Shown here in pieces: positions 1 to 64,000 of a stretch of 64,000 nucleotides of DNA. Origin of the DNA: Beroe forskalii (Eukaryota > Ctenophora > Nuda > Beroida > Beroidae); the NCBI GenBank assembly GCA_011033025.1, contig WFMF01000128.1:248001-312000 (forward strand), in the 5' to 3' direction. The first letter of the stretch is position 1. Each line of letters starts with the position of its first letter. Below the pieces are notes generated by a model, which made no database searches, had not been told where the DNA came from, and saw only the letters and a list, made by a program, of their open reading frames with translations. Made by a program: the position numbers and the translations under genes.

Positions 1-200
1 GGCGCTTTTCGGTGCCGATAGGCGCCTATAGGCGCCGATGACCGCCGATAATTCGATGATCGAAAACTATCGGCGCCTATAGGCGCCGAAAAGCGGTACC
101 GCCTATAGGCGCCGTATAGGCGCCTAATAAAAATTATAAGCGCCTATAGGCCCCTATAGGTGACGATTCGGCGCTTGTCGGCGCCGAATCGGCGGTTTGC
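1..200. repeat. Satellite of palindromic GGCGCC/TATA units
   Basis: The block GGCGCCTATAGGCGCC and fragments of it recur across the stretch, joined by short AT spacers. The core is self-complementary, so both strands read alike. No ORF or known element is visible. The array may continue past the left edge of the window. Confidence 0.85.
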
Positions 201-239
201 ATAAATAGGATTTAGCCACGCTGTCATGACAGTATAACA

Positions 240-1270
240 CCGATACGACACAGTAACACCGTAATAACAGCCTTACGTCGTTGTATGATATCCTACCCTC
301 GTGCGCTTGCCGCAACGTTTCACAGCTGGACCTCAGAATTGCTGATAGGGTCGGACATCGCCCGTCAACTGTGAGTGTGTCGTAACGGTGTAACTATGTC
401 GTAACTGCGTAACTGTGTCGTAAATAATCGTTCAAATAATACGTTGTCACCTATAGGAGGGGGGTTTCCGACTTATTACGTTACATGTTATTGTAACAGG
501 TAAACCACTGTAAACTTGATTACGAGAGGGAGGGGGGGTTAAAATCGACCAAAAATTGATCACGTAATATGTGAACGATCCCTAACTTCGTAACTGTGTC
601 GTAACATTAACTGCGTAACTGCGTCGTAACGGTGTTACTGTGTCGTCACTGCGTGACTACTGACTGTGTCGTAAGGGTGTTACTGTGTCGTGATGGTGTT
701 ACTGCGTGTTGTAACAGTGTTACTGTGTCGTAAGAATGAAACTGTGTTGTAACGGTATTAGTGTTACTGTGTCATAACGATGTGACTGTGTCGTAGTTGC
801 TTTACTGTGTCGTAACGGTGTTATTGTGTTGTAACGACGTTATTGTGCTGTAAAGGTGTAACTGTGTCGTAACGGTGTTACAATGTCGTTACAGTGTTAC
901 TGTGTCGTAACGGTGTTACTGTATTGAAATGGTTCTACTGTGTCGTAACGGTGTTATTGTGAGACGTCGTCTGAACATTATTTCAGACGGCGGGCCCCCG
1001 TCGGAGGCAAGAGGGGGTCAGACAATGTTTGACAACGGTGTTACACTTACTGTGTTGTAACGGTGTTACTGCGGTTACTGTGTCGTAACGGTGTTACTGT
1101 GTAGTAACGATGTTACAGTGTCGTTATAACGGTGTTACTGTGTCGTACTGTCGTAACGGTGTGACTTAATCGTAACAGTTCTAATGTGTCGTAACGGTGT
1201 AACTGTGTCGTGGAAATGAAACTGTGTTGTACTTGTAACGGTTCTACCGTCATGTCAATGCATAACTGTA
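240..1270. repeat. Degenerate ~19-bp minisatellite
   Basis: A unit close to GTGTTACTGTGTCGTAACG recurs dozens of times with point changes and small indels. It is interrupted at about 960-1035 by an unrelated G-rich insert that carries a short inverted repeat. Stops occur in all frames, so it is non-coding. Confidence 0.85.
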
Positions 1271-1429
1271 TCGTAAAACTGGTTCATGTTGTTGTTGATG
1301 TGATTGTTGATGTTAATGTTACAGCCCTGTGCGAGGAATTGCCGTAAAATGTCACCTGCACGGCCAGCAGGAATTATATTTAGGAGGCAAACACGCCCAA
1401 ATGTCCATATCAGTTCAAATTTAACAAGT

Positions 1430-1740
1430 TGGCGATCAGCGCTGATCGGCGCTGATCAGCGCTGATCAGCGCTGATCAGCGCCGATGAGGAAAAATGGCG
1501 TTTACAAAGGCTCTTATGCAGGTGTTTTGGTCGGCGCTGATCAGCGCTGATCAGCGCTGATTTTAGGCCATCAGCGCTGATCGGCGCTGATCAGCGCTGA
1601 TTGATCGCCGATCAGCGCTGATCAGCGCTGATCGGCGCTGATCAGCGCCGATCAGCGCCGACGACCGCCGATGAGAATTTTGAAATTTCTGATCGGCGCT
1701 GATCAGCGCTGATCAGCGCTGATCGGCGGTGTCGCTGATC
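1430..1740. repeat. Decamer satellite based on GCTGATCAGC
   Basis: The perfect palindrome GCTGATCAGC and its variant with GGC in place of AGC repeat about every 10 bp in three blocks (about 1434-1485, 1530-1665 and 1690-1735). The blocks are separated by short non-repetitive spacers. There is no coding potential. Confidence 0.85.
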
Positions 1741-1940
1741 TCAACATCTGCCGATTTATCTTAGAATGGAACAGCGTTTTCATTCCAGCACTCATATTAA
1801 TTCACTTCATCACTAACTAATTCACCAAGTACTTTTTAAAATTCATTTTTCGATAAGCCGAATATACGAATATGGTATGTTATCAAAAATTAGTGAGTCA
1901 ATCACTAGTAGAATGTACCCCGCTTTATACTAACCCTCAC

Positions 1941-2487
1941 AGAGTCAATCACTAGCACATCACTAGTAGAAAGTACCCCACTGGGGTCGCTTGCCTTGTA
2001 CCATTCCCACCGAGGCATGATACCGTAGTCTACATAAGGGCTGCTTTGTACCGCTACACTTTGTCCAGAATAAAGTGCTGTATTGTTAGTGGTCCAAGTC
2101 ACGCCTGGAGAAGGTATTATGACGAAGCAGAGTAGAATATGAGCCCATTTTGGGGTGTTTGAGGGAACCCTCACACCCTCAAACGGGTTACGTTTACACT
2201 TAGCAGTTAATAGAATGTTACAATCGGCTACGCCTCGTGCGCAATTCTAATTCGAACATACCCACAGTGGATCATATTATCATAACTCAGTCATTTCAAA
2301 AGATAAAACTCTGTTATAAACCTTACCGACTGGGCTCCCTTAGTAAAACGCTTACCCAGTATTCTGAGTTGTGTGATATGTGTCGCGATCTTTCCATTCA
2401 CAGTGAGGGCACATCGATACTTTGCCCCGTCCAAGTCCATCGGGTCTCCACTCAGAGCAACACTGAGGGTGCTGCTTGGCTGGGGCT
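1941..2487 (-). CDS. Immunoglobulin-like domain gene, two exons (partial)
   Basis: Two minus-strand exons are supported. Exon 2487-2356 follows a pyrimidine-rich acceptor, ends in a GTAAGC donor and encodes the end of an Ig-type domain (L-x-V-x-L strand, then D-G-A-K-Y-R-C and a T-x-L-R-I-L-G strand). Exon 2104-1941 starts after CTTCTCCAG, joins in the same phase (G|GC) and encodes the beginning of the next domain, with the P-R-W-E-W-Y core tryptophan. Family knowledge suggests a surface receptor or secreted Ig protein. The remaining exons are not found. To the left lies satellite DNA, so the gene may be truncated or a pseudogene. The matching phase and conserved Cys/Trp pattern argue for real exons. 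Either exon could instead belong to a larger gene that also uses the exon at 5233-5378. Confidence 0.42.
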
Positions 2488-3232
2488 CTGAGAGGAATTC
2501 AAAGTGCAAAACAGAAGCAGAAGATTGACAGAAGAGCAGACTTGTGTGGCAACGATTACGATTAGACACATAATCACTAGCTTAATTTTAGGCTGCAAGG
2601 GATTGAAGTTTAAACGTAATAACTAATACGAGAAAACTGTAATGAGAAGCTTTCTAAAATCGTGTGATTGTCGTCGTCAGCTGAGAGTGAAGGATGGAGC
2701 AGTGTTTAATAATGAGTGATTGAGTGGTGTCAAGGGAGGGTGAATGGTGGCGGGTGGGTGGCAGCAGCTGTGACGAGAAAATCAAAATTTTAGGCTATTG
2801 ATTTTAAGCTATTGCTTAGATTTATAAAACTCGGTGCAATAATAAGCAGGTCAGGCCGACTAGGTCTGAGTTGAACGTCACTTAGGTAATAACAGATCAG
2901 CTTGAATTTTCACTTCCAGCTCTTAAGTTAATCTAGATAGTCGTGCATCCACACTACTCAGCAGAACCTAACAAGTAGGAGACAATAGCAATTTTCAAGG
3001 AAAAAGTCCAGGCCAGGTACACTTAAAAAGGACCCTCCGTTTATTCGATTTTCAAAATTTTAATCACAAGTACGCAGTGCTTGTAAACTTAACTATGCCT
3101 CAGGCTGGAGTTGGAGGGAAATAAACGGTCGTAAAATTCAGTGATTTCAATAGAAAAGTATTCTGAGATTTTAAAGTAATCATTGTACAATCCTCAATCG
3201 GGGTAAAATTATGTAATCAGTCACTGCAAACA

Positions 3233-3657
3233 TTAACCCGTGATTCTGTAGGAGATGGAGGCTGTATCGGTACTGAAGAAGTAAAACTGAGATATCTCTC
3301 TACTCCAGTAACTTCTCCAATCACTGTAACCACAAAGCTGTTCACTGAGTACCTCATCAACAACTGTCACACCGTTACAGGTGACTTTCAGTCCCTTGTC
3401 TGTCCTCTTTATCCTCCACAACTTGTTCTGCTCTTTAGGAAGGTTGTCTGGCAGTGGTTTGTAACTGGTGGAGCAATAACGCACCCAGTAGGAGGGAGTT
3501 TGTTGGAAGTGAACAAAGAAACCTCCCGCAACATTCCCATTATCGTCCTGGAAGTACACCCGCATATAGTCCCCACTTCCGTCTTCAGAGTTAGTCCTCA
3601 CTTCCAGAGTCTGGTTTTTGTTGAAAGGTGTTCTCACATCCCTTACCACGCTCTGTT
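3233..3657 (-). CDS. Secreted/anchored W-K...CNG...SY domain protein, last exon
   Basis: This exon begins after the acceptor of CCAACCCACAG in the phase G|AA and encodes about 141 residues to a TAA. The protein has a W-R-I-K core, then L-K-V-T-C-N-G-V-x-V, a later cysteine, a W-x3-W motif and a terminal FFSTDTASISYR. The same layout (W..K, I-x-C-N, C..W, F-x-D-D-G-S-x-SY) and the same phase-1 exon start occur in the genes at 51803-53005 and 59429-60301, so I place it in that family. Unlike them it stops right after the domain, without a hydrophobic tail. A weak GTTAAT donor at the end could allow a further exon. Its signal-peptide exon was not found in the disrupted DNA upstream. Biochemical function is unknown. 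Confidence 0.5.
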
Positions 3658-3739
3658 CTGTGGGTTGGAGTAAATGGAGAAAAGTACACTGATCCGATGC
3701 ATTCCTAAGTGACAGCATAAAAGTTCTGATTTCTCAATA

Positions 3740-5045
3740 TTCTATTGGTCTTGTACAGTTTGAATTTGAATAGCACCCTCAATTACTGTATTCGGGGGGT
3801 TATTCCACTCAATATGGTCTTTTCGTCTATCTTGAGGATTGACTTCTTTGAAGGATGTCAGAACACGGGTGGTTCTGATTTCTCTGACCTGATTACCTTC
3901 GTTCCTCCTTGTTACGGCAGCCCAGCAGTCCCCACTCTGTCTGTGAACCTGTGACACATGGACCATGGGTTTCATGACACAATCTACTTTGTATACTTTT
4001 CATTTTATTGTCAGAGCTCGCAAACTGATGTTAGTTTACCTGTGAGTTTTGTGAGCTCCTCAAGACGAAATATAGAATTAATAGATTTCTTTAAATACTA
4101 CTATTATAGTCGTGATATACCGAACCAGAACCTCTGGGTTTGACCATGATCACAATATGCTTTCCGTCCAGGCATCCTAATGTGTTTGAATAGTTCCATC
4201 TTTTAGCAAATCCCTCTTCGTTGTAACAGGTTTTAGTTTACAGATCCTGACTACTGGTTTACTGGCATCTGTTACACTCCCAAGTGAGTATAACTCACTC
4301 ATTTCACAATGCGGAATCTGTTACATTAGCTAGATTATTACAGTCCAAATCCGATTAACACCCTGATAACTGTATTTGGGGGTTATTCACTTCATGGTCT
4401 TTTCGTCTTTCTTGAGGATTGAATTCTTTGAGGGATGTCAGAACACGGGATGTTCTGATTTCTCTGACCTGAATACACCCGTTCTTCCTTGTTACGGCAG
4501 CCCAGCAGCCCTCACTCTGTCTGTGAACCCTGTGACACATGGACCATGAGTTTCATGACACAATCTACTTTGTATACTTTTCATTTTATTGTCAGATCTC
4601 GCAAACTGATGTTAGTAACACCCGTGAGTTTTGTGACTTCATACTTTGAAAGTCGTGATAAACCGAACCAGAACCTCTGGGTTTGGCCATGATCACAATC
4701 ATATTTTTGCCTTCTATGGACCCTAGCACAATGGAAAAATCCAATCGTTCAACAAATCCCCGTTCAGTTGAATGCCACTCTGATTCATTTTTGTCGTGTA
4801 AAGGAGCAAGTTTCATTACCAGGGCTTTGATTGCATTGGGTGTGGAATGCATTTTGACCGTCCTCATTACGACGTATAGAACTGATAGATTTCTTTATAC
4901 TATTATAGTCGTGATTAACCGAACCAGAACCTCAGGGTTTGACCATGATCACAATGTGTTTACCATCGATTTAGCCGATAGTGTTGGAATGGTTCCATCG
5001 GATAGCAAATCCCCGTTCAGATAAATACCACTCTGATTCATGTAT
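3740..5045 (-). mobile_element. Tandem decayed PIF/Harbinger transposase fragments
   Basis: Three minus-strand fragments (about 4219-4087, 4815-4637 and 5040-4885) translate to versions of the HARBI1/DDE_Tnp_4 signature: W-N-x-S-N-T-L-G, then L-D-G-K-H-I-V-I, then P-R-G-S-G-S-V-Y-H-D-Y. The first aspartate of the DDE triad is within L-D-G-K-H. In the family this nuclease cuts and joins transposon ends. Stops interrupt the 4885-5040 copy, and none extends to the second or third catalytic residue, so all are dead. Between the fragments a ~240-bp segment is repeated with about 90% identity (about 3830-4060 against 4410-4640, spacing 580 bp). This shows local tandem duplication after insertion. 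Confidence 0.75.
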
Positions 5046-5232
5046 CAGAGCACGGGAGTGGGTCTCTGGTTAATATTGTAATCATACAAATTCTTTTCGT
5101 CCACTCTCATCTTTTCAACAAAACACAGAATTTTATAAACCCTCTATAATAGTTACTTAACCATCTGATCGCAACGACAGACAGCAACCTGACGAATATG
5201 GTCCTCTCACAACAGAAGTCTTTACCACCTTG

Positions 5233-5378
5233 AATAGGACTTTACACCTCATTTTCTCTGGTTCCTTTCCACGGAAATCGCCACAGAGTTGCGATGTGAC
5301 AGTTAGATGGAATACCGAACATTGTGTGATATCTTCTCCCCTAATCTCACACTCGCCGTTGCCATACCATTTTGCAGC
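5233..5378 (-). CDS. Cysteine-rich Ig-like exon (partial)
   Basis: The minus strand is open here, with K-W-Y-G-N-G-E-C, then F-H-L-T-V-T-S, then E-K-M-R-C-K-V-L-F-K. This order of Trp, Leu-x-Val strand and Y/M-R-C resembles the Ig exon at 2356-2487. A GTGGTA or GTAAAG donor lies at the end. The acceptor side abuts a 33-bp minisatellite, and the AG there has no good pyrimidine tract, so the 5' boundary is uncertain. It may be an upstream exon of the Ig-like gene at 1941-2487. No complete reading frame can be assembled. Confidence 0.32.
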
Positions 5379-5380
5379 TA

Positions 5381-5549
5381 CCTCCGTACCGGTGTGCAAC
5401 CCGTTCTACATACCCTCCGTACCGGTGTGCAACCCGTTCTACACACCCACCGTACCGGTGTGCAACCCGTTCTACACACCCTCCGTACCGGTGTGCAACC
5501 CGTTCTACACACCCTCCGTACCGGTGTGCAACCCGTTCTACACACCCAC
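5381..5549. repeat. 33-bp minisatellite, five copies
   Basis: Five near-identical 33-bp units contain CCGTACCGGTGTGCAACCCG and a TTCTACACACC tail. Because 33 is a multiple of three, several frames stay open on both strands and give 11-residue protein repeats that I treat as artefacts. A diverged single unit recurs at about 6172-6210. Confidence 0.9.
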
Positions 5550-6460
5550 CGTAAGACATCTCTCAACATTACCCGCATAACGTATTCAAATTCAAATTCA
5601 AACTGATTTATTCTCTACTTTACAATAACAAACATGTTCAAAAAATAGTTGTTTATAGCCCCGTTAAGAATAACGTTTTGATATTTTAGAGTTGAAGGGG
5701 TAAAGAAATAGAGAGGGTATTGGGTGTATATTTGAACAGGTTTTATTTTTAAAATAGCTGGGCTGCGCAACAGCTGATTGCTGGCCAACGCGCTTCCTGA
5801 AACGTTGATGATAACGAACCATCACCTCATACTTCTTATCACCCACTGTGAGACATCTCTCAACATCAGCCGCATAACTTTGATGATAACGCACCATCTA
5901 CTACAAAAAGGGGGATGGGCCTGCGAGGGCCCAGGACAGGAAGCTGCTGGCCGCCTTCATATAGCGATCTCCGTTACCCGGCTTACAATCCCAAGGAGTA
6001 TCATGTCACTATTGTTCTGTTAGAATGTGGGTTATAGCATACTATCGGTACACAGAAAAATAAATAACAATAAGTATTACATAGGATGAGAAAGCACCGG
6101 CTGGCGTCTATGGTTAGTGCAAGTGCTGTATCATATATTCAATAAATTAAAAATACACCTCACCGCAACATCCATGTTGGTGTGAATCCCGTTCAGCGTG
6201 GTCACCGTCACTCGTCTCTCAACATTGGCTGCATATCGTTGATGTGAACGAATCATAACCTCTTATTCTTTATCCCCAATTTATGTCACTCTAGTGACAA
6301 CTCCCAATAGCATCATGATACACCTCTTCTGATAGAATGTGAGTTATAGCATACCATCCATAAACAGAAAAATAAATTGCAATACACATGATGAGAAAGC
6401 ACATAATGTCTATGGTTGGTGGCGTATCATATAACATTCAATAAATTAAAAATACACAAG
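5540..6460. repeat. Tandem duplications of 300-435 bp
   Basis: Segments around 5545, 5842 and 6205 share the text GACATCTCTCAACAT. The block 5998-6157 is repeated at 6311-6458, with shared GTTATAGCATAC, CAGAAAAATAAAT and CAATAAATTAAAAATACAC. No gene is visible. An AATAAA lies in each copy, but I see no adjoining coding region. Confidence 0.75.
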
Positions 6461-6479
6461 GAAATATTTTAAATCATTA

Positions 6480-6900
6480 TCTGAATGATAATAATCAGAT
6501 AAGTCACACAGGAGACAGTGAAGTGATGAAGTGATAAAGTGAAGTGATAAAGTGAAACCTGGACTGAAAGAAACTTTAATGTACAGCCTCTTTAAAATGC
6601 AGTAGAGTAGATAAAGGCATACTACATATGCTTTGTTTACAAGTACACTTACAAATACTATTATTTCATTATCATAATTCAAAGTGTTTAGATGATTGCG
6701 ATAATATGACTAATAATTACGTAGATTATTACAATTATAATCTGATTAACATATAACAATTTTAATCTGATATACGATTAGTTAGTATCGCAGTACGCTC
6801 CGTGGTACTTACTGCGGTACTTGCGTATTGTGGAAGGTGCCGACTAGTTGGCTCGTGATCGCTGATTGTCGTTGATTGTCGTTGATTGTCGTTGATTGTG
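6480..6900. other. Non-coding stretch with short repeats
   Basis: A GAAGTGATAAAGT microrepeat lies at about 6518-6556, and a four-copy 10-bp GTTGATTGTC repeat at about 6858-6898. Between them is AT-rich DNA without supported genes. Confidence 0.6.
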
Positions 6901-6959
6901 GGATCAAACCTATTGTATACACCAATTCTATGTGACACCAGGTTCCCGTTATCTAATCA

Positions 6960-7110
6960 ACACCAGAAGGTCACACTTCTAAACTTACGAATTTTTTCCC
7001 TCCCCATTGGCCTTTTTGTGAATACAAAAAGGCAAATGAGAGGGTTGGCAGAGATTGTGGTTTGGGAAGGTGAGAAATACGATATGTGTATATCAGGTCC
7101 AGGTTTGCAA
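6960..7110 (+). repeat. Dispersed repeat shared with 39490-39610
   Basis: This segment and 39490-39610 share a run of T/C, then TTTTTGT, ACAAAAAGGCA, GAGA and GTTAGCAGAGAT-type text over about 75 bp at roughly 70-75% identity by eye. Both copies stay open in the same frame and translate to a related F-V-x-x-K..R-L-A-E-I-V stretch. That could mean an old coding source, but no protein family is recognised. Confidence 0.5.
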
Positions 7111-7149
7111 TACAACTACTGTAATTTCTGGAAAGGGCCCGGAAAATGT

Positions 7150-7236
7150 AAGTGGCGTAAATTCGTCATAAAACTGGCGTAAATTCGTCATAAAAGTGGC
7201 GTAAATTCGTCATAAAACTGGTGTAAATTCGTCATG
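7150..7236. repeat. 22-bp tandem repeat, four copies
   Basis: Four consecutive units of TGGCGTAAATTCGTCATAAA type are present, the last one truncated and slightly diverged. It is non-coding. Confidence 0.9.
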
Positions 7237-7702
7237 CAGTCGAGTCTCCTAGCAACTCTTACATTTGCGCGCGCACAACGCGCGCGTGCAAACGCTTGCG
7301 CAGGTGTGAGATTGTTGGTGTAAGTTCGTGCGCAGCGCTGTTTGAGTCAAACAAGCCACACGAATAACGATTTCAGTTGGAATTATTATGTAGAGCGTCC
7401 AAGAAATGTTAATTGAGAATCGAAGCAAAGATCATGATAAATATTGAAAAGTTTTCCACAAAAATAGTTTCCCTCTAACTATTCTGTTTCAGTGTTTCAG
7501 CAGAGGGCCCAGCGTTTGCGCCGCGCACTCCAGCTTGTAGCTCCGAGAAAATTAAGCGGCCTTCCCATGATCTACTGAGCTCTGAACCAAACACTCACAC
7601 TGGCACACTGCTCTCAGCGTTACAATCACTCGTTCGCGTTACGCAATTTCGTCAATGGAAGTTCTGCACTGCGATCGTGATCATATACCTCTAGCTGGGG
7701 AG

Positions 7703-7766
7703 GGAAATTAAGCGCCTGCATACGGGAACAATGGACAAGAAATGTGCCGGCAGGCGCAATTCTTGT
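7703..7766. repeat. Short conserved hairpin-ended repeat, copy 1
   Basis: The 64-bp block starts GGAAATTAAGCGCCTGCATA and ends GCCGGCAGGCGCAATTCTTG. The inner GCGCCTGC and GCAGGCGC are exact reverse complements, so the block can fold into a hairpin. A nearly identical copy lies at 42807-42874. No family was recognised. Confidence 0.75.
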
Positions 7767-7769
7767 TAT

Positions 7770-9074
7770 CTTTCTGATCTCGGTATTTCTTACAATCTTA
7801 TCAAATAAGTGGCTTCCTAACAAAGAAATAGTCTCCCAAATCGAGTGTGTAGCTAAGATGCCGTAAAAGCAAACTTTGAACAATTGCAATTCACGTTTAT
7901 CCTGTCATTTCCCAATATTCACGTTACTTGACACAGTGATATTCCATGACTCACTTACTTGTCATTTATGTGCCCCACATTTGGAAATGTGATGATCTGC
8001 ACGAACGCCCAGCTCCACTTGTATCCAGTGAACGATTGTCTTGGGAGAATAAACAAGAACATTTCACATCAGGGGGATATCCGGATTTTCTGGTAGATCA
8101 CGATTTATTTCCCCTTAACAAATGTGTAGCTCAGAGAGGCAGTTATTTCTATATTTCAACAGTAAGAGGATCTCTTATCAAAACCAACCATCACGATCAT
8201 TCATAATAGAGACACTTCCAAGTTCCACACCATTTCAACAATTTAATTCCTGTTTAATTCTTGTTTTATTCCTGGAAGCTGTTCAGGAAACTTGCACAGG
8301 TTCCTCTCACGGGTACCGTATTTATTCCATGGAGCGCTAATATTTCTTCAGTTGGATTCGGATCCATTGTTGTCTACTCGCCCCTGCATTCTCGTCATGT
8401 CTCTCACATAACATTTTAATTCCTGTTTAATTCCATTGCGGTATTGAGTCAAGCCATATCCTCCCCACGCTGTCTATATCTGAGTTATGTAACAATTAAA
8501 ATACTAAATTAAGTAAATTTCCATCCATATTATGGATGTTGGTGGAAGCACCGAGATCTAGGATAGTCGACTTAGAAGCCAAGTTTCAGCCAAGTTTACT
8601 GAATCTCAAGAACTGCGTATAGATTGATTTACCCTACAATTCCCCCTTCATATTCTTACTTTTTCCATCTTTTCCCTGAGTTTGCAAGAAGATGAGAGGC
8701 TGATATGATTCTGTTCTCTGAACTCTGAGCAACATTCTTCACTTCCTTGAAGATGTTATTCTACAAAAGTACAAACTTCATTTCTTTTCGTCTTACTACT
8801 TCATCCTCATCAGGAAGACTGGTCTTGAATATATCACTATTCCATCATATTATTAAGTGTTCAAAAACTACAGTTACCATCGTGATTCATATTTAAAACT
8901 TCTTAAGCAGATTAATCAATTAATATAATTGAAATACTTAATGGGCGTATGCAATTCTGATGAATCACAGTACAATTACCGGTCCATTGTCCAGTTTCTG
9001 CCAATAAAAACCATGTAAGAGCAATGTGAAGTTGCCAGTTTAACAAAAATGTTGCTGGTACTGCAAAATGTATA
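7770..9074. other. AT-rich non-coding stretch
   Basis: Only short chance ORFs are present (up to 86 codons), with no recognisable domain, RNA gene or repeat. Confidence 0.5.
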
Positions 9075-9509
9075 CCTTATTGGCCTTTATTTAGCCGGCC
9101 TTTTTTTTAACCGGCCTTTTTTTTAACCGGCCCTATGGACAAAAAATGAATCATTTTTGAACCATTTTAACCGGCCCCTTGGACAAAAATTTTTCTGGAG
9201 GTTGCCAGATCAAGGATTTTTTGCTCTGAAATGACCACTAAAACCCTTTCTTACTTGATAAATTGCATCAAAAGACCCAAATCCCGGTCTGATATCATGA
9301 TTTAGGTCGTTATCGTGTTATAGGTAATGACTTTCCAGTGAATTTTGCACTATATAAGCCAATTCATAAAAGTTTCATTTGACCTAGATTAACTGGCCTT
9401 TAATTTGACCGGCCCCACTTTAACCGGCCTTTTTTTTAACCGGCCCTTTGGACAAAAATTTCAAAGTCGTTTTTGTCCTTAAGGGCCGGTTAAATAAAGG
9501 CCAATAAGG
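9075..9509. mobile_element. 435-bp MITE with TIRs and TA flanks
   Basis: The left end CCTTATTGGCCTTTATTTAG matches the reverse complement of the right end (CCTTATTGGCCTTTATTTAA) at 19 of 20 positions, and the match continues into GCCGGCC/ACCGGCC. TATA lies immediately outside on both sides, as expected for TA target duplication (Tc1/mariner type). Inside, TTAACCGGCC-type motifs repeat at both ends and there is no transposase ORF, so it is non-autonomous. Confidence 0.8.
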
Positions 9510-12500
9510 TATATACGGAAGTTTCTACAATTTTATCCCATGTGTTCGCTCGTTTGTTTAATAAGCTTAGGTCAAAACGTTCAATGGAAAAAATTGCATT
9601 TAACAATGATTTAGGTATATACAAATAAAATTACTTTTTTCCTTACAATTTCATGGTTTTTCGTTATTAAGGATTGTAGGGGCTCAAGAGTATCATGAGT
9701 TTTGACATGTTTTGAGTTTTCTGACCCATTGTGCTAATGAACTGTCCCTCTTTTGGCATATCCTTTTGCAGGTGCATTTCTATTCATACTTTTCATACTT
9801 AATATATAAATTTTACCATTAATTAGACCTATGCTTATATGTCTGACATTGCGATATTGCGATTTGACATTGTATATATTTTTCTATTTTCTGGTTAACT
9901 CAGCGTCCGAGTAACACCATGTACTCATGCATAAACCCTGGTGTTTCCTGAAGCCCAAAACCTTCAATGTACTAAAACACATCACATATTAAAAATTATT
10001 GCTATGCTATCAACTTTATGCTCTTTATCAATTCCGCAGTTTACTCGGTGTCCGACAATTCTGGTCCTTGGTTCGAGCTATTTGTAATGGTCAGAATAAG
10101 CTGAATGCATGTCCCTCCAAAAACTGGTAGGCGTTCAGAAGTTCAGATACTGAGTTCATACTTCATTCAAACCAGGGACTTGTGGGCGCCCAGATACCGC
10201 ATCAGCTCTTGTTTGCTCTTTGCCTGTCCAAGCTGGTGTAGAAGAGATCTCTATCAACAGACTGTAGCCCGGAACATGATGCAGCTGAGTTTCAGGTTCT
10301 CCTCTTGGGACCTGCCCAGGATTTCAAGCAGGGACCACTGCGTTGATCTTGCCCTGGAGGTAGTCTCCCTCTGCGATCTTGTGGTCCTCGTCTACCACGG
10401 TGTTGATGTACTACCTCTTGATTGGGACTCAATGGTGATTCAGGAATTCTCTCAGTGATTCCACGAGTCCGCCGAGCTCCACTTCCAGATAAATGGGGGC
10501 TGGGTAATATATAATATCTTTTTTCTGTGTCTCTATGTTCATTAAATTTTGTTAAATAACTTTGTAGTCGTCCTCCTGGGTGGTTCTTACTAACCCTAAT
10601 TCTTTAAATAAACGTTGATTCTCGAAGTATTCTTAACTGAACTATATTTTGTATGTATATAGTACGGGAGCCCGCAGGCCCTGCCCCTCCATTGACTGGA
10701 GGGCTCTCTTCACTTAGGGCAGTTGCATTCTGTTGTGCTGAAAAAGTGAAAAATATCAAGCACTCAAACGACCAGAAGTATGAATAAAATATGTATCGTG
10801 AAATTATTTCATATCATTCAATTACTCAAATTATGTCGACATAATATATATTCATCTATTTAACTTTGTTGTCCTTCTCCTGGAGAGTGGAATACCTCTG
10901 TACCTCACGGGGTTCCAGCTTTTAAGATAAAGTTAAGGCTACATTATCCTCAGTTTTGTTTGCTATAGAGCACTTCTAGAAAACTCAAACGTGAGCGTGC
11001 CCTCCGGTTTACTTTGAGTTTACTTCACACTCGCGAGTTACAACACTACTATACCATTAATAATTTAAAGTAAGAGCTAGATGTTATTGCTAGCTATATC
11101 AATTGGTGTGGTCAATTGATGCTTCGTCTGTTAGAATTGTGGTTCCTGGTTTCAATTATAGCGGTATTCTATTATTAAAAAACACGCGTTTCTCCCTACC
11201 ATTGCATGTTAGCTTTACTGCAGATTGTATCCACGGGTGTCCTCCGTTTCTTCCATTTAACAGCTTATTCTAAATAAATGCTACTCTCTGGGTGTTCACT
11301 ATTCAACCATTCCCTTTCTTGTCTCCTTGGGCGAGACACAGCTGATGGGTATCATTACTTCGTCAAATGTAGTATGTGATATAATATAAAAACGAAGGCC
11401 CTTTGTACTTGAAGGCTTACAGGGCATTTTCGTATCATGGAAAATTGAAATAGTATGTTCTTCATCCATATTCTTCCTTGACCATACCTAAAACGGCTTG
11501 TTATTCGGTCACTAGTTTTATAGTTTCACTCCGTGGATTATGACGTGTAACTCGTCATTTCCCCAGTGGATGAGTCTCTCTTTTGCCTTCCAACCTACTT
11601 CCAACACACCTCAAAGTGTGCGTTTTCCAGTTCCTATCTTTTCCATTTGTTTGAACCAAGTTCAACACTTTGTGCATTTCTAATTATTACTCATATTATT
11701 ATGATTGCATACAAAATAAAACGCATTATTGTTTTTGACTTAAATGTGTGGCAACACACATTTTACGCAGATGGGCCTGTAAACGTGAATTAGTCCGACA
11801 GGACTGGGGTCGACTCTACAAATTTTGATTTAGTGTCATGTTATCGAATAAAAAGCCAGGTTAATTTATGTGAACAAAGTGGTTCGGTGAGACACATTCT
11901 TCTTTCTCGTGTTCACTTTTCTCTCATTCCATTCTGGGCAAATGCTCTTGTTATGAAACAGATTCGAGATTTAGATCATAGTTGAAAGTCCGAGGCACTC
12001 CGATTACATATTATGATTTACATGATTTCAACATATTATTTAGAGATGAGACGAAGACTATCCCTTGGTCGTAACTCGTGGTCTGCTTCCATTCTTGTAA
12101 GCCTGTTGTTGAGCTTGTTAGGTAGGTGGAAAGCTCTAAGCACCATTGCTTAGAGTTTCCCACCACTGTTGGTGGAAGAGGAATGCTTTTTGGGAGGAGA
12201 ATTCCTGAGAGGTGCTCTGTGTTTCCACCACTGAGTTCCCAACGGTTATACTTCCAAGTTTATACCAATCTGGTTTTCAAAAGCAGGTTTTTGAAGTAAT
12301 TTGGTTTATTATTAAGGCTTAGTCTTCTGGTGTCTTGAACGTCTTCTTCCGGTTGAATATTCGTTCTAAGGCAGCTGATCAATAAACTGTGCTGTGATGT
12401 CAACACACCACAAAACCAGCGAGATGAGGAAATTCTCCGCTGTTTCCGATTCTAACTCAAGGATTGAGTCTTTAATTTGGAATTGAACTTGGAGTTTTCT

Positions 12501-14080
12501 AATTGGTACCCTAGGAAAACTAAGAAGCTAGGAATCAATAAAACGACAAATATAACTGGTTTTTTGCATAAAGATGTTAGAATTTAAAAGTAGTCAGAAG
12601 ACAATACTAGTATATCACAAAAGGTAATAGCAAGTTGGATATGTATAATGTTAAGTATCAAAATCAAAGTACAATTTATAGTTGATGTTAAGATGTTAGG
12701 ATAGTTGTGTAGAGATCCGATAGTGGTAACAAAGGGAGTGTTCACAGGTGTACTATCATGCCATCCTGTGAGCAGTTCGGTTAGAATAGAACAAAGGTGT
12801 GACGAAAGAAGTTGATTTATGTAAAAATAGTGGGGCAGTGATAAACTCCTTTTTTGTTTCCGCTAACTGCATTCAGGGCAGCGGTGTGATTGTTCCACAT
12901 TCACGGCCAGCTGTGGTCTTGTGTTCATTCCATGTCCGTGTCTGTGTTAGGAATCTGCAAGGCTTTGTGATTTACAAATCCATTGAACAATGAATCCTTT
13001 CTAAGTTTCTTATTCCTCACCACTTGCTATTATGGCCTAATAACTAATTATAGCTTGAATGTGGTCAAATATTAATAACATGAGCATAGCCAGCCTTATT
13101 AATTCTCAACTCATTAATCTGTAGATGCCCTCCAAGTGAGGGTCAATTAACCAATGAGCCCTAGATGAGCATCTCCTAAACCTTAGGTCACTTTAAATCC
13201 TGGGTTACTGTTCTGTTCTAGATACTTAGATATTGTGGGTGGTGCTAATTTCCTAACCTTGTATATTCGTTCATAGACTTTCCTGATCGATCAAATTGCT
13301 CAACATTCAGGCTTTCTTCTCGGCTTTCTTCTCGGCTTTCTCCTGTTTTTGTCAACAAATCCCTCCTGATAACAGATAAGTTAGAATTATGAACTATATA
13401 TTTCTCTATTTATTCAATTGAGTAGTTCGTCCACTTGACAAATGACAATCTGCTCCAAACAGGCTAACAAGTCTTAAGTTTGCCTTTTCCATTGACAGCA
13501 GTTATCAACAACATAAAATTTCCATGATCAGGACTCATAAGTTGTACAGTTTGATCATTAAATCCCTCCTAATAGGTCAGGATAATATTATCATGTACTA
13601 CATTTATAATATACTAATATTCGACATGTATTTTATCTAATAATTTAATTAAGTTAATTCTATGAAAATCAAAAAAGGCTTGAATATTTTCACCATGTGC
13701 AGCAGTTGTCAGCCACATAATACGTGGTCAGTTTTTTTTGATGGTCTGTTGTTAAATCCTGTGACTTTGTGGGCAATTCCTTGGCGATGGCGATGGCGAG
13801 ACTCGTAGATCTTCACTTAATTCTTGCTGAGCCACGTGTTTGCTGTAATCTTGAAAGTATGGTCCGAAGAGACGATTTCTTTCTTCGGGAGTTTTAAGAC
13901 ATGTGATGAAGGATGTAACATAATTATGACGTCATATTTATGTAGAATCTTATTATATTTTCAATTTTATGGCCTACAGCGCTATCTTTAAACCATTCTA
14001 TCGCCGAATGAAGTTTTGCATATCGAATTAGTTCCTATAAAATGTTGGTTCCTATGAAATTATGAAATATAAAGCCGAAG
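9510..14080. other. Gene-poor AT-rich DNA
   Basis: No supported gene was found. Short ORFs around 10105, 11566 and 12799 show no family features. There is an imperfect hairpin at 12125-12164 and a short GGCTTTCTTCTC triplication at about 13310-13350. Confidence 0.5.
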
Positions 14081-14084
14081 AAGC

Positions 14085-14235
14085 GAAAGTTAAAAAGAAA
14101 AAGAAAAGAAAAGAAAAGAAAAGAAAAGAAAAGAAAAGAAAAAGCAAAGAAAGATCAAAAGAAAAGAAAAATCAAAACTTCAAAAGAAAAGAAAAATGAA
14201 AAGAAAAGAAAAATGGAAAGAAGATAAAAGAAAAC
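14085..14235. repeat. (AAAAG)n microsatellite
   Basis: This is a purine tract of AAAAG repeats with scattered interruptions. Confidence 0.9.
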
Positions 14236-14920
14236 TCTGCAAGTTCTGGACCATCTCTACCCTCTTATCTTCTTATTGGAGGGAAAAAATTTGTTCTTGA
14301 ACTATTTATCTCGACTTTATTTCATATCCCCCTCTCTTCAAATGCTTGTTCCCACCTCGGCTAAGTTTGGAGATACAGTCAGGTTTCTCTGACTGGGGGG
14401 TCACAGTCTTTTCACTAACTCTGAGTTTTTATTTGAGTCTAATTCTATGATACTATAATAATATCACACAAAAATGAAAGGACAAAAGTGCAGCACCCTT
14501 TTGCTGTGGTTTATTATAGTGAATCTATTTGAAGATATATCTCGTTGAAAACTATTCTAATTCATGTGTGTCAAAATGTCGTATTCAACACAATGCTCTG
14601 CCATGATAGGTTACGCGACTGAACGTGTCGTAGAGTCATTCCCTTGCTTTATTACTTAGGTTGATACCTTGTCTCTCTCCAGTCTTTGTGTTTGGGGTCT
14701 CCTGAAACATTCGATGGATATAGAGACCCACATTTGAAATGAACCCCTTTTATCTCAATAAAATGATCACATTGTAGTGGTAACTATTGTATCTTTGTAG
14801 TCAGGTGGATGCTGGACTTTCTGAACGTCAAATAGTTGCAAATAGAATTATGCCCACTCTATGTTTTTATTGATAAGCAGATGCCCTTGGAAAATATTCC
14901 TTGTACATTGCTACATTTCA

Positions 14921-15109
14921 TTACTTTATATAAACCCCTGTATCTTGTTTTCTGGGGTCCCTCGCCCCGCATCTGAAACATAACTGGGAGGCAGGATTGC
15001 GATGATGGATGCTGCACTGCTCGCCCTCAGAGATGACTTCTGACTTCACTGGGCTCTTGCACGTTCTTGTCCCACTCGATGATAACATCCATTTCTGCCT
15101 GCTTGTCAT
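14921..15109 (-). pseudogene. Possible B-box-type zinc finger fragment
   Basis: The minus-strand translation contains E-Q-C-S-I-H-H-R-N-P-A-S-Q-L-C-F-R-C, that is C-x2-H-x8-C-x2-C, the first half of a TRIM-type B-box zinc finger. The later C/H ligands are absent before the stop, and no convincing donor or flanking RING or coiled-coil exon is seen. It is probably a relic exon, or a chance match in a 62-codon ORF. Confidence 0.25.
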
Positions 15110-15318
15110 TTATCTCTTCTACTTCACAATTATACAGACCACGTGTTTAGCATAACCTGTATGAACTCTCACGTCATCCAGATATTGATTCTCAGCTGTG
15201 ATTGTAATGCATTTGTTGCATTAAAAGTTTGTTTAATCCATTTTAAATTCCTATTTCAAACAAAATTACACTAATACTTCCATCGAAAATAACGTAAAAA
15301 TAGAAATGAATAAATCAT

Positions 15319-15672
15319 TCAAGCTGGAAGAGAAATAAGTCCGGCATTCTGTGGCTCTTCTGTCTCGTACTTGGAGGTGGCTTCTCTTATAATTGTCTCT
15401 TGCGAGTTATTCTGCCCTTGATTTTTTTTCCTCGAGTCTATGGTTGTGAACGCCTTCCCCAGTTGACTTTCGTACGTAACTGATGCCCACACAGCTTCTG
15501 ATGTCGTAGCTACAGCGTGACTACTGCCCCACTGTCTGACTGTGCAAGGGTAACGTAGGACCAGTAGCTTCTCGCGATACGTAGAGAGGTCCATTCCGAA
15601 TGTCACTGGAGGTCCTGTCACTACCTTCCAGGAAATCTCTTGTGACTCATTTTCCAACCTCCTATAGAGAGG
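15319..15672 (-). CDS. Orphan ORF, possible exon
   Basis: The minus strand is open from a plausible CTCTCTATAG acceptor at about 15672 to a stop at 15319, about 117 codons. The composition looks coding (mixed polar residues, several W and Y, a charged Q/N/E-rich tail), but I recognise no domain. It lies between a LINE relic and the B-box-like fragment and may be transposon-derived. No partner exon is found. Confidence 0.25.
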   Translation of the reverse strand, partial: PLYRRLENESQEISWKVVTGPPVTFGMDLSTYREKLLVLRYPCTVRQWGSSHAVATTSEAVWASVTYESQLGKAFTTIDSRKKNQGQNNSQETIIREATSKYETEEPQNAGLISLPA

Positions 15673-16209
15673 ATTATTTGTAAAATCAAGGATTCTGGCA
15701 ACTGCAAGCCTCGTGAATGAAGCGAAGAAATTTTATTGAGTAATATTGGCCCATGCATTGTCAATGATATCGCATGGATCTTAGTTTTCAATTGGTTATT
15801 ATAGAGTTTGGTGGTCAATCGGAAGAACTGCCATCAAAGAATGGTTTTACATCTTGCAATTAATAATGAAATGAATATAAATATTAAAACCTCATTCAGT
15901 TATTCTTGATAATCCGTATTCTTAATTTCTAAGCGATTCTTATATTTTATTCTTGGTACAGTTTTCAGTAGCAGTCAGTCGTCTGCTACAACAATCCTGC
16001 TTTTGTCTCTTTCAATTTTTAGAAGCCTTGAAAGGGATGACATGAATGTCCCAGTCATTGTTGTTGTGGCTGAAGAACACAATTTGTGTGAGTTAGGTGA
16101 CCTGCCATCATGAAATGCCGACGTTGGTCTTCTCCACGCATTGGTTAACCTTTCACTACCCTCAGTCGTGATACGGGCTCTCACTGTTCTGATCATTGTA
16201 TATTAAACA

Positions 16210-16857
16210 CTTATTTGAGGCATTAACAATTACTTGTAGGTCATCATCAAATAATTTGCAGTTGATCAGGCAGATCGTTTATGAACAGAACAAACAGCAA
16301 TGGTCCAAGGAATGGCCCTTGTTGTTAAGAAGTATATCCAACCACCGGTTGGGCATGTTAACTCCCGTAATGTATGAATGGTATTGCTCTTGCAGCTTCG
16401 TGATTTGGATTTCACTAATTTCCGGGTGACGCACACAATTAGATATTTATGATGGCTGTCACATTAAATTTGGATTTTAACACGGCTCACAGATCCCCAG
16501 GGCCCAGTATTCCATGACTGGGTTGGTGTCATTTCTGCACTACTGCGAAGTGCTGTGACACTTGTAGCTTTGTGAAAAAAGGCTACAGTGATACTTCTAA
16601 TGCTCGGATGGAGCTACTTTACCTCGTCTATTTTATCTATTTCTATAACTCCTTCGTCACAGAGTCACAGTAATTGACCAAAAGTGCTTTGGATTTGTTT
16701 GCTGCTTTGCAAACTCTCTTATTACTTGTTTACCTAGTTTCCGGGGCCAATTTCCTCTGGCCGACCTCGAAGTTGTCGCGTGGATGATTGGGATTAGCAG
16801 ATTTCTTAATTCATATCCATTTCTGGTGGATGTACTCCTTGTCCCACTCATTTGCAC
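16210..16857 (-). mobile_element. LINE retrotransposon relic with RT motifs
   Basis: On the minus strand, about 16325-16250 translates to Q-G-P-F-L-G-P-L-L-F-V-L-F-I-N-D-L-P. This is the reverse transcriptase motif usually seen as QGSVLGPLLF..YINDLP in non-LTR elements. A one-base frame change then gives F-D-D-D-L-Q-V, where the family has F-A-D-D. Upstream, 16857-16657 holds N-P-K-H-F-W-S, typical of the linker before the RT domain. The order is right for a LINE on the minus strand. Stops and frameshifts make it inactive. Confidence 0.7.
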
Positions 16858-17570
16858 ATCTTTCCAGTATTTTGTGCTATCCTCATAATGATATTCTAGT
16901 TAACAACAGATCTGAGATCGTGTGTCAAGCTATCTGATCTTTGATCATCTCGCTGCAGTAGCAGCATGTGTTTCTTCTATTTTATTTTTCACTTCTTCTC
17001 CTCTGCTTTCTCTAAGTCTCTATCTTACCTCCTCTCGTTATTTGTTACTAATTACTAATATTACCTCAATAAATAAGTTAACCTGCTTTGCAGTCTTTTT
17101 CAATCCCCTTGTGACTTTCACATGTTTCTGGTGGGGGTTAGAGTGATTCGTGAGGGTTGGATTTCTCATTGCATGCAAGATTGTCATTGTCCAATTATCC
17201 TTGTATTCCACTATACTGCTCCTCTGCAGGCAATATCGAAGATATTGTGCAAACATTATCACTCACAGAAACTACTATTCCTGATACAGTAACCAGTAAC
17301 ACTTCAGGTGGCATGGCTGCACTGGCCACTACAGATTCTCAGATTGTCTGTACTGGTCAACTCTGTTTTCAGTCGTCGACTCGACTTCAACCCCGCATTC
17401 GTGTTTGCTGTTTCGCCACAGCAGCCTGGCTAGCACGAATGATCCCTTTTTCTTCAGTTTATAATGTAGGTACATTTGGTTGCCTGAACAAGAAATACTC
17501 AGGGTTAAAACGTAAAAAATAGTTGGAAACATAAACTTTTGACTGACAGATATAACATTCAAGTTCACTC

Positions 17571-18678
17571 CCCAGTGACAGAACACAGTCAGCACCTCGC
17601 CGATCCCAAATTTCAGGAGTACCAAATCACGTCTTCCATCACCGGCATACTTTTTCCGAAATTATACCTTATCAATTTTGTATCGTCTCACAGCATGGCA
17701 TGAATCTACTTAGCGAGTTTGTTTCGTTCATAGATTTGTTTAAGGTGATTAGTGATTGCACATCACTGTGCGCTGGGTAAGAAGTACATGCCCCAAAATA
17801 AACGGCCGAGGTATTCGTGGTGACTGCTTTGCTGACCGAAGATCAGCCAAGTACTTTACACTTAGTTACGGCACTAACAAAAGTAAAATATTATAATTTA
17901 AAATGCGCTTATAGAAATTTTCCTTGTGTTTGAATAATGAGCGTAATTAAGCAAAGAATACTAAACTAATGACACCAAAATACCATCAAAATGTCATAGT
18001 CCATCGCAACGAAAAGTGTTGCAGCTATCAGATAATGTCTTCACACTCAGATCAGTGTTTAACCACTTTCAGAGTGGAGACGTGATTTCAGATCACGTCT
18101 GCACGCTCAGATCAGCATTTTGCCACGCTCAGCGCGGAGACGTGATTTTCAAATCACGTCTCCGCTCTGAAAGTGGCGAAACACTGATCTGATTGTGAAG
18201 ACATTATCTGATAGCTGCAAAACTTTTCGTTGCGATGGACTTTGACATTTTAACGGTATTTTGATTTCATTAGTTCAGAATTCTTTGCTTAATTACGCAC
18301 ATTATTCAAACACAAGGAAAATGCTGAGAGTGGTAAAACGCTGTTCTGAGAGTGCAGACGTGATCTGAAATCACGTCTTCACTCTCATAACGATTTAAGC
18401 CATTGCGGGAGCTATAATAACGGCATTCTGTGACCAATATCGATTCCAAAGCCATGCCTACGTTAAGCTATGATAACGTGCCGTTCGAAATGTTGTATTT
18501 ATGCAACGACGAAACTTGGTGAAATTGCCAATGTCATGAATGTTGCATCGCCCTTTTGCGTCCAAAGCTATTATATAGTGATTATGATCATCGTTCATTT
18601 TTCGCCAAAATCACGTCTTGAGAAGGCCGACTTGTCGCCACGCTGAGCGTGGCAGATCAGCAGTGTTCTGTCACTGGG
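17571..18678. mobile_element. 1.1-kb non-autonomous TIR element, copy A
   Basis: The left end CCCAGTGACAGAACAC is the reverse complement of the right end GTGTTCTGTCACTGGG. An 8-bp direct repeat GTTCACTC flanks it (17563-17570 and 18679-18686). An 8-bp target duplication is typical of hAT, P and Merlin superfamilies. No transposase ORF is inside. A 404-bp fold-back lies in its middle. The same termini bound the element at 39880-42036. Confidence 0.85.
17918..18321. repeat. 404-bp fold-back palindrome
   Basis: Two arms of about 190-200 bp face each other around position 18120. The left arm starts TTTTCCTTGTGTTTGAATAA and the right arm ends with its complement. CCATCGCAACGAAAAGT, GCTATCAGATAATGTCTTCA and AACACTGATCTGA-type text pair across the arms. 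GACGTGATTT/AAATCACGTC occurs several times near the centre and again in a smaller hairpin at about 18325-18400. Confidence 0.88.
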
Positions 18679-18739
18679 GTTCACTCTGTATTCAAGTATA
18701 CTCAAGTTCACACAGCTGAATTTCTTCTAGCAGAATTCC

Positions 18740-19139
18740 TCAGGAGTAAAAGTCTGCTTCAGGCCCCAGAGATACAATCTTACAGTGTCTTGGAACGGGA
18801 TTCAGCTGAAGATTCCTCCCTTGATTCTTCAGGTTTCCTTCGTGGTGATTATCTCCTCTCACTCTTCCTGTTCCAATATCAACAGATGTCAGTCTTACCA
18901 CGGAATTTAGAGCAGCTGCTGTATCATTCTCAGCAGCAGGTTGATCATTCTTAGGAGCTCTTCCACGGAAAGAGTCCATTTTAATTAAACTTTCGAATAA
19001 TTTGTTACTCTCATGAAGGATTTTTCTGCGAATTTTCTCCCACGCAAATTCCTCGTAACTTGGTTGTCCAGGTGCGCGATGATCGGGATATTTCCTTATG
19101 AACTTGGGTTTTGAGAGCTTGAGTTTTCCAATATCCTCT
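18740..19139 (-). CDS. Orphan ORF or exon beside TIR element A
   Basis: The minus strand is open from about 19139 (a TAA lies just upstream) to a stop at 18740, about 133 codons. An internal ATG is at 18979. The translation looks protein-like (K-P-K-F-I-R-K-Y-P-D-H-R, P-S-Y-E-E-F-A-W-E-K-I-R-R-K). A good GTAAGA donor follows A-L-N-S-V at about 18900, so the true exon may be 19139-18901. I recognise no family. A retroelement or transposon origin is possible because element A ends 54 bp away. Confidence 0.32.
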
Positions 19140-21371
19140 CCTTATACTCGCTCCGGCGAAAGTCTCTAGTTACTTAGTTACTGTTCTGTTCTGTTGTTAC
19201 CCGTGTAGCTGGGAGGACCATCAATAAATGGGGACAGTACGCAGTACACACATGGTGAGGTACGCACTGTTTGGTGAAGTGCGTCCTGATTGGTGAGGTA
19301 CATCCTGTTTGGCCCTTGTGTAGTGGAAGAAGAAATAATTCAAGTGTTACGAAAGATCTAATGAACTTAATCTCGGTAAGAGATACTTTATTGGAGTTCT
19401 TTTCCCAGCTGACTGTGATCCATGACTGACTAATGAATGATTGCTAGATCATTGCTACTTCTGGGTTGTGACCCTCACGCAGCTATTCAAGAGCACTCTG
19501 CTGCTGATTTTACCTCACTACTTTAATCACATTGTAGCGGTAACCCATCGCCACTGCCTGGCAGTGACGAATGTCCAGTGTGTCTGGTACGGGTTTCAGC
19601 TGCTCAACTGTTTCTTCTATGAGTCGCAGAGTCGCTCATGTTTGTGTACATCTAATGGATTTGCTAAGCGCCATATGCCAGTTTCCACTCTTTCCATTCC
19701 TGCAATTTTAGTTTTTTTCAGAACTCTGCTGCGCTGGTAGTAGCGTTTCTAAGCAAGTTCCTGTCATAGGCTGGTACTTGTTGTCGGATGAATTTGATCT
19801 CCTTATATTAGGAGTGTCTCCATCTGAAAAAGGATGTAGACTCTCATGTGAGGTTTTTCATTGTCTAATAATCAATTTGATAAAATTTAGGTTATTAAAA
19901 CGTCGTCAGTTGTGAGCGACACTGTTTTCTGTGATTTTCTCGGCTGATTGCTGCACAGTCACAGGTGTCTCTCGTCCTGACCCCCTGTCCGCTCCAAAAG
20001 TCTGAAGGTGGTACCCTTGTTAGCCTTGGTGACTCTGTTACTCCTGAGTTGCCACCCTCTCCCTGCTCCCAGCTCTTCAGGAGTACTCTGCTCACTCCTC
20101 TGCATGGGAAATTATCCGCCCCTTGAAATGACGGTACAGATTACCATGATTTGTCCATTTCTCTTACCACACTTCCACTCTAATGCATAATAGGGGCATA
20201 ATTCATAATAGACCGATTATCCCTTTTAGTTTTTGAGCCTTCTTGGCATTATTTGTATGATGATTAATCGCAATTATGCAACTCAAATTCAAACTGATTT
20301 ATTTTATCTATTGCAATAAGCATTTGCTCAAATATAGCTTTTATGTATACCATTTTTACATGTAAGGAGTCAGTTCAGTCGGGACTTTGGGCAAAAAGAT
20401 CAGTTCGGGACTTAGTGGTCCTCTTGCTGGTGAGACATTGTTGACATTCTTACACTAATTCATTATTACTTGCGTGGAGAGAAATCATACAAAAGGATAA
20501 AATTGAACCCACATCAAATAACATTCAATCATTATTATCATATTAGAACTGCTAATAATAAGGTTTCGTATAAGGTTTATACGAAATTGCTTACGTGATC
20601 AAGGCAGTATCAGTGGGGCTATAAATTTATCATATTCTTGCAATCAAAGAGAAAAAAGGTGAAATATTTGATATCACTATCACATACACTACCACGTTTA
20701 GGACAGAGGTTTACCAACACTTCAAATAGAAGAAACTTCGGAGGAAATAATTTTCCATCGTGTTTCGCTCTTCAGAAGCTCATTTGCTTGCCTTTTTAAT
20801 GCTGTTGTCTAGGAGTCTAGGCTACTTACTTAGTTCTAAAGTACTTAATTCTAATAATAATGCATGCTCCAGAAATTAGCATTCAAATGGATCCATTTGC
20901 TTCGATAATGATTTAGATTACTTTGATTTATCATGTGGCTTCAACTCCGTTACAAAATCGAGAGCAGAGTTGCGACTCGCACATATGAGTATATTTTGCG
21001 TGATGGTCTTATAAAGTTATAATTCAGGTTGATAACCACAGGTGAGGCTCTTCCTCATCACTGCTAACTAATGTGATTTTAGGTGCTCCATGAGTGTAGG
21101 AGGGTACCCTCCTCTGCCGTGTATTGAACTCTGTTGAATTCTGGGCTGACAACCTCTCCCAGTTTTCTGCTAAAGCCTCTTCAATCATAACTTGTGATTT
21201 CTTCAGTATCTAGTGAGTTATACAAAATATAATTTCAACTTGGCCATAGACTGAGCATTTCAAAAATCGTTTTCATGTCAAACTCATGGTCGAATAATAA
21301 TTAAATTTGACAAGAATAGATTGGTTCTCTTTTAAATCGTTTAACGCAAGGGAATAAATTACTAATTTCCC
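19140..21371. other. Non-coding, no recognised feature
   Basis: Only short ORFs are present. A motif near TTCAAACTGATTTATT at about 20287 is shared with 5594 and could be the end of an unidentified short interspersed repeat. About 19200-19320 holds a loose GTGAGGTACGCAC-like repeat. Confidence 0.45.
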
Positions 21372-22929
21372 CTTAACACTTTAAGTGTTTGGTGGGCATA
21401 TTCTGCCCAAACTCAAAATTAAATAAACTTTACACAAAAATGCAAATAGTTAGCGGCATCAATTTCTCAGTAGCTTCCTAAATATGGCCCATTTGAAGGT
21501 AGCTCAATTGGCAATCCCTGAGAGTGTTTAGATTTCAGAATATGAAAACACCACTTTTGGGCAAATTTGCCTACCAAATTTGCCGAATTTGGGTTGGGTA
21601 AATGCTGCCCAATTGGGCAAAATAATTCTGTGGGCAAGATTTGCCCAACTGTAGTGGTGAAAAGTGTCCACTCCAAAAACTTTGGGCAAATTTCACCCAA
21701 TTCTTGGGCAACTGTGACCATTCTTTGCGAATCGTGTCCAATCCTTGGGTGAATTTGTCCAATTGATTGGGCGCATTATGCCCATTTCCCTAATACCTCA
21801 GAATATGTCTCAAATAATTGGCCAGTAATGTCAAAAGTTGGAAATGACATGGAAAACGTCACAAATTCAATAGATTTAACCCGTTGCATTTTTAAACAAT
21901 TTTATGGCATTTGTCACTTTTCTAGTTTGATTTGAATTCTCAATTAATTGTTCAACTCTTATCAAGACAGTTCAAGAAGCAAGGGGTTACTGAAATTCAT
22001 AAAAGCATTGAAATTGCCTTTGAAGGCATGTAAATGTGGCGGTCTTTAAATTTGTATACCTAACATAGAAATTAGCATAAATCCGAATCCTTGGAGCTAC
22101 TAAGAAGTTCGATGCTACTCAGCCAGCAGCAGATTTTTTAGTCAAGGGAAGTGAAATCGATAATATGCATGAGATTTATGGGGTGTGGATCATCTCTCAT
22201 CTGAAGGAGTTCTTGCGTTTAATTCAAATATCAACCATAGATGATCATGAACATGAAGTTTTTTCACTTTATTAGAACATCCATCAAAAGTGTGTGATAT
22301 ATTTTTCAAAGAAATTTCACTTTTCTTCTCATAAGTCCATAATGATTTAAAAAATGGAGAAACATCGTTGCAATCTATGGAAATACACCTTTAAAGTGAT
22401 TTGGGCAAAATAATACCCAAGCAATGAAATTGGATATAAATCATACAATTATTTGGGCACAAAATGTCCAAATTCCTTGGGTAAAATACAACCAAACCTT
22501 CATCGAGAATATCTCTATTATTCTTCCCAATTTTATCCAAAAAATTTTGTTGTGAGTTTAAAGAACAATTTCTAACTTATATCAGCATGCTTTTTAAGTT
22601 GCAATTTGAGTAATAAGATGTTCGAAATACAAAAGCTAAATTTGGTAAAAATGAGTTGGGCGAATTCTGCCCAATGGGCAGTTTTGCCCAATACAGTATC
22701 ACCATGAAAGTGACCAACAGAGACTCAAAATGAAATATTGTAGCTCCATACTCCAATATGCCACCAAATTCGGTTGTAACATAATGTTAGATACCTTGTT
22801 CTATATTTTTTCCTGTTTTTTAACCTCTATCATGATTTATCTTTCTGATATACGAACTTAAAGATTGGGCAAAGTTTACCCACCAAACACTTTACGTAAG
22901 TTTAAAAGCCAAACACTTTAAGTGTTAAG
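21372..22929. mobile_element. 1.56-kb TTAA-flanked non-autonomous element
   Basis: The left end TTAACACTTTAAGTGTTTGG is the exact reverse complement of the right end at 22910-22928. TTAA sits at both outer boundaries, the target site used by piggyBac-type transposases. The interior lacks a transposase. It carries many copies of TTGGGCA/TGCCCAA in both orientations (for example 21396-21790 and 22400-22690), which create spurious Cys/Pro-containing ORFs. Confidence 0.78.
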
Positions 22930-24834
22930 TTATATAAAGAAGAAGTTATTTAATTCATGCTTCATGCTTAATTCACGCAAAACTGATCGGATAAAATTAA
23001 ATCGAAAAATCAAATTTGATTTGAATTGATTTAATTGATGTTTTAAATTGATGTTTTAATGTCATTTTCTAATGTTGATTGTAGATACGTCAGGAAAACA
23101 TTCGCAGCAACCATAAAATAACAAAATCGCACTTCAACTACATTACTATATCGTCGTTTAGGTATTATCAGTTGATTACGCATTAATACTTTTTGTACAA
23201 CTTAGTTACTAACCAGAATGACTAAAATACAATTCTATGAAAGCTCAAGATTGAAATTTGAGTACAATTGGTACAAGGGCATGAAGCATAGCAGTAGTAG
23301 CAGAATGCTTAAAATTTGCTGATCATCATGAATATCTTCATCTGAATTTGTGATATATATATGCCGTAAATTTGTATTTTCGATATCTTTGGTTAGATTT
23401 GAGAAAACAGTGCACTGCACAAGATGATCAAAATATTTGATTGCCACTACCGTGTGGATTAAAAGAAAAATGTAACTTATTTCTTTAATAATCATGAATT
23501 TTAATGATTAGCAAATAGCTATAGCATAATTCGGATGTAAACAAGACTTCTACACTCTACTTAGCTAGGCGTGTAAACTTTGTATAGCATACTACGGTAC
23601 ATAGCACGTACAATTTGTACATATTCTGTAGCAGATTATCATCAATCCATACACGTGTACACATGTACATTATGATCTCACATGATCAGACAGCTAAGGA
23701 GAATGGATACCACTTACCAGTAAGCCGCTGCTCATTTTGCCCTAAACGGAGAGAAGTTGGTATTTGGAACGTGAGATTATAAAATTATAAATTATTTAAT
23801 TTACTCTATCTACTACATGATTGTTACTGTTAATAAATGATTTGAAGTGGTGTCATATGATTACAGGATCGTACATATTGTACTAGAACATTCATCGAGT
23901 TGGTGTGTTCTTCTGCAGAAACAGAATCCATAGTTTTATAACAAATTGATGCAAAGTATATCATTAAAACCAGTAACTTGTTCACCAATCCACGATAAAG
24001 CCGTTGAATAATAAAGCTTTAAAGTACATTCTTAATTTAAGACAAAATCACTCAGTCGCGATGCAAAATCATCACAGCACTTAAGATAAGATTTCTCGGG
24101 AAAGTGGGAATGCTTTAACTGTGACAAATTAAGAGAATGCTCCGTGGAAACTTAAGCCAACACCATATATCAGTTTACCCACAGAACTCCGTGGTTTGAC
24201 CGATCACCAAGCAGTATAACCCTCTGCAATGATTGGAAAAAACCTCGCTGTGCTATGGGCAAAGTGCCATATTCCTTCTAAGTGAGTTGCAGTATCAAAC
24301 CAATCACACTTTTCATGACAAGTTCAGCGGGACAAACCGTTCTATTACCTTCAGAGCCCAAGACTGTGGTGACACAGGTGCTGACTGGTTTATTATCAGG
24401 TCATAGAAATCATACATGTTACATGTAAGGAAATGTGTCCTTAGAGAGGTCATTCACATATTACGTTATCATCCAAGGGTATAAAGGTAGTTTCAAATGA
24501 TAATTAAGCTACACTTTATTGTAACAAATACAACGTTAGTACACGGAAGTACATTATTGCAGAGGGAGGAGTTTGAAATCGGGCAATTTAATTGATAACG
24601 TAATATGTCAACGATTCATAATCTATATGCAGCTTGATTAGGGGAACGAATTAAATTGTTTTAAACTGTATAATCTAATATGAACAGAATTCGCAGCGTA
24701 CCAGGTTTGAACAGCAACATTTTTAACTGACCAAAACATAACAGAACTTTCTTTTGAGTTGCATACAAAATACATATGTCACGAATGTATCCCAACATCA
24801 AAAACAAAAAGCGTGGATATAACATATATCTTAC
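22930..24834. other. AT-rich stretch downstream of the F-BAR exons
   Basis: I looked here for the exons that should continue the FCHO-like gene (linker and mu-homology domain) and saw none. An 86-codon minus ORF at 23235-23495 has hydrophobic ends but no support. Confidence 0.45.
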
Positions 24835-26390
24835 CTCCTAATACACTTTCACAGTTCTTTCTAAGCTCTGTAATAAGGTCGCCTTCCATGTCTCCCAAAA
24901 CGTCTGGCAAACTCTACTATTTGTCCCAAATGGTCCTGTTCTGTTTCTCCGAAAAACTGGGGAAAATAATTTACTTTTCAAATAGGTACCTATTACTTAG
25001 AGCAACACATGGTATCACATGGTAATAAAAGATAAATATCAAGTAAATTGAATTCAAATGTGTTTTTATTCATAGCAACCTTGCATGAGTTGGTCATGTC
25101 ATCATTGTACTCTTCTTGTGCTTTGTTGTACCGTTCAACACTTGCTTTGTAAGCATTTTCTGCCTGAGTGAAAGCCTCTTGGCTCTTTGCAAACTTCTGT
25201 TGTAACTTCTCCAACTCCTGGGAATTATTATTATCACGTGAATCAAGAATTGACTGATATACAGTGGATTTCATGGAATCTGTAACAAGCATCTAGAGAT
25301 ATTAAGTACGAGTATTATATGAACAATTGAGTAACTTAACTCACCCTTTCTGACTTCTCTGTTTTGTCAAGGATGGACCCAGCCTTGGTAAGAGCTTCCT
25401 CACCCTCAATGAGCTCCTTGTGTCTCTGGTGGTACATCTTCTTACACTTGTTGACATGCTCAAGAGAAATCTTTATGTTGTTCAAAGATGCTGCTGTTTT
25501 TACAATCTCTGCCTGTTCTTTTGTCTGAAAATTTATAAATAAGGTTATTTGAAAAAAAGAACATTTTCCCAGATTTTTACCAATGACAAAAAGATAGTTT
25601 TCAAGTCATGTAAATCTTCTGTAATTCACTATTTGAAGATCACTGAATAAACATTTACTCACCATCTTATTGGTTTTAGAAATAGTGTCAAGTTTGAAAT
25701 TATTCAGTTCCTGGCAAAGGTCTTTGAACTTGACAGAAAATTCACCATGAATTTTACTCATATTCTCAATATACTTCTTAAGTACATTCCATACTGGGAG
25801 GAATGATCTGAAATAGTTATCATACATGCATATTACTTAAATCAAATGATATAGACTTCTGATGAATGCATGTAATATGTATGTTATTGCAGCTTAAATT
25901 ATTGAAATGTGGTTCCAGAGATGTCAAAATCATTAAAAAGTTTCTTTGTAGTTGACTTACCCAACAGCATTGATGGTAAATGTCTTTTCAGATAGTCTGC
26001 GAAGGGATTTACAAAAAGCTTCTTCATAATTGGCACGTTCTCTTAGAATTTCATGAAACTCTTTGGCTGCATTTGCACCTTGCTTCAGGTTGGTAAGAAG
26101 CACATCATATCCAGCATTCTTCTCACCCTGAGCAATAAGATAATGTAGGAAATTTGCTCATACTAATGACATATTAGGGCCAATATATACCCACTGACAA
26201 ATTAAATCAGCCTGGATCATAATCATAAGGGATCATGATATAGTCAATTGACTAATTGAAATATCATTTCATATTGTAAAGTCACCTCAGTCATATGTCA
26301 AATCTTAAATTCAGCTTACACAATATTCAGCTTACATGAAGTTATACTTACCCAGAAATAATGCTGGAAGGCATCCCCTGGGGCTACCAT
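24835..26390 (-). CDS. FCHO2: FCHO/muniscin-like F-BAR protein, N-terminal exons
   Basis: Coding exons on the minus strand are 26390-26352, 26127-25961, 25807-25663, 25524-25345 and 25292-25080 (248 codons, phase kept at every junction, GTAAGT/GTGAGT donors). A sixth is probably 24956-24835. The protein starts M-V, then H-Y-F-W-G-E-K-N-A-G-Y-D-V-L and N-L-K-Q-G, then R-E-R-A-N-Y-E-E, then S-F-L-P-V-W. This follows FCHO1/2 (NFWGEKNSGFDVL..ERATIEEAY..FAPVWDVF) closely. F-BAR domains dimerise and bind curved membrane, and FCHO proteins nucleate clathrin-coated pits with AP-2. Exon six begins with E-T-E-Q-D-H-L-G-Q-I, as in the FCHO helix EETHL, but continues sensibly only after a +1 frame change near 24913. 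No exons for the C-terminal mu-homology domain are seen, so it may be truncated, rearranged or a pseudogene. The symbol marks the family, not proven orthology. Confidence 0.78.
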
Positions 26391-26534
26391 CAACCCAACT
26401 ATGAAAACAGTTTAATTCATCAGGAGTACCTATTTTTTGCAAGTACATTCAGCAAATAAACAGTGATAATTTCTCATGGTATATGATACAATTAATAAAC
26501 AAAATTACTAAATATGAATTTGTGGGCAGCATCA

Positions 26535-26942
26535 AGGTGACTCTCTCTGGATCAAGAAAACTATCTCACAATCAAGGACACACTTCCAGGATCAAAGCAA
26601 ATCTCTCAGGATCATAGAGTCTTCCCTAGGATCAGGGAGACTCACTCATGGTCAAGGAGATTCTCTTGCAAACAAGGAGACTATCCCATGATCAATTTTG
26701 TCATTTGTATATGATCGAGGAAACTCTCTCAGGACCAAGGTGACTCTCCAATGATCAAGATCAGACTCCTCTAGGATCAAGAATTCAATCCCAGGAACAG
26801 GGAATCAGTCCTAGGATTAAGGAATACATCCTGAGAAGAAGGAGTCTGCTCCAAAATCAAGGAGTCTATTCCAGGACCATTGAGGCTTTCCCAGGGTCAA
26901 GAAAACTCTCCCAGGAACAAAGTTTTCAGTCCCAGGATCAAA
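26535..26942. repeat. Degenerate 20-bp minisatellite in the F-BAR gene 5' region
   Basis: About 20 diverged units near GATCAAGGAGACTCTCCCAG run tandemly, starting about 145 bp upstream of the F-BAR start codon. It may lie in the promoter or in a 5' untranslated region or intron. Confidence 0.85.
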
Positions 26943-27373
26943 TGTGTATGTCAGTATGTTGGACTGATAGCTGAAGTGATGGGAAGCAGGACAAAAGTTA
27001 TATGATTTGGAGAGCTTATCCATAAACCATTAAACCAAGCTTGATACTTCAGAGGATGACAGACAGGCCGATTATAAGTCAAGGTATGTTGGTAAGTTAG
27101 AGCACAACAATTAGAAAGTGATCTAACATATGTGAACAGCAGAACATTCAAACTGATTAAAATTGTATATTGTATAATCTTTGCAAATCTACAAATAAAA
27201 TTAAACAAGAAATTCCATTGACGATATGCACCAATTTGCAGAAAAATAACAAGCTTTAAAATCGAAACAAAATTGCCAAAAATATAATGACATATTAACT
27301 CACACTTCAAATCTTAACAAAAATGTTAATTTTCGATTTTTTTACTGCGCTGCATATATCAATACCCTTTCCC

Positions 27374-28024
27374 AAGCCCGCATAGGTGTGTGTACGCGCG
27401 CGCCGCACTATAGGCCAGTTTCGCGATGCGCGGCACTAGGGAGATTTTACGACGCGCGTCAATTTAGAAAGTGTACCCTGTTTAGGGCTATCTATCTAAT
27501 GGATTGTCATATTCTCTTCAACAGTTGAAGTGCGGTTTTTCTAATTCAGTTAAGTCTGAAGATGGCTCAGTGTGTTTCATTTTCCCGAATCCCGAAATTT
27601 AGCATGATTTCTAGGCCACCAAACTTGGTCAATTTGCCATGCCTATAACTTTTTCTACTCGAGTCTATTGCCACGGACAGACGCGACGCGACGCCCCTCG
27701 TACAATGTATGACCCATGACGCCAGCCGCGAAGCGCTAAGCGCGCGCGGCGCTGATTCTCGAGAGGGTCTGTCAACGCCAGAGAAACCATTGGCTGAATT
27801 ATGTAAAAATTATATTCATTCCTATTTATTGGTGATGTCTTAAGAGGTGATAACTATTTAAGAAAAAACTTAAGTTTAATGAATTCTTGAAACTAATCCA
27901 TTTCTACTTTTCTAGCCAAGAAGGAAGTTATCAATATCTATACTTAATAAATCATATTCTACCATTTTGTTTGCTAAACGCGTATATCCCTGTTATCGTC
28001 GCGTACACACACCTATGCGGGCTT
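27374..28024. mobile_element. 651-bp TIR element (MITE)
   Basis: The left end AAGCCCGCATAGGTGTGTGT is the reverse complement of the right end at 28005-28024, and pairing continues through ACGCG. The interior has a CpG-rich block (about 27690-27770) and no ORF. No clear target duplication was found. Confidence 0.78.
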
Positions 28025-28780
28025 AGGAACCATTTTGTATTATTTGACCATGTTTAATGTTTATTGCAGGTTTTGCTATCTAATATCTCATTTAGTGGCT
28101 GGAAGATCCAGTTAAAAGTGGAAGTTTGAAGGTAGTTTTTACGAAAACAGTGTTTATGTGCTTATCAAAACCATATTTCATTTTGATTGATATCTTAAAG
28201 AAAGTTGTCTTTTTTATTCAAATACATTTTTTATTTTATTTGACTGACTAATTTCAATTGCTTTTCAGTGTTTTTATCAATTTTGATATTTTGTCATTGT
28301 GGAATGGGCTTATTGGGCACCAGAGTGAAATGGTGCTAAATAATTGTCAACATTTGATATTGATCAATTAGGTATGAAATGAGAGATGGTTAAATATCAT
28401 TATGCTAACTTTACTTTACTATATTTCACTGATCAAGCTCACTGAGTTTCACTCATCAAATTTAATTGTCAATATGATGGGTCACATTATTGATGAAATA
28501 ATACATTTAGGGGCACTTTGTGCAAATGTGTGCAGATGGTTCTCTAAGTGACAGTTTGTTATCAATTACACTTTCAGCTCTTAGGTCATTGTCATTTAAA
28601 CACTTATGAAAAATATTTAGACTTTTCACTCAAATGCTTTTAGAAGTGCTTTAACACTTATAATCTTTGTAAATAGCAGTTTATTCCAATACCAGTTTAG
28701 CTGTGAATCCTCTGTTAGTTTTAAAATTCGACCTCTCATTTGACAAAGTATATTTCAGAATGTAGCTATGGTCCTTGAGA

Positions 28781-31700
28781 ATGAATTTAAAAAGACTGTT
28801 TTGTGTCTCAGTTTTTATAACTGCACTTCTACTTTTATATGCCCAAGGTTTTCACAAGGAAAAGTATGATTGTGAGTGAACATCCTCCTTTTCTTTTGCT
28901 ATTCATTCCATGTCAATTGTGATGTTAAATTGAATTCTTGTAACCAGTTATAGCACCATTTTAAATGTTGAACAACTACTTCACAACTGATTTGCATGAG
29001 GAACTCTTCACAATTTTAGCCTAGAAATCATTAGCTTACTTTACCTGACTGTTAATAACAGTGGTCAATTTCAGCTGCTCTCAACTATGTGTCAGATGGA
29101 ACAAATTTTATCAAACAACATGGTGATTTTCCTTGTATTCACTTACATATTATTCGCAGCATTTCATATGTTTAAGCTTTTTTCACTATTTAATTATTTT
29201 ATTGAGCACTGTAAATGTGGTATTGAATTGTTGTTCAATTTGATTCTATTACCATTAATCATTAACATGGTTAAATCTTTTCAGTTGGGTTTCAATCAGA
29301 TGATGTTGGTCCACAAGTTCCAATTCCCAGTAGAGATTCCTCAACAGCAAATGAAAAGGTACCTAAGTCATTGTATTCATTGAAAATATCAGATATGGGA
29401 CACTTTTTCATGAGAATAAGTTCCATACATTACCATTTTATTATGACCAAATATATTGATGTATGTTTATTGATGTACTTAAGTATGTAGTGCCCTCATC
29501 ATTCAGTAAATAATAATGAATTGAGAATTCAAAATCAAAGAGAAACAATGAATAGAGTTTGGTTACACATCGAGTGCTTATTAGGTGCAATCAGACCATC
29601 AATCTAAACAGTTTGGAAAGGTACATAAAGTAAAATAGAACGATGAAATGAATGTGGCTTAGAATTAGAGTGATATAAGTTTCAGCTTTTTTGATGTGAT
29701 CAGATCACCAATCTCGCCTAAGATTTCTTCCACTCGGCTTCTCCTCGTTGCATTAAGAACTTATCACACTCAGCTCCTCTGTGTGTGATAAGGAGCATAA
29801 GATTTATGAGCTAATCACGACTTAGGCAGTTGGACTGAGCAAAAATTTGCTTCTGATCCATCAAATGCGAATCGTTAGCCATAAATGTTCGCTTCCTCCT
29901 ATCCACCAACGTTTATTGTCACATAGCTCCTTTTTGATATTTAAGAACTGAGAATTATCACCTCAGTCGTCATTGTTCCATCAAATTTCGTGCACAGCGC
30001 TATGCAGTCGTTTTAGAGTTTTGAAGCTTTAGAGGAATGTGTGTTATCAGACTCGAATTCAATCCACAGTCCGAGGGTGATAATATTCCTGAATAATGAC
30101 AATGCCATATGCAAAGCAATGTACTGTATTTTGTGCTCTGGAGCACAATATCTATGAATGGATATTCATAAAATATAAACTTTATAAAAATGTAAACAAA
30201 TGTGTATGTTTACAGTGTATGATGCATAATTTCTATCAAAGATTGAAGTAGACAATATACGTTAATAAATTCACCAGCTCAGAGAGTATATTTAACGTTC
30301 TCTAACCACAGGCGCAAGGCTCTCACACCAGATCGCTTACTGGTTCCAGTAATTCAAGTGTAACGTCAAGGAGAGTGGACGTGGGTCACACTGACCAGGA
30401 TCAGTACAAGCTACGTCATGACCAGGTTAGCAGCTTCTGGGTGATGGTGTGTATGTTTAGTTGATTGTATGGCTACTGTTAGTGTGTGCTTAGTTATTGT
30501 ATGGTAACTGGTATAGTGTGTGTATGTGCTCACTGCTTAGGTAATTCTGTAATCGTATGGTAACGCAGGTGTGTGCAGAGCGCTCAATCGAGGGAGAGAT
30601 TGATAAAGACGAGCTGCTCTTTCAATAGGATTTATATATCTACAGTTGACGCACGAGCAGTAAATTTATACCCGTAGTTAAGTAATTACGCTTTCCCAAA
30701 TAATGGCCGACCATGTACTGTAATGTCCATAATTTTACAATTATATTACTAAAATTACGCCTAATAGAAGCGGTTATATGATTAAATAAATACATAACTA
30801 ACCAAACTAACATGGTGTAAAAGTTGAAGACTGTTCAAAATTTATCATTTGCCAAAATTAGCAGTTCTAATTATTCTAGCGCCTATAGAATTATGTCTGC
30901 CCTCAATTTTGTCCGTCTATGTACTCACCGACCAACTTATGTTCGGTACAGTAGTCTGGTAAGGTATTAGAATATAAGGTAGTGCTGTAAGGTAGTGCTG
31001 TACTGAGCTCAGTAAGCAATACACCTCCCACTACCACGCTACGTGTAATGAGCTTCTTCTGCACAGTCATTACTCTCCGGTGTTCTACGCTCAAGCATCC
31101 CAGCTATAAACGTTTTGTTATATGCACGGGCTGGGAGCTAGAATGTGGCCTTGGCAATGCACTACACACTGCACTCAGCTCATATTATGCTGAATTGGTA
31201 ATTCTCTTCTGGGCTGTGATACATCCAGTACTATTCAACATCACACACATATGATATACGAGAGAGAACGAGGGTTTCTATTGTTATACATCCGCATGGT
31301 GGTTGGTAATTTGCCCTTGTCCTGAAGAACTGAAGAGCATATAAGAAGCAGGAGGGAGAGAGAGCGTGAGGTGTGGTTAGAGAAGGTGAAGCCGTAAAAA
31401 GACCCAACTTGTCAGCTGATTTTATGTGACATATAGCATTGTTAATGACCGGTTTCAACTATAGTCAGTGACTCAGTGTAGGATGAGTATTAGCTTATGT
31501 TGGACAATGGACAGTCAACTAGTCAATACTTATAGTTATAGCTCCTGTGGTATAGTGAGTAGGTATCAACCTTCCTAATCCAGAATTCTTGTGACGTTTA
31601 AACTGAATTTCTAGCGCTCAGAAAATGGTGATAAGTCCGCAAATTGGTCCGCATTGCAAATTAACTATAGTTCATACATTAATGGTAAAGAGTTTTTTGC

Positions 31701-34700
31701 CAATCTCATATCTTGTGTAATAATGTATGGTATGGTCTTATCTTAGACTAGACTCAGGACAACTCTGAATTTCTATGCGTTTATCGAATAAAATGTACAA
31801 CTTTGCAGTTTGCCCTACCTAGTCACTGTTGGCAATGACATTGCCCATTTACCCGGGTGTGCCGATAAAGGGACTTGTGTTTAGGTGGTGATCTACGTTT
31901 AACTGCGTTAAAGTGTACAAACAATGCGGGCTCTGGGTCAAAGACTATTGACCGATCAGAAGCATACATTTGTTTTGACGTCCAATGAGAGTTACTAAAA
32001 TGTCACACGTGACAATTTAAATGATCCCAGTTAAATAGCATTTAAGCATTTAGATGGTTAACTCATTATTATGTCTGTGATGATTATATGGAATCAATAA
32101 TTTGACATCAGCACTGATAATCTTACACCTGGATTATAATCATCTCAACCGCTGCTTTCTTGATTAATAAGATCTCTTGATCCTTCACCTGACTACTCCA
32201 AATACCTACGCCAGAAGAGTTAATAAACCCAATTTTATTATTTACCCTATCTGACCCTCATTTACCGCCTTAACATCAATTAAACCCAGGTTACCCAATC
32301 AACCCCACTTAACGGTTAATCTAATTAACACTGGTTGTTATTGCCCTGGAGGAGTGCCCCACGATGCGGCATACGGCGGTTCCTCATGCCGTACTACGGA
32401 CTGATGCTGTAAACCCAATTAACCCCAATAAACCTAAACCCAATTAACCCAATTAACGCCGGATATTATCCCCCAGGAATGCCCCACTATGCGGAGGTTC
32501 CTCATGTCGTACTACGGACTGAGACTGTTAACTCAATTAACCCCAATTTACCTAAAGCAATTTAACTCCAATTAACCCAATTAACGCTGGATGTTATTCC
32601 CCCAGGAGTGCCCCACGATGCGGAGGTTCCTTACGTCCTACTACGGACTGAGGCTCCAAGACGCCGGCGGAGTGAGCTTCTTCACCAAGTATAACGACGA
32701 ATACAACGTGTTGTACTGCTCAGTTCCCAAGGTTAGTACTTTAGTAACCGGTTACTGTTTGTAGTCTTAAATAAGTTCTAAAACTTCTAAAACCTGTTAA
32801 AATTAAGTGCTCTGAATTTGCTCAGTTGCTTAGGTTGATAAGATGTATGATGTATGGCATATCCATTAGATGTTCAGAAAACATTTTTCATCTCCAAATA
32901 TAATGGTTCACAGTTCAAGAATTAAACAATGAACGCCTTAAGTAAAATTTAAATACTTTGAATTAGACGTTGAAATATTGTTCCTGATCGTTGTCCGTTC
33001 TCTATATTAGATCACTTAAAAAGCCACACGTAAGAAAGTAAAAGTATTCATTCTTAGAAAATAAAAAGTAACATCCAATCAAAAAAGAAGCTCTGTAAAG
33101 ACCTCACGACTCACTGTCCTTTGTCTAACGTAGTGAGCTATCAGATTGTAGAGAAGACGCAGTAAAGACAATGCCATATTTTCTTTTACCACAGTGCTCG
33201 CTCAGTACTAACCGTAGAATTTATCCCATTTAATGGAAGTGAAGACACACTAGGTGCCTCACAAATAACCAGACTTGAGGAACAGCTCGATGAGTTTTGT
33301 CTAATTTGATTGTGTCTCCACGTGTGTCAGATGTCTAGTTCTTGTTGCTTGAGTGACTGTGCTCTGCCATTGTCTATATGAGTGAGAATACGTGTCTTTA
33401 CCTACAATCAAATATCATTTGCGTGTACAGGGCATTGGGGCATAGGCACGAGGCATTGTGTGAAATGGTGTGTTTTTGGGAGAGTGTGAAGTCTCTGAGC
33501 CATAGCCTGCTTCTTATAGTGGCGTATATTGCAGTGTGTCAATGACATAGGGTCTACTCAGTATTTCTGCATGTATTTAACATGTGCGAGTGTCAAAACA
33601 TGCATTTTATGTGTGAATATACTGCGTGCGAGTGAGTGTAAGAATTTTCCACACATCTGCTTATCTGATGAGTTAGCCTGAATATTACGACAGCTTGGAG
33701 AGAACATGCATTTCAGTTATTTTCGTGTTGTGATGGTGACCCTTCTGTGCGTAGGATGCGCGCAAGGTAAATAGACGGTTAAGATGACGGCATTATCATA
33801 GGATAGAGTGTTAAGTTGATGATGTTTAACCGTACGTTGGGTGAAGTATAGCAACCATATGAGAACAAAATATATTGTATTCATTTAGCGTTTTGTTATG
33901 ATATATGCAACATATGGAACGTAATTATAGTATGTTGCTTAAACTTGGAGCATCGTTCAGGATTTTTAAACATCGACCAGACTTTAGATTTTATGGAAAC
34001 TGTGTCTTTATGATAGTTATACCTAAACATTATTGGATCATGAGTCTGATTTTTGTGCTCAATACAATCTTGAAATGTTTCGACGTTTCGTAATCATCCA
34101 GTAATGTTAGTCTAGAATATTCCAGCACAGATATGTCATTTTATGAATTAGAATATGTCAGTTAAGAAGAATATTTTCTGTTGTAGGTGTCGACTGCAGT
34201 AGATGTATGCACGTGAATTACAGATTACACACAGATCGCTGTCTCAAATATAAAAGTTGAATACAACTGAATTATAAAGCGTTTCTTTCTTTTCCCAAAT
34301 AGCCAAATGTAAGCAGATAAATAAGCAGGATCTCAGGTCTCTGAGCAATAGTTCTAAGGTAACAAAGAGCACTGCATGACGACCAATCAGAGTGTAATAT
34401 CAAGCAAATCCTGGGCGCTGATTGGCTGATCAGGATTCTGTGGTTAGCAAGCTTGCACAGTGTTTCTTTTACAGGTCTCCAAAGAGGGATGAATGAGCGA
34501 TTAACTTCTGCTAATTCAGATGAACTGCAGAGCAGAAAAGAAAGATATTATCGAATGCAAATTTGATCGCAAAAATATCATTACCATACCTTCAAATGTC
34601 TATAACTAGTCACTTTGCTTCTTGTTGGTGTACCAGGGGAGGTTTATCTCTTCAGTTTTCATTGCTCCCTTTTGCGCTGCATTATATGGTAGGTAGTTTT

Positions 34701-37700
34701 AAAGAAGGGGTATATCGATAATTATCACACTCGAATTTTTGCCACGGAAAGGTGATAATTGGAATTAATGTCAATGGCGTATTAGAATGTCGAAATTGTC
34801 ATATCATTGACCAATCAGCTGGCGAGATAACGGTCAAGTGTCAACTTGCACGCTGATTGGCCAATGTCAAATATACCTGTGGGAACGCTAACACACCGTC
34901 GCTAATAAAGGCTATTCCGGGCGTTGCCAGTTTTAATATATTCAACTCTTAATGGGAGCCTTCACTTCATTAAAACTTTATTAAGAGTTAAAACCGAAGC
35001 AATAAATCACACGATTCACTTTATTATATTCTGCCCTTTGGGTTTGTCGGCGTATTATCCTACAACATAGATTAGTGTATTAAACCTCCTATATATGATA
35101 CGTTTATAGAAGGTCTTAAAACATATGATAACATATTATTGACGTGTTCAACATTTCATCACTAGCTGTATACAACACCCTCCGAGCTGTATATTACTTT
35201 ACCAAACGTTTTATTCTCTATAATATATTATATCGATTAGATAATGTAGATTTCACTTTAAAGGTATTCCCTCCACATTTCTTGGTGAGGTACCTACGAG
35301 GTGCCGGGGTTATTGTGTAGGATCTACGATAAGCGTGAGTATTCTCAAGAAAGAAAACCACCCGCTTGAAAAACTTCATTTACACCTGGACGCCGATTTC
35401 AAGTCCTTAGCAAAAGCCCGGAAATGTGAAACGTAGGCGTTTGCCATGTTTAACGTCTTGACATGAGCGTAATGAGCTATCATCAGTTGCATGTCATCCT
35501 GGGCTGTGGACGCGCGATGGCAGTTTTCCATAAAACTGGAAGCTTGGACGTGAAGTTAGGTTACACATGTTTCCAATTCCCTTGTAGGGCAGGTCTTGCA
35601 ATCTTAGTATGATCTTGGAATTGAATATGTTAGGAAATAGCAATTGAATTTGTCTGATGAGTAGATTTCTGTTAGAAGTAGACTGGACTCCCTGTGGAAC
35701 CATTGTTTCAGTTTTACCATTTGTAAATACTGTAACTATGTAAGAACTCTGCTTTAACACGTATGTTTTACGCGTGTACCAACTCATGGAGTAATGGCTG
35801 AACTCAGTCCATTACTCATCAACTAATGACACCATCTGCTGATAAAGAATATCGATCCGGTACCACGATATATCCATCATCAGAATACACTGCTATACTT
35901 ATGTACGTGTTATCAACTTTATCAGAGATAGGACGAGTAGGGTGGTGACGAACATGTTAAATTGGAATAATTAAAATGACGTGTTTCTTGTCATATTTCA
36001 AAGAATATATCATTCATCATAGTCATACATTTTGAAAAGTTTAAGAAGATACACCATGTACAATGTACAATGTACAGGGTGTAGTGGGTGTGTGCGTGAC
36101 ATTGTTGATGGAATGTCCGGTATGGCTTCCCCCGAATATGTGTATACATAATGCAGAGGAGAGGTGGTGTAATTCTTGGTGTTCCTGAGGCTTGATACAC
36201 GTGGCAAGGTGTGTATCAAACACCAAGTGACGCGTTGATATGGGAAGCCTTGCTTATTACCACTTCTGTGTGTGTTTTAGGAACATGTTACTAATGATAT
36301 AATGGTTTACTGTGTGTGTGAAGAATGTATTTTTCATTAAAAAAAAGTTTTCATGGGGTAATGAGTTACTGGTAGCGGGCGTTCTGCTCTATCTGAAACA
36401 ACAGGAAACCGAGAATTGATCTTGAAACCACCCCCTAAGATTAATGAGAGGGATCGTTGATTCCGAAGGGAGGTGTTGAAGGAGAAGGTGACGTCGATGT
36501 CGTGTTGGTTCAGGACCATTTTAATGGGTTTGGAGAGGGAGTGGTGGAAGGGTAGCAATGTCTTGAGGGAGGGTTTAGATTTGATGTTTCTGTTGAAGGA
36601 GGCAAGAGGTTGGTATTTTGCTGGTGGAGGGGTTGTTGTAAAGTTGTAAGACTACATGCCCTACATATAAATACGTTAGAATATGTGCCTCGCATACCAA
36701 TATGGCAGACTACATCTGAGACCAGTACGTGACACTTCGTGTCTCGGATACCGTAATATGTGGCCATTTGTCCCTAACATGACACCTGTACACTCGTAGC
36801 TCACATATTTCTACATCCTACATACCGAAAACCGTCAGCCCAGTTCGAACTACGTTTTTCTGGCACAACACATAATTCTCTTCAAATTCTGAAATTCAAT
36901 TACTGGGATTTATACTTTTATCCTATGTCAGGGTGACTGCCCAAAATAAAAGAATAATAGATTTCTCGTTCAAAGTTATACGGGAGTTACATATGAGAAA
37001 GAGTTTATGCATTATTGGGTGTTGGGGGCTCAGACCAATTTCATCAAGCTAATCACTCTGGAGCCACATTTGCGTATAGCAATTTCTTAGATTGCTCCTC
37101 AATCGTATGGCTTCATCTTGAAAATGTCTTAGTGTCACGTTTACGGTGACCCAGGAACCAATTTCATTGAACAAAAACTCAATGAAATAGCATCGTGCGG
37201 CAAAATTGCGCGCGCGTCTGCTAAACGTAAAGCGCGTTGCATATTTCGTAGTATTGTTGGCGCAGCACGCGAGTTCATTTTAGAGAATTTGTGGATTGCT
37301 TTCTCAGCCTAGCGTGCGATGCGAACGAATTTGAACTATTTCATTAGACGCCAAAAATGCGTACGTCTCCGCCCTACGGCCACATTTAGGCCAGTTCACA
37401 TTCCCCTCGATGCAAAATTCCTAATTTGTTTAATCTATCGGAAATGATCGAACCAAATTCTAAGGAGCCATCCATTTAAGCCGTTTGCAAAAATTTCATC
37501 TATTTTTGACCCGTCCCTCCCCCTTTGGTCGCAAACGTCTGCATTAAGGCCAAACTCCCCCTCCCCCTCATAGCAGACGTACTTTATGGATAGCTCCTAC
37601 TATGCAATGTAGAATTAATACAACAAACTTGATCTTGAAATCACATGAAATAAAAAGACATTACATGTTCAAATATTCAATATTCATCGAGATAATTTCA

Positions 37701-38597
37701 GGTGGCCTCGACCAACTGGAAACGAATGATGATAGTTCTCGCTATGACAGAGTCAGAACGATCTAAACTCACGACAGAGAAACTCAACAACATGCGGAAT
37801 GTCCACAACGACCCACGTGTGAAGGCCCTCTCGTTCATCGGCTACAAAACACATCCAAACGACAGAACCTACGCCAACTACTTCAAGTTCGCTATTTTCC
37901 GACACCCGTTTACACGGATGGTATCGGCCTGGCGAAACAAATTCCAAACAGAGAAGGTCAACAAGTACTTCTACAAAAACTACGGCGTGGATATCATAAA
38001 ACTGACTCGTGGGGATGCAGGGGTGGCTAGGTTCTATGGAAACAATGAGGAAAATCTAATCACTTTCCGCGAGTTTGTGGTCGGTATTAAGAATGGGATT
38101 ATTGACAGACACTGGTCATCTCAGTCCGAGATATGTATGCCGTGCGAAGTGAACTATGATTACGTGGGCTTCTTTGAGTACCTCACAGATGACACCAACT
38201 ATATCTGGGATCAGGTAGCTTATTACAAACAAAATCAAAACATTGTCTTTCTGTCAAATGTGTATCGCTTCCTTAACAATCAATACTGATTGGTTATGAT
38301 TGGTCAATGGCTCTTAGCTACATTTAATGAAGGTGGAAACCCTTTTAAATTTAGTTTAAATCCTGTTGCTATTTTCAGATTGGTGTCCGAGACGAAATGG
38401 TTCGAGCCGACCACATTTCAGAGAACGGTCAACTCAAATCTACAACGGTTTACACCAGGGAACTATTCAACGAACTAACCCAAGAGGAGATCGATGATTT
38501 GTACCATTTCTACGAAAAAGACTTCGTCCTGTTCGGCTATGATAAGGACGTGAACAGTCCGACATTTCCTTACCCAGCCGTACCGAGAGTAACCTGA
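28781..38597 (+). CDS. Golgi carbohydrate sulfotransferase (HNK-1 ST/CHST8-14 family)
   Basis: Six coding exons: 28781-28871, 29285-29358, 30312-30425, 32606-32731, 37702-38214 and 38379-38597. They join in phase to 378 residues, the usual size for the family. Exon 1 gives a short basic head (M-N-L-K-R-L) and one hydrophobic segment, the signal anchor of a type II Golgi protein. Exons 2-3 give a polar Ser/Thr/Asp stem. Exon 4 ends Y-C-S-V-P-K and exon 5 opens V-A-S-T-N-W-K-R, together forming the 5'-phosphosulfate loop that binds PAPS. F-R-H-P-F-T-R-M-V-S-A-W-R-N-K is the 3'-phosphate-binding motif. D-Y-V-G-F-F-E and a C-terminal Y-E-K-D-F-x-L-F-G-Y complete Sulfotransfer_2. It should transfer sulfate from PAPS to a glycan such as chondroitin, dermatan or a GalNAc/HNK-1 epitope; the acceptor cannot be told. 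An AG at 28758 just before the ATG suggests a spliced 5' leader. Confidence 0.9.
32352..32731 (+). repeat. Triplicated splice acceptor plus exon-4 start
   Basis: The segment holding the acceptor (CCCCCAG) and the first ~50 bases of sulfotransferase exon 4 (GAGTGCCCCACGATGCGGAG onward, through TACTACGGACTGAG) occurs three times, beginning at 32352, 32477 and 32606 (spacings 125 and 129 bp). Only the last copy continues into the full exon and a donor. The two upstream copies run into AACTCAATTAACCCC-type intronic repeat, with changes and an early stop. Confidence 0.9.
33706..34260 (+). CDS. Small secreted cysteine peptide nested in sulfotransferase intron 4
   Basis: Exon 33706-33766 starts at ATG and encodes 20 residues forming a signal peptide: M-H-F-S-Y-F-R, a hydrophobic core V-V-M-V-T-L-L-C-V, then G-C-A-Q. 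A GTAAAT donor follows. Exon 34187-34260 begins after TTCTGTTGTAG, joins in phase (G|GT) and ends in TGA. The product has 44 residues. Mature part after Q/G is 23-24 residues with C-x2-C and a third cysteine 13 residues later, plus many basic residues. I recognise no family. Candidates are a short secreted peptide, hormone-like ligand or antimicrobial peptide. It lies on the same strand as its host gene. Against it: both exons are short, and the product depends on one predicted junction. Confidence 0.5.
34261..37701. other. Rest of sulfotransferase intron 4
   Basis: Non-coding. It holds two inverted CCAATCAG...CTGATTGG pairs (34383-34425 and 34811-34860), a short hairpin at 34714-34758 related to 30045-30100, and a TGTACAATGTACA microrepeat at about 36057. 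No exon joins the surrounding gene in phase. Confidence 0.5.
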
Positions 38598-39489
38598 CCG
38601 GGCCACAAACTAAAACCAGGCGCTCTGGGATGAAATCATAATCAGAATGGTTAATTGATGGTGTTTGAAACCGCCCTAATATAGTTTTTTAATGTGTACA
38701 TATAATATGTGAACCTGGCAAACAAGTTGCATTAGGAACTTGTGCATTGTTCTGTGGCCTAAATTGAAGATGGGTCGCCTAAACTGTGTTCTTGATAGCA
38801 TTTTATAAAACGGGGGTAAATTAAAGAGGTGAAGTAACATTTGGTTTAATACACCTATCTAAATCAATCGCTGCTGTCACGACATTAATGAGAATCATTC
38901 TGATATTTTTAAGTCGCGTGTACACTGTACCATGTACGTACGTGATAATGCTACGTACAAACGGCGCTTGTGTGGAAATTTTAGAATGTTGCGATCTACC
39001 TCCGTTATGGTGTCATCACTTCAGTGTATACATTATGCAATATGCATACCGTGAATGAATATCAAATTTTGACTTTTTGGGAAGTGAAAACGTCGGAATC
39101 ATCTTCAGACGTGACGACAGTCTTCATTTTGATATTAAATGATGAGTTCTACTTTATTTAATTTATGAAATTAATTTTACAATTTGGCTTTGAATTAAAG
39201 ATTGAACCAATTTTTATATTGCAATTTTAATGCTGAAAATGTTAAATTATTCTATTATTAATATTGAAAAGTGGGATATATCATTCAGTTCAGTTATGAT
39301 GTTATTGATTTGATTGTAATTTCAATTTTCATAGTTACGGTTTCAAAGTGTTTCGGTTGAATGATATTATAAAATTGTAACAAGGACTATTTTATACGTA
39401 CTGATATAATACAAACTAGCTAATACTTGAAATATCGAAATCTTGACTAAGTTAGCAACATGATATGAAAAGAAATCAGAAATTTCCAT
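38598..39489. other. 3' flank of the sulfotransferase gene
   Basis: AT-rich DNA without a supported gene. Several ATTAAA/AATATT-like sites occur, but I cannot choose the polyadenylation signal. Confidence 0.4.
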
Positions 39490-39610
39490 GCGGTAGAGGT
39501 GCACCATTTTTTCCTGTTCCCAATCGCGTTTTTGTTTTACAAAAAGGCATTGAGAAAAGGTTAGCAGAGATCGTGTTTTGTGGGGGTTGTGTGTATACTA
39601 CCTTTACGCG
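39490..39610 (+). repeat. Dispersed repeat, copy related to 6960-7110
   Basis: It shares the TTTTTGTTTTACAAAAAGGCA and GTTAGCAGAGATCGTG region with the block at 6960-7110. It is open in the same frame but diverges on both sides. Confidence 0.5.
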
Positions 39611-40019
39611 TACTGTTAAATCTGAAATAGGTGGTGGTGCTGCGCGCGACCAAATTTGGTCGTATGTACGTACGTATGCTCCATTTTCAAGCATCCAACT
39701 GCTCCTTTATAATATCAGTCGTATCAGAGTAGCTTAGTGTAGTGGCATCCTTTGCATTGTGGGCTGCAGCTAGCTTTGTAGGTATATGAGTTCAATGCTC
39801 AGTTCATTCTGATGTTGAAATTAATTCTTTTTCTAAAATTTAACAATTCTTTGATAGTTTAATTGCATAAAATCAAAACCCCAGTGACAGAATACCTCTT
39901 GTGGGTCGTCGAGCGCAGATATTCACTACTCAATTTGGTCGCCACCGTTTCAAGAATTTTTTATCTGTCGAAAAATTTCATGGTTTTACCCAGCTTAATC
40001 TGCTTCTAAGATTAATTTG

Positions 40020-40625
40020 ATAATGTATAATTAGATAACAACAGCCCGCCGCAGGCGAAAAATTTCATAATCATGGTATTTCTCATCTGAATCTGCCTCT
40101 AAGATCAATTTGGTAATGTATAATTTGATCACAACAGCCCGCTGCAGGCGAAAAATTTTAGGGTATTTCCTATCTGAATCTGCTTCTAAGATCAATTTGA
40201 TAATGTATTATTTGATCACAGCAGCCCGCTGCAGGCGAAAAATTTTAGGGTATTTCCGATCTGAATGTGCCTCTGAGATGATTATGGTAATGAATAATTC
40301 GATCACAACAGTCCGCCGCAGGCGAAAAAATTTATGGTATTTCCCATCTGAATCTGCTTCTAAGATCAATTTGATAATGTATTATTTGATCACAACAGCT
40401 CGCCGCAGGCGAAAAATTTCATAATCATGGTATTTCCCATCTGAATCTGCCACTAAGATCAATTTGGTAATGTATAATTTGATCACAACAGCCTGCCGCA
40501 GGCGAAAAATTTTAGGTTATTTCCTATCTGAATCAGCCTCTGAGATGAATTTGGTAATGTATAATTCGATCACAACAGACCGCCGCAGGGCGCAGGCGAA
40601 AAATTTCATGGTATTTCCCATCTGA
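40020..40625. repeat. ~90-bp tandem array inside TIR element B
   Basis: Seven copies of a unit containing GATCACAACAGCCCGCCGCA, GGCGAAAAATTT and TATTTCCCATCTGAATCTGC, with spacings of about 87-94 bp. The open frames are by-products of the repeat. Confidence 0.88.
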
Positions 40626-40639
40626 GCATTAGGACGTTC

Positions 40640-41345
40640 ATCTTCCAGAGGATTAAAAAGAATTTGGAAGAAATATCGATCAGGCGAGGTGTCGTGTTAG
40701 AGCCAAAACTTACTTTTTCATAAACTTAATATTTCCTTGTGTTTCAACAGTTGGTTGGCATTACTCAATTATCAAGGCATGTTTAGAACCTTCGAAAAAC
40801 ATTCATCTATCAAAGAAAAAAGGATTTTGAAAATATATCAATCAGACGCAATGTTTCAGCTGAAAGTTAGCTTTTAGAAACTAAACATTTCCTTGTGTTT
40901 CAACCGCTTTTCATTGCTACTCAGCCTCTGAAGCAATTTTAAAAATTTCATGGATAATCTATCAACATGAGAAAAAAAGAATTTAATAAATATATCGACC
41001 AGGCGCAATGTTATAGCCAAAACTAGATTTTGTCATAAATTGAATATTTCCTTGTGTTTCAACAGCTTGTTATTAATAATCGACACATTTAAGCATGTTT
41101 AGAATCTTCGCAAAACAAACATCTACCAGAGGGAAAAAGAATTTTGAAAAAATATTGCTCTGACGCAATGTTATAGCTAAAACATTGATTTTCGTAAACT
41201 AAATATTTACTTGTGTTTCAACAGTTCGTAATTAATAATAAAAATATTAAAGCATATTGAGAATCTTCGTAAATCATTCATCTACCAGAGGAAAAAAGAA
41301 TTTTGAAAAAATATCGATCCGTTCTCAAGTTATAGCCAAAACAGT
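40640..41345. repeat. ~150-bp tandem array inside TIR element B
   Basis: Five diverged copies of a unit containing AAAAAGAATTTTGAAAAAAT, GCGCAATGTTATAGCCAAAA and ATTTCCTTGTGTTTCAACAG directly follow the 90-bp array. Confidence 0.85.
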
Positions 41346-42544
41346 GTACACAGTGAATATTGTAAGTATTTATTTGCCGGCGACCACACCATCGAGCGCA
41401 GCCCTGACGACCAGCGAGCGTAGAATGAGATTTTACCTGTAATTGTATTGTGGTCGTCGAGCATGGCGACCAACACCAGCGAGCGTAGCTTTTTCAGCTT
41501 TTTTCTGACGACCAGCACATTTTAGAGCTGCGTGTGCCTTTATCATTTGGACTAACATTTGAACGAGACTACTTTGAAGTTTCCCCACGTGCTCAAATAT
41601 TACAAATAATTAACGTATGGTTAATACAAGTTTATTTCAAACACAAGCAAATATCCCACGCATTATTATAGATGTTTAGAGTACGTTATCACAAGTTTTG
41701 CAGTACAATACAGCTGCGAGGGCTTGAGGCAGTCATCGTAAATGTACTACAGACTTTTGTCAGGATGATTCTTACTCTTCGCGACATAAATGAAGCTGTA
41801 CAATTGTCAAACACAATGAAATACTTAGTTATTATAAGTCACGGTTATAATTTGGCGGCTTTTGAACAGTATGGTAAGTAAGTAATTGCCAATTTGGTTT
41901 CGTTTATGCTAATTTCATTGGGAATTTCAATGCTAATTTCAATGAAAATTCGGTCGTTTGGACGTTTGGGTCGCCACTAACGTGGCTGTTGGTTGTCGAG
42001 CGACGCTCTCTTGATCGCTAGGGTTCTGTCACTGGGATCAAAACTTTATCATTTTTCACGATATTAATCGAATAATTGATTGGATTTGAACGATCACATA
42101 GTCATTTGGCCTTCTTTAAGTAGCGGGCAATTTTCAATGGGCAGTATTAGTAAATTAGTTATGAATGATCTAAAGAATTAACCAGGATAAGGTAAGACAT
42201 GAGAGTTTGTCTCGGTTCATGATTGATAATAATGATATATCTGAATCATTTATTTTGGTCAGTTATCATATTATTTATTTCATTTTCAGTCTTGATACAA
42301 TAATAGCAAAATTGCAATGGTTTGACTGTTTGATTCTGCAACGCAACACAAAGGAAAACGTAACGCGTAACGAAAATGGTGATCATAGTTATGACACTCT
42401 GAACGGCGCGCAACTAAACGAATCTTAAAAGAGTTCTACGAAATGGTGGGAACGCGCGCGCGCGAACATTTGGTACGTGGAACGAAATCGCCCACGTGAT
42501 ATTTAGGTTTGCGCGCGTTAATTCAAATTTGTAGGAGAGGGAAA

Positions 42545-42557
42545 TATATATATATAG
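42545..42557 (+). promoter_or_regulatory. Possible TATA box
   Basis: ATATATATATATA sits about 45 bp upstream of an ATGAT/GTAAGT sequence that could end an untranslated first exon of the large gene at 43713. It is a simple repeat, so the reading is tentative. Confidence 0.2.
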
Positions 42558-42806
42558 CGCCCGCATAACGAGGAATAATCATCAAGTTGATTCAATCATC
42601 AATGATGTAAGTATTACGATGTGAGTTGTGACACTTGATAGAAGACGCGTTTTATCACGAAAAATTAATTCAGGTAAATGCGTGATTTGGAAGGTCACCT
42701 TTATGCTTTTTAGCTTTATCGTCAACTCATCATGTCAGTAAACAAGACGGAAAACGGTCGTAGATTGAATGATGGCGTGTTTTAATATTGCCAGCCCCAG
42801 GGAACA

Positions 42807-42874
42807 GGAAATTAAGCGCCTGCATACGGGAACAACGGGCACAAGAAATACGCCGGCAGGCGCAATTCTTGTTT
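42807..42874. repeat. Short conserved hairpin-ended repeat, copy 2
   Basis: It matches 7703-7766 almost base for base, including GCGCCTGCATACGGGAACAA and the GCCGGCAGGCGCAATTCTTG end. It has four extra bases in the loop region. Confidence 0.75.
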
Positions 42875-43712
42875 ACGTATTGAATTTCAAGAGCGTTTAT
42901 ATCACGTACGTACAGTGTACACGCGGCTGTGCAATTAATTCATTGTTTAGGGATGGATCGATCAAATATTATGGCTAAGAGTGATCAATAAAGAGCAACA
43001 ATTTTGCCGCTCACTTCCAAATTCATTCAACTTCAAGTTCTATCGCACAAACAGCAAAATTGCGCGTCTTTATCGATCCTTTGGCTTTACTCGATTGATC
43101 CAGCTGCAAAGAACTATAGAATGATGAAAGGATCACGGCATATTCTTTTACCCACATCACTCAACAGCTGGATAGCCCTAACTAGGACCCTGGTTACGCC
43201 CCTGGTTAGGGGAACAGCTGGATAGCGACAGTCGGCGAGTCAGTATTTTGGACAATGATTGGTCCGAAGAATCGGATGTAAAATCGTTTGACGATCAGCG
43301 TACGAGTTAACAATCAACTCGCCCACTGATTGGTAAATTCCAAATAGAGGGGCAGCCATTTGCTAAGAAAACAAATTGTAAGTAGTCATGGAGGCCATAT
43401 GAGAGTTTCATGAATCAGTTATAATTCCATAATTCACCGCCCCTAGATTATTAAATTTACTATGTTATGTGTTCGATACGTCATTATCTTGCCTTCAAAT
43501 GCCCATCATATGGCGTCAAGTCTTCAGGAATACATTGTCCGGTTATTCCATTATAAAGTCAAATTATAAATGAAATATAGAATGATTGCCTGCATATTAA
43601 CTGCTGGCATAGTAAAATTTGAGCTGCGTAGCATTCATTCGTTTCTCAATCTACGCTATGTCTTGAGTATTGATATTAGATTTAGATGGAGTGATAATTT
43701 CCTTAGTAGGAA

Positions 43713-46700
43713 ATGTTTCAACTGATCAGTGAGGTACTGATCATGGCTATTGTGATGAAGGGAACTCACTCTCGTTTGGGGAAGGATGTAATTCAGGACG
43801 GCCATGAAAATAATCTCACCTACAACGAAATCGTGAAAGAAGCCAGGAGGGAGTGGCATAAGGATCAACTAAACGTGATAAGCCTCTACAATCAATTGGT
43901 CCGGTGGACACGGAAAAGCGAAGAATTTGGAACGATTGATGGCGAGTTATCACCTGAAAATGCAGTTATTCACATACTGGGTTCTGATTTGCATATTTTG
44001 GGTCAATTTCGTCCAGAAATATCGCATAAAAGGACGGAAGCAATGAAAATAATACAGCAATCAACTTCGTCAATAAGTAAAGGCGTTTACGCTACGGCTG
44101 ACTTTTACTCAGCTGTATTTTACCTCTTGAAAAACTTTCAGAAGGATACCGATAAATTAAAGTTAGTCTACGATTGTGGTTACCAACGGGATCTACACAA
44201 TGCTTATTCCAGTGAGTGGACAAACTTGAGCCTTAAACAATACTTTCGACTGGAAAATAATAATGAAAGACAAGATCCCATAAAATCACTGATCTATGAC
44301 CTGTTCGGTCAATTTGCAAATGCAAATACGCTCCATATAAAAGCAGACATTAAGACGGCTATTAATTATGTATACCTATATTCCGCGGGTAGTCGTCCTA
44401 CGGTAACAGCAAAGAATTTGGAAGCAATCCATAGGGCAGGAGTAGATTATCTGCAGTCTTCTTCCACAATGAGCGATGACGACTATTGCATGTATACTTT
44501 ACCCGGCTTCGAGATTTTACTGAAGATAGAAGAGACTTTTTTGGAAGAGTTTCATCGCACTCGCAGTGATATATCAATATGTCATGAGAGGATAGAAAAA
44601 TCAAGGATCATGTCCCTGGAAAAAGCATTAGTCACCTTGCAAGACCATCTTGTGGACGAGCCACTCATGAACCAGTTGCTCGGTAATCCTGAAACGGCGA
44701 AGACTTTTGTTAAATATTTCCAAGATCTGCAGCTCACGAGTCATAGCACTCTGAGGCTTCTATCATGTGAATTTGCTCAACACCTAATAGAATCCAGGCT
44801 AGAAGTATCCTATGAGTGTCCGTATTGCGAGTGTTCGATGCATTTAAGACTGGTTAGTCTGAAGCGAGCGCTGAAACGAATACGGTTGGTGTTGCCGAGC
44901 AAGGGTAAGAAGTGCCGGGAAACGTGGGATAGCGAGTATCATATGGATGCAATGTACACCGGTAAAAACGTCATGCAGTTCCTGTCGGAGCGGCAGACAA
45001 AACTCCTCCACGGGATCGATCACTTGGAATATATGGACGAGGTGTTCGAAGTGTTCAACTCCCGGATGAAGCCGTATTACTGGCAACCATTTGTCAACGT
45101 ACCGTTTGTAAACCTACCTGCAAAGCAAGGCCTATGGTGGGTCGCTTCTCATCTCATAGAGACAGCTAATTGTGGTCAATTCTTGAAGATTCAGCAGTTA
45201 CGAATCTTGTTGTCGGCATATGGATTGCTTCAGTATTATATATTCGACAGAGCCTTCACTGAAGATTGTGGATCACTTTCAGCAATGGAACCGATCGAGA
45301 GCATGGCAATGGCGGATACCATTGACAAAATGACAAGATACGACCAAACCAGAAGATTTGACCTGTTCGACATGGGCGTAACATTACAGCTATACGGCGA
45401 GAGGGACCTCAACATAAACACATTTCAAACGTTATCCGCAACTCTCTTTTCCTACTTCGTCCATGACGAAATCCCAACGGGTTTCGCACACTACCAAACC
45501 CAAGTGGAGGCATTTGTGGAAGAAATGGTGACAGGAGACTACCAAGGATCATACAAATTTGACGAGCAGTTGCGGAAAGAGATGCTCCTGTTATGGGATT
45601 CCTGTGCAACGTGCAATGTGGTGAACTACTTCAAAGTAATCGCGGAGCTAGTCCGAGTTAAGAGCTTCAATTACGCGGAGGGAAACATATACCCCCACGA
45701 ATTCGAACAGGTCAGTTTGTAAACCCCGCATACGGGCTTCTATTAAGGATTATATCACATATCAATTATATATCACATATAATTGCTAAGATAAGAAACG
45801 CGCACAACCAAATGAAAAGTGTGTATTTACAGGCGCTGTACACTTCCACTAAGAACATGGTGACAGCGAGGGACGCACAAAGCCTTGCCTTATGTGCAAC
45901 GAACAGTACAAGGGAGGACTTTGAAAGGTACAAGGAGGCAGGCAATGCTTTCTGGTACTCAGAATACTGGCAAAATGCCCAGTCGTTCCGGGATCTGCTG
46001 TGGATGCTGGGGATAAGCGATGATGTGTCTCTGCGGCAACTTCAGCAAGATTTTGAGCGCCAGGCTACTATGGAGGATTTTGTCAATGAGCAATTGCTGT
46101 GGCTGCATACCGAAGGTAAGAGAAAACCTTACAGTCGATGTACATTATTATTTGGTTCTGTATTATCTAGATTCTAGGGGACCCAATGGGCCTTTCTGTT
46201 TTATGCTGTTTTTAGTACGTTGCTTCGTAACTTTCGATCTGATTGTAATTTTTTGATGCGGTAAAAAGTATTCAATCAATGGTAGTGTTAGCAAACGAGG
46301 TGCTGCGTAGCAGCGCCGAGTGAGCTGTGTATTTGCCCAACGGGCCTGCTAGTATCGTATAATTTGCATAACTTCCTATATTTCCTTCAGGCTATCAAAA
46401 GAAGCACCTTTCCCTGCTGGCAAACGCACAGCGAGGGTGGCGTCTACCGTCCAATAAAAAAGCAAGCAACGAACTCCACCCGCTTTGGGTGGCATTAGTG
46501 AACACCAAAAGGTGCGTGATAATGCGAATGGGGGTGTTCGAACTGAACCCGAGTGAGATGGAGCAAGCAATAAACTGTCTCGTGCCAAGAGGTGTGTTAC
46601 CCAGTCATGTCCCTCTAGAAGTACCTGAGGAACGGTCAGAGGAAGTCGAGGAACAGTCAGAGGAAGTCGAGGAACGGTCAGAGGAAGTCGAGGAACGGTC

Positions 46701-47080
46701 AGGATTGAGCTGGCACGATCGAGGAATGTCTGAGGTCTTAGAGGGATGGTCTCAATTGAGAAGAAGAAATGGAACAAGAAATGCCGGATAGAGTAAAAGA
46801 ACGGTCTCAAATGAGAAGTCTGGAAGAAGAAATGCAAGAGGAAGCTAATAATTTGAGTTCTCGAAGTCAACTGGATAACGTTTCTGAAGCGAGAGTTGTA
46901 CAGAGTAGAATGCAACAACTACAAGAAATGCGACAACTTGATGATGGAATTTCAGAGAAAAATTCTATCTCGACAGTAGATTCCGAATTTATATCCCAGC
47001 AGGAGGAGATTCTTAAGGAATCGAAGAAACAGAAGAAGAGGAAGAAGAAGAAGAAGCCCAAAAGTGGGGCTAAAAATTAA
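43713..47080 (+). CDS. Large uncharacterised protein, three exons, frameshift in last exon
   Basis: Exons are 43713-45710, 45833-46115 and 46391 onward, with clean GTCAGT and GTAAGA donors, TTTACAG and CCTTCAG acceptors, and phases kept. A TAG two codons before the ATG fixes the start at 43713 or the second ATG at 43743. The first exon encodes 666 residues with no family I recognise: mostly helical, with a C-P-Y-C motif near residue 371 and W-W/Y-Y-rich stretches. The last exon has an acidic repeat (E-E-R-S-E-E-V) and, as read, stops at 46791 (893 aa). Past a single extra A near 46758, the frame 46769-47080 continues the same E/R/S/M-rich style and ends in a K-rich tail, giving about 989 aa. 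This could be a mutation or a sequence error. A nuclear or nucleic-acid role is only a guess from the basic tail. Confidence 0.78.
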
Positions 47081-47248
47081 AGAAAACGGGAAAAGATAAG
47101 TGTTACCTTAAATGGGAAAGAGGGAGTGAATCGGAAAACTGGTAGAATGTTTCATATGATGACTTTTGCAGATGACTTTGAAAGGACAGGTTTTACAAAC
47201 GTTATTTTCAAAAATTACACACGACAATCCTCATAAAAAATTTCAACC

Positions 47249-47263
47249 TTTATTGTTAATAAA
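47249..47263. terminator. Overlapping polyadenylation signals on both strands
   Basis: TTTATT (47249-47254, AATAAA on the minus strand) and AATAAA (47258-47263, plus strand) lie four bases apart, between two convergent genes. The plus copy is about 180 bp past the end of the frame at 47080. The minus copy is about 500 bp past the SSX2IP-like stop. Confidence 0.45.
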
Positions 47264-47759
47264 CCCGTGCAAACCATTCCATTTCATGAAATCTGTTTTT
47301 TACTTTTTTCTTCTTCGACCTTAAAGAAGTTAAATAGTATGAAAAGATCGTTTCTGTTGTGTACAGATCTTTACATTGTACGGAGTGATGACGTCACAAG
47401 ACGTGCCCTTGCGGTGCGCTTAAGCTGTTAAGTACAGTAAATTCTTTCAGTAAATTGCACGCCGCCAAGCTCCGCTTAGAGCAGATCAAGCGGCGAAATG
47501 ACACCGCAAGGCGCAAATACGTACACTCATTCTTTCCCGAAAATTCGAAGGGAATTTTTGGATGAGTTGTTCAACAAAAACTTTAAAATGTCACACTTAA
47601 AGTCTCGTTCAGGCTGACATATATCCGCGAATATAGAAGTCTATCTTAACATTGTCCTGGGAAGTTGCAATAATGAGTAAACCACCATCTTCTCAACACT
47701 CACGCTTATTATCTGCGTCAGGAAAGGGATTGATAAGAAATATAGTTCTCTGAACACCT

Positions 47760-50700
47760 TCAAACCGGCGTGTTCATGTACTGGTTCAGCAGCGACTGCT
47801 TGACTCGGAACAGGTCCCGACCGCTGTCTGGTGAGACGGGATCCGAGGGCTTGTGGACGGGCGTGCCGTTAACACTGCTGCTGAGGGAGGGGATATGTGT
47901 TAGATATTCTGAGGACTCAGGTGAGGGGATCAAAGTAACAATCTTGAGAACTGAGGGGACGGGATTAAGGTTACAATTCAGAGTCTAGATCACTTATATT
48001 TTACGCAATCTTTATCAGGGAAAAGATTAACGGTTAATAGTTATACTTAATCTGATTGACCGAAAACACCTTGACTTACTCGTTGAGTATTTTCCCATGT
48101 AAGTTTGAGATATCCAGTCTGGCGAGTTCTCTGTTAAACTCCTCCGTGGTTGCTATGGGGATGTTCTGGGTGGCAGGGGGCGTTGCTAGGATATGGTCAG
48201 TGGAGTCCTCGGCAGGGTTAACAGGGGTGGTGATGGTGTTTTGTGAGGGTTCCGGAGAGAACACCAAGTGTCCGTCACGCAGACCAGGTTTAGTAACTTC
48301 TGTAAGTTTTAATATTGTAATTTTGAATTCGATGATTACGATGAATAAAGAAAGAAAAATCGAACTGATTTTGCCTAAATTTATCTTCCTCGATAGTAGT
48401 TGAACTGCGAATTAATATGAAATTCGAGTATAAGATCTTCGAAAGATAAAACTACATAATTACCTGTAAATGTGAGCACTGAGGAATCATAATCCGGCTG
48501 ATTAATCTCGATATTCTGCTTCATATTCTGATTCTCCGTTTTACCACTGCTTTCTATGTAATTTCCTGACGAAATCACTCTGCCACCATTCCTCACATTT
48601 TCTTTAAAATTATCTGGGATTTCCTCCGATTTTGGACCGTAATTTTCCTTGTGATTCGACTGGAGATTTGCATCGATCGTGTTGTTTTCACCGAAATCGT
48701 AGGTGTCAGCGCTGAAGTTGGTGTTGTCTGATCTGAAGTTCTCCCGTTTTATGGACTGCAGGTTGGGCGTGGCTAACATGTTGCTTTCAAACAGCTGGGT
48801 TCGTTCCTCCCTGAACCTCTTGTGCTGCGGAAGGAAATCAGAATCATCAATCTATTTTCGAACGAATGAGTGTGTTCAATATTGGTTATTTCAATGCTGT
48901 AATCGGGCAATTCAGCACAAAATTTCTTCAGAAAATTCAACATCAGTGACAGGTAACTAACATCATTCTTGATCTTGTTCTCCAGCACAACTAGTTCCTC
49001 CTTCTCCTTCCTCAGCTCCTTCCGGCTTTGTTCCACTTTCTCCTTCTCCTCCACCAGCTGTTGGAACCTGGATTCTAGCTCAGCGTCATGGATAGAAATA
49101 TTTGGAGTAGTCTCATCAAAGGAGGATGGTGACGGCGAAAAAATGTTTAGCCTATGTGCGCAATGACTCAGTATGTACATACCCTTGAAGAGGTGACAAG
49201 TTAAGAGTCTGAATGATAAAGAGAGCTTTGAGCCAACAAAATCTTAAATAGTTCTGTTTTCTTTTCTTTACAAGAATGCAATCCCATTGAAGAAAATATA
49301 TTTTGAATGATAAATTTAAATGAGAAAAAACAGGATATCTGAATAGTTCAGCTTCACATGAGTGCATGGAACTAATATATTTTTAATCGGATCTTACGAA
49401 ACGTCTTATTCTCAAAGAACTGATGGTGAATAGGTACTCACCCCAAGTGCGACTAGCTGTTCGGATATGGTGAGTTGTTGGCTCTCAATGGTTTTCCGCA
49501 GAGAAGTCAACTCTTCCTCAATTTCTGGGGAAGCTCACATGGTGAATTGTGAAAGAAATACCCCAAAAAATTCATTGAAAGCACGACAACATGATTAAAG
49601 TCAAGGGTGTTTTGAGTCTCGTGTCTAAAAAATAAAACTATGTTTCTACTATCTAAAATAATCAAAAAACATTAGATGTTCATTGTTCATCGATACCTTT
49701 ATTGCAAGTCATGCGTCGGTGCTTCTCCTTAATCAGCTCTATCTTATCATCAATGGAGGTCTTAAAAGTGTCCTGTACCACAGCATGCGGCATGTTGATG
49801 TGAGATATGATCTTAGGATCCAGGTCTGCTGTAGCAAAGAAACTCTCGTCAACGTTACCAGAGTTTATTACGTTTATCAGTTCTTTTTCAAGACTTGCAA
49901 GGCTGAAAATAAAGGAATATGATACCTTTTCGGAATCTTATCATGAATGTATGAAGGAAAAGTTGATGCAATTTTTTCATATTTCTACAGTCCACTTTTC
50001 AACCGAGCGCGCAACAACAAAATCTACAGAACAGCTCAAAGAACAATAACTGATCACTAAACTAAGCAAAAACTTAAAAACACCCACCAGTGTCGGAGGT
50101 GGTCGTTCTCCTGGAAGAGTTCCTTGTTCCTCTCCTCCTGTTCCTCCACCAGCTGCTTATATAGCTCCTCCCTGGGGTCATCTCCCCACTGGGGCCGCCT
50201 GCCTGATGCGGAGCGGGGTACCGTGTTCAGTACCTGCTGGGTACCTGGGAAGGTGCTGGTTAGTACCTGCTGCGTACCTGGGGGAAGGTACTGGTTAGTA
50301 ACCAGTCATCTCCCCACTGGGGCCGCCTGCCTGATGCGGAGCGGGGTACCGTGTTCAGTACCTGCTGGGTACCTGGGGGAAGGTACTGGTTAGTAACTAG
50401 TCATCTCCCCACTGGGGCCGCCTGCCAGATGCGGAGCGGGGTACTGTGTTCAGTACCTGCTGGGTACCTGGGAGGGTAGTGAGTTGGTACCTGAGAGGGT
50501 AATGAGTAATGTACCTGATCAACTGGGTAGACTATCTGTGAACTGGTTGATAAGAACCAGTTGGTACCCAGAATTTCATGTGTGCTCAGGTCGTTGAGAG
50601 AAGGATACCTAATTCGCAGAGAGAAACAAAATGGGCCTAATTGACCGACTGACAAGAATTCATGATCAGGGAAATATACCCACCTTTCTCCACTTTCTTC

Positions 50701-53700
50701 TCCATGATCTTCTTACACAGTCTCTCCTTGTGTTGAAGAGATTCCCGCTCCTTCTTCCTCACTTCATGGTTGAAATGATCCTGTTTGTGCTCCATCATCA
50801 CAGTCAGCCTGCGAACCTGAAGGGAAATACGTTTATCAGTTCCCCACCTTCTTTTGATTTGCAAAAAATGCTGAGAGTGAGAACAGTTTTGACGAAATCT
50901 TGATTTACTAATTTGGGAGGAATTTGCGTTCGCAACGCTGAACCGCGCCGTTCATTCCGAAAATGCCGTATATTTTCATGCGCCGTAAAAATCATCCAAC
51001 TTCGCGGGGGAATTTTTAACCCTCGGCCTCACGAGTATGAGTACGCAGAAATAACCGTTCTTATTTTTGAAAATAACCACATTTTTGCATTTAAACTCCA
51101 ACCTGTCAAGCTAATCCGTGCCGTTTGAAGATGAACCGCCTTGATGGGAGAATAGACATATTCAGCTCGGAGCTAACAATACCCGTACAATAGCTGGAGT
51201 AGTGACAGGGCAGATTATTGCTTTGTATTGACTATTCCCACAGACAAACATACGTACACCATCTAAAACATTTGCACCAAAATGATCAAATTCAGTAGTT
51301 CAAGGAATATTTATTACCTCTGCACTTTATTATAAACAGGTCGTGTGACGGATAATGCTATAAACAACATTTCGTACGTTTGTCAAAGGTATTGTACTCG
51401 TAACTCCTTTGTCTTTTGCCGTCTTTTGTACGCTTAACTTGTCCCAACTCCAATTGTCATTCTTAACACATACCTCCGAAGTCCTTGTTCTGTGTTACCT
51501 ACAGTCACGACACTACGACAGACAGGGTAGTGTGGTTAGCATTATTCACCATGAGCACCAAGGATCTTCCCGGGCCCAGGAGTCATTTCATGAGCTAAGT
51601 CGCATCGCACTCGCTTAGAAATTGGTCTGAGAAAGATATCTAAGGAAAGGATTCTCATGGTGATATGGATATGGAGAAAATTTTTACTTAGTGAGTAAAG
51701 TTTATGTTGGAAAAAATCGATTAAGCGATACTATACTGTGACTGAACTAGGAGGAAAATACCTTTACAATCAAATAAGTTAACAATGTTTTTTATCTGAT
51801 TGTTATCTTAGCCCTGTAATAATACCTATCGCAACGGAGGTTATCACTTGGTAGCTATCACTTCCATCATCAGACGTTCCGAACATAAAGCTCTTGGAGA
51901 TGTAAGACCAAAGTGGTCTGCACGTTTCTTGTAATTCTGGTTTGTCCCTGAGCGTCCCAATATTGGTAAACACCACGGTCTTGAATTCTTGATTGTTGCA
52001 TTTCATGTTAATTTCAGTACCGGTCTTTGTGAAAGTCCAGACGCTATTTCCTGGTTGAAAGTCTGGTATCTGCTGTCCACTTATCCAACTGGTACCCAGG
52101 TTATCACACTCTATCTTAAATTGGGGACTATCTGTCAACTTTATTATAAGTTTTGCTTTGTGGAAGGGGTACGCAGCGTTCTCTTTATCAGGGGGCAAGT
52201 CACTGCTTTGAAACAGAATGAACAGTTTCTTAGTAGCAGCATCAGGGTCTAGTGTGAAGGATGTCTTCACGTTCAGAACGGATATGTCTGAGTTGAAGGG
52301 TACCACGGTGCCTGCCGCAGGTTTCTTTATCCAGGCTGGGCGAACGAATGGGTCATTATTGTCATACAATGCGGTTTATAGATGGATAAATGATAAATGA
52401 GAACAAGTTGCTGTGAAACAGCGTGTTATCTTATGGTCATGAAATGATGATGGCTATTTGATATTTATCTTACATGGCAACCAAACAAATAGTACACGAA
52501 AGAAAAATACAGGGTACCCCGATAAACCCCCTTAAAAATAAACCTCGTTTTGGCTTTTATATTTCCACTTAGGTATTTGTTGGGTTGAAATTTGCGAGAA
52601 CATCTTTGAAATGTGTCAATTTAATCGATGAAAATGGTACCATTTCGAAAAGGCAAAAAGCTATAAGGAAAAAGTATCATTTAAGAAATTTCCCAAAAGG
52701 AGCTGAAAATACCAAGAAAAAAATGTCACTTTTTCAAATAATTTGGTTTAGCCGCCTCAAACTCCCATAAACCCCCATCAATTTCAAAATTCCATATCCA
52801 TAATCCACCGGGAGTTTATCGGGGTCGCCCCTTCCATTTATAAGCAGCTTTAGAAAATCATGGGATTATCATCGTAAAGCTGAAGGCGGGAGATAAGCGA
52901 GTGAGGGTGCTTGGTTGTGACAAAAAAGCGGTACAAAAACTTACCAGCACCATCATCAGGTCGTGTATTTTGTGGAAAGAGGAACAAAATCCACAGGACC
53001 AACATCTAAAAGGCGAAAAATATCAAAGTAACTTTTATCAAAATATCCATCTCAATTTATATATTATTTGAACAACATCTGTCATAAGGCACAGTGCATC
53101 TTGTGATGCACACAATAACTGAGCCACCTGTCAATATAATATTATCACACAGTTACAAGCACAAGGGCAACTTATGGTAGTTTATAAGCAAAAAAGTGGG
53201 TTTTGTAAATGCCCTTAGCCTTAGGTGCAAAGATAGATGACTTAAACAATGGGGGTGGCAAGTTTGGTATACCGGACAATGGGGGAGCCAAAATACCTCC
53301 CCTTAATCTTGGTATACATCATAACAGAGTTAACCATACCCAGGCTCGCCCTACACTTGGGCTAACCTCTAATCACGGGCTCCCCTATACACCGCTCCCC
53401 TTAATCTTGGGCTTACCCACTTCCCTTGGTCTCACCCCTAAACAAGGGATCGCCCATACCAGACTCGCCCTTATCCTGGGCTATACCGTATATGGCTCCA
53501 CCCTACCTTGGGCTTCTGGAATGCCTTGGGCTAACCCCCAAACACGGGATCAACCATACCAGACCAACCCTTATCCTGGGCTATACCGCATATGGCTCCA
53601 CCCTACCTTGGGCTTCGGGAATGCCTTGGGCTAACCCCCAAACACGGGATCCACCATACCAGACCAACCCTTATCCTGGGCTATACCGCATATGGCTCCA

Positions 53701-56700
53701 CCCTACCTTGGGCTTCTGCAATGCCTTGGGCTAACCCCCAAACACGGGATCCACCATACCAGACCAACCCTTATCCTGGGCTATACCGCTTATGGCTCCA
53801 CCCTACCTTGGGCTCCCCCTCGCTTTAAATATGGGCTCCCCTCCGTTATATTGGGCCACCCCATTCACTCACCCCATGCCCTCTCCCCCCTAGTTTGGGC
53901 TCCCCCATGATCAGAACCCGGACTACCCCGTATTAACTCGGGCTCCATCATGATAACTCGGGCTACCCCCCTACTAACTTGGGCTCCTCCCGTAATAACT
54001 CGGGCTCCCCCCTTATTAACTCGGGCTCCCCCGTATAAACTCGGGCTCCCCCCGTATAAACTCAGGCTCCCCCGTATAAACTCGGGCTCCCCCGTATTAA
54101 ATCGGCTCCCCTATAATAACTCGGGCTCCCCCATGATAACTCGGGCTCCCCCACTACTTGGGCTCCCCCATACTAACTTGGGCTCCCCATACTAACTTGG
54201 GCTCCCCCACTACTTGGGCTCCCCTATACCAACTTGGGCTCCACCGTACTATCTGGGCTACCCGTACTAACTTGGGCTCCCCCGTACTATCTGGGCTCCC
54301 CCGAACCAACTTGGGCTCCCCCGTACTATCTGGGCTCCCCCGTACTAACTTGGGCTCCCCCGTGCTACCAGGGCTCCCCCGTACTATCTGGGCTCCCCCA
54401 TACCAACTTGGGCTCCACCGTACTATCTGGGCTACCCGTACTAACTTGGGCTCCCCCGTACTAACCTGAGCTCCCCCATGCCAACTTGGGCTCCCCCGTA
54501 GTATCTGGGCTCCCCCATACCACCTTGGGCTCCCCCATACCAACTTGGGCTCCCCCGTACTAACTTGGGCTCCCCCGTACTAACTGAAACTCAGGCTAAC
54601 TCCATTATAACTCGGGCTTCCCTCGTATTAACTTTGGCTCCCCCACACTATTTAGCTCCCCCATACCAACTTGGGCTCCCCTGTACTATCTGGGCTCCCC
54701 CATACGGAAACGTTCAGAAATACCTGCTGTTAAATCAGAAATTATTTTACAAAATATGGCAAATTTAACGAAAATGGCTGTCAATCTTAAAAATAAAACC
54801 TTCACTGTAGAGATATGAAAATCTGATATATACTGTATATATATCATATATATGTCCAATTCCACGACGATGTTTACCACAGTTCGAAAATTCAAGGTGG
54901 AGCTAAGGTGATGAAATTTTGTGTCTAGTTAGAAGAGATCTGTAACTTTCAGGAACAAAAAACCGTTTGTGAATGGACTTCCCCAGTTTTCGTGAGATTC
55001 GGTCAAACTTTGCTTCGAATGTGAATCAATAATGATCAATTTTGGGACTTTTTCGACCATATGATATCTTGAATAATGTGCAACTTGGTAAGCTGCAAAA
55101 TAGTTTCGCATATTGTTAGGAACCCTAACAGCATTGTCCTGGTGTATTGGCTCTCAAGTACTTCAAATGAAGGAGATATTTCATTTTTTGTCAGTAGCCC
55201 AAACCTTGTGAATTACGTAACAATATAGTACAAAAAGTTTTATTACTCCTAGAGTATCAAGTCTTTGGTCTTCAAATTTTCATTTCAGGAGTTTAGTGGG
55301 TATATCTTGACAGTGAGACAATTTTTTGTGCTTTGTTTTTGTCACAGAATGAGATAAAGCTGATGTGAATTACGTAACGTTACGTAATTCACAAATATCA
55401 AAGTATGCCAATTAATTTGGAAATGCTTGTATTTTGCAGCAATTAATATAAAACTGATTGGGATATGCTTAAAGTAACCAAAAATATTAATTTCGTATAC
55501 ATGGGGGGGCCAACCCCCCAAAACCCCCCCAACCCCCCAAAATTAAGCCCCCTATTGGTAATTTGTTATATCCACCTGGGGGGTTAAATTAAACCCCCCA
55601 AAATTAAACCCCCTATCGACAGCAAAAAAGGGTCTAAAATGGGTCAAAATTAAGCAACAAAAAAGGTACCATTTGAAAAAATTGCCAAATATCACGAACA
55701 AAAATGGTACCATTTGGAAAAAGGGGTCAAAAATCGTGAACATAAATGGTACCATTTTGAAATGGTGCAAAAAATCAGAAACAAAAAAGGTACCATTTGA
55801 AAAAGATGCCAAAAATCAGAAACAAAAACGGTACCATTTGAAAAAAATGTCTCTTTTTCATAGTTAAGGTTGTTTTGATACTGAAAATTAAGCCCCCAAA
55901 ATTAAACCCCCTATTGGCGATTTTTTATATCCACCAAAATTGAGGGGGTTGCCCCCCCCCTACATACTTTCATTCTTCGTCCAATGCTGTCCAATTTTAC
56001 GGCTTTCAAAGATATATCAGGGACGAGAAAGTCAACAAAACGATGTATGGGGGAGCCCGAATCGATATGGGGGAGCCCAAGTTCAAATTGGGGGAGCCCG
56101 GATAGTACGGGGGAACCCAAGTTGGTATGGGGGAGCCCACGTTGGTTCGGGGGGTCGGGGGAGCCCAAGTTGATATGGGGGAGCCGAAGTTTGTACGGGG
56201 GAGCCCAGATAGTACGGGGGAGCCCAAGTTAGTACGGGGTAGCCCAGACAGTACGGTGGAGCCCAAGTTGGTATGGGGACAAGTTAGCATGGGGGAGCCC
56301 AAGTTGGCATGGGGGAGCCCAAGTAGTGGGGAGCCCCAGTTAGTACGGGGAGCCTGGGTTAGTACGGGGAGCCCACGTTTGTACGGGAGCCCAAGTTTGT
56401 ATGGAAGCCCAAGTTTGTGGGGAGCCCAAGTTAGCATGGGGAGCCTAAGTTGGTATGGGGAGCCCGAGTTATCATGGGGGAGCCCGAGTTATCATGGGGG
56501 AGCCCGAGTTATCATAGAGCCGAGTTACATCATGGGGGAGTCCGAGTTTATACGGGGAGCCTGAGTTTATACGGGGAGCCCGAGTTAGTGGGAGAGCCCG
56601 AGTTTGTATGGGGTGCCTGGTTAATAAGAGGGTTTCCGAGTTACGCTGAAGGCCCAAGTTAGTAGGGGGGTAGTTCGAGTTATCTATGATGGGCCCTATT

Positions 56701-59700
56701 AATACCCGGGTAGTCGGGTTCTGATCATGGGGGAGCCCAAACTAGGGGAGAGGGCATGGGGTGAGTGAATGGGGTGGCCCAATATGCCAACGGAGGAGCC
56801 CATATTTAAAAGCGAGGGGCCCAAGGTAGGAGGTGGAGCCATATGCAGTATAGCCCAGGATAAGGGTTGGTCTGGTATGGTGGATCCCGTGTTTGGGGGT
56901 TGGCCAAGGCATTTATAAAGCCCAAGGTAGGGGTGGAGCCATATGCGGTATAGCCCAGGATAAGGGTTGGTCTGGTATGGTGGATCCGTGTTTGGGGTTA
57001 GCCCAAGGCATTCCAGAAGCCCAAGGTAGGGTGGAGCCATATGCGGTATAGCCCAGGATAAGGGTTGGTCTGGTATGGTTGATCCCGTGTTTGGGGGTTA
57101 GCCCAAGGCATTCCAGAAGCCCAAGGTAGGGGGGGAGCCATATACGGTATAGCCCAGGATAAGGGCGAGTCTGGTATGGGCGATCCCTTGTTTAGGGGTG
57201 AGACCAAGGGAAGTGGGTAATCCCAAGATTAAGGGGAGCGGTGTATAGGGCAGCCCGTGATTAGAGGTTAGCCCAAGTGTAGGGCGAGCCTGGGTATGGT
57301 TAACTCTGTTATGATGTATACCAGGTTTAGGAGAAGTCCGTGTATCCAAAACGGATACAGGGGCTCCCATAACTTGCCACCCCCATTCCAATCACGATAA
57401 TGGACTCGACTAGTGACTACAATTAATGATAAGGTTTGCAACTCTTTGGTTACCAAATAAAACGGACTCAGGAATGGGTAACGATAGGAAGACCGAGAGC
57501 ATGGAAAATTGGCGCTTCAGCTTCATCAAATCTCCATTCCAAACACTGATAACGACATCATTCTTGACCACCCATAGATCCAGCTAGCTCCGTACAATAG
57601 GTTAATACGGGTAAAAGGGTGAGATCGAACATACCTCACAATGATGTCCCTACTTTGCTATTGTTGATATAAACGAAGTCTTTTGTGAATTGTGCAAGGG
57701 AGGTGGTACACTCACCACTTTTGTAGCAAAAACATCATATTTTTAAACAAAGGGGCTCATCATGGTGTTCACCGCGTTCTGTTACCAGTGCCCAATATTC
57801 TTGGCCCACTTTGCCTGGTGCCCACTGTTCTTAGTGTTCACTGTTCTACCAGTTCACTGTTATAGGTGTGGAGAAACAGTGGAGTGACAATAATACGGAG
57901 CTGTTTTGTGAATAATTCGCCACTCAAACACGCAGAAAAATTTGAAAAATAAGAAATCTGGCTACCACTTTTCCTGCCAGTTAAGAACAAACTCACATGC
58001 CTGTTATACCTGCCACGTCGTATTGTTAACAACCTTCGTTCAAGAAAGACAAAGAAAACAGACAAGTTATCTGACCAATGACAAACACTGTCGTTGAAAG
58101 GCAATACCCTGGAGAGGAAGGTTTTTTGCGAATTAAAAGACCGGAGCCCCGACTTTTCATAGAATGCCTGCCTTTCCGCTTGGTGGTGCTGTTAATGAAC
58201 CGGACAATTTCGATAAATATAAACAAAAATGCTGGCAAATTATGAAAAGAGCCTGCAAATATCATTTACATTCGAACGTCAAGCCAGGAGGAGGGAGGAA
58301 TCAATCATCGACTACAATAATCGAGTTTGTAGAGGGGAGAATGAAAATCCACTTTAGTCAGTTATTCCTTGTCATAAAAATAAAAATAAAAATATTTTTC
58401 AATGACAGTCAAGGTATGACAGTTGATTATTGAATATCCTGTCATCCCGATACCTTTACACATCATGATGGTCACCAGTCATTGGTCATGGACAGATTTT
58501 AATTAATTTCATGCAATTTCCTACCCTGCTACAATATTTGGGTACGCAAGCATCACCAGTGACCATCACCAGTAAAAAATCATGCAACCTCGGAATGTTT
58601 TTGAATGCCACTTTTGGGGGCTAACTACATCGCGAATTTGATGGATTTTAAGTAGCCCTTGAGCAAGTTTTTGATCGGGTGAGTGCATTGATTTCCTTAA
58701 TCATCAGCACTTGCAATAACTTGTCGCCATACCTAATCTGAAATTTGATTTTATAAAGTAGTATTGTAAAGTTTGAAATTATATCGCCTCACTACAGAGG
58801 TAACTGAGACACATTTTTTTCGATCATACCAATCGATATATACCTGCTTTGGCAGGCATGAGCTGATACCAAGTTTAAGTCAAAACTCAACGGAAAGATA
58901 AAGTTGACGGTTTATCTTATCTTTCGAAACTCAAGGACTCCACAACGCCAACACCAATTGCTTCAGATTTGTATCTTGGAAAATGGTTAAAGCACATATC
59001 TGAGGAAAGGACTGTCTAAAAATCTTCAGTAAGAAAACACGCCTTGAACCTCACAGCCTAATAAATACCTAGCTTTTAATCTATTATTATCATCTTGGCG
59101 GCGTATTATCTTGCCTACAGGCCCATCTTTAAATTCAATATAAAGAGAAGCGAGTATATGGGTTTTTAGTCGGCATAATAGATTAAATGGGGGAAATGTG
59201 TGTATGGGGACTGTGTTGATGTATATATGGACTTTGTGTCGGCGCGTAAAGGGTTTTTTGGCGGCATCATCTGTTGGATACGTGTGAAAATGTTTTTGCG
59301 TCTATGGCTGTATTTCCTGTGACCCTTTGGGCCCTCTAGTTTGACTAAGCAGCGCACAAGTCGTACGGGGATTGGTCAATGTCATGATGATTTCGGGATC
59401 CTGGTAAGCTAATACGCTGCCACCATTACTACCTGGCATTGAATAAAGTAAACCCTAACACCCCCGTCATGAAGCAAATCATACCTATCAGAGCAGTGGA
59501 TATCTTGTAACTTTCACTACCATCATCGTGCTTCCCGAACATGAAGCTGGTGCTGCTGTACGTCCAGATCGGCAGACAAGGAGTCTTCAAATCCTTCTTA
59601 GCCGACCCAAGCTCGGTATAAATCACAGTCATAACTTCCTCTCCGTTGCATTTAATCTCCAGAAAATCGCTTGTTTTTCTCAACGACCAGGAGCTATTTC

Positions 59701-62700
59701 CAAACTCGCAGCTTGGGATAACTTCCCCTCTCAACCACGAAGTTTGCTGGGTGTCACAATTCAATTTAATAAGCGGTCTTTTCTCCAAAGTTATGCGAAC
59801 TGCTGCCTCGTGGAAGAACGAGTAATCGTCTTTATCTAGAGGAAGCACTTCGCTTTGGAACCTGATGATTATCTCCGGGACATTTTCTAGGACTGAAACA
59901 GCTGTTTTAACCCATAAGACTGATACGGCACTATCCATAGGTATAACAACTCTCCAGTCGGCTTTGTCAATCCAAACTGAGAATAATTTCACGATGTACT
60001 GTTGTAGTGAAATGGGACTCTGCAGTCCATTTTACTAAAACGAACCCCATTTTCATTTCATTAGAGTTTAATTATTTCTGGCTTCAGGCAGGTGACTTCA
60101 GGTGGAAGAAGTCATGTACTTGGTTAAGTAGATTCAACAGATGTTGCCTACTTTACTTTACAATGAATAAGATCATATATTCATTAAGATATCATATATA
60201 TAGATTTCCTACTACTTACCATCATCAGGGACAACATCATCAGGTACAACGGGAGAAGTAGTTTCCTTCGGAAAGAGCACTGAAATCCAAATAACCAACA
60301 TCGGTGAAACAACTCGACAGATTATCGATACAGATGTGCTATATGGTGCAGCATAAACTTAGTATTTATAGTTAGAATTGTACGATTCCCTGCTTCAGGA
60401 AATTAATGTTGGCACCAATAGTATCCTCAGTAAAACAAACGAGAACACTAGTGGTAGCAGTGTAGCACAACAATAATTACGATGTACTTAATTTAACAGC
60501 CTATGTGTCGAAGTAAACTGTACAAGCTTCGATGTGCGGAACGGAAGCTGTGATAAGATTTGTAACTTGTAATGCGGGATTTGTTATTTGCGATGTGGGA
60601 CTCGTGATCTGGCATGTGAGATCTGTAATTCGTAACGCGGGACTTGTAATTTTTCACGCGGGATTTGTAAGTTGCGACATGGGATCAGTGATTTGTTATG
60701 TCTTAATGTGGGATTTGTGATTAATTAGCCAAACCCAATATAAAGGCATTTGATAGAAACTTCGAGACCACGGTAAAATATATCACGTGTGTTTAGGATC
60801 TAAATTATTAATTCTGTAATCTGTACTTTTATTACTACTGATTAATTTGTAAAACTATAACCGTCGTTTCCTTTTGTACTATTGATAGTTGAAAATACAG
60901 GACGACTCAGAATCACCCTATAAGACGACAGACTAGTCCAGAGAGCCGAGACGTTGGTAGACAGAGGATTTATCAAAAGGAACACTGATTTAACAGCGGC
61001 GGACGGTGATAATTTAGCTGATTAATACTTTAATACTATTCATAAATTCTAGAAGTTATTAAACTACAAGGAAATTATATACGGTAATTGTCATTGCTTT
61101 GTTTATCTCTCGGAGCAAACAATCAGTCGAACAACTCATACAAGTATCGTTGCGGATGTGTAAATTTCAACGATCATGATTTTAAAATCAGTCACTTGAA
61201 CAAAGCTGTTAAATACGGTTGGTGCAGGTTGGAGTGGTATTTAAACGAAATGCGTTCTCTTTGTTTATATTATAGACTCTGAGAACTCTGAATAAAAGAT
61301 GGACGTCAAGTAGGCAGCAACATCCAGGAGGGAGACAATGGTAATTCTCTTCCTATAACCTATGTGACACTCATCCATTAGAATAAACCTGGCTTCTATA
61401 GTTCATTCGTTGAACTAGGAGCTCATGAATCAACTTTATTATTCTTATGAACTATGTCATATGATCCAGTTCAATTGTTGAAATTTGCTTTGACTTCTCA
61501 CTGTCTCGAATAATAATCCATGTGATTTGGTGCCTGATTTCTTTTATGTATGCCAAAGGTTTGAATTTATTCAAGCTTTGGTATTGGAGTTTAGACTTTA
61601 GGCACCGAATAGTAATTAACTGCGTAAAAAACTGCGAATGCAAATTAGGGGAGTGGAATATTTGATATTGCCACATAGCAACTTTGTAACAAGTGAATTG
61701 AGATGAAGGGAGAGTGGTTGTGATGTATCAGTAAGATACAGGGAACTTAGTTTGTAATAACAAAGGCACCTTAGTTTGAGTTTTAAAGGCTATTAGGCAC
61801 CTCCTTAACAGTACCTTATTAACAACGTCACCTGATTAACAACAGCACCTTCTTTGAACAGGATAAGCAAGACAGAACATCAAGAAAATGAATCCAATTA
61901 ATGACCGGAGTTGCTACACATATTATGTCGGTTGACGCTTCTCAGCACCCAATCAAGCATGCCGAAAAACGTTACGTGTACATACCAACTCAGAACTCTA
62001 TCACGTTGACCCAGTTCATGCTCTAGATGGGCTAGCTGGCAGCTACTCGCTATTTGCAGCACTACATAGCTACCCTAAACGTCCGAGAGACCCGTTGGAT
62101 TTGGAAGGCCGGCCGGACTGCGTGTATGCAATCCAAAGATAAGGCCGCGTGGCGCGCGCGCGCGTCGATCTTTTATGTCGCGCGCGCAAATTAGGCGCCA
62201 AAATTTCAAAATTCTGGAATTTGTCGTCGCGCGTTCCATTCAAAACAAAATTTCGAAGAGTTTTGTACCAAAGACCGGCCAAAATACCAGTGAACAAAAC
62301 AGCAATACCAGAACTCTGAGGACCTGATTCGTTAACAGGTCGCATTATCACAGTGTAAACTAAGTGCTTAAATAAGTAACGAGAATACATTCCATTTCCG
62401 ATACACTCTTTCTCTATTACAGCCAAACTTTCACCTAATTGGCTTGCCTAATCATAGCCTTTGTTTAGGTTTATACTGACAGTGCAAGACTGTGTCAGTA
62501 AAGCATGTAAGCATTCTGCATGAATACATCCTTATCGATGTACATGTTACTTAAATAACGTAAAACTCAGAGCTTGGGCATTATTATTTCGATATGTTAC
62601 GCCATGGTTATCTTACTTTAAGGTATAGTAAAATCCGTTTTGTGGGGTTTATTTTCTTAAACACGCAGCCCGCTGTAAGGCAATGGTTTCATTGAATCGG

Positions 62701-63337
62701 AGTTACTGTATTGGAGTATCTGAGACTGACGTAACTACAGAATTAGAGACAACAAAATCTGATGTTTCAGCGGATGGTAGGGCGATGATTATAACATATA
62801 TGGAGGAGGGAAATCATCCAACAATTCATCTACCACCCCATAATTCAGTGTCCATAATTTTATATCCAGACGCTAGCATTTAAGTGGAGTGGGATTGCTT
62901 ACAAGGGACGGAAAAACGCGGTAGGTTCGATTTGGAACGATCACCGAAGGACCGAAAATTGATACCGATGAACAGCTTTTCCGAATTAGAACTTTATTCT
63001 CCCTTTCAATGGGCTGAATCGACTGCAATGGCGCTGTTAAATCTTTAAGTGTACAGACAAAACACCACCAGGACATAAAACCGCCATAGAGCTACAATTG
63101 CGCGTTTGGCAATGTTGTGTACAGTCGATGTGGTTCAGGATGGGCGGAAAAACAACCTTTAGCCCAATAATATCTCTATGGTAGTGTTATGTCCGGGTGG
63201 TGTCTCATCACCTAACGCAATCTTACCTCATCCTCCTCCTGTTTGAGTTTGGTGGTGAGGTGCTTGTTTTTAACCCTCGTCTGTCTTTCCTTCTCCCCTG
63301 CAGCTGTCAACTCCCTCTTTACTGCTTCCAACTCACC
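47760..63337 (-). CDS. SSX2IP: SSX2IP/ADIP-like centrosomal coiled-coil protein (5' end outside window)
   Basis: Nine exons on the minus strand: 63337-63227, 50816-50684, 50244-50088, 49902-49697, 49524-49442, 49078-48962, 48824-48464, 48299-48080 and 47880-47760. They total 503 codons including TGA, with every phase matching. The order of features follows SSX2IP/ADIP: D-E-V-R-R-L..F-N-H-E-V-R-K-K-E-R-E..K-E-R-L, then V-L-N-x-V..G-R-R-P-Q-W, then E-E-L-Y-K-Q-L..E-N-D-H-L, a central E/K-rich coiled coil, then H-K-R-F-R-E-E-R-T-Q-L-F and M-L-A-T-P. A low-complexity S/T/N/P tail follows. In vertebrates the protein sits at centriolar satellites and adherens junctions, binds afadin and alpha-actinin and helps anchor microtubules and build cilia. 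The N-terminal exons lie beyond 64000. The first intron seen is 12.4 kb and contains two other genes. Confidence 0.85.
50177..50490 (-). repeat. Triplicated acceptor plus exon start in the SSX2IP-like gene
   Basis: The plus-strand text GTCATCTCCCCACTGGGGCC through GCGGGGTAC, CAGTACCTGCTGGGTACCTG occurs three times, starting at 50177, 50305 and 50400. On the minus strand each copy is a splice acceptor plus the first ~65 bases of exon 50244-50088. Only the copy at 50177 continues into the rest of the exon. The other two lie in the upstream intron and reach TAG at once. Confidence 0.9.
51803..53005 (-). CDS. Secreted/anchored W-K...CN...SY domain protein 1, nested gene
   Basis: Exon 1 (53005-52945) encodes a signal peptide, M-L-V-L-W-I-L-F-L-F-P, and ends in phase 1 at a GTAAGT donor. 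Exon 2 (52335-51803) starts after TTCGCCCAG with (G)CC-TGG-ATA. The product has 197 residues. The domain has A-W-I-K-K, a V-P-F..S-V-L-N-V-K-T strand, V-W-T-F-T-K-T, I-N-M-K-C-N, a later C-R-P-L-W and S-F-M-F-G-T-S-D-D-G-S-D-S-Y. A short hydrophobic tail (V-A-I-G-I-I-T-G) ends the protein, as in weak membrane or GPI anchors. It is a clear paralogue of 59429-60301 (same exon phase, signal exon and landmark residues) and more distantly of 3233-3657. No named family is recognised; an adhesive or ligand-binding role is a guess. It lies inside the 12.4-kb SSX2IP intron on the same strand. Confidence 0.72.
52512..52831. mobile_element. 320-bp TIR element in the intron of nested gene 1
   Basis: The ends GGGTACCCCGATAAACCCCC and GGGAGTTTATCGGGGTCGCC pair over ACCCCGATAAAC. 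The interior carries GGTACCATTT followed by an A-rich purine stretch, the motif repeated five times in the element at 55495-55967. No ORF. Confidence 0.68.
55364..55393. repeat. 30-bp perfect palindrome
   Basis: TGTGAATTACGTAAC is followed immediately by its exact reverse complement. A single arm, GTGAATTACGTAAC, also occurs at about 55207. Confidence 0.95.
55495..55967. mobile_element. 473-bp TIR element nested in the fold-back centre
   Basis: The ends GTATACATGGGGGGGCCAAC and GGGTTGCCCCCCCCCTACAT pair with few mismatches. Direct copies of AATTAA(G/A)CCCCCTATTGG with TATATCCACC lie inside each end (about 55541 and 55893). Between them GGTACCATTTGAAAAA recurs five times at about 40-bp spacing. 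Confidence 0.7.
57388..59428. other. Intronic stretch, nothing recognised
   Basis: Several 79-89-codon ORFs on either strand lack signal peptides or domains that I trust. There is no repeat of note. Confidence 0.45.
59429..60301 (-). CDS. Secreted/anchored W-K...CNG...SY domain protein 2, nested gene
   Basis: Exon 1 (60301-60220) encodes M-L-V-I-W-I-S-V-L-F-P followed by an acidic linker with P-D-D repeats and ends in phase 1 at GTAAGT. Exon 2 (59976-59429) begins after TTATTCTCAG with (G)TT-TGG-ATT. The product has 209 residues. Landmarks match the neighbour at 51803: V-W-I-D-K, V-I-P-M-D-S-A-V-S-V, S-S-W-S-L-R-K-T, L-E-I-K-C-N-G, C-L-P-I-W-T-Y, F-M-F-G-K-H-D-D-G-S-E-S-Y. The C-terminus is a longer hydrophobic segment (A-L-I-G-M-I-C-F-M-T-G-V-L-G-F) ending N-A-R, consistent with a membrane anchor or GPI signal. 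It lies in the same SSX2IP intron, on the other side of the fold-back, and probably arose with its neighbour by duplication. Function is unknown. Confidence 0.72.
60545..60722. repeat. Degenerate ~20-bp GCGGGATTTGTAATT repeat
   Basis: About eight diverged units of GCGGGATTTGTAATTYG type run tandemly. The 62-codon ORF across them is an artefact. Confidence 0.8.
60723..63226. other. 5' part of the 12.4-kb SSX2IP intron
   Basis: No supported gene. There is a short CACCTTATTAACAAC-like repeat at about 61800-61855 and a (CG)n-rich patch at about 62150-62190. Confidence 0.45.
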
Positions 63338-64000
63338 CTGCCGAGAGAACTTAGTGAGGGCAAACACCGGTGTTATCAGTAATGACTTATTATTACACTA
63401 GGAGGATTTACCTGCTATTTGTGTAGAAGCTAAAAGTAACTAAATCATTTGTTTGAACCATGAGTATTTTACGGGGTTTTACTTTTTGATAAAGATTTAA
63501 CAGTAATGAATTGTGAAGAATCTGGATCAATAGCCTGATTAGATTCAATAAAAATTCTATAACCTCGATATCACACAATCGCGTTATTCTCTTCAACCCC
63601 CTGCATGTTCTAGTACCACAGTTTAACAATTGTACAATACACAGTTCTTTTAGATGAAGTGTTGACAAGGTTTAATAACTATCTCCAATACCACTTCATA
63701 GATAAAGTTTAACAGGTAATTCTGACCACGAAACTCTGTTAAAATCCCCATAAAATCATACCTATATTTAGGTATTGCTTGAAATGAAAGCGTATGTGTA
63801 TGCCCAAGCAGGCAACATGAAATAGGCGGTGTGACGTCATCAATTCACAATTCTTAGCCCCGTGACAATGATTTCACTTTCAACTACTATTTACTCTTTC
63901 GCAAGTTTAGAAAGATCATTTTTGACAAATATCATTGTTCTACGCATGAGTCATATTGATGCTTACTGATATTATTTACTGAATCATGCGAAAGCATGAG
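63338..64000. other. Further SSX2IP-like intron sequence
   Basis: This is upstream of the last visible exon on the minus strand. I find no further exon with matching phase before the window ends. Confidence 0.4.

Follow-up and report, generated by a model that had tools for sequence, protein, structure and literature searches.

Tandem repeats across an intron–exon border of an SSX2IP-like gene in Beroe forskalii and their probable nature as minisatellites

In a gene of the ctenophore Beroe forskalii, an acceptor and the exon start that follows it are present three times in succession. We call the gene SSX2IP-like, a tentative name. It lies in a window of 64,000 nucleotides (C168:248001-312000); genome searches were run on the 216-Mb assembly. 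The preliminary description pointed to the same arrangement in a second, unrelated gene of the window and proposed a recurring process, for example replication slippage or repair at intron–exon borders. Does this genome possess a process directed to its splice borders, or do such repeats belong to its tandem-repeat content in general? In this work we have examined the structure of the repeat, its counterparts in other genes and the frequency of repeats at splice borders.

Structure of the repeat and acceptor choice in the SSX2IP-like gene

The triplication is real. On the minus strand a 78-base family begins at 50177, 50305 and 50400, with identities of 100, 94 and 96% and spacings of 128 and 95 bases, and the likeness of the two intronic copies to the true exon start is far beyond chance (Table 1). 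The repeat unit is 95 bases long and consists of 68 exonic and 27 intronic bases. The intronic bases comprise the TTACTAAC branch-like motif, pyrimidines and CAG, and between the copies this part reads T(G/A)GTTACTAACCAGTACCTTCCCCCAG on the minus strand. One spacing is 128 rather than 95 because the last copy contains an extra unit of 33 bases. Since smaller acceptor-like units lie further upstream, the locus offers at least five (C/T)CAG^GTAC sites, at 50490, 50467, 50372, 50277 and 50244.

Table 1. Features of the two repeats in the window; ^ marks a splice border
Feature	Position	Strand	Description	Basis
Upstream exon	50684..50816	-	ends GAGAAAG^GTGGGT, phase-1 donor at 50683	sequence and translation
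Affected exon, SSX2IP-like gene	50088..50244	-	acceptor TTCCCAG^GTACCC	predicted from sequence and frame
True copy, exonic part of unit	50177..50244	-	68 bases	repeat family and identity comparison
Extra unit	50245..50277	-	33 bases, own TACTAAC and CAG	frame and translation analysis
Intronic part of unit	50278..50304	-	27 bases, TGGTTACTAACCAGTACCTTCCCCCAG	sequence reading
Intronic copy of exon start	50305..50372	-	68 of 68 bases identical to true exon start	identity comparison
Second intronic acceptor segment	50373..50399	-	27 bases	sequence and genome search
Outermost intronic copy of exon start	50400..50467	-	66 of 68 bases identical to true exon start	identity comparison
Nested acceptor-like units	50463..50507	-	about 23 bases, 2.0 copies	TRF
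Sibling exon	32606..32731	+	acceptor and first ~50 bases repeated upstream	exon score 17.3
Sibling, two intronic copies	32352..32605	+	starts 32352 and 32477, spacing 125 and 129	sequence comparison

Which of these acceptors could serve the gene? When the affected exon is joined to both neighbouring exons, the translation is in frame and free of stops; the start of the upstream exon was placed at 50816 by eye and at 50808 by the exon finder, which scored 50684-50808 at 22.6. In the list of CAG sites between 50560 and 50244, two alone, 50277 and 50244, keep the frame and meet no stop; each of those listed above 50277 leads to a frameshift or to stops. The site at 50277 is available as an in-frame alternative because the 33-base unit brings its own CAG, and its use would add 11 residues, TQQVLTSTFPG. 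Judged by the predicted reading frame, an intact protein must be made from the last acceptor, 50244, or from the one at 50277.

A 166-residue piece of the protein has five matches in the genome, all in one locus (C168:297695-298816). In genome searches the repeat unit is confined to this place: a 23-base part of the 27-base intronic segment occurs, with at most one mismatch, at two places which both belong to the locus. A 601-base query from the locus found itself alone, in a search that skipped very common words. The joined exons had no match in a Pfam search, nor did a search of the genome with PF11559 give any. Of other models run against the genome, that of let-7 matched a single place, on both strands and with less than its gathering score; mir-10 had no match, in a run in which no control gave a signal either, and a 16-base ascidian spliced leader had none.

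Some other features of the window were recorded. Just upstream of an apparent later exon of the SSX2IP-like gene, TRF reports a pyrimidine- and acceptor-like array of 1.9 copies of a 35-base unit (47910-47977), which is restricted to the intron. The ORF at 43710-45722 obtained no name from Pfam and PDB searches. Two minus-strand ORFs, at 51806-52375 and 59432-60031, are related and have in common, by eye, an end of the type ...SFMFG..DDGS.SY..., and the ORF at 3236-3733 may be a relative of this pair; a Pfam search of 51803-52375 and 3233-3733 returned no family. Finally, 53424-57209 holds a large inverted pair of minisatellite arrays (TRF), with units of 100 bases and of 20 bases (CCCCGTACTAACTTGGGCTC) on the left and what by eye appear to be their reverse complements on the right, possibly a foldback element.

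Acceptor-spanning repeats in other genes

The partner duplication claimed for the second gene of the window was likewise borne out: on the plus strand, the acceptor at 32606 is preceded by copies at 32477 and 32352, and TRF finds an array of period 129 at 32374-32655. These copies are less similar to each other than those at 50177, one has small insertions, and the outermost ends in GGAG, not CAG. The intron between them carries short repeats of the AATTAACCC type. No family was found by Pfam in the plus frames of 31001-34602. Another array, at 40695-41343, was a candidate for the sibling, but 32352-32655 was preferred to it.

We also read eleven 10-kb stretches at arbitrary positions of the same genome (L002-L012). 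One of them (L003, C25:100001-110000) contains a tyrosine kinase gene with a focal-adhesion-targeting domain (PF07714, PF03623), here called FAK-like, which is partly duplicated in tandem: 4040-5958 matches 6739-8623 at 92.6%, and 5951-6724 matches 8649-9401 at 87%. The same kinase exon is affected in both gene copies, by a 60-base unit that reads CCTCTTCCTCAG^GGTACTTACACAAGTG followed by about 31 exon bases. Counted by text pattern and with the true site included, acceptor-like sites number 12 in one gene copy and 3 in the other, a difference such as a length-unstable minisatellite would probably produce. Exact matches to 28 bases of the unit number 10 in the genome, and all of them fall within C25:106653-110393; since four are outside the stretch that was read, the larger array must extend beyond its end. 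The exon-like part of the units has GCAGTG in 10 of 13 intronic copies, whereas the true exon copies have GCGGTG or GTGGTG, a pattern that homogenisation among the intronic units would give. The junction of the duplication of about 2.7 kb (4040-6724 and 6739-9401) is at most about 15 bases from the outer edge of the array, which suggests that the acceptor-straddling array may have served as a recombination breakpoint.

A further case came from kinase exons, which are not a random sample of genes. From 135 kinase matches, 22 acceptor windows (12 and 10) and 12 donor windows were chosen. A clear copy of acceptor plus exon start was present in one of the 22 (L013), where a perfect match of 29 bases (24 from the exon and 5 from the intron) recurs 95 bases upstream and gives two acceptor sites; the 22 include L016 and L044, in which no border is visible by eye at the start of the hit. 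Since the windows of the second acceptor batch were shorter (301 bases), distant copies could be missed in them. A possible decayed case of 18 bases was seen in L018, also among the 22, and no exon-including copy was detected in the 12 donor windows. In L024, L043 and, by eye, L045, short-unit arrays end just before the acceptor of a kinase exon and include no exon sequence. The kinase sequence of L016 (C1079, a contig of 22.8 kb) has by eye no apparent exon border and differs in character from the other kinase exons; this contig is possibly foreign.

In all, four independent loci clearly have acceptor-spanning repeats: two lie in the window, and the others are the FAK-like locus and L013. This upholds one half of the proposal of a recurring process, namely that the arrangement recurs in unrelated genes. 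The three copies, which had been regarded as a constant of it, are not: the numbers are 3, 3, 12 and 3 (in the two gene copies of one locus) and 2.

Frequency of arrays at splice borders

The other half of the proposal, the tie to intron–exon borders, requires a comparison with the genome at large. Our sample for this was 174 kb, the window together with L002-L012. Arrays cover 7.5% of it at periods of at least 30 bases and 8.9% at periods of at least 20, with great unevenness between stretches (0 to 23%, period at least 30), and 60 of the 68 arrays of period at least 20 overlap no predicted exon. The exon finder, a simple one, derived its codon usage from 12 long ORFs in these 174 kb and its splice-site matrices from the general animal consensus; at a score of at least 12 it gave 39 exons compared with 6 in a shuffled control, and it missed real exons.

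Acceptors lay inside arrays (period at least 30) in 4 of 39 cases, where 2.6 were expected on random shifts (P 0.26), and donors in 2 of 39, with a mean of 2.6 (P 0.74). Of these four acceptors, two belong to the window cases from which the question arose, and the other two are the gene copies of a single locus; outside the window the count is 2 of 28 exons. In a direct test we asked whether the 25 exon bases at a border recur (at least 20 of 25) within 400 bases. They did so at 3 of the 36 acceptors whose flank was long enough, a count that becomes 4 of 36 when the SSX2IP-like exon is set at 50244 (the finder had placed this acceptor at 50277, where the test scored 18), at none of the 39 donors, and at 5.5% of 34,800 random points. 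At the random-point rate, the binomial P is 0.13 for 4/36 acceptors and 0.056 for 0/51 donors, the latter number being composed of the 39 donors above and the 12 donor windows examined by BLAST, a different test. Because the shift and random-point counts are near background, at low power, repeats have not been demonstrated to be commoner at acceptors than in the genome as a whole. Two apparent donor cases were rejected. In L006, in a gene that by eye is dihydroxyacetone-kinase-like, an array of about 6 copies of a 43-base unit (6904-7157) runs from the last coding codons and the stop into the 3' non-coding region; the other, 9667-9757 in L011, is purine-rich low-complexity sequence in a doubtful exon.

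Could there nevertheless be a mutational process biased to 3' splice sites, in which, for example, the pyrimidine tract, repeats of the branch site or transcription-linked structures promote slippage or repair? The four clear acceptor cases stand against none clear at donors. Arrays (period at least 30) occupy 10.3% of the 50 bases that precede acceptors and 4.1% of the 50 that follow donors; their share is 10-12% from -100 to +30 of acceptors as against 2.6-5.0% in the donor bins. By eye, moreover, TACT-like motifs are common to the exon start and the branch region in both the SSX2IP-like and the FAK-like gene. However, the acceptor rates given above are not clearly above background, half of the array-borne cases are those that raised the question, and the published examples from lancelet include a donor-side boundary (PMC3087553). 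The preference for acceptors over donors is a hint, not significant, and the same few loci drive both of its signs. We therefore regard such a bias as unlikely, and equally doubt its corollary, that an active duplication favouring 3' splice sites leaves perhaps a few percent of introns, a rough figure from a small sample, with serial complete acceptors, which number 12 or more in a FAK-like gene. If it were true, it would provide a standing supply of new splice sites, of in-frame exon extensions and possibly of new introns. Duplications at borders were originally expected to be commoner than tandem duplications elsewhere, and the present sample (174 kb and 39 exons, of low power) speaks against this. 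With a small sample and weak exon prediction, a border-specific process is not established.

Origin of the arrays and comparison with known systems

Very probably, the repeat in the SSX2IP-like gene is a minisatellite peculiar to its locus which by chance lies across an intron–exon border, of the kind called "mirages" in amphioxus. At the SSX2IP-like locus the tandem unit spans the intron–exon boundary predicted from sequence and frame, and it is particular to the locus, not a dispersed element; both are marks of a mirage. The border-straddling arrays seem to belong to the general wealth of tandem repeats in this genome and not to a process aimed at gene borders. The segment made of intron end and exon start would have been duplicated locally in tandem by replication slippage or unequal exchange, and slippage, which had been suggested from the start, is with unequal exchange in a minisatellite the best mechanism. 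The array would then have grown as a minisatellite, and the nested units of 23, 33 and 95 bases point to several rounds. Selection would retain only those outcomes in which one complete exon stands at the downstream end, so that the extra copies come to lie in the upstream intron. The pre-mRNA should carry several full-looking 3' splice sites, each with a TACTAAC-like motif, pyrimidines and CAG; most simply, exon definition from the downstream donor would pick the acceptor that adjoins the true exon, and the extra copies would be neutral.

The common geometry of the two window cases, anchored on the acceptor and growing upstream, was correctly noted, but it is forced on any acceptor-spanning duplication that is tolerated. 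A working gene needs the whole exon after the last copy, and partial copies therefore lie upstream in the intron; equal geometry in two genes thus says little about mechanism. The array of L006, whose stop-carrying units lie downstream, and that of L009, whose 24- and 27-base units keep the reading frame within an exon, fit the same logic of tolerance.

Is it possible that an intron is being created here? Under the AGGT model of Rogers, the 95-base unit, bounded by AG^GT, would be spliced as an intron of its own or act as a recursive splice point. AG^GT intron gain is still conceivable at the SSX2IP-like locus because the acceptors there have the form CAG^GTAC; 50278-50372 receives a weak score (10.4) from the exon finder, and in potato an RdRp intron has arisen from a duplicated intron 3' side plus exon start (PMC4974935). 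However, of the acceptors listed from 50560 to 50277 only the last keeps the frame and avoids stops, and neither the sibling (AG^GAGT) nor the true FAK-like acceptor (AG^GGTAC) has an exact AG^GT, which is found in L013. We consider intron creation distinctly improbable. An artefact of assembly, by false expansion or joining of haplotypes, is less probable still: repeats assemble badly, and one mirage was aberrantly assembled in a genome draft (PMC3087553), but the copies differ by substitutions and by nested units of unlike length, and structures of this kind, built from different units, occur at separate loci. To an introner-like or transposable element inserting at borders we give almost no credence, despite the recurrence in unrelated genes with similar geometry, since the copies include host exon sequence, the units look unrelated between loci by eye, and genome searches with the SSX2IP-like and FAK-like units found each at its own locus only and not one sequence family in many introns, which argues against mobile introners.

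Four clear loci were met in the small part examined; if border-straddling minisatellites are this frequent, the genome would offer a natural test of how the spliceosome chooses among several 3' splice sites that are almost identical. It would likewise show whether introns are gained, or slide, through tandem duplication. For this purpose the FAK-like exon, with 12 acceptor-like sites in one gene copy and 3 in its sister, is the best object that we met.

How do these loci compare with known systems? The variable internal tandem repeats of human duplicated genes are alike in that the expansion of a minisatellite alters gene structure; they belong, however, to primate segmental duplications and are not border-anchored by definition (PMC2812944). 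The potato RdRp case shares the duplicated 3' side of an intron and 5' side of an exon, with branch site, pyrimidine tract and acceptor, but there a new intron arose (PMC4974935), whereas here the listed upstream acceptors are disfavoured by frame and stop codons. Related work describes Drosophila introns derived from tandem duplication (PMC2891723). In a literature search with most journals outside its coverage, we noticed no reports of boundary-straddling minisatellites other than those from amphioxus. Mirages are minisatellite-like tandem duplications that cover an intron's 3' end together with the beginning of the following exon, and they have been described in Adh3, the globins BflGb6 and BflGb9, troponin C and PGBD5, with units of 10-72 bases in Adh3 and 150-160 bases in BflGb6 and identities of 81-100% (PMC3087553, PMC3902484). 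Two haplotypes of BflGb6 have 6 and 3 units, and splicing is reported to be undisturbed (PMC3087553, PMC3902484). The first paper refers to previous work on Adh3 and proposes that introns can originate from mirages (PMC3087553); PGBD5 and troponin C were added by the second (PMC3902484). In amphioxus a donor-side example is known, for BflGb9 (PMC3087553), whereas none is clear in our sample, and splicing and haplotypes are reported there, while the present loci are known from genome sequence alone. The match in kind is nevertheless close, with a tandem unit lying over intron end and exon start in both animals. Border-straddling minisatellites are thus already known in lancelet, and the loci described here add further cases.
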